Below are positions 1 through 34,634 of a stretch of 34,634 nt of DNA, piece after piece. The DNA is taken from NCBI GenBank assembly GCA_036399815.1, contig DASWMK010000137.1, positions 1 to 34,634 of the forward strand. The letters are read 5' to 3'. The translations under genes and the position numbers were made by a program. Origin of the DNA: Acidimicrobiales bacterium (lineage in GTDB: Bacteria; Actinomycetota; Acidimicrobiia; Acidimicrobiales; DASWMK01). Within the stretch, counting starts at the first letter, position 1, and every line of letters begins with the position of its first letter. The notes under the pieces are model-generated. The model was not told where the DNA came from, made no database searches, and saw only the letters and a program-made list of their open reading frames with translations.

Positions 1-115
1 CCGCCCCCGCCGCTGGGAGGCGAGGGCCGCCGAGCTCGAGCCGGCCCTCCGAGGCGCCGTCGTCCGGGACCTGGCCGCCCGCCTCGGCTACGCCGACCGG
101 GCGGACTGGGACTGA
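1..115 (+). CDS. 3' end of an unidentified protein-coding gene
   Basis: An open frame enters from the left edge (first full codon at base 2) and ends with TGA at 113-115. The visible 37 residues are charged and alanine/arginine-rich, with a conserved-looking end (RLGYADRADWD). The codons have G or C at almost every third position, as in the real genes of this window. The fragment is too short for me to assign a family. It converges with the diiron oxidase gene to its right, 94 bases away. Confidence 0.5.
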   Translation, partial: RPRRWEARAAELEPALRGAVVRDLAARLGYADRADWD

Positions 116-142
116 GTTTCGCCCCCGCGCCGCCCGGCGACG

Positions 143-171
143 GGGGCCGGGGAGGCTGGCGAGCCGGCCCC
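143..171. terminator. GC-rich inverted repeat between convergent genes
   Basis: The arms GGGGCCGG (143-150) and CCGGCCCC (164-171) are exact reverse complements around a 13-base loop, placed between two convergent stop codons (115 and 210). The position suits a bidirectional transcription end, but no T-run follows, so a classical intrinsic terminator is not shown. In DNA this GC-rich, 8-bp arms can also arise by chance. Confidence 0.3.
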
Positions 172-209
172 GTGTGCTCGGGCGACGGCGGCCGGGCGGG
201 GTGGCGGTA

Positions 210-1157
210 CTAGGCCGCCCGGGCGGCCCGCTCGGTGGCGGCCGGCGGGGCGGCGGCGGCGAGGAAGCGGGCGTCGACCTCGGCCCGCCAGCGGGCGCCC
301 CTGACGATGCCGGCGGCCCAGCGGGGGTCGGCGGCCAGCGGGGCGACCACGTGGTCGAGCCAGTCCCGGCCGTGCCGGGGGTCGGCGGTGGCGTGCTCGG
401 CGTAGAAGGTGACGAGGTCGTCCGGGGCGCCGAGGCGGCGCAGGCCCTGCACGACCCGGCGGCAGCGGGGCCCGGCCCGCAGCTCGATCAGCCCGAGGGC
501 GCCGACCAGCTCCGGCTGGAGGGCGCGGTTGGTGGCCAGCACGGAGCCGAGCAGGCGCCGCTCGAGCGCCTCGACCGGCTGCCCGGCGGGCGGCGGCAGG
601 GCGACGCCGGCGGCGGCCGTGAACCGCCGGTGCAGCTCGGTGTGGACGTCGGCGGCCCGGCCCCGGCCCATCTCGTCCCAGTAGTTGCGGGCCATCTCCA
701 GCTTGGGCTCGCCGGCGAGGCCGACCTGGCAGAGGGCGACGAGGTCGTCGAACCCGCCGTCCGGGCCACCCTCGAGCACGAGGAAGCCGACGGCGTCGTC
801 CCACCCGGCGGCCTCGGCCAGCCAGGCGTACACGGCCGGCACCTGGTCGGCGACGGCCAGCCGGCGGAGGGCGGCGACGGCGTCGTCGACCGGCTCGGCG
901 GGCCCCGGCCAGCCGGGCAGCCGGGCGAGGTGGCGCTCCTCCAGCGCGCCCTTCAGGGCGGCGACGGCCGGGTGGTGCTGCCACCTGGTCCGCTCGCCGA
1001 CCGCGTCGAGCGGCGCGAGGTGCAGGTCGTGGACCGTGAGCAGGGCGACGGCGGCGTCGCGCCGGTCGACCGGCCGGGCGCCGGCCAGCCCGTCGAGGGC
1101 GTCCCCACCGCCGTCGAGGGCCCGCTCGAGGCGGGAGGCGAGCGTCGCGGTCGGCAT
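210..1157 (-). CDS. Haem-oxygenase-like diiron oxidase (iron-containing redox enzyme family)
   Basis: This 315-residue protein has the layout of the haem-oxygenase-like diiron oxidase (HDO) family, helical enzymes that use two irons and O2 to oxidise or cleave small substrates such as amino or fatty acids. Visible ligand-type motifs are EERH near residue 73, a central helix with KLEMARNYWDE and ADVHTELH, and the C-terminal signature FYAEHATADPRH, which supplies the usual H, D and H ligands. The substrate cannot be read from sequence. The ATG at 1157 is chosen because the family-like sequence begins shortly after it; the GGGGAG before it is very close to the start, and an in-frame GTG ten codons upstream is possible. 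It is divergent from the HAD phosphatase, with no obvious partner gene. The last codons lie in a perfect 16-bp palindrome (213-228). Confidence 0.8.
   Translation of the reverse strand: MPTATLASRLERALDGGGDALDGLAGARPVDRRDAAVALLTVHDLHLAPLDAVGERTRWQHHPAVAALKGALEERHLARLPGWPGPAEPVDDAVAALRRLAVADQVPAVYAWLAEAAGWDDAVGFLVLEGGPDGGFDDLVALCQVGLAGEPKLEMARNYWDEMGRGRAADVHTELHRRFTAAAGVALPPPAGQPVEALERRLLGSVLATNRALQPELVGALGLIELRAGPRCRRVVQGLRRLGAPDDLVTFYAEHATADPRHGRDWLDHVVAPLAADPRWAAGIVRGARWRAEVDARFLAAAAPPAATERAARAA
213..228. repeat. Perfect 16-bp palindrome at the 3' end of the diiron oxidase gene
   Basis: GGCCGCCCGGGCGGCC reads the same on both strands and covers the last five codons before the TAG stop at 210-212. 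It could fold into a hairpin at the end of the message, or simply reflect alanine/arginine codons (GCC, CGG) in GC-rich DNA. Confidence 0.35.
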
Positions 1158-1179
1158 CTCCCCGCTCGCTACCCGATCA

Positions 1180-1205
1180 CCCCCCACGGCAACCACCGCG
1201 GGGGG
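1180..1205. promoter_or_regulatory. Interrupted palindrome in the divergent diiron oxidase / HAD promoter region
   Basis: CCCCCC (1180-1185), one unpaired base, CGG (1187-1189), a six-base centre, CCG (1196-1198), one unpaired base, GGGGGG (1200-1205). The whole block is symmetric and lies in the 60-base space between two divergent starts (1157 and 1218). It may be an operator or an RNA hairpin in the HAD gene leader. No factor can be named. Confidence 0.35.
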
Positions 1206-1217
1206 TAGGCAGGGGGC

Positions 1218-1721
1218 ATGGCGCAGGACGGGGAGCGGCCGATCGCGATCGTGGACATCGACGGGGTGGTGGCCGACGTGCGCCACCGGGTGCACCACGT
1301 GCGGCGGCGGCCGAAGGACTGGGACGCCTTCTTCGCCGCGGCCGCCGCCGATCCGCCCCACCCGGAGGGCATCGCCCTCGTGCAGCGCCTGGCCGAGGAC
1401 CACGACGTCGTCTACCTGACCGGCCGGCCCGTCCACCTGAAGGGCGACACCGAGGCCTGGCTCGACCGGCACGGCATCGGCGGCCACCGGCTGCTCATGC
1501 GCCGGGCCGGCGACCGGCGGCCGGCCGCCGCCGTCAAGGTCGGCATCCTCCGCGACCTGGCCCGGCGGCGGGAGGTGGCGATCGTGGTCGACGACGACCC
1601 GGTGGTGGTCGCCGCCGTGCGGGAGGCCGGCTGGCCGGTGTTCCACGCGGACTGGGAGGAGCGGGCGGCCGAGGACGAGCGCAGCCTGCGGGCCGCCCAG
1701 GAGGCCGAGGGCCGCACCTGA
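1218..1721 (+). CDS. HAD-superfamily phosphatase (polynucleotide-kinase-type phosphatase domain)
   Basis: This 167-residue protein has all four HAD motifs in order: DIDG with nucleophile Asp13 and acid/base Asp15, YLTGRP (motif II), a lysine in AAVKVGILRD (motif III) and VVDDDP (motif IV, magnesium binding). The spacing and the W-D pair after the first motif resemble the 3'-phosphatase domain of bacterial polynucleotide kinases, but no kinase P-loop is present, so it is a stand-alone phosphatase of unknown substrate. The ATG at 1218 has a good ribosome site (AGGGGG, ending one base before it, with GGCAGG further up). It is divergent from the diiron oxidase and convergent with the SpoIIE phosphatase. 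Confidence 0.8.
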   Translation: MAQDGERPIAIVDIDGVVADVRHRVHHVRRRPKDWDAFFAAAAADPPHPEGIALVQRLAEDHDVVYLTGRPVHLKGDTEAWLDRHGIGGHRLLMRRAGDRRPAAAVKVGILRDLARRREVAIVVDDDPVVVAAVREAGWPVFHADWEERAAEDERSLRAAQEAEGRT

Positions 1722-1743
1722 CCCGGCCGCCCGGCCGGCCGGC

Positions 1744-2931
1744 CTACATCGGCCGGGTCCGCTCCGCTCCCCGGGTTCGCCAGCCGACCATGACCGTCGT
1801 GGCGTCGTCCTGGAGGTCGCCGGCCTGGTGGGTGAGGATGGCCTGGACGAGCCGGCGCATGGTCTCGGGGGGCGGGTTGCCGCCCCTCGACTCCCTGGCC
1901 ACGAGGTCGGCCAGGCGGTCCACCCCGAAGAACTCCCCGTCGGCCGACCTGGCCTCGACCACCCCGTCGGTGAACAGGAGCACCGAGTCGCCCGGCTCCA
2001 GCGACTCCTCGGCCACCTCGGGCACGACGCCGAGCCCGAGCGGGGGGCGGGTGTTGCCGCCCAGGCGCTTCACGACCTTGTCGTGCCGCAGCAGCAGGGG
2101 CTCGGGGTGGCCGTGGAGGACCCAGCGGAGCCGCCCGGAGGCGAGGTCGAGCTCGGCGATCACGGCGGTGACGAAGCGCTCCGGGCCGAACTGGGTGCCG
2201 AGGGCGAGGTCGATGGCCGACGCCGTGGCCTCGAGGTCGAGGCCCTGGCGGCGGCTGTGGCGGTAGGCGGCGACGGCCACCGTCGACATGAGCCCGGCCT
2301 GGAGGCCGTGGCCCATGGCGTCGAAGATGGCGACCCTCGCCGTCTGGCCGTCGACGGCGTAGTCGAACGTGTCGCCGCCGACGTCGTAGGCCGGGGTCAG
2401 CACGGCGGTGACGACCACCTGGGGCGTGCCGAAGGTCAGGGGGGGCAGGGCCTGGCGGGTCAGCTCCGTGGCGAGCGACATCGGCTGGCGGCGCCTGACC
2501 ACCTCGAACAGGTCGCCGTACTGGCCCTTCGTGAGCACGAGGTCGGCGACGAGGGCCTCGAACTGGAGGAGGGTCTCGTCGTCGGGGACCTCGGCATCGG
2601 CCGGGAAGCGGAGCTCGAGCGCGCCGAGGCGCTCGAGGCCGTCGAGCAGCGGGACCCACACCCGGCGCACGCCGCCGCTGACCGACTGCTGGAACGACGT
2701 CGTCCGGAAGGCCCGGCCGGCCACGGTGGTGTCGACGGCCGTCTCCTGCCCCGCGGTGGGGCCGGGCACGGGGCGGAGCACGAGCTGCTCGTGGTCGACG
2801 ACGTAGATGACGGCGCCGTCGGCGCCGAGCTTGCGGGCCGCGTCGTCCACGAGCCCGGGGACCTCGTCGGGGCCGGCGAGTCGGGCGCCGGGCACGAGCT
2901 GCAGCAGCGGCCCGGCGTACTGGTCGTCCAT
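1744..2931 (-). CDS. GAF-domain PP2C/SpoIIE-type serine phosphatase
   Basis: At 395 residues, the N-terminal part (about 15-130) looks like a GAF sensor domain and the C-terminal part (about 165-385) is a SpoIIE/RsbU-type PP2C phosphatase. The metal-binding motifs VGGDTFDY, FDAMGHG, LLFTDGVVEA and DDATTVMV are all present, so it should be active. Proteins of this build dephosphorylate anti-anti-sigma factors in partner-switching stress circuits. No anti-sigma or STAS gene lies nearby, so its target is elsewhere. The protein has no membrane segment and is probably cytoplasmic. The ATG at 2931 has no Shine-Dalgarno site; GACTGT lies 6 bases upstream, weakly like a leaderless -10 box. Confidence 0.9.
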   Translation of the reverse strand: MDDQYAGPLLQLVPGARLAGPDEVPGLVDDAARKLGADGAVIYVVDHEQLVLRPVPGPTAGQETAVDTTVAGRAFRTTSFQQSVSGGVRRVWVPLLDGLERLGALELRFPADAEVPDDETLLQFEALVADLVLTKGQYGDLFEVVRRRQPMSLATELTRQALPPLTFGTPQVVVTAVLTPAYDVGGDTFDYAVDGQTARVAIFDAMGHGLQAGLMSTVAVAAYRHSRRQGLDLEATASAIDLALGTQFGPERFVTAVIAELDLASGRLRWVLHGHPEPLLLRHDKVVKRLGGNTRPPLGLGVVPEVAEESLEPGDSVLLFTDGVVEARSADGEFFGVDRLADLVARESRGGNPPPETMRRLVQAILTHQAGDLQDDATTVMVGWRTRGAERTRPM

Positions 2932-2950
2932 GGCCGGACAGTCTCGCCCC

Positions 2951-2956
2951 TAAGTT
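2951..2956 (+). promoter_or_regulatory. TANNNT -10 box of a probable leaderless transcript (DUF3500 gene)
   Basis: TAAGTT is followed by exactly 7 bases and then the GTG start at 2964, and no Shine-Dalgarno sequence is present. A TANNNT box 6-8 bases before the start codon is the known signature of leaderless mRNAs in actinobacteria. No -35 element is apparent. Confidence 0.6.
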
Positions 2957-2963
2957 CCGTCCC

Positions 2964-3884
2964 GTGCACACACCGACGATGGTCGCGGCGGCCACCTCCG
3001 TGCTCGACCTGGCCCCCGCCGCCCGGCTCCCCTTCGACGGGCGCCGCCGCGAGTGGGCCTACTGGCCGGCCCCCAGGGAGGGGGTGGCGCTGTGGGCGCT
3101 CGACCGGGCCGGCGCGAAGGCCGTGCACCGCCTGCTGGCCACCGCCCTGGCCCTTCCGGCCTTCGCCAGGGCCGTCGCCATCGAGTCCCTGGACGAGGTG
3201 CTCGGCCGCCTGGAGGGCCACCGGGACGACCGGCGCCACCGGGACGACTACTGGGTCGCGGTGTTCGGCGAGCCGGGCACGGAGCCGTGGGGGTGGCGGT
3301 TCGAGGGCCACCACGTGTCCGTCCACGCCACGCTGGCCGGCGGCGAAGTGCGCATGACCCCGCTGTTCCTCGGGGCCAACCCGGCCGTCGTCACCGACGG
3401 GGACCGGGTGGTCAGCGACCCGCTCGGGCCCGAGGAGGCGCTCGGCTTCGAGCTCCTGCACGCGCTCACCACCGAGCAGCGTGCGTCGGCCACGATCGCC
3501 GACGAGGCCCCGCGGGACATCGTCACCAGGAACGCGGCCCGCCTCGACGGGCCCCTCGCCCCGGTGGGCGTGCCCCTCGCCGCGCTCGCCGGCCCGGCGG
3601 CGGGCGCGGCCGCCGCCCTGCTCGACGTGTACCTCGGCCGCTTCCCGGACGGCGCCCCCCGCCCCGACCCGTCCGACGCGGCGTTCGCCTGGGCCGGCGC
3701 CGACCGGCCGGGCGCCGGGCACTACTACCGCCTGGCCGGGCCCCGCCTGGTGATCGAGCTCGACAACACCCAGGACGGGGCCAACCACGTCCACACCGTG
3801 GTCCGCGACCCGGCGGCCGACTTCGGCGACGACGTGCTCGGCGACCACCTCCGCCGCGACCACCTCAGCGGTGGAGGGGCCTGA
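2964..3884 (+). CDS. DUF3500 family protein
   Basis: This 306-residue protein matches the DUF3500 family by its characteristic blocks: WGWRFEGHHVSVHATL, TPLFLGANPA, and near the C-terminus GHYYRLAGPRLVIELDNTQ followed by NHVHTVVRDP and a final DFGDDVLGDH. The function of the family is not established. The conserved His and Asp/Asn residues hint at metal or ligand binding, which is only an inference. The GTG at 2964 fits the TAAGTT box; an ATG five codons later is the alternative. The last 20 bases overlap the convergent thioesterase gene. I see no signal peptide. Confidence 0.82.
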   Translation: MHTPTMVAAATSVLDLAPAARLPFDGRRREWAYWPAPREGVALWALDRAGAKAVHRLLATALALPAFARAVAIESLDEVLGRLEGHRDDRRHRDDYWVAVFGEPGTEPWGWRFEGHHVSVHATLAGGEVRMTPLFLGANPAVVTDGDRVVSDPLGPEEALGFELLHALTTEQRASATIADEAPRDIVTRNAARLDGPLAPVGVPLAALAGPAAGAAAALLDVYLGRFPDGAPRPDPSDAAFAWAGADRPGAGHYYRLAGPRLVIELDNTQDGANHVHTVVRDPAADFGDDVLGDHLRRDHLSGGGA

Positions 3885-4281
3885 CCTCCCCGAGCGCGTC
3901 CCTGATGGCCGGCGGCACCTCCCGCTTGCCGGACCCGTCGGTGGCGACGACCACGTAGACCGTGCTGGCCGTGGCCACCACCCGGTCGCCGGCGGTGACG
4001 GCGAAGTCGAGGGTGAACGAGGTGCGCCCCAGCCGGGCGAGGGCCACCTCGACCTCGCCCCGCTCGCCGTAGGCGAGGGAGCCCCGCCAGTCGACGTCGG
4101 TGTGGACGAGCTGGACGTCGTGGCCGCCGGCCAGCATCTCCGGGTAGGGGAGCCCGCCGTGGCGGAGGAACGCCGCCATCGCCTCGTCCAGGTAGGCGAG
4201 GTACCACATGTTGAAGACCACCCCCTGCTGGTCGACCTCGAGGTAGCGCACGTCGACCGGGTGGCGGAAGGGGCTGGCCAT
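3865..4281 (-). CDS. Hotdog-fold acyl-CoA thioesterase (4HBT family)
   Basis: This 138-residue single-domain protein has the 4-hydroxybenzoyl-CoA thioesterase signature: VRYLEVDQQGVVFNMWYLAYLDEA, in which Asp17 is the catalytic acid, then a long strand-rich half (HTDVDWRGSLAYGE, RTSFTLDFAV). Such enzymes hydrolyse acyl-CoA esters in the cytoplasm; chain length and substrate cannot be told. It is convergent with DUF3500 (20-base overlap) and divergent from the glycosyltransferase. The ATG at 4281 has no ribosome site but has TAGCGT 6 bases upstream, so it is probably leaderless. Confidence 0.87.
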   Translation of the reverse strand: MASPFRHPVDVRYLEVDQQGVVFNMWYLAYLDEAMAAFLRHGGLPYPEMLAGGHDVQLVHTDVDWRGSLAYGERGEVEVALARLGRTSFTLDFAVTAGDRVVATASTVYVVVATDGSGKREVPPAIRDALGEVRPLHR

Positions 4282-4287
4282 GGCCGG

Positions 4288-4293
4288 ACGCTA
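4288..4293 (-). promoter_or_regulatory. TANNNT -10 box for the thioesterase gene
   Basis: On the minus strand TAGCGT lies 6 bases before the ATG at 4281, with no Shine-Dalgarno site between. This is consistent with a leaderless transcript. Confidence 0.45.
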
Positions 4294-4336
4294 CGGCGTG
4301 CTGCGGCGGTCGCCGCGGGGTACGGAAGGGCCGAAC

Positions 4337-5548
4337 ATGCGCGTCCTGTTCCTCACCTGCCACCTGCCCTACGCCGGCTGGAGCGGCGGCCGGCGCCGCG
4401 AGCTGGAGCTCCTGGCCCGCCTCGCCGGCCGGGTCGACCTCGAGGTCTGCGCCGTCACGAAGACCCCGGAGGACGACCTGGCCGAGCTCGACGCCTTCCG
4501 GGCCGACGTCTGCCCGGCGACCGTGTTCGCGGCCGAGGCGTGCCGGCACGACCCGTCCCTGCCGGCCCAGGTGCTGCGCCACTGCTCGCCGGCCGCGTCC
4601 CGCTGGCTGGCCCGCCGCCTGCGCCACGGGCTCGACCTCGTCCACGTCGAGGGCTCCTACCTGTGGCACCTGCTGCCCGGCCCCGGGGAGCGGCCCCCGG
4701 TCCTCGTCGTCGAGCAGAACGTGGAGTCGTCGCTCTGGCGGCAGCGGGCGGCGGTGGCGGGCTCGGCGGCCGAGCGGGAGGAGCACCTGGCCGAGGCCGG
4801 GCGGACGGCGGCCTGGGAGGCGTCGGTGTGGGCGGCGGCCGACGGGTGCGCCGCCGTCACCGAGGAGGACGCGGAGGCCATCGGGGCGGCCGCCCCCGAC
4901 GTGTCGGTGGTGGTCGTGCCCGACGGCGCCGACCTGTCGGCCACGGGCCGCGCCGAGCCCGCCGAGCGGCCGGCCGGCCGGCCCGTGCTCGCCTACGTCG
5001 GCAACTTCGCCTACGCCCCGAACGTCGACGCCGTGCGCCACCTGGTGGGCGACGTGCTGCCGGCCGTCCGGGCCGCCGGCCACGACCCGGCCGTGTGGCT
5101 GGTGGGCAACGCCCCCGGGCCCGAGGTGACGGCCCTCGCCGGCGACCCGGCCGTGACCGTGACCGGCGGTGTGCCCGAGGTGGGGCCGTACCTGGCCGCG
5201 GCGGACCTCGTCGTCGTGCCCCTCCGGGTCGGCGGCGGGGTGAAGGTGAAGGTGCTCGAGGCCCTGGCCGCCGGCCGGGCCGTCGTCACCACGCCGGTCG
5301 GCGCGCAGGGGCTGCGGCCGGCCGTGGCGTCGGGCGCGCTCGCCGTCGGCCGGGACGCGGCCGGGCTGGCCGCCCACGTGACCGCCCTGCTGGAGGACCC
5401 CCGGCGCCGGCGGGCCATGGAGCGGGCCGCGGCCAGGGCCGTGCGCCGCCTCCCCACCTGGGACGACGCCGCCGACCGCCTCGCCGACGCCTGGGCCGCC
5501 GTCGCGTCGGGAGCGGCCAGCCGCCAGCCGGCCGGTGCCGGTCGCTGA
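4337..5548 (+). CDS. Glycosyltransferase, GT4-like (GT-B fold)
   Basis: This 403-residue protein has a two-lobed GT-B layout. The N-terminal lobe starts with MRVLFLTCHLPYAGWSGGRRRE (glycine-rich acceptor-side loop, residues 15-20). The C-terminal lobe has LAYVGNFAYAPNVDAV (219-233) and a donor-nucleotide site, GVKVKVLEALAAG (301-313), followed by VTTPVGAQG. It should move a sugar from a nucleotide-sugar to a lipid or glycan on the inner membrane face; sugar and acceptor are unknown. The ATG at 4337 is chosen over an in-frame ATG 19 codons upstream because GGAAGGG (4324-4330) sits 6 bases before it and the hydrophobic first strand begins there. It overlaps the next gene by 14 bases, so the pair is probably co-translated. 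Confidence 0.88.
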   Translation: MRVLFLTCHLPYAGWSGGRRRELELLARLAGRVDLEVCAVTKTPEDDLAELDAFRADVCPATVFAAEACRHDPSLPAQVLRHCSPAASRWLARRLRHGLDLVHVEGSYLWHLLPGPGERPPVLVVEQNVESSLWRQRAAVAGSAAEREEHLAEAGRTAAWEASVWAAADGCAAVTEEDAEAIGAAAPDVSVVVVPDGADLSATGRAEPAERPAGRPVLAYVGNFAYAPNVDAVRHLVGDVLPAVRAAGHDPAVWLVGNAPGPEVTALAGDPAVTVTGGVPEVGPYLAAADLVVVPLRVGGGVKVKVLEALAAGRAVVTTPVGAQGLRPAVASGALAVGRDAAGLAAHVTALLEDPRRRRAMERAAARAVRRLPTWDDAADRLADAWAAVASGAASRQPAGAGR

Positions 5549-6287
5549 CGTCGCCGGCCTGCTCCGCCGGTGCGCGGCGGAGGTCGCGGCGGCGCTGGAG
5601 CGGGTCGAGGACCGCGCCGCGGCGGGCGACCGGTCGGATCAGTACGCGCTCGACCTCGTGGCCGACGAGGCCGCCCTGGCCGTCCTCGACGCCGAGGGGG
5701 TGGGCGTGCTCAGCGAGGAGAGCGGGGCGACCGGGCTCGACCGCGACCTCGTCGTCGTGGTGGACCCCGTCGACGGGTCGGCCAACGCGTCCCGGTCGCT
5801 GCCCCTCTGCGCCGCGAGCCTGTGCGCGGTGGACCGGGACGGGCCCGTCGCCGCGCTGGTCGTGGACCTGGCCACCGGCCGGTCCTTCGAGGCGGCGAGG
5901 GGCGCGGGCGCCTGGTCGGGCGGGGCGCGGCTGCGGGTGAGCGGGTGCCGGTCGCTGGCCGGCGCGTTCGTCGCCCTGTCCGGCCCGGCCCCGGCCGGCC
6001 GGCCGTGGGCCGGCATGCGGGCCCTCGGCGCGGCCGCGCTGGAGCTGGCCCACGTGGCCGCCGGCGGGTTCGACGCCTACGTCAACACCGACGACGACCA
6101 CCACGGCGTGTGGGACTACCTGGCGGGCGCCCTGCTCGTCGAGGAGGCCGGCGGCGTGGTGGCCGACGCCGGGGGCCGGCCGCTCGCCGTCCTCGACCCG
6201 GCGGCCCGGCGCTCCCCCGTGGCCGCGGCCACGGAGGAGCTGCTGGGCGAGGTGCTCGCCCTGCGCCGGGGCCCGGCCGTCAGGTGA
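5535..6287 (+). CDS. Inositol monophosphatase family phosphatase
   Basis: This 250-residue protein has the motifs of the lithium-sensitive magnesium phosphatase family: LSEES (Glu61, Glu62), DPVDGSAN (Asp77, Asp80) and GVWDYLAGALLVEEAGG (Asp194). All metal ligands expected are present. Family members act on inositol-1-phosphate, histidinol phosphate, PAP or fructose-1,6-bisphosphate, and sequence alone does not decide. Its overlap with the glycosyltransferase suggests a shared role in inositol or sugar-phosphate metabolism for the envelope, which is inferred from position only. The GTG at 5535 lies inside the end of the glycosyltransferase gene. The 3' end overlaps the convergent ferritin-like gene by 8 bases. 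Confidence 0.85.
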   Translation: MPVADVAGLLRRCAAEVAAALERVEDRAAAGDRSDQYALDLVADEAALAVLDAEGVGVLSEESGATGLDRDLVVVVDPVDGSANASRSLPLCAASLCAVDRDGPVAALVVDLATGRSFEAARGAGAWSGGARLRVSGCRSLAGAFVALSGPAPAGRPWAGMRALGAAALELAHVAAGGFDAYVNTDDDHHGVWDYLAGALLVEEAGGVVADAGGRPLAVLDPAARRSPVAAATEELLGEVLALRRGPAVR

Positions 6288-6975
6288 TGGCGTCCTGGAC
6301 CTTGCCGACCAGCTTCTCGCCGAGCGAGGCCAGGGTCATCGCCGTCTTGCTCCTGGCCTGGACCATCGCCATCTGCTGCCACATCGAGATGGCCCAGCCG
6401 ATGTGGTCGGCCTCCTGGGGCTCGACCTCGGCGACGGCGGCCAGCACGGCCGTCCTGCCCTCGCCCTCGTCCATGGCCTCGCCGAGCGCGTGGAGGAACT
6501 TCCAGTCGGCGGCGTCCTTGGTCTCGGCCAGCACGACGGCCTCGAGCATGGCCATCTCGAGGGGGAGGATGTCCGCCGACCCGGCCATCAGCGCCACCGC
6601 CTCCAGCATCTTCGCGTCCATGGCGTGGGTGAGCCTGGCCGCCGGGCTCACGTAGCCCGGGTCGCCGCCCAGCGCGGCGATCAGCCGCTCCAGGACGTCG
6701 ACGTGGTGCTCGGTCTCGGCGAGGAACTCCTCGTAGCGGCGCTGGAGCACCGGGTTCTGGGTGAGGCCGGCGACGGTCCGGTAGAGGTGGACGCCGCACT
6801 GCTCGTGGGCGAGGAACTGGCTGAGCAGGTCGGCGAGGAACTGGCCGTTCAGCCCGGTGCCGGGCGCGAAGGCGGCGAGCTCGCCTGGGGTCATGAACGC
6901 GTCGGGCGGCACGAACGTCATGGCGGTGAGGACGCCCCGCCCGCCGGTGTCCTTGGTGGTGGTGATCACGGGCAT
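6280..6975 (-). CDS. Ferritin-like diiron four-helix protein
   Basis: This 231-residue protein is mostly helical. Four helices carry carboxylate/histidine pairs of the ferritin-like type: LAHEQCGVHLYR, FLAETEHHVDVLE, MAMLEAVVLAETKDAADW and VEPQEADHIGWA. These suggest a diiron centre. It could store iron, consume peroxide or oxidise a substrate; I cannot tell which. The ATG at 6975 has an AGGAGG site (6985-6990 on the other strand) about 9 bases before it. It lies 14 bases downstream of the 402-residue ferritin-like gene and is the last gene of the ligase-polymerase-ferritin run. Confidence 0.72.
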   Translation of the reverse strand: MPVITTTKDTGGRGVLTAMTFVPPDAFMTPGELAAFAPGTGLNGQFLADLLSQFLAHEQCGVHLYRTVAGLTQNPVLQRRYEEFLAETEHHVDVLERLIAALGGDPGYVSPAARLTHAMDAKMLEAVALMAGSADILPLEMAMLEAVVLAETKDAADWKFLHALGEAMDEGEGRTAVLAAVAEVEPQEADHIGWAISMWQQMAMVQARSKTAMTLASLGEKLVGKVQDAIT

Positions 6976-6989
6976 CGGTGGTGGCCTCC

Positions 6990-8198
6990 TCAGCCGACGG
7001 TCTGCTCGCGCAGGTCGACGACGGGGTGCTCGCCGGCCAGCTCGTCGCGGTACTCGCGGCCGTTGGCCGCGCGGTTCTCCTCGATCACCTGCTCGCTCGG
7101 GACGCCGCCCTCGTTGACCCGCTCCCGGTAGGTGCGGCTGGTGGCCGGCTCGTCGGCGGCGTCGACGAAGTCCACGCCGTCGGCCCGCAGGTCGACCTGG
7201 GTGGCGAGCACCTCGCGGACGTAGTCGACGTTCTGCTCGAAGGTCACCGGCGTGGGCAGGGCCGGCGGGAGGATCTCCTCGGGCTCGACCCCCTCGAACT
7301 TGCGCAGCAGCCGGCAGGCGACCTGCAGCTGGCCGAGCTCCATGTCGAGGTGCAGCTCCCAGAGCCGGCGGAGCCGCTCGTCGGTCTCCTCGTCCATGAA
7401 CGAGTGGTACAGGTAGCACTCGTTGTACTCGTGGTGGACGAGCTGCTGGAGCCACGACTCGAGCGGGTCCATCAGCGACTCGTACTGGGTGACGTGCTGC
7501 TCCTCGATCATGGCGATCTCGAGGTACAGCCCCCGGGCCACGGGCTCCATGAAGTCCGGCCCGTGGTTCATGTAGAAGTTCATGGTCTGCTGCTCGCCGG
7601 CCACGAGCGTGAGGACGTGCAGCCGGGACAGCGGGTCGACCGTGTGCCGGTCGTAGTGGCGGCGGACGTCGTCGGTGGGGTGGCGGTGCTCCACGAACGT
7701 GGGCCGGCCCGGCGTGATCTCGGTCAGCCGCCGGGTGAGCTCCTCGGCCTGCCCGCCGTTGATCAGCTCGTACAGGTTGGCGTACCGGTACAGGTGGTCG
7801 AAGTCCTCGAGCAGGCCGAAGTCGAACACCTGCTTGATGTAGGGGTCGGGCTCGTTGCGGGCCAGCCAGGCGGTGAGGTCGATGGCGACCTGCTCGTAGC
7901 CGATGGTCGTCTCGAGCGGCGTCTCGTCGCCCGGGCTCAGCCAGTTGATCGCCTTCTGCTGCTGGGCCTCGACCCGGCGGCCGAGGGCCAGCGCCTGGCG
8001 GATCTCGGGGGTGTCGCAGTGGCGGGCGAACTGGTGGGAGAACAGGATCGACTCGACCTCGATCCCGTTCATCAGGATGATCCGGGAACGGCTGTAGGGG
8101 TGGATCGAGCGCTTGTCGTAGGGCTCGACGTTCAGCTCCGACCACGAGCGGAGCTGGTCCTCGACGGCGATCCCCTGGTGCTCCAGCGGGTTGAACAA
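6990..8198 (-). CDS. Conserved 402-residue protein, probable ferritin-like metal protein
   Basis: This 402-residue soluble protein is rich in His, Glu and Tyr. It resembles a family I know only as conserved hypothetical, with blocks such as GIEVESILFSHQFARH, EDFDHLYRYANLYE, GLYLEIAMIEEQHVTQYE and LVHHEYNECYLYHSF. The repeated E-x-x-H and paired-histidine patterns on long helices suggest a ferritin-like diiron fold, but this is inference. The start is TTG at 8198: AGGAGG (8203-8208, other strand) sits 4 bases before it, and no ATG or GTG lies near. It is 22 bases downstream of the LigD polymerase stop and 14 bases upstream of the second ferritin-like gene, so all four are probably one transcript. 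Confidence 0.7.
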   Translation of the reverse strand: MFNPLEHQGIAVEDQLRSWSELNVEPYDKRSIHPYSRSRIILMNGIEVESILFSHQFARHCDTPEIRQALALGRRVEAQQQKAINWLSPGDETPLETTIGYEQVAIDLTAWLARNEPDPYIKQVFDFGLLEDFDHLYRYANLYELINGGQAEELTRRLTEITPGRPTFVEHRHPTDDVRRHYDRHTVDPLSRLHVLTLVAGEQQTMNFYMNHGPDFMEPVARGLYLEIAMIEEQHVTQYESLMDPLESWLQQLVHHEYNECYLYHSFMDEETDERLRRLWELHLDMELGQLQVACRLLRKFEGVEPEEILPPALPTPVTFEQNVDYVREVLATQVDLRADGVDFVDAADEPATSRTYRERVNEGGVPSEQVIEENRAANGREYRDELAGEHPVVDLREQTVG

Positions 8199-8202
8199 GG
8201 TG

Positions 8203-8208
8203 CCTCCT
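8203..8208 (-). promoter_or_regulatory. Ribosome binding site deciding a TTG start
   Basis: AGGAGG on the minus strand lies 4 bases before TTG at 8198. It is one of the best Shine-Dalgarno matches in the window and supports TTG as start of the 402-residue protein. Confidence 0.6.
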
Positions 8209-8220
8209 GGGCGGCGGGCG

Positions 8221-9147
8221 TCAGGGCCGCTCTACCCGGGCGCCGCGGGGCACAGTCAGGCGCTGGTCGCCCGCGAGGAGCGGCGCGAACAGGTCGCCCA
8301 GCTCCTCGACCCGGGCCAGCGCGTCGCCGGGCCCGAACACCAGCCCCGCGGCGTCGCCGTTGGCGACGGCCGTGTGGACCTCCTCCCAGGTGACCGGGAG
8401 GGCCACGGTCGGCACCGTGCCGGCCCGCAGCGAGTAGGGCGCGACGGTGGACTTGCCGGCGTCGTTCTGGCTCCAGTCGACGAACACCCGCCCCCGGCGC
8501 AGGCCCTTCGCCATCCGGTCGACGACCCGGTCGGGCTGGACGCGGGCCAGCGCGCCGGCGAGCGCCCTGGCCACCGCCTTCGTCTCGTCGTAGGTGTGGC
8601 CCGGCGCCAGCGGGACCTGGACGTGGAGGCCCTTGCGGCCCGAGACCTTGGCGAGCGACGCCAGCCCGATGCCGGCGAGCAGGTCGCGCACGTCGAGCGC
8701 CACCCGGCAGGCCTCGACCAGCCCGGCCGGCTCGCCGGGGTCGAGGTCGAGCACGAGCATGGTCGGCCGGTCGAGGGCGGCGCCGGTCGACAGGAACGGG
8801 TGCAGCTCGATCGTGGACAGGTTGGCCGCCCACAGCAGCGACGGCAGGTCGCCGACCACCGGCGCGTCGACCTGCTTGCCGGACGTGAACGTCCACATCC
8901 GCTGGGTCGACACCCAGTCGGGGTGGGGCGGCGTGCGGGTCTGGAAGAAGTGGGGGCCGCCGACGCCCTCGGGAAAGCGGTGGAGGGTGAGCGGCCGGCC
9001 GGCGAGGTGGGGGAGGAGGACCGGCGCCACCCGCGCGTAGTAGTCGACCAGGTCGGCCTTGGTCACCCCGGCCGCCGGCCACAGCACCCGGTCGAGGCTG
9101 GAGAGGCGGACCACCCGCCCCTCGACGGCGACCTCGACGTCGCTCAC
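8221..9147 (-). CDS. ligD: LigD-type DNA polymerase/primase (PolDom), stand-alone
   Basis: This 308-residue protein corresponds to the polymerase domain of LigD, the archaeal-eukaryal-primase-like enzyme that adds nucleotides during non-homologous end joining. Visible motifs are GGPHFFQTR, the catalytic metal-binding LDLDP, SGRKGLHVQVPL (nucleotide binding) and VFVDWSQND with KSTVAPYSLR (third metal/template block). The nuclease and ligase domains are not fused to it; the ligase is the separate gene just upstream, overlapping by 4 bases (GTGA). Stand-alone PolDom proteins are common in actinobacteria. The GTG at 9147 is set by that overlap. No ku gene is in the window. Confidence 0.92.
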   Translation of the reverse strand: MSDVEVAVEGRVVRLSSLDRVLWPAAGVTKADLVDYYARVAPVLLPHLAGRPLTLHRFPEGVGGPHFFQTRTPPHPDWVSTQRMWTFTSGKQVDAPVVGDLPSLLWAANLSTIELHPFLSTGAALDRPTMLVLDLDPGEPAGLVEACRVALDVRDLLAGIGLASLAKVSGRKGLHVQVPLAPGHTYDETKAVARALAGALARVQPDRVVDRMAKGLRRGRVFVDWSQNDAGKSTVAPYSLRAGTVPTVALPVTWEEVHTAVANGDAAGLVFGPGDALARVEELGDLFAPLLAGDQRLTVPRGARVERP

Positions 9148-10172
9148 GGCGCCGGCCGGAGCTGGTCGACGGTGCACGACGCCGGGTCCCGGTCCGGCCG
9201 CCAGCGCCGGAAGCGGGCCGGGTGGCGGAACCGCAGCCCCTCGACCTTGTCGAAGGCCACCTCGCACACCTCGGCCGGCCGCACCGGCAGCCAGTCCTGC
9301 GCGAGGTCGGGGGTCCACCGGCCGGGGGCGCCCTTCATGCGCCCGAGCCGGCCGCCCTCGAGGCCGAACCCGTCCCGCCACGGATGGTCGGCGAGGGCGA
9401 CGGCCAGCGGGGCGAAGCGGGCCAGCAGCTCCCGGCGCTGCGGCCGCCGGAACGAGGCGACCACGCCGACGTGGTGGAGGGTGCCGTCCTCGCCGTGGAG
9501 GCCGAGGAGCAGGGAGCCGACGCCGTCCTCCCGCAGCCGCACGCCGGCCACGACGCAGTCGGCCGTGCGCTCGTGCTTCACCTTGACCATGGCCCGCACG
9601 CCCGGCCGGTAGGGGGACGCGCCGTCCTTCACCACCACCCCGTCGATGCCCGGGTCCTCGGTCGCCAGCCAGGCCGCCGCCTCCGCCGGGTCGGAGGTCG
9701 CCGGCGTGAGCAGCACGCAGCCCCGGTCGCCCGCGAGCGCGGCCTCCAGCCGGGCCCGGCGCTCGGCGAAGGGCCGGTCCCGCAGGTCGTCGCGGCCGGC
9801 GGCGAGGAGGTCGAAGGCGACGAGCACGGCCGGCGTCTCGGCCGACCGGCGGGCCACCCAGGTGGCCGACGGGTGGAGCCGAGCCAACAGCGCGTCGAAG
9901 TCGGCCCGCCCGTCCCGGCAGGCGAGCAGCTCGCCGTCGAGCACCAGCCGGGCGTCGCCGAGGGCCAGCAGGCCGGCCACGACCTCGGGGAAGTAGCGGG
10001 CGAAGGGCCGGTCGTTGCGGCTGCGGAGGTCGACCTCGTCGCCCGAGCGGAAGGCGAGGCAGCGGAACCCGTCCCACTTCGGCTCGTACACGAGCCCGGG
10101 GCCCTCGGGCAGGTGCCGGGCGAGGCGGGCCAGCATGGGCGCCACCGGCGGCCGGACGGGCAGGTCGTGCAC
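9144..10172 (-). CDS. ATP-dependent DNA ligase (LigD/LigC-type)
   Basis: This 342-residue ligase has the adenylation motif KWDGFR with nucleophile Lys32, then DGELLACRDG (motif III), DGVVVKDG (motif IV), MVKVKHERTADCVV (motif V) and a C-terminal OB fold ending in EGLRFRHPARFRRWRPDRDP. It seals nicks in DNA using ATP and here probably works with the polymerase encoded directly after it. The GTG at 10172 is the closest start to the conserved PPVAPMLARL block. It has no Shine-Dalgarno site; TACCCG lies 6 bases before it with TTGCCT 16 bases further up, a weak promoter. The upstream neighbour DUF1269 is divergent. Confidence 0.92.
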   Translation of the reverse strand: MHDLPVRPPVAPMLARLARHLPEGPGLVYEPKWDGFRCLAFRSGDEVDLRSRNDRPFARYFPEVVAGLLALGDARLVLDGELLACRDGRADFDALLARLHPSATWVARRSAETPAVLVAFDLLAAGRDDLRDRPFAERRARLEAALAGDRGCVLLTPATSDPAEAAAWLATEDPGIDGVVVKDGASPYRPGVRAMVKVKHERTADCVVAGVRLREDGVGSLLLGLHGEDGTLHHVGVVASFRRPQRRELLARFAPLAVALADHPWRDGFGLEGGRLGRMKGAPGRWTPDLAQDWLPVRPAEVCEVAFDKVEGLRFRHPARFRRWRPDRDPASCTVDQLRPAP

Positions 10173-10178
10173 GTCGGG

Positions 10179-10206
10179 CGGGTACCCGGCCGGCCCGGGA
10201 AGGCAA
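10179..10206 (-). promoter_or_regulatory. Candidate promoter of the ligase-polymerase-ferritin run
   Basis: On the minus strand TTGCCT (10206-10201), a 16-base spacer and TACCCG (10184-10179) lie 6 bases before the GTG at 10172. The match is moderate: the -10 lacks the final T. Confidence 0.3.
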
Positions 10207-10219
10207 CCGTCGCCGTGGG

Positions 10220-10225
10220 TACGGT
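10220..10225 (+). promoter_or_regulatory. TANNNT -10 box of a probable leaderless transcript (DUF1269 gene)
   Basis: TACGGT is followed by exactly 7 bases and the ATG at 10233, with no Shine-Dalgarno site. The spacing is the same as for the DUF3500 gene. Confidence 0.55.
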
Positions 10226-10232
10226 GCCGGCC

Positions 10233-10745
10233 ATGGCCGACGAGCTGGTGGCGATCGTGTTCGACAAGCCCAGCCGGGCGGAGGAGGTCCTCCTCAACCT
10301 GGCCCACCTCCAGCAGGAGGGGGCGATCAAGCTGGCCGACGCCGTCATCGTGACCAAGGACGAGCAGGGCCGGTCGGCCATCCGCCAGACCGTCGACGTC
10401 ACGCCCGGCCGGGGCGCCCTCGCCGGCGGCTGGTGGGGGCTCCTCATCGGCACGCTGGTCGGCGGCCCGCTCGGCGGGGCCATCGCCGGCGCGGTGGGCG
10501 GGGCCAGCGGCGCGCTCTACGGGAAGCTCGTCGACGTCGGCCTGGACGACGGCTGGGTGCGCCAGATGGCCGAGTGGATCGACCCGGGGACCTCGGCGCT
10601 GCTGCTCCTCGTGGCCGACGTGCGCCTGGACGAGGTCCTCCGGGAGCTCGGCCGCTTCGAGGGCAAGGTCGTGACGACCACCCTGCCCGACCCGGTCCGC
10701 GAGCAGCTGGAGCACGCCCTCTCTATGACAAACGAAAATTCGTGA
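10233..10745 (+). CDS. DUF1269 family membrane-associated protein
   Basis: This 170-residue protein has the DUF1269 pattern: an N-terminal alpha/beta half (VAIVFDKPSRAEEVL, EGAIKLADAVIVTKDE), a glycine-rich hydrophobic hairpin (about 68-95, GGWWGLLIGTLVGGPLGGAIAG), then a second alpha/beta half ending FEGKVVTTTLP. The function is unknown. The glycine-rich hairpin suggests membrane association, possibly like glycine-zipper proteins of the stress-response type. The last residues (MTNENS) are encoded by a stretch strikingly low in GC that doubles as the regulatory region of the next gene. It is divergent from the ligase operon. Confidence 0.82.
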   Translation: MADELVAIVFDKPSRAEEVLLNLAHLQQEGAIKLADAVIVTKDEQGRSAIRQTVDVTPGRGALAGGWWGLLIGTLVGGPLGGAIAGAVGGASGALYGKLVDVGLDDGWVRQMAEWIDPGTSALLLLVADVRLDEVLRELGRFEGKVVTTTLPDPVREQLEHALSMTNENS

Positions 10746-10752
10746 TAGAACT
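10725..10752 (+). promoter_or_regulatory. AT-rich promoter/operator island before the DUF2231 gene
   Basis: Bases 10722-10752 contain about 10 G/C out of 31, far below the surroundings. A good -35-like ATGACA (10725-10730) and a weak -10-like TAGAAC (10746-10751) are separated by 15 bases. Between them lies a symmetric element with arms ACGAA (10732-10736) and TTCGT (10739-10743), where a repressor could block the promoter. The island overlaps the end of the DUF1269 gene. Confidence 0.4.
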
Positions 10753-10785
10753 GGTGGCGACGATCCTCACGGCAGGAGGGCACCC

Positions 10786-11304
10786 ATGGCTGACGTCGCC
10801 GTCGAGCACCGGGCCAAGCGGCCCCTGACCCCGGTGGCCGGTCCGTACGGCCACCCCTTCCACCCGCTCCTCGTCACCGTGCCCATCGGCGCCTGGGTGA
10901 CGAGCCTCGTGTTCGACCTCGTCTCCCACGAGGCGGGGGAGCCCGAGGTGTTCGCCAAGGGCGCCTTCTGGCTCATCGCCATCGGCGTGGTGTCCGCGCT
11001 CGTGGCCGCCGTGTTCGGGCTGATGGACCTGCTCACGATCCCGAGGGGGACGCGGGCCCTGCGCACGGGGCTGACCCACGCCACCAGCAACGTCACCGTG
11101 GTCGTGCTGTTCGCCGCGTCCCTGCTCGTCCGCCAGGACCACCTGGACCAGGGCGACTCGACGACGGGCGGCGTGCTGCTGTCGGTCGTGGCCCTCGCCC
11201 TGCTGGCCGTGTCAGGGTGGCTCGGCGGCAAGCTCACCTACCACTACGGCGTCCGCGTCGCCGACGAGGGCACCCAGGCCGAGGGCTTCGTCGGCGGCCG
11301 CTAG
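10786..11304 (+). CDS. DUF2231 family integral membrane protein
   Basis: This 172-residue protein opens with the DUF2231 signature GPYGHPFHPLLVTVPIGAW and has about four membrane helices (roughly residues 30-50, 60-85, 98-115 and 128-148). The histidines before the first helix suggest haem or metal binding, as proposed for some relatives. The role is unknown. AGGAGG lies 6 bases before the ATG at 10786. The preceding AT-rich element is its likely promoter. Its stop codon shares the four bases CTAG (11301-11304) with the stop of the convergent MarR gene, each strand reading TAG. Confidence 0.83.
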   Translation: MADVAVEHRAKRPLTPVAGPYGHPFHPLLVTVPIGAWVTSLVFDLVSHEAGEPEVFAKGAFWLIAIGVVSALVAAVFGLMDLLTIPRGTRALRTGLTHATSNVTVVVLFAASLLVRQDHLDQGDSTTGGVLLSVVALALLAVSGWLGGKLTYHYGVRVADEGTQAEGFVGGR

Positions 11305-11717
11305 GCCTCGTCGAGCTCGCGCAGCGCGTCCAGCAGCTCCCGCCGGACGCGGCGCAGCTCGGCGCGGTGGGCCGCCGCCAGGCCCCGCAGCACGTCCCGC
11401 CCCCGGTCGGTCAGGGTGACCAGCTGGCGGCGGCCGTCGGCGGGGTCCTGGTGGCGGGCCACCAGGCCGGCCCGCTCGGCCCGGTCGATCAGCTCGACCA
11501 CCGAGTGGACCTTCAGCTGGAGGGCGGCGGCCAGGTCCGAGGTCGACGGGGGGCCGTCGCCGTCGTGGCCCCGCACGGCCAGCAGCAGCTGGTGCTGCGC
11601 CGGCGTCACCCCGGCCTCCCTCGCCGCCTGCTCGGAGAAGGCGAGGAACCGGCGAAGGGCGCGGCGGAACCGGGCGAGGGCCCGGTAGTCCCGGTCGGGC
11701 AGGTCAGCTCGTGCCAC
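11301..11717 (-). CDS. MarR-family transcriptional regulator
   Basis: This 138-residue winged-helix regulator has FLAFSEQAAREAGVTPAQHQLLLAVRG (dimer helix and helix 1), STSDLAAALQLKVHSVVELIDRAERAGLVAR (helix-turn-helix with recognition helix around LKVHSVVELID) and DGRRQLVTLTDRGRDVL (wing), followed by a C-terminal dimerisation helix. The DxRR wing motif is typical of the family. It is divergent from the ClC gene. Its GTG start at 11717 lies inside one of two matching palindromes, so it probably represses itself and the ClC gene and lets go on binding a small ligand, not known here. Confidence 0.88.
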   Translation of the reverse strand: MARADLPDRDYRALARFRRALRRFLAFSEQAAREAGVTPAQHQLLLAVRGHDGDGPPSTSDLAAALQLKVHSVVELIDRAERAGLVARHQDPADGRRQLVTLTDRGRDVLRGLAAAHRAELRRVRRELLDALRELDEA

Positions 11718-11719
11718 GA
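11709..11719. promoter_or_regulatory. MarR operator 1 (perfect 11-bp palindrome)
   Basis: TCGTGCCACGA has arms TCGTG/CACGA around one central base. It overlaps the GTG start codon of the MarR gene. A second copy of the same palindrome lies with its centre exactly 21 bases away, two helical turns, so two dimers would sit on the same face of the DNA. Confidence 0.7.
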
Positions 11720-11729
11720 TCCTGATACC

Positions 11730-11740
11730 TCGTGACACGA
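11730..11740. promoter_or_regulatory. MarR operator 2 (perfect 11-bp palindrome)
   Basis: TCGTGACACGA has the same arms as operator 1 with a different central base. It directly abuts the -10 box TATGAT (11741-11746) of the ClC gene and covers the expected transcription start of the MarR gene, so a bound dimer would block both promoters. Confidence 0.7.
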
Positions 11741-11747
11741 TATGATA
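11741..11747. promoter_or_regulatory. Shared two-way -10 element TATGATA
   Basis: The plus strand reads TATGAT (11741-11746), 8 bases before the ClC GTG at 11755. The minus strand reads TATCAT (11747-11742), about 25 bases before the MarR GTG. The two -10 boxes overlap by five bases, a known layout of symmetric bidirectional promoters. The ClC transcript would be leaderless. Confidence 0.55.
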
Positions 11748-11754
11748 GGACGAC

Positions 11755-13518
11755 GTGGCCGCCGCCCCGACCCCGCCGTCCCGACTCGTCCTGCTGACCG
11801 CGCTCGCCGCCGTCCTCGGTGCCGCCGGGGGCGGCGCCGCGTGGGTGCTGGTCCACCTCATCGGCCTGCTCACCAACCTCGCGCTGTTCCAGCGGTGGGG
11901 CTGGCAGGCGCCGCCGTCCACCGAGCTGGTGGCCGGGCCCCAGATCGTGGTGGCGGCCGTGCTCGGCGCGCTGGCGGTGAGCGCGCTGGCCCGCTGGTCG
12001 CCGGTCATCCGCGGTCACGGCATCCCCGAGGCCATGGAGGCCATCCTCACCCGCCAGAGCCGCATCGCGCCCCGCGCCGCCCTGGCCAAGCCGCTGTCGG
12101 CCGCCATCGCCATCGGCACCGGGGCCCCGTTCGGCGCCGAGGGGCCGATCATCGTGACGGGAGGGTCGCTCGGCTCGCTGCTCGGCCAGGTCGTGCGCGT
12201 GTCGCCGGCCGAGCGGAAGATCCTGCTCGCCAGCGGCGCCGCCGCCGGCATGGCGGCGACGTTCGGCGCGCCGCTCGCCTCGGTCGTCCTCGCCATCGAG
12301 CTGCTGCTGTTCGAGTTCTCGACGAGGGCGTTCGTCCCGCTCGTGGTGGCGGCCAGCATCGCCGGCGGCATGCACTCGCTGCTGTTCGACGAGGGCCCGC
12401 TGTTCGCCGTGCCGCCCCACGACTACGCCGGCCTCGGCGTGCTGCCGGCCTTCGCCGTGCTCGGCGTCGGCGCCGGGCTGCTCGCCGTCGTCCTCTCCCG
12501 GGGCCTGTTCACGATCGAGGGCTGGTACCGGCGGCTCCCGGTCGGCGAGTTCTGGCACCCGGTCCTCGGGGCCGTGGCGTTCGCGGCCGTCGGGCTCGCC
12601 GTGCCGCGGGCGCTCGGCGTCGGCTACGACGCCATCGGCGACGTGCTCGCCGACCGCCTCACCGTCGGCACGATCGCCCTGCTGGCCGGGGCCAAGCTGG
12701 TCGCCTGGTGGTTCGCCCTGGCCTCGGGCACGTCGGGCGGCACCCTGGCGCCGATCCTGCTCGTGTCGGCCGGCTACGGCGGGCTCGTCGGCCACGGCGT
12801 CGCCGCCCTGTTCCCCGGGCTGCACGTGTCGCCCGGGGCGTTCGCCGTCGTCGCCATGGCGGCCACGTTCGGGGCGGCCACCAGGGCGACGTTCACCTCG
12901 ATCGTGTTCGTGTTCGAGCTGACCCGCGACTACGACGTGATCCTGCCGCTGATGCTGGCGAGCGTCCTCGCCGACCTGCTCGCCGCCGCCCTCGTGCGGG
13001 ACAGCATCATGACCGAGAAGCTCACCCGGCGGGGGCTGAGGGTCCGCACCGAGTACGAGGTCGACCCGTTCGGCACGGTGCCGGTGGCCGAGATCATGAC
13101 GGCGCGGGTGGACGTGCTCCCGGCGACGGCGACGGTCGGCGACGCCAGGGGCCGGTTCGCGGCGGGCGGGCACGGCGCCTACCCGGTGGTCGACGGCGAC
13201 GGCCGCTGCGTCGGCATCGTCGCCAGGGGCGACCTGCTGCGCACGGGCGCGGACGACGGGGCCTCCGTGCTCGAGGCGGCCAGCCGCGACGTCGTGTCCG
13301 TCGGCCCCGGCGACACCGCCCTGACCGTGCTGCACCGGATGCTCGAGGAGTCGATCGAGCACGTGCCGGTGGTCGACGCCGGCCGCCTCGTCGGCATCTG
13401 CACGCGCGGCGACCTTCTCCACGTCCGCCGGCGCCAACTCGAGGCGGAGCGCCACCAGGACGGCTGGGGGCTGCCTCGGCGGCGCCGGCGGATCGTGGAC
13501 GCTGCCGGAACTACCTGA
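11755..13518 (+). CDS. ClC-family chloride channel/transporter with two CBS domains
   Basis: This 587-residue protein has a ClC membrane domain (about 10-415) and two cytoplasmic CBS domains (444-497 and 505-557), which usually bind adenine nucleotides. The anion-pathway blocks are GHGIPEAME (87-95; His replaces the Ser of the classic GSGIP), GAEGP (127-131, with gating Glu129) and SGTSGGTLAP (324-333). After APLAS the sequence is AIELL where the E. coli exchanger has IIEEM, so the intracellular proton glutamate appears to be Leu183; this may mean channel-like rather than 2Cl-/H+ exchange behaviour, an inference by hand alignment. The GTG start lies 8 bases after a TATGAT box. Expression is probably under the divergent MarR protein. 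It overlaps the convergent P450 gene by 8 bases. Confidence 0.93.
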   Translation: MAAAPTPPSRLVLLTALAAVLGAAGGGAAWVLVHLIGLLTNLALFQRWGWQAPPSTELVAGPQIVVAAVLGALAVSALARWSPVIRGHGIPEAMEAILTRQSRIAPRAALAKPLSAAIAIGTGAPFGAEGPIIVTGGSLGSLLGQVVRVSPAERKILLASGAAAGMAATFGAPLASVVLAIELLLFEFSTRAFVPLVVAASIAGGMHSLLFDEGPLFAVPPHDYAGLGVLPAFAVLGVGAGLLAVVLSRGLFTIEGWYRRLPVGEFWHPVLGAVAFAAVGLAVPRALGVGYDAIGDVLADRLTVGTIALLAGAKLVAWWFALASGTSGGTLAPILLVSAGYGGLVGHGVAALFPGLHVSPGAFAVVAMAATFGAATRATFTSIVFVFELTRDYDVILPLMLASVLADLLAAALVRDSIMTEKLTRRGLRVRTEYEVDPFGTVPVAEIMTARVDVLPATATVGDARGRFAAGGHGAYPVVDGDGRCVGIVARGDLLRTGADDGASVLEAASRDVVSVGPGDTALTVLHRMLEESIEHVPVVDAGRLVGICTRGDLLHVRRRQLEAERHQDGWGLPRRRRRIVDAAGTT

Positions 13519-14740
13519 ACGCCACCGGCAACGACTCGGCGCCGAGGAGCATCGACGAGCGGGCCCGCCAGTCCGCCTCGCCCACGATGCGGACGTCGGG
13601 CATGGCCTCGGCCAGGATCGGCAGGGCCTCCTGGAGCTCGGCCCTCGCCAGGTTGGCCCCGAGGCAGTAGTGGACGCCGCCGCCGAAGGTGATCTGCTTG
13701 TCGGCGTTGCGCCGGGTGATGTCGAACACGTCGGGGTCCTCGAAGACCGCGGGGTCGCGGTTCGACGTGTCCGCCCGCAGCATGATCGGGGTGCCCGGCG
13801 GGAAGCGGACCCCGTCGTAGACGAAGTCCTCGACCGTCGTCCGCATGGTGGCCGGGATCACCGGGTCGAAGCGCATGCCCTCGTCGATGGCGTTGTTGGC
13901 GAGGCCCGGGTCCTCCCGCAGCTTCTGCCACTGGTCCGGGTGCTCGCAGAACAGCCGCATCAGGAACGTGGTCGAGTTCTTCGTGGTGTCGTGGCCGGCG
14001 AACGTGAGGTTCACGACCTGCCAGCGCAGCTCGTCGTAGGTGAGGCGCTCGCCGTCCTCCTCCACCTGGATGAGGGTCGTGAGGAGGTCGTCGCCCGGGT
14101 TGCGGCGCCGGTCCTCGATGAGCTTGCCGGCGTACTCGTAGAGGTTCGAGATCGCCTTCTCCACCCGGTCGGCCACCGGCGCCACCGGGAACGAGAACAG
14201 CAGGCCGATGTCGACGGCCCACTGGCCGTACACGTCGATGTCGTCGGTGGGCAGGCCGAGCAGGCGGGCCATGATCTCGACCGGGTAGCGGTGCGAGAAC
14301 TCCTTGACGAAGTCGCACTCGCCCCGCTCCCGGAACTCCCCGACCAGCCGGTGCACGACCTCGCGCATCATGGGCCGGAAGCGGTCCACCGAATGGGGGG
14401 TGAAGGCGGGGAACAGGAGCTTGCGCAGACGGGCATGGCGCAGGTCGTTCATGCACATGATCAGCCCGTCGGTCCAGTACCGGTACATCGGGCCGTCGAG
14501 CACGCCCTGGATGCGCATGATCGTGTCGCCCATCGTCGTGAGCTGGCGGGTGCGCATCATCTCGAAGTTGGCCTTGTACGGGATCACGTTGACGGCGATC
14601 TCGGTCCTGGCCAGCCAGCTCTGCTCGCGTGCCCTCCGCCAGACCCCGTGGGGATCGGCCTGGTACTCGTCGCTCGTGAACGACACGAACGGCAGGTCCA
14701 GGTCGTCCAGGTCGATCAGCTGCTGCTCGGTGAGGGTCAT
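13511..14740 (-). CDS. Cytochrome P450
   Basis: This 409-residue soluble bacterial P450 is complete: C-helix HARLRK (102-107), I-helix oxygen-activation motif AGHDTT (248-253), K-helix EGMR (287-290) and haem loop FGGGVHYCLG with ligand Cys359. It should hydroxylate or otherwise oxidise a small molecule with electrons from a ferredoxin and reductase, neither of which is encoded nearby. The substrate is unknown and I assign no CYP family. The ATG at 14740 is chosen because AAAGGAG sits 7 bases before it; longer in-frame starts exist without a site. It is convergent with the ClC gene and divergent, across 337 bases, from the sugar transporter. Confidence 0.95.
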   Translation of the reverse strand: MTLTEQQLIDLDDLDLPFVSFTSDEYQADPHGVWRRAREQSWLARTEIAVNVIPYKANFEMMRTRQLTTMGDTIMRIQGVLDGPMYRYWTDGLIMCMNDLRHARLRKLLFPAFTPHSVDRFRPMMREVVHRLVGEFRERGECDFVKEFSHRYPVEIMARLLGLPTDDIDVYGQWAVDIGLLFSFPVAPVADRVEKAISNLYEYAGKLIEDRRRNPGDDLLTTLIQVEEDGERLTYDELRWQVVNLTFAGHDTTKNSTTFLMRLFCEHPDQWQKLREDPGLANNAIDEGMRFDPVIPATMRTTVEDFVYDGVRFPPGTPIMLRADTSNRDPAVFEDPDVFDITRRNADKQITFGGGVHYCLGANLARAELQEALPILAEAMPDVRIVGEADWRARSSMLLGAESLPVAFR

Positions 14741-14888
14741 ACACCCGCTCCTTTGCGCCCGCGGAGCGGCGCCATGGTGGCGGCGCGGCTCTGCCGTGTC
14801 CGTTGTCGCGCGCCGTGCCGACACGGGGTCGGAGCCGAGTTCCGCCGGCAGCTCCACCAGACCTCGACGCCGGCGTGGCGGTACGTTC

Positions 14889-14918
14889 AGGGTGGCGTCA
14901 TCGTCGCGTTGGTGTCAA
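14889..14918 (-). promoter_or_regulatory. Candidate promoter of the P450 gene
   Basis: Minus-strand TTGACA (14918-14913) is a perfect -35. An 18-base spacer leads to CACCCT (14894-14889), which keeps the key A and final T of a -10. It would give a 5' leader of about 140 bases. Confidence 0.4.
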
Positions 14919-15004
14919 GACGGAAGGGCCCCAGATAACGCCTCATGGCGTGTAGTTTTCCGGCGCTCATTGACGGGTTGCGGCCGGGTCGCGACGGGGG
15001 GTGC

Positions 15005-15033
15005 TTGACCCGCCCGTCCACGCGGGCGAGAGT
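15005..15033 (+). promoter_or_regulatory. Candidate promoter with operator-like spacer, sugar ABC operon
   Basis: TTGACC (15005-15010), a spacer of exactly 17 bases, and GAGAGT (15028-15033). The spacer is almost entirely an inverted repeat, CGCCCG (15011-15016) / CGGGCG (15023-15028) with a six-base centre, where a repressor would exclude RNA polymerase. The expected leader is about 38 bases with GGGAG before the ATG at 15078. Confidence 0.45.
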
Positions 15034-15077
15034 GCGACGGTCCGTGCCGACCCCCGGCTGCACCAGGGAGATGTGAC

Positions 15078-16193
15078 ATGACCCGAGACCCCAGGCGGCG
15101 AGCGCTCCGGCTCGGCGCCGTGCTGCTCGCCGGCGTGCTCGTCGCCGCCGGCTGCGGTGGCGACGACGACGACGACGGGGGCGGCGCGTCGGGCGACGGC
15201 GACGCCATCCAGATCGCCCTCCTGCTCCCCGAGACGAAGACCACCCGGTACGAGACCCAGGACCGGCCGATGTTCGAGGCCAAGGTCGAGGAGCTCTGCC
15301 CGGAGTGCGAGATCATCTACAGCAACGCCGACCAGGACGAGTCCCGCCAGCAGCAGCAGGCCGAGGCGGCCATCGCCAACGGCGCCGACGTGATGGTGCT
15401 CGACCCGGTGAACGGCCAGGCCGCCGGCGCCATCGTCGAGCAGGCCGCCGGCCAGGACATCCCGGTCATCAGCTACGACCGGCTGATCCTCGACACCGAG
15501 GTCGACTACTACCTCTCGTTCCAGAACGAGGAGGTGGGCCGGCTCCAGGCCGAGGCCCTGGTCGACCGGCTGGCCGAGGACGGGGCCGACGACGGCACCA
15601 TCGTCATGATCAACGGCTCGCCGGACGACAACAACGCCTCGCAGTTCAAGGCCGGCGCCCACAGCGTGCTCGACGAGAGCGGCCTCACCATCGGCGCCGA
15701 GTACGACACGCCCGACTGGAGCCCCGACGAGGCCCAGCAGGAGATGGACCAGGCCATCGCCCAGCTCGGCGAGGACGGCATCGACGGCGTCTACGCCGCC
15801 AACGACGGCACGGCCGGCGGGGCGATCGCGGCCATGGAGGCGGCCAACTTCTCCGAGCTGCCCCCGGTCACCGGGCAGGACGCCGAGCTGGCCGCCATCC
15901 AGCGGATCCTCGCCGGCGACCAGTTCATGACCGTCTACAAGGCCATCAAGGACGAGGCCGAGACGGCCGCCGAGCTCGCCGTCGCCCTCGGCCGGGGCGA
16001 GGACCCGCCCGAGGGCCTCGTCAACGACGAGGTCGACAACGGCGCCGGCATGGTGCCGTCCGTGCTGCTCACCCCGGTCGCCGTGACGCGCGAGAACATC
16101 GCCGACACGGTCGTCGCCGACGAGTTCTGGTCCGTGGAGGACATCTGCACGGCCGACTTCGCCGACGCCTGCGCCGAGGCCGGGCTGGAGTAG
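15078..16193 (+). CDS. Sugar ABC transporter substrate-binding lipoprotein (xylose type)
   Basis: This 371-residue exported lipoprotein has a positively charged start, a hydrophobic helix and lipobox LVAAGC with Cys26, then an acidic linker and a periplasmic-binding type 1 (LacI-like) fold. Blocks such as VISYDRLILDTEVDYYLSFQ (133 onward), TIVMINGSPDDNNASQF and GVYAANDGTAGGAIAAM match the XylF/ChvE group, which binds xylose or related pentoses and hexoses. The exact sugar is not proved. It heads an operon with the ATPase (9 bases on) and permease. GGGAG about 6 bases before the ATG is its ribosome site. Confidence 0.9.
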   Translation: MTRDPRRRALRLGAVLLAGVLVAAGCGGDDDDDGGGASGDGDAIQIALLLPETKTTRYETQDRPMFEAKVEELCPECEIIYSNADQDESRQQQQAEAAIANGADVMVLDPVNGQAAGAIVEQAAGQDIPVISYDRLILDTEVDYYLSFQNEEVGRLQAEALVDRLAEDGADDGTIVMINGSPDDNNASQFKAGAHSVLDESGLTIGAEYDTPDWSPDEAQQEMDQAIAQLGEDGIDGVYAANDGTAGGAIAAMEAANFSELPPVTGQDAELAAIQRILAGDQFMTVYKAIKDEAETAAELAVALGRGEDPPEGLVNDEVDNGAGMVPSVLLTPVAVTRENIADTVVADEFWSVEDICTADFADACAEAGLE

Positions 16194-16202
16194 GGCCGGG
16201 CC

Positions 16203-16985
16203 GTGACCCCGCTCCTCGAGCTGCGCGGCGTCTCGAAGCGGTTCGGCGCCGTCCAGGCCCTCACCGACGTGGACTTCGAGGTGGACGCCGGCGAGGTGGT
16301 CGCCCTCGTGGGCGACAACGGCGCCGGCAAGTCCACCCTGGTGAAGGCCATCGCCGGCATCCACCGCATCGACGACGGCGAGTTCCGCTTCGAGGGGCGG
16401 ACGGTCGACGTCACCGGCCCGAAGGACGCCGCTGCGCTCGGGATCGCGACCGTGTACCAGGACCTCGCGCTCTGCGACAACCTCGACGTGGTGGCCAACC
16501 TGTTCCTCGGGCGGGAGCGGCGGGCGACCGGCCCGACCGGGGCCCTCCGCTGGCTCGACGAGGCCACCATGGAGCAGGAGGCGCGGGAGCTGCTGGCCCG
16601 GCTGTCGGTCAGCATCCCCGACGTCCGCATCCCGGTCGCCTCCCTGTCGGGCGGGCAGCGGCAGTCCATCGCCGTCGCCCGCTCGACGATGGGGTCGCCC
16701 AAGCTCGTCCTCCTCGACGAGCCGACGGCGGCCCTCGGCGTGGCCCAGACCCGCCAGGTGCTCGACCTGATCCGGCGGCTGCGGGAGCAGGGGCTCGGCG
16801 TGCTCGTCATCAGCCACAACCTGGTCGACGTGTTCGCCGTGGCCGACCGCATCGTCGTCCTCCGCCTCGGCCGCCGGGTCGCCACCCTTTCCAAGGAGGA
16901 GGCGACGGCCGAGACGGTGGTGGCGGCGATCACCGGCGCCGACCGGGCCGAGGTCCACGAGGCCTACGAGGCGGCCGCCTCGTGA
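16203..16985 (+). CDS. Sugar ABC transporter ATP-binding protein, single domain
   Basis: This 260-residue ATPase has Walker A GDNGAGKST (37-45), a Q-loop at VYQDLAL, signature LSGGQ (148-152), Walker B LVLLDEP (168-174) and switch His in VISHNL. It should power sugar import as a homodimer at the inner membrane. XylG and RbsA of enterobacteria are fused double ATPases of about 500 residues; this one is half that, like FrcA and many actinobacterial proteins. The start is GTG. The end overlaps the permease start by 4 bases (GTGA). Confidence 0.92.
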   Translation: MTPLLELRGVSKRFGAVQALTDVDFEVDAGEVVALVGDNGAGKSTLVKAIAGIHRIDDGEFRFEGRTVDVTGPKDAAALGIATVYQDLALCDNLDVVANLFLGRERRATGPTGALRWLDEATMEQEARELLARLSVSIPDVRIPVASLSGGQRQSIAVARSTMGSPKLVLLDEPTAALGVAQTRQVLDLIRRLREQGLGVLVISHNLVDVFAVADRIVVLRLGRRVATLSKEEATAETVVAAITGADRAEVHEAYEAAAS

Positions 16986-18202
16986 CGACCGCGCAGGTCG
17001 ACCCCCGCCTCGTCGGCGCCCGGCCCGGCTTCGCCGGCGCCGTCGCCGACTTCCGCCGCCGCCTGACCCAGGGCGAGCTCGGCAGCCTCCCCGTCGCCTT
17101 CGGGCTGGCCGTCGTGTGGATCTACTTCTGGCTGGAGAACGAGCGCTTCCTGTCCTCGTTCAACCTCACCAGCCTGGTGCTCCAGATCGCCGGCCTCGGC
17201 ACGATCTCGGTCGGCATCGTGCTCGTGCTCCTGCTCGGCGAGATCGACCTGTCGGTGGGCGCGCTGTCGGGGTTCGCGGCAGCCGTGATGGCCGTCGTCA
17301 ACGTCGACCACGGGTGGCCGGGGTGGCTGGCCATCCTGCTCGCCCTCGGGGTCGGCGCCGCCGTCGGCCTCGTGCAGGGGGTCTGGATCACCAAGCTGCG
17401 CATGCCGGCCTTCGTCGTCACCCTGGCCGGGTTCCTGGCCTGGAGCGGCGCGCTGCTCTTCACACTGGGCGACACCGGCTCGAAGAACATCAGGGACGAG
17501 AACATCGTCGACCTGACCGGCACGTTCTTCTCGGACCCTGTCTCCTGGGCCCTCGCCGTGGCCGTCATGGTCGCCTACGTCGCCGGCGTGGTGTTCCAGC
17601 GGGCCCGCCGGGCCAAGGCCGGGCTGCCCCTCGCCCCGGCGAGGACCTGGGTGGTGCGGGCCCTGCTCGTCGTCGTCGGGCTGACCGTGGCGACCGCCGT
17701 GTTCACCGACGACCGGGGCCTGCCCCTCGCCGCCGTCATCTTCGGCGGGCTGGTGGTGCTGTTCGACCTGCTGTCCACGAGGACGAGGTTCGGCCGGCAC
17801 GTGTACGCCGTGGGCGGCAACGCCGAGGCCGCCCGCCGGGCCGGCATCCGGGTCGACGCCGTGCGGGTCACCGTCTTCACCCTCGCGTCCACCCTGGCGG
17901 CGGCCGGCGGGGTGCTGCTCGCGGCCAGGGGCCGGGCCGTGAGCCAGTCGTCGGGCGGCGGCGACCTGCTCCTGAACGCCATCGCCGCCGCCGTCATCGG
18001 CGGCACCAGCCTGTTCGGCGGCAAGGGGTCGGTGTGGTCGGCCCTGCTCGGGGCGCTCGTGATCGGCTCGATCGCCAACGGCATGGACCTGCTCGGCCAG
18101 TCCTCGGACGTGAAGTTCATGGTCACGGGGGCCGTGCTGCTGGTGGCGGCCAGCATCGACGCCGTCGCCCGCCGGGGCCGCCAGGCCGCCGGCCGGGCCT
18201 AG
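16982..18202 (+). CDS. Sugar ABC transporter permease (XylH/RbsC family)
   Basis: This 406-residue inner-membrane protein has about ten or more hydrophobic helices. The family signature GEIDLSVGALSGFAAAVMA follows the third helix, RFGRHVYAVGGNAEAARRAGIRVD forms the cytoplasmic coupling loop, and GGTSLFGGKGSVWSALLGALVIG lies near the end. It forms the channel for the sugar delivered by the lipoprotein two genes upstream. The GTG start is fixed by the 4-base overlap with the ATPase gene. A longer open frame continues upstream in this phase but only as a shadow of the other two genes. Confidence 0.92.
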   Translation: MTTAQVDPRLVGARPGFAGAVADFRRRLTQGELGSLPVAFGLAVVWIYFWLENERFLSSFNLTSLVLQIAGLGTISVGIVLVLLLGEIDLSVGALSGFAAAVMAVVNVDHGWPGWLAILLALGVGAAVGLVQGVWITKLRMPAFVVTLAGFLAWSGALLFTLGDTGSKNIRDENIVDLTGTFFSDPVSWALAVAVMVAYVAGVVFQRARRAKAGLPLAPARTWVVRALLVVVGLTVATAVFTDDRGLPLAAVIFGGLVVLFDLLSTRTRFGRHVYAVGGNAEAARRAGIRVDAVRVTVFTLASTLAAAGGVLLAARGRAVSQSSGGGDLLLNAIAAAVIGGTSLFGGKGSVWSALLGALVIGSIANGMDLLGQSSDVKFMVTGAVLLVAASIDAVARRGRQAAGRA

Positions 18203-18549
18203 TGGCGACCCTGGAGGACGTGCGCCGGGCCTGCCTGGCCCTCCCCGAGGCCGAGGAACGGGAGACCTGGGGCCACCCGACGTTCCGGGTGCGCGGGAAG
18301 ATGTTCGCCGCCGCCGGCGGCGAGCCGGGGGAGGAGTCGGCCAGCTTCAAGGCCGACCCCGAGGAGCGGGCCGCCCTGCTGGCGGAGGGCGAGCCGTGGT
18401 TCGTGCCCGCCTACGTGGGCCGCTACGGCTGGCTCGGCGTCCGCCTCGTGGCCGACGTCGACCCCGACGAGCTGGCCGAGCTGCTCACCACCAGCTGGCG
18501 CCTGACCGCCCCGAAGCGCGTCGTCGCCCGCTTCGACGCCGCCGGCTGA
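18202..18549 (+). CDS. MmcQ/YjbR family protein
   Basis: This 115-residue protein matches the YjbR fold: LPEAEERETWGHPTFRVRGKMFA, FKADPEERAALLAEG and YVGRYGWLGVRL, ending in a LLTTSWRLTAPKR helix. Relatives are often annotated as DNA-binding, but a specific role is not established. The GTG start shares its first base with the last base of the permease stop (TAGTG), so it is translated with the transporter operon. That linkage is probably positional, as such genes are found in many contexts. It converges with the winged-helix gene, 4 bases away. Confidence 0.82.
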   Translation: MATLEDVRRACLALPEAEERETWGHPTFRVRGKMFAAAGGEPGEESASFKADPEERAALLAEGEPWFVPAYVGRYGWLGVRLVADVDPDELAELLTTSWRLTAPKRVVARFDAAG

Positions 18550-18553
18550 GGCC

Positions 18554-19639
18554 TCAACCGGCCGTCTCCCGCACGTCGACCCGGCCGGGGAAGCCGAGGA
18601 AGGCGGCCGCCGCGTCGACGGCGGCGCGGGCGGCCGACGCCAGGGCCGGGCCGGGGCGGTCGAGCCAGGCGAGGTCGACGTCGAGGCGGCCCCTCCGCTC
18701 CCGGAGGCCCCAGGTGGCGGCGGCCAGGCCGTCGGCCAGGACCACGCCGAGCGCGTTGCCGTCCCGGTCGTACATCAGGGCCTGGGCGTCGGGGTCGACG
18801 AAGCGGCGGCGGCCGTCGCGGGGGTAGCCCATCGTCCAGCAGTCCCACTTGGGCAGGAGGTCGACGGTGGCCCGGCGGGGCCGGCGGAGGCGGTCGAAGG
18901 CGGGCAGGTCACCGGCCGGCAGGCGGAGGCCGTCGCCCACGTCCACGGTGTCGACCTCGGCGACGGCGGCCGCCGCCGCGTCGGCCGGCACCCCGGCCCA
19001 CCACCGGAAGTCCTCGACCCTGGCCGGGCCGAAGGCGGCGAGGTAGCGCCCGGCCAGCCAGGCCAGCGCGGCGGCGGCCGGCCGGTCGGCGAAGGGCCGG
19101 CCCAGCCAGGCCTCGGTGGCGACGTGGCGGGCGGCGTTGGACCGCAGCCCGGCGGGGCGCACGGCCACCAGCTCGCCGGCGAAGGCCATCGTCTGGAGCA
19201 GGGGGGCGAGCGGCCGGTCGGTGCCGGCCGCGGCGGCCAGCTCGGCGGTGGTCCGCGGCTCGGTGGCGGCGGCCAGGACGGCGGCCCGCAGCCGGCGGTG
19301 CTCGTCGTCGCCGATGCCGGCGTCGCGAAGGCGCCAGGCGTGGGCCGCCGCCGGCCGGGCCGTCGCCGCCCGCACCAGGTCGGCGTCCTCGACGGCCACG
19401 AGGTACCCGCTCGTCCGCATGGCGCCGATCCGCACGGCGTGGCGCTCGTCCTCCAGCCGCTCGTAGGCGGCCGCGTCGAGGCGACGGACGCGGGCGAGGA
19501 GCGACAGCGGGCCGCTCGGCTGGGCGGCGTACACGCCGACGACGGCCCGCAGCGCGGCCAGTGGGTCGGCCGCCGGCCGGGCCAGCAGCTGCCGCCGCCG
19601 GCCCCACCACCGGCAGCGCTCGTCGAGGGACGGGCTCAG
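18554..19639 (-). CDS. Winged-helix DNA-binding protein (HTH_42 / AlkZ-like)
   Basis: This protein of about 361 residues belongs to the winged-helix family that includes AlkZ DNA glycosylases. The recognisable parts are an N-terminal LLARPAADPLAALRAVVGVYAAQPSGPLSLLARVR block, TTAELAAAAGTDRPLAPLLQTMAFAGELV (winged helix), AALAWLAGRYLAAFGPARVEDFRWWAG, LLPKWDCWTMGY and VLADGLAAATWGLRE. It may remove damaged bases or bind DNA as a regulator. No ATG or GTG occurs near the expected N-terminus; CTG at 19639 overlaps the phenylalanine hydroxylase stop as CTGA and has GGAGAAGG 10 bases upstream, so I choose it. Nothing of the domain is lost with that start. Confidence 0.78.
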   Translation of the reverse strand: MSPSLDERCRWWGRRRQLLARPAADPLAALRAVVGVYAAQPSGPLSLLARVRRLDAAAYERLEDERHAVRIGAMRTSGYLVAVEDADLVRAATARPAAAHAWRLRDAGIGDDEHRRLRAAVLAAATEPRTTAELAAAAGTDRPLAPLLQTMAFAGELVAVRPAGLRSNAARHVATEAWLGRPFADRPAAAALAWLAGRYLAAFGPARVEDFRWWAGVPADAAAAAVAEVDTVDVGDGLRLPAGDLPAFDRLRRPRRATVDLLPKWDCWTMGYPRDGRRRFVDPDAQALMYDRDGNALGVVLADGLAAATWGLRERRGRLDVDLAWLDRPGPALASAARAAVDAAAAFLGFPGRVDVRETAG

Positions 19640-20493
19640 GCGGCCGGGACCTTCTCCATCCAGCGGTGGTAGGCGTCCTCGTCGTAGGTGCCGAAGAAGT
19701 CGGCCAGGGTGTCGAGCAGGTGGGCCGACGAGTCCGCCGCGTACAGGACGGGCTGGTACTTCGTGATGTCGTACTCGAGGGTGCCCATGGCCGGCACGTC
19801 GAGCGGGCGGATCTCGGCCTCGCGGAACACCTGGATCTCGCCGTAGGACGACAGGATCCCGGCGCCGTAGGCCTTCAGCTCGCCGTCCTCCCACACGACC
19901 CCGAACTCCAGGGTGAACCAGAACACCCGGCTGAAGAAGTCGAGGGACTCGGCGGTCTCGGCCCGCCGGGACGCCTGCCCGGCCAGCTGGTACACGTCCG
20001 CGAAGTCCCGGTTGGCCAGCATGTTGCCGTGCCCGACGATCTCGTGGATGACGTCCGGCTCCGGCGTGTACAGCGGCACCGACTCGTGGCGCAGGTACTG
20101 GGTCGACATGAACGTGCGGGCGGCCAGGCTGCCGTAGAACGTCCTCGTCGGCACGAGGCCGGGGACGGGGGCGATCCGGAAGTCGCTCGTCTCGAGCAGG
20201 CGCTCGGTGACCTCCGAGAGCTGGACGACCCGGTCCCGCGGGAGCCCCAGCCGCTCGACGCCGGTGAGGAAGTCCCTGGCGGCGTAGACCTCGTGGAGCT
20301 TGTCCAGCTCGGTCAGCACGGTCCGCCAGACGCCGTTCTCGACCTCGCTGTACGGCACGTCGGGGATGGCGCCGCCGGCCTCGTAGGAGCTCGAGATGGC
20401 GGCGATGGCGTCCCGCCTGGCCCGGTACGCGGGGTCCGAGAAGCCGGGGTGGTCCTCGGGGAGCTCGACCTTGGGCGCCGTCGTCGTCTGCAT
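19636..20493 (-). CDS. phhA: Phenylalanine 4-hydroxylase
   Basis: This 285-residue monodomain aromatic amino acid hydroxylase converts phenylalanine to tyrosine with tetrahydropterin and non-haem iron. The iron ligands are His150 and His155 in PEPDVIHEIVGHGNML and Glu196 in FWFTLEFGVV; the pterin/substrate blocks RTFMSTQYLRHESVPLYTPEPD and ILSSYGEIQVF are also clear. There is no regulatory ACT domain, as usual in bacteria. The ATG at 20493 begins a typical N-terminus. It is divergent from an Lrp/AsnC gene, a likely regulator, and followed by the coupled winged-helix gene. Confidence 0.96.
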   Translation of the reverse strand: MQTTTAPKVELPEDHPGFSDPAYRARRDAIAAISSSYEAGGAIPDVPYSEVENGVWRTVLTELDKLHEVYAARDFLTGVERLGLPRDRVVQLSEVTERLLETSDFRIAPVPGLVPTRTFYGSLAARTFMSTQYLRHESVPLYTPEPDVIHEIVGHGNMLANRDFADVYQLAGQASRRAETAESLDFFSRVFWFTLEFGVVWEDGELKAYGAGILSSYGEIQVFREAEIRPLDVPAMGTLEYDITKYQPVLYAADSSAHLLDTLADFFGTYDEDAYHRWMEKVPAA

Positions 20494-20548
20494 GCGCTAC
20501 TCCCGGATCAGAGGGTCAGGCGGTGACCGAGCTTTCGGATCGAAGGAG

Positions 20549-20577
20549 ATCGTGCGTCACCGGCTTCGCTTCGTCAA
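20549..20577 (-). promoter_or_regulatory. Candidate promoter of the phenylalanine hydroxylase gene
   Basis: Minus-strand TTGACG (20577-20572), a 17-base spacer and CACGAT (20554-20549). The leader would be about 50 bases. The same hexamer CACGAT occurs in the opposite orientation 30 bases away as the -10 of the Lrp gene, making a GATCGTG / CACGATC inverted repeat (20548-20554 and 20584-20590). Confidence 0.5.
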
Positions 20578-20583
20578 GTGTGG

Positions 20584-20589
20584 CACGAT
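20584..20589 (+). promoter_or_regulatory. -10-like box of the Lrp/AsnC gene
   Basis: CACGAT lies exactly 7 bases before the GTG at 20597, with no Shine-Dalgarno site. The spacing matches the leaderless pattern of other genes here, though the first base is C rather than T. Confidence 0.4.
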
Positions 20590-20596
20590 CGCGCCC

Positions 20597-21079
20597 GTGA
20601 GCGACAACGGGAGCCGCCGCCGGCCGCTCGACGACGTCGACCGCCGCCTGCTCGTCCTGCTCCGCCAGGACGCCCGCCAGACCAACGCCGCCCTGGCCCG
20701 GGAGGTCGGCATGACCCCGCCGGCCGTGGCCGACCGGCTCCGGCGCCTCGAGCGGGAGGGGGTGATCACCGGCTACCGGGTCGGCCTCGACGTCGAGGCC
20801 CTCGGCTACGGCTTCCCGGTGTTCCTCGCCGTCACCCTCGAGCACCACGGGATGGAGACGGTGAGGGCCTTCGTCGACGCCCTGGCCAAGCTGCCCGAGG
20901 TGGTCGAGATCCACCAGGTGACGGGCGGGCCCGACTTCTTCGTCAAGGTCGTGGCCAGGGACGTGGACGGCTACCGGGAGCTGCTCATGCGCCAGCTGGC
21001 CGAGGTGCCCGGCATCGACCGGGTCCACTCCCACATCATCCTCGACACGTTGAAGGACGACGAGCCCGACCCCGCCTAA
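20597..21079 (+). CDS. Lrp/AsnC-family transcriptional regulator
   Basis: This 160-residue regulator has an N-terminal helix-turn-helix (LDDVDRRLLVLLRQDARQTN, LAREVGMTPPAVADRLRRLEREGVITGY) and a C-terminal RAM domain for amino-acid sensing and oligomerisation (AVTLEHHGMETVRAFVDAL, EVVEIHQVTGGPDFFVKVVARD, PGIDRVHSHIILDTLK). Such proteins respond to amino acids. Being divergent from phenylalanine hydroxylase, it probably senses phenylalanine or tyrosine and controls that gene and itself. The GTG at 20597 gives a normal-length protein. The iron-type ABC operon follows 53 bases downstream on the same strand. Confidence 0.93.
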   Translation: MSDNGSRRRPLDDVDRRLLVLLRQDARQTNAALAREVGMTPPAVADRLRRLEREGVITGYRVGLDVEALGYGFPVFLAVTLEHHGMETVRAFVDALAKLPEVVEIHQVTGGPDFFVKVVARDVDGYRELLMRQLAEVPGIDRVHSHIILDTLKDDEPDPA

Positions 21080-21132
21080 CGCTCGCTCTGTGGCATGCTG
21101 CCCACCGAGGGGAACTGCGGAAGGGGGTCCGC

Positions 21133-22281
21133 GTGCGCCGGTTCCGACGCTCGAGGAGGTTCCTGGCCCTCGCCGTCGCTCTAGCCCTGGTGGCGGCGGC
21201 GTGCGGCGGCGACGACGACGACGGCGGCACGGACGCCGCCGGCGGGGACGAGGCGGGCCAGGAGGCCCCGGCCACCCCGTCGGTGCAGGCCGTGTACGAC
21301 GAGCTCGAGGGGCTGGAGGGCGAGGCCCGCACCCAGCGCCTGATCGAGCTGGCCGAGGCCGAGGACGCCGACCTCAGCTACTACACGTCGCTGAACGTCG
21401 ACGAGTCGGCCCCGGTGATCGAGGCGTTCTCCGACGCCTACGACATCGACGTCGACCTCTACCGGGCGTCGTCGTCGACCGTCCTCCAGCGGGTGATCCA
21501 GGAGGCCGACGCCGGGTTCGCCGGCGCCGACGCCATCCTGCTCAACGGGCCGGAGATGGCCGCGCTCGACGACGAGGGCCTGCTCCAGCCGTTCGAGAGC
21601 CCGCTCACCGAGGACATCGTCCCCGAGGCGGTGTTCGAGACCTGGGCGGGCGTCTACCTCAACCTGTTCGTCGCCGCCTGGAACACCGACCGGGTGGACG
21701 AGGGCGCCGCCCCCACCAGCTGGGAGGACGTGCTCACCGGCTACGACGGGTCGCTCGCCATGGAGCTCGGCGACTTCGACTGGTTCGCCACCCTGGTCCA
21801 GGGCTACTTCATGGACCAGCAGGGGATGAGCGAGGAGGAGGCGGTCGACGTGTTCCGCCAGGCGGCGGACGGGGCGAGGATCGTCGACGGCCACACGCTG
21901 ATGACCGAGCTGCTGGCGGCGGGGGAGTACGACGTCGCCGCCTCCGCCTACCACCACCGGGTGCAGCGGCTGGCCGGCGAGGGCGCGCCGATCACCTTCG
22001 AGCCGGCCGTGGAGCCGATCGTCATCCGGCCCAACGGCGTCGGCATCTACCGCGACACCGACGCGCCGGCGACCGCGCTGCTGTTCTGCGAGTTCATGAT
22101 GAGCGACGCCCAGGAGCTGCTCGTCGAGTTCGAGCGGACCCCGGCGAACACCACCGTCCAGGAGGGCGGCATCCCCGAGGGCTACGAGCTGCTCTCGGCC
22201 GACGTCGACGAGCTCAACCAGCAGCGTGACAAGTGGGAGGAGCTCTACGCCGAGGTGGTGGCCGAGGGGGACGGCGGCTAG
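21133..22281 (+). CDS. Iron(III)-type ABC transporter substrate-binding lipoprotein
   Basis: This 382-residue lipoprotein has an arginine-rich start, a hydrophobic helix and lipobox LVAAAC with Cys24, an acidic linker, then a type 2 periplasmic-binding fold. YYTSLNVDESAPVIEAFSDAYDIDVDLYR opens the first lobe; GADAILLNGPEMAALDDEGLLQPFESPL and RPNGVGIYRDTDAPATALLFCEFMMS are typical of the FbpA/FutA group. Ferric ion is the usual cargo, but phosphonate or thiamine relatives look alike. The GTG at 21133 has GGAAGGGGG 6 bases upstream. It is followed by permease and ATPase genes, forming a complete importer. Confidence 0.87.
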   Translation: MRRFRRSRRFLALAVALALVAAACGGDDDDGGTDAAGGDEAGQEAPATPSVQAVYDELEGLEGEARTQRLIELAEAEDADLSYYTSLNVDESAPVIEAFSDAYDIDVDLYRASSSTVLQRVIQEADAGFAGADAILLNGPEMAALDDEGLLQPFESPLTEDIVPEAVFETWAGVYLNLFVAAWNTDRVDEGAAPTSWEDVLTGYDGSLAMELGDFDWFATLVQGYFMDQQGMSEEEAVDVFRQAADGARIVDGHTLMTELLAAGEYDVAASAYHHRVQRLAGEGAPITFEPAVEPIVIRPNGVGIYRDTDAPATALLFCEFMMSDAQELLVEFERTPANTTVQEGGIPEGYELLSADVDELNQQRDKWEELYAEVVAEGDGG

Positions 22282-22285
22282 CCCG

Positions 22286-24016
22286 GTGGCGACGGTCGCG
22301 CTGGAGCCGGCGGCCGGCCGGGCCGGCGCCCGCACCCGCCTGCTGCGGGCCGTCCTCCGCCCGCAGACCGTCGTGCTGGGCGCGGTGGTGGCGGTGGTCG
22401 CCTACCTCGCGCTCGTCCCGCTCGGGTTCCTGCTCTGGAACACGTTCGTGGACGACGGCCGGCTGACCCTCGACGCCGTCACCGACGCCTACTCCCGGGC
22501 CGGGCTGCGCCCGATGGTGGTCAGCTCGCTGGTGTTCGCCGGCGGGTCGACCCTGCTCGCCGTCCCCCTCGGCACCGTCCTCGCCTACCTCGTCGTCCGC
22601 ACCGACCTGCCGGGCAAGGGCCTGATGTTCGCGGCGTCGCTGGTGCCGCTCGTCATCCCCGGGATCCTCCACACGATCGCCTGGATCTTCCTGCTCAGCC
22701 CGAACATCGGCATCTACAACGACGCGCTCGCCGTCCTACCGGGGGCGCCCCGCTTCGACGTCTTCTCGATGGGCGGGATGATCCTCGTCGAGGGCGTCCA
22801 CCTGTCGCCGCTGGTCTTCCTGCTGATGGTGGCCGCCTTCCGGTCGATGGACCCGGCGCTCGAGGAGTCGGCGGTGATGAGCGGCGCCCGGCTGCCGACG
22901 GTCGTGCGCCGCGTCACCCTCCCGCTCGTCCGCCCCGCGCTCTACGGCGCCGTGCTGATCATGGCGATCAGGGCGCTCGAGGCCTTCGAGGTGCCGGCCC
23001 TGCTCGGCATCCCCGGCGGCATCTGGGTGTTCACCTCCCAGATCTGGCGGTCGCTGCGGGGCTTCCCGCCCGACTACGCCTCGGCCGGCGCCTTCGCCGT
23101 CTCGCTCCTCGTCATCACCTCGGCCGGGGTGTTCGCCCACGGCCGGCTGTCCCGGCGGGGGCGGGCCTGGCAGACGGTGACCGGGCGGGGGTTCCGGCCC
23201 CGGCCCATCCCGCTCGGCCGGTGGCGGTGGCCGGCGTTCGGGCTGCTGACCGTGTGGTTCCTGCTCGTCGTCGCCGCGCCGGTGCTGGTCCTGCTGTACG
23301 TGTCGACCCAGCGGTACTACTCGTCGCCGTCGTGGTCGACGCTCGGCGACGCCAGCCTCGACAACTACCGCTACGTGTTCGACCACCCGCAGGCCATGCG
23401 GGCCCTGCGCAACTCGTTCCTGCTCGGCGTCGGCTCGGCCACCGGCGTCGTGTTCTTCACGGCGATGGCGGCGTGGCTCGTGGTCCGCACGAAGGCGCGG
23501 GGGCGGTGGGTCGTCGACAACCTGGCCACCCTGCCCCTCGTCGTGCCCGGCCTGGTGATGGGCGTCGCCCTGCTGTTCGTGTACCTGCGGTCGCCGGTGC
23601 CGGTGTTCGGCACGCTCTGGATCCTGTTCATCGCCTACTGCACCCGGTACCTGCCCTACGGGATGCGGTACTCGACCGGGTCGATGTACCAGGTGGCCGG
23701 CGAGCTCGAGGAGTCGGCCCAGGTGTGCGGGGCGACGTGGTGGCAGACGTTCCGGCGGATCGACCTGCCCCTCGTCATGCCCGGCCTCGTCGCCGGCTGG
23801 ATCTACATCGTGCTCGTGTCCGTGCGGGAGCTGTCGAGCTCGATCCTGCTCTACTCGCCGGGCAACGAGGTGCTGTCGGTCCTCATCTGGGAGCAGTGGG
23901 AGAACGGCCAGTTCACCGAGCTGGCCGCCCTCGGCGTCGTGATGGTGGCCGGCCTGCTGGTGCTCGTCATGGTGGCGCGGCGGCTGGGCGCGTCCGTGGG
24001 GCTGCGGGAGGCGTGA
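22286..24016 (+). CDS. Iron(III)-type ABC transporter permease, fused double domain
   Basis: This 576-residue inner-membrane protein has about twelve helices and two copies of the binding-protein-dependent permease domain. Each copy carries an EAA-type coupling loop: EESAVMSGARLPTVVRRVTL in the first half and EESAQVCGATWWQTFRRIDL in the second. This fused arrangement is typical of FbpB/SfuB transporters. The GTG at 22286 begins 4 bases after the binding-protein stop and just before the first charged stretch. The last four bases overlap the ATPase start (GTGA). Confidence 0.92.
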   Translation: MATVALEPAAGRAGARTRLLRAVLRPQTVVLGAVVAVVAYLALVPLGFLLWNTFVDDGRLTLDAVTDAYSRAGLRPMVVSSLVFAGGSTLLAVPLGTVLAYLVVRTDLPGKGLMFAASLVPLVIPGILHTIAWIFLLSPNIGIYNDALAVLPGAPRFDVFSMGGMILVEGVHLSPLVFLLMVAAFRSMDPALEESAVMSGARLPTVVRRVTLPLVRPALYGAVLIMAIRALEAFEVPALLGIPGGIWVFTSQIWRSLRGFPPDYASAGAFAVSLLVITSAGVFAHGRLSRRGRAWQTVTGRGFRPRPIPLGRWRWPAFGLLTVWFLLVVAAPVLVLLYVSTQRYYSSPSWSTLGDASLDNYRYVFDHPQAMRALRNSFLLGVGSATGVVFFTAMAAWLVVRTKARGRWVVDNLATLPLVVPGLVMGVALLFVYLRSPVPVFGTLWILFIAYCTRYLPYGMRYSTGSMYQVAGELEESAQVCGATWWQTFRRIDLPLVMPGLVAGWIYIVLVSVRELSSSILLYSPGNEVLSVLIWEQWENGQFTELAALGVVMVAGLLVLVMVARRLGASVGLREA

Positions 24017-25161
24017 CGGTGCGAGCGGCGGGGGCGGCGGACGCGGCGGACGCGGCGGTCGTGGTGCGCGACCTGCGCAAGGCCTACGCCGGGCGGGGCC
24101 GGCCGGTGATGGCCGTCGACGGGGTGTCCTTCGAGGTCGAGCCCGGGTCGATGTTCACCCTGCTCGGGCCGTCGGGGTGCGGGAAGACGACGACCCTGCG
24201 GTGCGTGGCCGGGCTGGAGCGGCCCGACTCGGGGACGATCACGGTCGCCGGCCGGACCCTGTTCGACGGCGACCGGCGGGTCAACGTGCGGGCCGACGAG
24301 CGGGGGCTCGGGATGGTGTTCCAGTCCTACGCCATCTGGCCGCACATGGACGTGTTCGCCAACGTGGCCTTCCCGCTGCGGGTGGGGAAGCGGTCGGCCC
24401 GGGTCGGGCGGGCCGAGGTGCGGCGGCGGGTCGAGGAGGCGTTGGCCACCGTGCAGCTGTCCGACCTCGCCGGCCGGCCGGCGACCGACCTGTCGGGCGG
24501 CCAGCAGCAGCGGCTGGCGCTGGCCCGGGCGCTCGTGATGCGGCCGCCGGTGCTGCTGCTCGACGAGCCGCTGTCCAACCTGGACGCCAAGCTGCGGGAG
24601 GAGATGCGCTTCGAGCTGAAGAGCCTCCAGCGCCGCACCGGGATCACCGCCCTGTACGTCACCCACGACCAGGTCGAGGCCCTGGCCATGTCGAACCGGG
24701 TGGCCGTCGTGCGGGCGGGCAGGATCGAGCAGGTCGGCCGGCCGCGGGAGATCTACGAGCGCCCGGCGACCCGCTTCGTCGCCGGCTTCATCGGCACGGC
24801 CAACTTCCTCGACGGCACCGTGCGGGCCAGGGAGCCGGGGCAGGCCTACCTGGTGGCGACGGCGGCCGGCGAGCTGTACGTCGGCTCCGAGGCCGACCAC
24901 GCCGTCGGCGCCACGGTGACGGTCGCCGTCCGGCCCGAGCGGGTGGCGCTGGAGAAGGGCCACACCCCGTCGCCCCGCCCCGGTTCGTGGAACGGCACGG
25001 TGACGGCCCGGGCCTTCCTCGGCGAGGCCGTCGACCACGTCGTCGACGTGTCCGGCGTCGACGTCAAGTGCCGCTGCAACCCGGCCGTCTCGATCCCCCC
25101 GGGCGAGCCCGTCACCCTGACGTTCGCCGAGAACGGCGCGTCACTGCTGCCGGCGCAGTAG
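24013..25161 (+). CDS. ABC transporter ATP-binding protein (FbpC/PotA type)
   Basis: This 382-residue ATPase has Walker A GPSGCGKTT (52-60), Q-loop MVFQSYAIWPHM, signature LSGGQQQR, Walker B VLLLDEPLSNLD, switch His in YVTHDQ, then a C-terminal TOBE/OB domain (from about 265, AVRPERVALEKG). It powers the fused permease encoded upstream. The start at GTG 24013 is set by the 4-base overlap; a second GTG is two codons later. Residues 8-17 are encoded by a 9-base tandem repeat giving Ala-Ala-Asp units before the first strand, with no expected effect on function. Confidence 0.93.
   Translation: MTVRAAGAADAADAAVVVRDLRKAYAGRGRPVMAVDGVSFEVEPGSMFTLLGPSGCGKTTTLRCVAGLERPDSGTITVAGRTLFDGDRRVNVRADERGLGMVFQSYAIWPHMDVFANVAFPLRVGKRSARVGRAEVRRRVEEALATVQLSDLAGRPATDLSGGQQQRLALARALVMRPPVLLLDEPLSNLDAKLREEMRFELKSLQRRTGITALYVTHDQVEALAMSNRVAVVRAGRIEQVGRPREIYERPATRFVAGFIGTANFLDGTVRAREPGQAYLVATAAGELYVGSEADHAVGATVTVAVRPERVALEKGHTPSPRPGSWNGTVTARAFLGEAVDHVVDVSGVDVKCRCNPAVSIPPGEPVTLTFAENGASLLPAQ
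24034..24060 (+). repeat. Three 9-bp tandem repeats near the ATPase start
   Basis: GCGGCGGAC occurs twice in tandem (24034-24051), followed by GCGGCGGTC (24052-24060), one base different. It encodes alanine-alanine-aspartate units at the N-terminus. Copy number could vary between strains without shifting the frame. Confidence 0.6.
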
Positions 25162-25166
25162 CTCGG

Positions 25167-25688
25167 CTAGTCGCCGCCGAAGACGTCGACGAGGTGGAGC
25201 AGGTCCTCGCGGCCGATGCGGACGAACACCTCGCGGGCGGCTCGGAGATGGGCCTCCCGCTCCTCGGGGGTCGACGCGGCGCGGGAGCGGTCGAGGTGGG
25301 CCATGCCGGCCGCCGTGCCGGGGCGGAGGCGGGCGAGGAGCGCGGCGGTCTCGGCGGCGAACTGCGCCTCGGGGTCGTCGGCCTCGACCTCGTAGGTCAT
25401 GGGGTGGACGACCACGCCGGGGAGGGCGTCGGTCTCCTCTCCCTCGATGGACAGCGCGTAGGCGCCGTCCAGGGCACGGGCCACCCGCAACGTCAGCTTG
25501 CGCACGGCGCCGTGCTCGACGAGGACCAGCAGGGCCGTGCCCCGCTCCGCGAGGTGCTGGCGCGTCCTCCTGCTCCTCGTCACCAGGCGGACCTCGGTCG
25601 CCTCGCGCTCGACCTCGCGGGGCGACAGCAGGCAGACGTGGGGCACGCCGTCCTCGCCCGACGTGAGCAGCAGGAGGACCTCGTTCAC
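25167..25688 (-). CDS. FMN-binding split-barrel (PPOX-type) protein of the UbiD cluster
   Basis: This 173-residue protein has an N-terminal half that looks like a pyridoxamine-phosphate-oxidase-type split barrel: NEVLLLLTSGEDGVPHVCLLSPREV, LVTRSRRTRQHLAERGTALLVLVE and TLRVARALDGAYALSIEGEE. Such folds bind flavin and often reduce or carry it. The C-terminal part is helical and charged. Its GTG start overlaps the ubiX stop by 4 bases, so it is made together with UbiX. A role in supplying or handling FMN for UbiX is a reasonable inference, not shown. The classic small third subunit of BsdBCD-type decarboxylases is a different, roughly 75-residue protein. Confidence 0.62.
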   Translation of the reverse strand: MNEVLLLLTSGEDGVPHVCLLSPREVEREATEVRLVTRSRRTRQHLAERGTALLVLVEHGAVRKLTLRVARALDGAYALSIEGEETDALPGVVVHPMTYEVEADDPEAQFAAETAALLARLRPGTAAGMAHLDRSRAASTPEEREAHLRAAREVFVRIGREDLLHLVDVFGGD

Positions 25689-26275
25689 CCCGACCAGCGG
25701 CGGAACAGGTCGTGGGCGATGCCGAACTGGTCGAGGACCTTGCCGGCGGTGTGGCGGAGCAGGTCGTCGATCGTCTGCGGGCGGTGGTAGAAGGCCGGCA
25801 CGGGCGGCAGGACGACGGCGCCGGCCAGGGTCGCCTGCTCCATGTTGCGCAGGTGCACGAGCGACAGCGGCGTCTCCCGCACGACCAGCACGAGCTTGCG
25901 CCGCTCCTTCAGGTGCACGTCGGCCGCCCTGGTCAGCAGGTTGTCGCCGATGCCGTGGGCCACCGAGGCCAGCGTGTGCATCGAGCACGGCATGACGACC
26001 ATGCCGGCCGTGAGGAACGAGCCCGACGAGATCGGGGCGGCCAGGTCGGACGGGTCGTGGACCACGTCGGCCAGGGCCTCCACCGACGCCGGGTCGCCGT
26101 CCATCTCGTGGCGGATCGTCTGGCGGGCCCCGGCCGACAGCACCAGGTGGACCTCGACGGTGCCCAGCTCCTTCAGCGCCGTCAGCAGGGTGACGCCGAG
26201 CTGGGGGGCGCTCGACCCCGACATGCCGACGACCAGCCGGGGCCGGCCGCTCGGCGACCCGCCTAGAGGACCCAC
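25685..26275 (-). CDS. ubiX: UbiX-family flavin prenyltransferase
   Basis: This 196-residue protein has UbiX motifs: LVVGMSGSSAPQLGVTLLTAL (FMN phosphate loop), GSFLTAGMVVMPCSMHTLASVAHG (with the conserved Ser/Cys turn), ADVHLKERRKLVLVVRETPLS and PAFYHRPQTIDDLL. It joins dimethylallyl phosphate to reduced FMN, making the prenylated FMN that UbiD enzymes need. The GTG at 26275 lies 13 bases inside the end of the UbiD gene, so the enzyme and its cofactor maker are translationally linked. The start gives about a dozen residues before the first strand. It overlaps the FMN-split-barrel gene by 4 bases at its end. Confidence 0.93.
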   Translation of the reverse strand: MGPLGGSPSGRPRLVVGMSGSSAPQLGVTLLTALKELGTVEVHLVLSAGARQTIRHEMDGDPASVEALADVVHDPSDLAAPISSGSFLTAGMVVMPCSMHTLASVAHGIGDNLLTRAADVHLKERRKLVLVVRETPLSLVHLRNMEQATLAGAVVLPPVPAFYHRPQTIDDLLRHTAGKVLDQFGIAHDLFRRWSG

Positions 26276-27747
26276 GACCACCGGTCCCTCGTCCGCTGCT
26301 TCTCGGCCGGCTCGGGGCCGATGGCCGGCGGGAACTGGTCCCGCCACTCCCACGGCCGGGTGGCGTCGATGATGACCCGGGAGTTCAACCCCTTGTGGTC
26401 CGGGTCGATGGCCGGGTCGAGCGGCCCGCTCCACGTCCGCCGCAGCACGTGGTAGTCCCGCTCCGGGTCGGCCCGCGTGCAGATGGCCCAGATGACCTCG
26501 TTCACGTCGGCCACGTCCACGTCGTCGTCGACCACGACCGTGATCCGGCCGAGGTAGGCGCCGGTGCGGCAGGACGTCGCCACCTGGCCGGCCTGGGTGG
26601 CGTGGCCCGGGTAGCGCTGGTGGACGGCGACCACGTTGAACAGCCGGCACCCGCCGACCCCGTGGCACCAGGCGGCCGTCACGTCGGGCACGCCGGCCAG
26701 GCGGATCTCCCGCAGCAGGTTGGCGCTGCGCAGGTACTGGCGGAAGCGGTGGGCCTCGTAGGGCGGCTTCTCGGGCGGCACGCCGAGGATGATCGGGTCG
26801 TCGCGGAAGTAGACGGCGGCCACCTCGAACACCGGCTCCTCGCGGCCGCCGGACGCGTAGTAGCCGGTCCACTCGCCGAAGGGGCCCTCGACGGCCATCC
26901 GGTCGGGCCGGAGGAACCCCTCGACCGCGATCTCGGCATGGGCCGGGATCGGCAGCCCGGTGTGGCGGCCCTCGACGCACGGGACGGCCCGGCCCCGCAC
27001 GCCGCCGGCCCACTCCATCTCGGAGAGGCCGGGCGCCATCTCCAGGCACGACGTGAGGAACAGCAGCGGGTCCTCGCCGCAGAGCACGACGGCCGGCATG
27101 GGCTCGCCCCGCTCGAACCAGGCGTCCCGGTGCAGGCGGCCGTGCTTGCCGGGGGAGATGTAGAGCCCGGTCGTGCGCCGGTCGTGGACCTGCACCCGGT
27201 AGGTGCCCATGTTCACCCAGTCGCCCTCGGGCCCCTTGGTGATCACGCAGTCGCCGGTGCCGAGGTAGCGGCCCCCGTCCTCGGGGTGCCACAGCGGGGT
27301 CGGGAAGGCGAGCAGGTCGACGTCGTCGCCCTCCATGACGTTCTCGGTGACCGGCCCGGACGGCACCATCTCGGGCGCCACCGGCTCCGTGCCGTCCATC
27401 AGCCGCTGCCACCGGTCGATCAGCTCCCACGGCCCGATGGTGGTCGGCAGCCCCAACGTGACCGCCAGGCGGCTGCGCTCGCCCTGGGCGTTGACCAGCA
27501 CCCGGAACCCGTCGGGGTAGCCGGGGATGCGGTCGAACAGCACGGCCGGGGCGCCGTCGGTGTGGTGCAGCATCTCGGTGACCCGGCCGATGTCCTCCTC
27601 CCAGCCGACTCCCTCCAGCACCCGCAGCTCGCCGAGGGCGTCGACCATGCGGAGCCAGTCCCGCAGGTCCTCGTGGCCCCGGCCGGCCCGCACCTCGTCG
27701 GCGTCGACCGCCGGCCCGTCCAGCTTCCCCAGCCTGGCCTCGCTCAC
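26263..27747 (-). CDS. ubiD: UbiD-family prenylated-FMN decarboxylase
   Basis: This 494-residue enzyme performs reversible decarboxylation of unsaturated or aromatic acids. The prenyl-FMN and metal block is GTGDCVITKGPEGDWVNMG followed by TYR with Arg184. The catalytic acids are Glu287 and Glu292 in AVEGPFGEWTGYY. The spacing Arg-103-Glu-5-Glu matches the E-R-E triad of known members (104 and 5 in fungal Fdc1). The substrate is not readable; UbiD enzymes act on hydroxybenzoates, cinnamates, heteroaromatic acids and others. The GTG start overlaps the stop of the preceding bicupin gene by 4 bases. The UbiX gene follows directly, so active cofactor can be made alongside. Confidence 0.95.
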   Translation of the reverse strand: MSEARLGKLDGPAVDADEVRAGRGHEDLRDWLRMVDALGELRVLEGVGWEEDIGRVTEMLHHTDGAPAVLFDRIPGYPDGFRVLVNAQGERSRLAVTLGLPTTIGPWELIDRWQRLMDGTEPVAPEMVPSGPVTENVMEGDDVDLLAFPTPLWHPEDGGRYLGTGDCVITKGPEGDWVNMGTYRVQVHDRRTTGLYISPGKHGRLHRDAWFERGEPMPAVVLCGEDPLLFLTSCLEMAPGLSEMEWAGGVRGRAVPCVEGRHTGLPIPAHAEIAVEGFLRPDRMAVEGPFGEWTGYYASGGREEPVFEVAAVYFRDDPIILGVPPEKPPYEAHRFRQYLRSANLLREIRLAGVPDVTAAWCHGVGGCRLFNVVAVHQRYPGHATQAGQVATSCRTGAYLGRITVVVDDDVDVADVNEVIWAICTRADPERDYHVLRRTWSGPLDPAIDPDHKGLNSRVIIDATRPWEWRDQFPPAIGPEPAEKQRTRDRWSWVL

Positions 27748-28727
27748 GAGGCGTCCTCCAGGTAGACGACCCGGTCGTAGCCGAGCAGCTTGAACAGCCG
27801 GTTCTGGCCGGAAACGAGGCGCAGCGGCTCGTCGCCGTCGGCGACGTGCTGGGCGACCGTGTTGGTGGGCACGTAGAGCGTGTCGCCGGGCCGGAGGTCG
27901 TGGCGCGTGGGCTCCTCGGCGATGCGGGCGTGGTAGCGGTCGTCGAGCTCGGCGGCCACCTCCCAGTGCAGGCTGTGCCCGGTCCCGGACAGCACGTAGA
28001 GGACCTCGTCGGCCATGTGCCAGCGCCGGGCCGTGCGCCCGCCGGCCGGCACCTCCATCTCGAACACGTCGACGCTGAACGTGCGCACGTCGGTCCGCTC
28101 GGGCGACGACAGCACCCGCACCCGGCCGAGCGGCGTGTCCGTCCACTCGGTGTCGGCCGCCGTCACCACCTTCCTCCGCTGCCCGACCCCCTCGGTCCAC
28201 AGCTGCGACCAGTCGACCCTCGGGCCGAAGCCGGGCCGCTCGAAGGGCGCCGACCGGCCCTGCTGCACGAGGCCGAGGTACATCCACGCGCACTTCGCCT
28301 TCATGACGAGGCACGTCGCCGGCTCGTCGTAGGGGTTGAAGTGGCGGTGCACCGAGTCCGTGTGGACGAGGACGAGGTCGCCCTGCGACCAGTCGTGGCG
28401 CTCGCCGTCGTGGACCTCGTAGCCCCGCCCCTCCAGGATGTAGAAGGCGGCCTCGTTCTGGTGCCCGTGCCCGTGGTTCGAGGACCGGGGCGGGAGGTGC
28501 ACGAAATGGACCTGGAGGGACTGGGTGAGGAACGGCTCGTCGCCCGGCCCGATCCGCCACCACGTCCTCGACCGGGCCGAGTCGCCCGAGTGGGCGACCC
28601 TGCCGTCGTCGACCACCACCGAGTCGTCCCGCACCCTCGGCGCGGCGAGCTGGCGGCGGCGGTGCTCGTCGAGGCCGTACGCCTCGGAGGTGATGCCCCG
28701 CAGGAACACCCGTCCCGACCCGCTCAC
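27744..28727 (-). CDS. Bicupin protein, putative dioxygenase-like metalloenzyme (second of the cluster)
   Basis: This 327-residue protein has two cupin barrels. The first has a strong metal site: His85, His87, His89 and Glu92 in NHGHGHQNEAAFYILEGRG, with the distal His129 in VHRHFN. The second has RRWHMADEVLYVLSGTGHSLHW and a distal His in NTVAQHVADG. Bicupins of this size include gentisate-type ring-cleaving dioxygenases, oxalate decarboxylases and isomerases. Its place between the transporter and UbiD suggests it acts on the same compound before or after decarboxylation. The GTG start overlaps the MFS stop by 4 bases and the end overlaps UbiD by 4. No signal peptide is seen. Confidence 0.8.
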   Translation of the reverse strand: MSGSGRVFLRGITSEAYGLDEHRRRQLAAPRVRDDSVVVDDGRVAHSGDSARSRTWWRIGPGDEPFLTQSLQVHFVHLPPRSSNHGHGHQNEAAFYILEGRGYEVHDGERHDWSQGDLVLVHTDSVHRHFNPYDEPATCLVMKAKCAWMYLGLVQQGRSAPFERPGFGPRVDWSQLWTEGVGQRRKVVTAADTEWTDTPLGRVRVLSSPERTDVRTFSVDVFEMEVPAGGRTARRWHMADEVLYVLSGTGHSLHWEVAAELDDRYHARIAEEPTRHDLRPGDTLYVPTNTVAQHVADGDEPLRLVSGQNRLFKLLGYDRVVYLEDAS

Positions 28728-29929
28728 GCTGCTGCCCTCCTCGTGCTGGTGAACGCCATCGCCCCGAGCACGGCGACGTACGCGGCGGCCAGCCCGCCGA
28801 TCAGCGGGCGCACGCCCACCTCGGCCTCGAGCAGCAGGCCGCCGACGACGAGGATGGCCGTGTTCCAGGCGCCGTACAGCCGCTCCTGGCCCGACAGCAG
28901 CGCGGTGCGCTGGGCGCCCGTCCACCCGCCGATGGCCCGGTCCAGGTTGGTCATCGTGACCGGGCGGACGACGCCGCCGCCGAGCCCGAGGCCGAACACG
29001 CCGAGCAGCGCGCCCCACAGCGTCGGCACCGCGCCGATCACGGCGAGGGCGGTGGCGCACATCGCCATCGACAGCCAGCCGAGGCGCCGGGGCCCGAAGC
29101 GGTCGGCCAGGCGGCCGCTGTTGCGGGCGACGACCATGGACGTCAGCCCGTAGATGCCGAGGATCACGCCGAACCAGCCGACCTCGACCTCCAGCACCAC
29201 GAAGAACAGGTAGGGCAGGAAGCCGACGTAGGGGGCCAGCGCGAAGGCCCGGGTGACGGCGTAGTAGTGGAGCCAGAAGCGGTCGGCGCCGGGCAGGGCC
29301 GGTGGCGGGCCGGCCGGGCCCCGACCGCCGGCCGGGGCGGCCGCCTCGACCTCCCGCATGCGCAGCACGGCGGCGAAGGCGGCGGCCGACACGACCACCG
29401 ACGCGACGAACGGCAGGTGCTCGTCGACCGTGAACAGCAGGGCGCCGATCACGCCGCCGATCAGCGCGCCGACGAAGATGCCGGTCGCGCTGGTCCGCTC
29501 GTAGCGGCCGTAGAGGTCGCGGTCGCCGCCGGCCAGCGCGCCGAGGAGGGCCGAGTCGGTGCCGGCGGCCAGGCTGTAGCCGAGCGCGCCGATCAGCTGG
29601 CCGGGGAGCGCCGTCCCGAGGTCGGGGCTGATCGCCAGCAGGCCGACGCCCACGACCTTCAGGGCCTCGCCGGCGCCGACGACGGTCCGCAGCGACCACC
29701 GCTCGACCAGCCGGCGGCTCCACGGCGAGGCCACCACGATCACCAGCCCGTAGGCGGCCAGCAGCAGCTCGACGGCGAGGATCGAGAGGCCGCCGGTCAG
29801 CAGGTAGACGAGCAGGACGGGCAGGTGGAAGTAGAACCGGGACAGGAAGCGGTAGGCGACGAACAGCCGCAGGTCGCGCTCGTCGGCCCCGGCCCGCCGG
29901 TCGCGATGGTCCTGCTGGTCCCTCGCCAT
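28724..29929 (-). CDS. MFS transporter
   Basis: This 401-residue membrane protein has about twelve hydrophobic helices in two halves, separated by a charged proline/glycine-rich loop near residues 200-220. LADRFGPRRLGW in the second half is the typical loop motif of the major facilitator superfamily, and SPWSRRLVERWSLRTVVGAGEALK is the equivalent in the first. It should move a small molecule across the inner membrane using the proton gradient. In this operon it is the probable importer (or exporter) of the pathway compound. The ATG at 29929 overlaps the EutA-like stop as TGATG; a GTG one codon earlier would give GTGATG. Confidence 0.85.
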   Translation of the reverse strand: MARDQQDHRDRRAGADERDLRLFVAYRFLSRFYFHLPVLLVYLLTGGLSILAVELLLAAYGLVIVVASPWSRRLVERWSLRTVVGAGEALKVVGVGLLAISPDLGTALPGQLIGALGYSLAAGTDSALLGALAGGDRDLYGRYERTSATGIFVGALIGGVIGALLFTVDEHLPFVASVVVSAAAFAAVLRMREVEAAAPAGGRGPAGPPPALPGADRFWLHYYAVTRAFALAPYVGFLPYLFFVVLEVEVGWFGVILGIYGLTSMVVARNSGRLADRFGPRRLGWLSMAMCATALAVIGAVPTLWGALLGVFGLGLGGGVVRPVTMTNLDRAIGGWTGAQRTALLSGQERLYGAWNTAILVVGGLLLEAEVGVRPLIGGLAAAYVAVLGAMAFTSTRRAAA

Positions 29930-31461
29930 CACCGGGCTCCGGCGAAGAGGAGGGACTTGACGACGACGGGCACGACCCCGGCCGGGCGGAGCACCTCGCC
30001 GACGTCGACGTAGTCGAGGTCGCCGAGGGCCAGCCCGTCGAGGCACACGACCGGGCGGGGGCAGCCCAGCTCCGTCCGGAGGATGCGGCCGACGGCCATG
30101 CCGACGTCGCCGTCGAGGAGGATGACGAGGGGCGAGCCGCCGGGGAGGGCGGCCGTCCCGTCGAGCACGGCCCGCGCCAGCGCCAGCAGCCGACGGTGGC
30201 TGGGCGGGCCGGTGAAGGGGACGGCGACGGCCACGACGGGCGGAAGCCGGTCCTCCACGGCGAGGCGGTCGACGGCCCGGCGGACGGCACCGGCGTCGAC
30301 GACCTCCCCGTCGGCCACCGCCGGGCGCACGACCGGGACGTTGCGGAGGGGCAGCACCGCCTCGCCGCCGAGCTCGATGGTCGACCCGCTCACCTGCGCG
30401 GTGAACTGGGACGCGCCCACCACCGTCGCCCTGATCCCCTCGCCGGCGTCCTCCACCGGCAGGCCGGCCAGGCCGGCGTCGACGGCCCGGCGCAGGTGGG
30501 CGGCGAGGCGGGGGGCGAGGTCGCCGAAGTGGCGCCGCTCCCGGCCGAACAGGTACTCGGCCACGCCGCCGGACACGGTCACCACCTCGGGGCGGGGCGA
30601 CGTGGGCAGGGGCTCGGTGAGGGCGACGGCCGGCCCCGGCGCCGGCAGCGGGCGGCCCTGGACGGCGGCCACGAGCACGGTGGCCATGGTCGCGGCGATG
30701 GCGTCCTCCTCGCCCTCCCCGAGCCGGTCGCCGACCTCGACGGCCACCCCGGTGGCCGCGGCGGCCGCCCGCCCGGCGTCCTCCAGCCGCACGACCCGGC
30801 GGTCGCCGTCCAGGGCGATCAGCCGGCCGCCCACGGCGACGGCCGCGGTCGCCAGCACGGCCCCGTCCCGGACGAGCGCCAGCTTGGTGGTGCCCCCGCC
30901 GACGTCGACGTGGAGGTGGGTGCGGCGGTCGCGGCGGGACCGGGCCACGGCGCCCGACCCGTGGGCGGCGAGGATCGCCTCCAGGTGGTGGCCGGCGGTG
31001 GCGCACACGAACCGGCCCGACTCGGCGGCGAACCGGCGGGCCAGCGCCTCGGCGTTCGCCCGCCGCAGCGCCTCGCCGGTGAGGATCACGGCGCCGGTGT
31101 CCACGTCGGCCGGCCCGATCCCGGCGTCCGCGTACGCCTTGCCGACGAGCGCCTCGATGCCGTCGACGTCGATCAGCCCGTCGTCCCGGTACGGGGTGAG
31201 CACCACGTCGGAGCGGTGGAGCACGGCCCGGTCGACGACCACGAACCGGCTCGACAGCGCCGTCCCCGCCCGCTGGAGCACGACCCGGGAGACCATCAGG
31301 TGCGACGTGGACGAGCCGACGTCGAGCCCGACGGTGGTGAGCTCGAGGGTGTCGGCCCGCCACAGCGGGTCGCCCCGCTCGGTCACCTCCGGGCCGTGGT
31401 GATGGTCGTGATCGTGATGGTCGTGATGGTGATGGTGGTGGTGCCCGTCCCCGCCGGCCAT
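29929..31461 (-). CDS. eutA: EutA-like reactivating ATPase with histidine-rich N-terminus
   Basis: This 510-residue protein resembles EutA, the actin/Hsp70-fold ATPase that restores ethanolamine ammonia-lyase by swapping damaged cobalamin. Phosphate loop 1 is GLDVGSSTSHLMVSR (45-59), then IDVDGIEALVGKAYADAG, the family block DTGAVILTGEALRRANAEAL (121-140), FVCATAGHHLEA, GSGAVARS and phosphate loop 2 VDVGGGTTKLAL (185-196). Unusually, residues 7-22 contain 13 histidines and 3 aspartates, a likely metal-binding tail. No lyase genes (eutB, eutC) are near; its neighbours are cupins, a UbiD system and an amidohydrolase. I infer it activates, repairs or loads metal into one of these. The ATG is 4 bases after the previous stop. 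Confidence 0.82.
   Translation of the reverse strand: MAGGDGHHHHHHHDHHDHDHHHGPEVTERGDPLWRADTLELTTVGLDVGSSTSHLMVSRVVLQRAGTALSSRFVVVDRAVLHRSDVVLTPYRDDGLIDVDGIEALVGKAYADAGIGPADVDTGAVILTGEALRRANAEALARRFAAESGRFVCATAGHHLEAILAAHGSGAVARSRRDRRTHLHVDVGGGTTKLALVRDGAVLATAAVAVGGRLIALDGDRRVVRLEDAGRAAAAATGVAVEVGDRLGEGEEDAIAATMATVLVAAVQGRPLPAPGPAVALTEPLPTSPRPEVVTVSGGVAEYLFGRERRHFGDLAPRLAAHLRRAVDAGLAGLPVEDAGEGIRATVVGASQFTAQVSGSTIELGGEAVLPLRNVPVVRPAVADGEVVDAGAVRRAVDRLAVEDRLPPVVAVAVPFTGPPSHRRLLALARAVLDGTAALPGGSPLVILLDGDVGMAVGRILRTELGCPRPVVCLDGLALGDLDYVDVGEVLRPAGVVPVVVKSLLFAGAR
31396..31443 (-). repeat. CAC/CAT repeat encoding the histidine-rich tail
   Basis: Sixteen codons in a row are His or Asp (13 His, 3 Asp), seen on the plus strand as GTGATG/GTGGTG repeats. 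This simple-sequence tract lies at codons 7-22 of the EutA-like gene and could vary in length by slippage in multiples of three bases. Confidence 0.85.
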
Positions 31462-31465
31462 GGCG

Positions 31466-32551
31466 TCAGCCGGTGCGGGCCGGCATCCGGCACTCCACGC
31501 CGTTCTTCGCCAGCTCGGCCTCGAACGTCGCCCGGATGGACGGGTCCTCGTCCTCGTACTCGATCTGGTCGCCGCCCTCCTTCACGTCCTTGGTGATCCC
31601 GAGGTAGTTGAACATGTGGTACTTCGAGCTGCCCCAGCGGATCGGCATGTACCGGGCCGGCTCGGCGCCGACGTTGAAGTGCTGGTGGAACCACATGTCC
31701 GGGGGCACGAACACCGAGCCCTCCTTCCAGTCCACCCGCTCGAGGGGCCGGCCCTCCCGCCACATCAGGGTGTAGCCCTTGCCCGACAGCACCACGATGT
31801 GGGCGCCCGGCCCGTGGCGGTGGGCCTTCTTGTAGGTGCCGACCGGGAACTCCGAGACGCTCGCGCACATGGTCGAGTCGGCCAGCTCGAAGAAGGCGTT
31901 GCGGCCGCCGGCGCCCCGCTCGCTCCAGTCCTGGAGGGCGAAGCCGCCGACGTCGGGGACGAAGTTCGTCTCCCAGATCCGGCCTGGGTGCTGGCGCCCC
32001 TCGCCGGAGAAGTAGGCCTCGTCGTCGGGCCGGAACCGGTCGGTGAACCGGAACGGGTTGTCGAAGAGGAACTCCCGGTTGTGGAACAGGTCGAGCATCA
32101 GCGGCGCCGTCGTCACCGCGTAGAAGCGGGCGGGCACGTCGCCCGACGTGTTGAAGTGCTGGTACCAGGCGTTGAGCGGGACGGCGAACAGGCTGCCGGC
32201 CTTCCACTCGAACTGGTGGCGGGGGCCGTCGTCGAGCCAGACGGCCGTTGCCCCCTGCCCGCTCAGCACGAACACGAACAGCTCGAACAGGTGGCGCCTC
32301 GCGTTGAGCTCGCCGCCCGGGGGGATCTCGGCCACGTAGGCGTCGTTGGTGCGGCCCGACCCGTAGAGGTCGACGAAGGACGCCGGCCCGCCGAGCCAGT
32401 CCCAGTGGGCCAGCTCGACGGTGCGGAGGTCGGGCACCGAGAACCCGCGCACCACGGGGATGCCCTGCTCGGCGACCCACTGCTCGTACGGGCTCGTCTC
32501 GTAGCCGGCGAGCATGAAGCTGCGCCGGAGGTCGTCCTCGAAGCTGCTCAT
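31466..32551 (-). CDS. Bicupin protein (first of the cluster)
   Basis: This 361-residue protein has two cupin barrels. The first includes NARRHLFELFVFVLSGQGATAVW and the distal block NAWYQHFNTSG. The second has KKAHRHGPGAHIVVLSGKGYTLMW and PPDMWFHQHFNVGAEPARY. The second site has a fuller set of histidines (AHRHGPGAH, plus HQHFN), while the first barrel has only one of the usual proximal histidines, so the second is the more likely catalytic site. It shares the H-x-H-F-N turn with the other bicupin in the cluster (VHRHFN), suggesting a common origin. The function is unknown; dioxygenase, decarboxylase and isomerase are all possible. It follows the cyclodeaminase-like gene by 22 bases, with GAGGGAG before its ATG, and precedes the EutA-like gene by 4. 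Confidence 0.8.
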   Translation of the reverse strand: MSSFEDDLRRSFMLAGYETSPYEQWVAEQGIPVVRGFSVPDLRTVELAHWDWLGGPASFVDLYGSGRTNDAYVAEIPPGGELNARRHLFELFVFVLSGQGATAVWLDDGPRHQFEWKAGSLFAVPLNAWYQHFNTSGDVPARFYAVTTAPLMLDLFHNREFLFDNPFRFTDRFRPDDEAYFSGEGRQHPGRIWETNFVPDVGGFALQDWSERGAGGRNAFFELADSTMCASVSEFPVGTYKKAHRHGPGAHIVVLSGKGYTLMWREGRPLERVDWKEGSVFVPPDMWFHQHFNVGAEPARYMPIRWGSSKYHMFNYLGITKDVKEGGDQIEYEDEDPSIRATFEAELAKNGVECRMPARTG

Positions 32552-32573
32552 CGATCTCCCTCGTGCGTCGCGG

Positions 32574-33689
32574 TCAGTTCTTCACGTCCTGGAGGAACCA
32601 CTCGGTCGGCAGCTCCCGCCCGAGCCCGGCCTCCCTGGCCCGCCGGTACGCCACCGCGCCGACGGCCGCGAACTGGAGGCCGTGGTTCCCGATGTTGTGC
32701 CAGAACGTCACCTGCTCGTCGCTCGTGCGCCCCGAGACCTCGCCCCGCAGGTGGTCGGCGAAGGTCGGGAGGCGCATGTCGTAGCCCATCTCGTGCTCCT
32801 TGCCCGACGGCAGCCGGGCCAGCTCCTCGTCCGAGCCGGCGGCGATGGCGACCGGGCTGTGGCCCCGGCCGAGCACGACCCGGTCGAGGTCGGCGATGCC
32901 CTTCGGCCAGCCGGACACGCCCTGCTTGATGCGGACCTCGCAGCGCTCGAACACCTCGCGGGAGATCTCCGCCGGGCCCACGTTGGTGAGGTGCTGGCCC
33001 GGCTCCAGCCACTCGGCCCGCAGGGTGGGCGCCATGGACGACGTGCACGTGGCGACGATGTCCACCCCGGCGACGGCCTCCTCGGGCGAGTCGACCGGTC
33101 GCACCTCGAAGCCGAGCCGGTCCTCCATCTCCTTGGCGAAGGCCTCCTTGTGCCCCGGCGTCGGGCTCCACACCTTGGCCAGGGTGACCGGCCGCACGGC
33201 CCGGAAGGCGTCGAGGTAGACGCGGGCCATCCCGCCGCTGCCGAGCATGCCGACCGTCGACGACCCCTCCCGGGACAGCAGCCGGGCGCCGATGCCGGCC
33301 CCGCCGCCCACCCGCAGGTGCTGGATCACGCCGTCGTTGAGGATGGCCAGCGGCTCGCCGTCCTTCGTGCTGAACAGCAGCACGAGGCCGCAGTAGAGGC
33401 CGGGGCGGACGCAGTACTTCGTCTCGTACCACCGGCCGTGCTCGTCGCGCGGCCACGAGATGACGTCGGACTTCAGGCGGATGGCGTACACGCCCTCGGA
33501 CGCGATCGCGCCCTCCATGTTCCCCGGGCGGTAGTACTCGCCCGGGTCGTCGTTCGGCACGTACAGGTCGAAGCGCGGGCGGTTGATCGCGTCGCCGGTG
33601 AGCAGGCCCCTGAAGGCCTTCTCCTGGCTCTCGATGCAGTCCTCGATCGAGAGGACCCGCTCGACGACCTCGTTGTCGATCAGCAGCAT
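32574..33689 (-). CDS. Ornithine cyclodeaminase / mu-crystallin family protein
   Basis: This 371-residue protein has a Rossmann NAD(P)-binding motif MLGSGGMAR (148-156). It also has the family's substrate-side blocks: RLKSD with Lys73, LLFSTKDGEPLAILNDG, IQHLRVGGGAGIGARLL and VGPAEISREVFERCEVRI. The family includes ornithine cyclodeaminase, alanine dehydrogenase and cyclic ketimine reductases, so it probably oxidises, reduces or deaminates an amino or imino acid. It is longer than typical members (about 310-350), with an insertion around residues 41-100 (YVPNDDPGEYYRPG). The ATG start comes 3 bases after the amidohydrolase stop. In this pathway it may act on a nitrogen-containing intermediate, by inference. 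Confidence 0.85.
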   Translation of the reverse strand: MLLIDNEVVERVLSIEDCIESQEKAFRGLLTGDAINRPRFDLYVPNDDPGEYYRPGNMEGAIASEGVYAIRLKSDVISWPRDEHGRWYETKYCVRPGLYCGLVLLFSTKDGEPLAILNDGVIQHLRVGGGAGIGARLLSREGSSTVGMLGSGGMARVYLDAFRAVRPVTLAKVWSPTPGHKEAFAKEMEDRLGFEVRPVDSPEEAVAGVDIVATCTSSMAPTLRAEWLEPGQHLTNVGPAEISREVFERCEVRIKQGVSGWPKGIADLDRVVLGRGHSPVAIAAGSDEELARLPSGKEHEMGYDMRLPTFADHLRGEVSGRTSDEQVTFWHNIGNHGLQFAAVGAVAYRRAREAGLGRELPTEWFLQDVKN

Positions 33690-33692
33690 CGG

Positions 33693-34634
33693 TCAGGCTC
33701 CGTAGAGGCGCTCGGCGTTGGCGGACAGGACGAGGTGGCGCTCGTCGGCGGGCAGCGGGGCGAGGGCGGCGGCCACCGCCTCGCCGCTCGCCGGCCACGT
33801 CGACGTGCCCAGGGGGAAGTTGGTGGCCCACAGCACCCGCTCGGGCCGCACCTTGCCGTCGCGGTCGGGCCGCACCGGCTCGTACGAGCCGACGAGGTGG
33901 CACTGGCGGGCGAACACCTCGGACGGCAGCAGCGGGTAGGTGTCGACGTTCAGCCGGTCGACCTGGACGAGGTAGTCCATGGTCTCGAGGGTGAACGCCC
34001 CCCACCCGACGGAGTCCTCGGCGAACACGACCATCAGGTCGGGGTGGGGCACGAGGAGCTGGGACAGCAGGTAGTTGGCCATCACGAGGGCGGAGCTGAA
34101 CGGCCGGGTGACCGACTCGAAGGCGTCGGCCACCTCGGGCGGGAAGCCGGCCCACGGCGGGGCCTGGAGCTGGGGGGCGCCGCCGGCGTGGAAGGCGACC
34201 GGCACGCCGGCGGCGGCGACGGCGTCCCAGAGGCGGCCGTAGCCGGGGTCGCCCACGTCGGGCACGTCGCGGAGCGACGACGGCAGCGCGGGGTAGACGA
34301 CCCCCCGGTGGCCGAGGCCCACGGCCCGCTCCAGCTCGGCCACGGCCGCCTCGGGCGGCCACAGCGGGAGCAGGCACTGGGGGACGAAGCGGTCGCTGGC
34401 CGCCGCCCACTCCTCGACCAGCCAGTCGTTCCAGGCCCGCACGCACGCCTGCTCCAGCTCGGGGTCGGCGAGGCGGCCGAGCGCCTCGCCGGCCAGCCCG
34501 GCGACCGTCGGGTACAGCACCGAGGCGTCGACCCCGTCGTCGTCCATGGCCGCCAGGCGGGCGGCCGGGTCCCACGCCGCCCGCGGCACGTCGGGCCACC
34601 GGTGGGGCTCGGGGTCGTCGTCGGCCAGCAGGGC
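33693..34634 (-). CDS. Amidohydrolase_2-family protein, 5' end outside window
   Basis: The frame is open to the right edge, so the N-terminus, including the expected metal-binding H-x-H, lies beyond it; 313 residues are visible. Recognisable blocks are MDDDGVDASVLYPTVAG, RFVPQCLLPLWPPEAAVAELERAV, the metal histidine in VPVAFHAGG, VVFAEDSVGWGAF and VLWATNFPLGTSTWP. Family members (PF04909) include hydrolases and non-oxidative decarboxylases such as ACMSD. At the last motif, the usual metal Asp of SDYPH is Asn (ATNFP) and the His is Leu, suggesting a changed metal site. A GTG 15 codons inside the visible frame is an unlikely start, as it falls mid-domain. It is the first visible gene of the nine-gene run. 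Confidence 0.85.
   Translation of the reverse strand, partial: ALLADDDPEPHRWPDVPRAAWDPAARLAAMDDDGVDASVLYPTVAGLAGEALGRLADPELEQACVRAWNDWLVEEWAAASDRFVPQCLLPLWPPEAAVAELERAVGLGHRGVVYPALPSSLRDVPDVGDPGYGRLWDAVAAAGVPVAFHAGGAPQLQAPPWAGFPPEVADAFESVTRPFSSALVMANYLLSQLLVPHPDLMVVFAEDSVGWGAFTLETMDYLVQVDRLNVDTYPLLPSEVFARQCHLVGSYEPVRPDRDGKVRPERVLWATNFPLGTSTWPASGEAVAAALAPLPADERHLVLSANAERLYGA

Follow-up and report, generated by a model that had tools for sequence, protein, structure and literature searches.

The reactivating factor EutA of ethanolamine ammonia-lyase rescues a cobalamin enzyme, and other ASKHA proteins act as substrate-phosphorylating or activating subunits of ATP-using enzymes. To our knowledge, a dedicated ATP-using helper has usually been considered unnecessary for cupin dioxygenases. 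Searches of open-licence papers returned no matches for an EutA-like or ASKHA protein with a cupin or a reactivase with a cupin dioxygenase, and none on EutA with UbiD and a cupin or EutA with gentisate. A further group related to the locus under study comprises the amidohydrolase-related dinuclear oxygenases PtmU3, DitZ and SfbO (PMC10811679, PMC10401708). The best reading of the operon described here is that a bicupin and an EutA-like ATPase form an undescribed two-gene module embedded in a catabolic gene cluster.

The window, i.e. the whole stretch of DNA that was analysed, is an entire contig (C137) of 34634 bases. All nine genes between positions 25167 and 34634 are present on the minus strand, and an ABC importer is convergent with them:

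33693..34634, minus strand: AHD, an amidohydrolase (PF04909) with its 5' end beyond the contig (Pfam; nearest solved structures DitZ and PtmU3, of the dinuclear oxygenase group)
32574..33689, minus strand: OCD, an NAD(P)-dependent enzyme of the ornithine cyclodeaminase/mu-crystallin family (Pfam PF02423)
31466..32551, minus strand: CUP1, a bicupin with a degenerate N-terminal cupin and a C-terminal cupin carrying H244, H246 and H289/H291 (Pfam, alignment)
29929..31461, minus strand: EutA-like ASKHA ATPase (Pfam PF06277) with a His-rich N terminus (HHHHHHHDHHDHDHHH)
28724..29932, minus strand: MFS transporter (MFS_1 match)
27744..28727, minus strand: CUP2, a second bicupin, with the metal-site motif in the N-terminal cupin (Cupin_2; weakly related to gentisate 1,2-dioxygenase, E 2e-7)
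26263..27747, minus strand: UbiD-family prenyl-FMN decarboxylase with conserved UbiD motifs (Pfam, TIGR00148)
25685..26275, minus strand: UbiX-family flavin prenyltransferase (Flavoprotein, TIGR00421)
25167..25688, minus strand: small PNPOx-like split-barrel protein, presumably flavin-binding (structure matches)
21090..25161, plus strand: ABC importer (substrate-binding protein, permease and ATPase), likely associated with the operon (permease homology)

The first-pass annotation had described nine co-oriented genes of named families, their packing strongly suggesting a single transcript. The family assignments and the arrangement are borne out by the Pfam matches (Amidohydro_2, E 5e-26; OCD, 2e-33; EutA, 2e-110; MFS_1, 1e-14; UbiD, 5e-62; Flavoprotein, 2e-41; and two Cupin_2 proteins, 9e-15 and 3e-22) and by the junctions, which range from +22 to -13 bases. 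There are gaps of 3, 22 and 4 bases at AHD-OCD, OCD-CUP1 and CUP1-EutA respectively, overlaps of 4 bases at EutA-MFS, MFS-CUP2, CUP2-UbiD and between UbiX and the last gene, and an overlap of 13 bases between UbiD and UbiX, assuming a start at 26275. Given this packing, a single transcript is very plausible. The last of the nine proteins has no Pfam match and was assigned through PNPOx-like split-barrel structures (9srg/9nk0, E 1e-7). As the window is an entire contig, the amidohydrolase gene lacks its 5' end. The permease of the ABC importer is 58% identical to a permease near a CUP1-EutA pair in another locus (L029).

The pairing of CUP1 with the EutA-like ATPase across two bacterial phyla is well supported: the two genes are jointly inherited and coevolve. 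In the window's phylum both proteins occur in the identical 5 of 396 genomes. In a second class, that of a Rhodospirillales MAG, CUP1 is found in 12 of 385 genomes, 11 of which also have the ATPase; in the twelfth the ATPase gene is only a fragment that runs off the contig end. Two cultured species, Sinorhizobium mexicanum (locus L024) and Phyllobacterium zundukense, are among the carriers. CUP1 lies directly next to 33 of the 39 EutA-like genes; four others have UbiD as their neighbour and no cupins but small ones in the vicinity, and the last two lie next to neither CUP1 nor UbiD, so CUP1 may not be the client in every case. In the expanded genomes, most copies of CUP1 stand without an adjacent EutA-like gene. 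Distances among CUP1 proteins and among their EutA-like partners are strongly correlated (r = 0.865, 33 pairs), a value reached by none of 5000 shuffles of partners within genomes (mean 0.18, sd 0.11). No EutA-like protein was found in the sampled relatives of the same order, suggesting that it is sporadic and possibly acquired. The ATPase had initially been taken as incidental to the operon; instead, it proved to be its most informative part.

The EutA-like protein matches PF06277 over its full length (370 bits against a cut-off of 27), and proteins of this kind retain the nucleotide-binding motifs DxGSS, DxGGGT and SGG. Of 36 EutA-like proteins, 19 have at least three histidines ahead of the ATPase domain, six of these being His-rich at the C terminus as well, and the remaining 17 have no His-rich N terminus; the comparison of these tails with canonical EutA is a weak one, as 6 of 8 canonical sequences were truncated where the domain begins. 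A NicO-type metal transporter or a CobW-type GTPase is encoded near several loci, to which few lineages contribute. In CUP1 the histidine metal site is found only in the second, C-terminal cupin, and its ligands are widely retained among 58 sequences (H244/H246 in 53, H289/H291 in 57). AlphaFold models built from two-sequence alignments were poor, with a mean pLDDT of 40 for CUP1 and 43 for the EutA-like protein. A search of plasmids with CUP2 gave no match.

The suggestion that the nine genes represent one conserved pathway stands in part: the CUP1-EutA core is the conserved unit and OCD recurs beside it, but UbiD has joined on separate occasions and the full set of nine is absent from every other sampled genome. 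OCD homologues with 41-50% identity lie beside or near CUP1-EutA in four loci (L029, L129, L131 and L132); OCD itself scores 116 bits with PF02423 (cut-off 24) and passes no equivalog cut-off. The catabolic character proposed for the operon fits, in that both UbiD (258 bits against 244.85 for TIGR00148, with the motifs NxGTYR, GKH, AEIxxEG and EGPFGEW conserved) and UbiX (233 bits against 108.9 for TIGR00421) pass the general family cut-offs, and related loci encode 4-oxalomesaconate hydratase, Rieske oxygenases, carboxylate transporters and proteins resembling dihydroxyphthalate decarboxylase. The nitrogen-containing substrate that the annotation also thought possible is conjectural. A single conserved UbiD-EutA unit was also considered and is rejected by the UbiD tree, in which the EutA-linked UbiDs do not form one clade and require at least four changes, and the window's UbiD is closest to UbiDs unlinked to EutA.

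We tentatively propose, with slightly less than even confidence, a catabolic operon organised around the CUP1-EutA module, in which the EutA-like protein would be the ATP-dependent activation or metal-loading partner of the metallo-bicupin CUP1. The chemistry of the pair is inferred. CUP1 is in all likelihood a metallo-bicupin that uses O2, of gentisate-dioxygenase-like design and with its metal in the C-terminal cupin, for which dioxygenase activity is predicted; by analogy with EutA, the ATPase would most likely load, exchange or rescue this metal centre, and its His-rich ends would hold metal. UbiD, with prenyl-FMN from UbiX, would decarboxylate an aromatic or unsaturated acid, and the product might then be oxidised or cleaved by CUP1 and possibly CUP2. 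OCD and AHD would act on intermediates, and the MFS protein, perhaps together with the neighbouring ABC importer, would move substrates. With more reserve, we suggest that EutA-type ATPases could be a family dedicated to a class of cupin oxygenases, whose metal centres they would activate at the expense of ATP.

Stable subunits, too, would be expected to show obligate adjacency and congruent trees, and other ASKHA proteins offer a precedent for CUP1 and the EutA-like protein being two subunits of one ATP-using enzyme, as in acetone carboxylase or HyuA/HyuB, with the ASKHA subunit phosphorylating or activating the substrate and the cupin completing the reaction. We regard this as unlikely, given the unequal copy numbers of the two genes (73 CUP1 against 29 EutA-like, and 15 against 2 in genome G558), which argue for a helper common to several CUP1 proteins. 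Tandem CUP1 arrays have one ATPase gene in common, and among Pfam families the closest is that of the reactivase EutA and not HyuA. That the protein matches the EutA family over its whole length (E 2e-110) might in turn indicate that it is a genuine reactivase of cobalamin enzymes, with an adenosylcobalamin enzyme encoded at an unlinked locus as its client. This is very improbable: of 17 carrier genomes, that of the window (G000) and 15 of the 16 others lack EutB (PF06751), and the EutA-like protein tracks CUP1 in presence, location and tree, in a clade separated from canonical EutA by a branch with 100/100 support.

A somewhat less improbable alternative, though still one we doubt, is that the CUP1-EutA module and UbiD/UbiX, CUP2, OCD and AHD are merely co-transcribed, with separate functions and not as one pathway. 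The restriction of the complete set to this genome and the scattered origins of the EutA-linked UbiDs agree with such a loose assembly, as does the linkage of UbiD to CUP1 arrays, which recurs but hardly exceeds chance (within 10 kb, 9 of 50 arrays against 5.2 expected, p 0.07). Against it stand the overlapping junctions and the location in this operon of the only UbiD gene of the genome. Elsewhere, UbiD lies 74-81 bp from the EutA-like gene in four loci, and both UbiD and UbiX are found near CUP1-EutA in L108, whose UbiX is 55.6% identical to that of the operon. Among the EutA copies of UbiD-rich genomes, 6 of the 8 that belong to the window's clade have UbiD nearby as against 0 of 16 others, these lineages not being independent.

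Strict coevolution of an EutA-type ATPase with one cupin family predicts a new activation or metal-delivery step. If the proposed activation of CUP1 is correct, the reactivase principle of B12 enzymes would also apply to non-heme cupin enzymes that act in the catabolism of aromatic acids. Such a role would also correct automatic annotation, in which these genes are named ethanolamine ammonia-lyase reactivating factors in genomes that lack this enzyme. The gene numbers of the carrier genomes, up to 15 for CUP1 and about 37 for UbiD, further indicate a little-studied capacity to degrade aromatic acids.

Among known systems, 4-oxalomesaconate hydratase (LigJ), from the end of gallate/protocatechuate 4,5-cleavage, lies beside related CUP1-EutA loci (in L024, E 3e-166 to 2gwg) and points to aromatic acid catabolism. 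As a fixed pathway partner it was rejected, being present in 9 of 17 carrier genomes and absent from that of the window, where the substrate would accordingly differ or exit elsewhere. AHD had been read as a possible decarboxylase; it resembles dinuclear oxygenases such as DitZ and PtmU3 more than decarboxylases, and the PtmU3/DitZ/SfbO group supplies its closest structures (E 2e-26 and 8e-22). It differs from these in having TNFPL in place of xDYPH, so that one of the usual metal-binding Asp residues is Asn, and its N-terminal ligands lie beyond the contig.

The non-oxidative hydroxyarylic acid decarboxylases VdcBCD and phenylphosphate carboxylase beta resemble the operon in their adjacent UbiD and UbiX genes and provide the best named models. 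The scores fall under the specific cut-offs (260 of 650 bits for VdcC, 254 of 290 for VdcB, and 283 of 469), and here cupins and an ATPase are encoded alongside. Gentisate 1,2-dioxygenase and related bicupin dioxygenases (3bu7, 2d40, MabB) share with CUP1 the bicupin organisation, a histidine metal site and a weak match in the metal-binding cupin (E 6e-8 to gentisate dioxygenase), but scores here reach only 18-43 bits where the family cut-offs are 442-650 (for TIGR02272, gentisate 1,2-dioxygenase, 18 for CUP1 and 25 for CUP2 against 442), the metal site of CUP1 is in the C-terminal cupin and an ATPase gene lies alongside. EutA itself shares with the window's ATPase the full-length fold family, the nucleotide-binding motifs and a gene position beside the presumed client. 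The window's ATPase differs in its separate clade, its scores below the NCBIfam EutA equivalog cut-offs (296 of 598 bits and lower), the lack of EutBC, the often His-rich termini of its group and a cupin as its presumed client.

Nine minus-strand genes take up positions 25167-34634 of the window, and the recomputed junctions (gaps of 3, 22 and 4 bases; overlaps of 4, 4, 4, 13 and 4 bases) bear out the unbroken run described in the first-pass annotation. The families it named were assigned with Pfam and NCBIfam; for the small ninth gene Pfam gave no hit, and the assignment comes from its match to 9srg/9nk0.

33693-34634, minus strand: amidohydrolase (AHD), 5' end beyond the contig
32574-33689, minus strand: ornithine cyclodeaminase-like protein (OCD)
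31466-32551, minus strand: first bicupin (CUP1)
29929-31461, minus strand: EutA-like ATPase
28724-29932, minus strand: MFS transporter
27744-28727, minus strand: second bicupin (CUP2)
26263-27747, minus strand: UbiD
25685-26275, minus strand: UbiX
25167-25688, minus strand: PNPOx-like protein
21090-25161, convergent to the operon: ABC importer

The window spans one complete contig of a draft genome 4.16 Mb in size and for this reason lacks the start of the operon. The operon itself is confirmed, and a catabolic role is plausible. The annotation had suggested conservation of the neighbourhood as a check on a single pathway: its CUP1-EutA core is conserved, and the complete nine-gene set was found in no other sampled genome. 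This core is a new element, and no description of it was found in the open-licence literature.

In bulk searches, where absences are provisional because scoring was limited to a few top candidates in each genome, 396 genomes of the window's phylum gave twelve strong EutA matches (at least 299 bits) and none between 40 and 299 bits. Six are canonical (above 500 bits; the eutBC context was read in archaeal reference loci), and the other six are EutA-like proteins of five genomes, the window's own included, each encoded by a gene adjoining a CUP1 gene. A CUP1 profile retrieved exactly these five genomes from the 396. In the class to which L003 (a Rhodospirillales MAG locus) belongs, 385 genomes were covered: CUP1 occurs in 12 and the EutA-like gene in 11 of these 12, the twelfth having an EutA-like fragment that stops at a contig edge. 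Searching the 12 carriers in full gave the same pattern. CUP1 directly adjoins 33 of the 39 EutA-like genes collected with their surroundings, mostly on the same strand and within 190 bases; in four the neighbour is UbiD, 74-81 bases away, and the remaining two, of which one is on a short contig, have neither beside them.

The distances among CUP1 proteins and among their EutA-like partners correlate at 0.865, a value reached in 0 of 5000 trials of within-genome partner exchange (0.18 +/- 0.11). Such exchange controls for species history, so the result shows that individual CUP1 paralogues stay with individual EutA-like ones. A branch with 100/100 support separates the EutA-like proteins from canonical EutA. 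The nucleotide-binding residues of the EutA-like proteins (D47, G49, S50; D186, G188-T191; S297-G299) are invariant, which makes an active ATPase probable. The window's genome lacks EutB, as do 15 of the 16 other carriers of the pair, which excludes the usual EutA job in most carriers.

Our preferred reading of the EutA-like protein, a factor that uses ATP to activate CUP1 or to load its metal, draws on five clues, given in decreasing order of strength. The strongest is its strict pairing and coevolution with CUP1. Next come the unequal copy numbers, 73 CUP1 against 29 EutA-like genes overall and 15 against 2 in one genome; tandem arrays of CUP1 have a single EutA-like gene at their end. Such numbers suit a shared helper better than a fixed subunit, and they weigh against the main competing reading of the pair, namely that the two proteins form a two-subunit ATP-using enzyme. 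The activation or metal-loading reading further draws on kinship to a reactivase, and on histidine-rich ends: 13 histidines in the 44 residues ahead of the ATPase domain in the window's protein, at least three before this domain in 19 of 36 relatives, and histidine-rich C termini in six. The weakest clue is that a few loci have a NicO-type transporter or a CobW-type GTPase nearby. The EutA-like proteins of L003 (9760-11451), L101-L103, L137 and L138 have 10-16 histidines in their last 30 residues, plus N-terminal histidine clusters.

The operon's UbiD is the only one in the window's genome, and its motifs are intact. Elsewhere, L108 has both UbiD and UbiX near the pair, L109 has UbiD about 10 kb from it, and in L121-L124 UbiD is next to the EutA-like gene; the EutA-like proteins of these loci all fall in the window's 12-row clade (98/92). 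Among the EutA copies of UbiD-rich carriers, 6 of the 8 that belong to this clade have UbiD nearby, against 0 of the 16 others (Fisher 2e-4, the lineages not being independent). Recruitment of UbiD seems to have happened on more than one occasion. That UbiD and the pair are one ancient unit is opposed by the at least four changes that EutA-linked UbiDs need on the UbiD tree, and by the linkage of UbiD to CUP1 arrays in general (9 of 50 observed, 5.2 expected, p 0.07). L084 and L087-L089 (L121-L124) have UbiD directly followed by the EutA-like gene, with small cupins and without CUP1; the EutA-like gene of L121-L123 is followed by that of a NicO-type metal transporter that has a histidine-rich loop. 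Extreme UbiD numbers occur in eight carriers of the class of L003 with genomes of 2.4-4.1 Mb (G745 and G823, 37 each; G655, 36; G549, 28; G827, 13; G558 and G751, 11 each; G661, 9), each also having 6-15 CUP1 genes.

The neighbours of CUP1-EutA elsewhere are those of aromatic acid catabolism. They include a true 4-oxalomesaconate hydratase in L024 of Sinorhizobium mexicanum (E 3e-166 to 2gwg), an RraA-type aldolase, Rieske oxygenases, isochorismatase-like hydrolases and tripartite tricarboxylate transporters; some presumably resemble 4,5-dihydroxyphthalate decarboxylase, the computed match being weak and to a binding protein. LigJ, as this hydratase is called, is absent from the window's genome. 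A conserved protein of about 165-195 residues with no Pfam match (L003 9272-9763, L072 4097-4681, L073 12162-12683) is located between or beside a Rieske oxygenase and the CUP1-EutA region. Homologues 41-50% identical to OCD occur next to the pair or close by in L129, L131, L029 and L132, which makes OCD a recurrent partner. The ABC importer may be part of the system; its permease shares 58% identity with a permease close to the pair in L029. Just upstream of the importer genes, a biopterin-dependent aromatic amino acid hydroxylase and an Lrp/AsnC-type regulator are divergently encoded (19636-20493 and 20396-21079).

For AHD, a non-oxidative decarboxylase, as once proposed, is not the closest match: the nearest structures are DitZ and PtmU3, with 8sm7 also close, and PtmU3 and the 8SM set are amidohydrolase-related dinuclear oxygenases (PMC10811679, PMC10401708). 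Where these proteins read xDYPH, AHD reads TNFPL, so that catalysis by AHD is putative. In the second cupin of CUP1, 53 of 58 sequences keep H244 and H246 and 57 of 58 keep H289/H291, histidines that constitute a predicted 3-His metal site. The first cupin has a nearly constant E90, whereas its metal-type histidines vary. CUP2 is arranged the other way round: as read from sequence, its metal-site motif is in the first cupin. Gentisate dioxygenase uses a 3-His metal site. CUP1 is not filed as this enzyme because the match is weak (E 6e-8) and its score far below the family cut-off.
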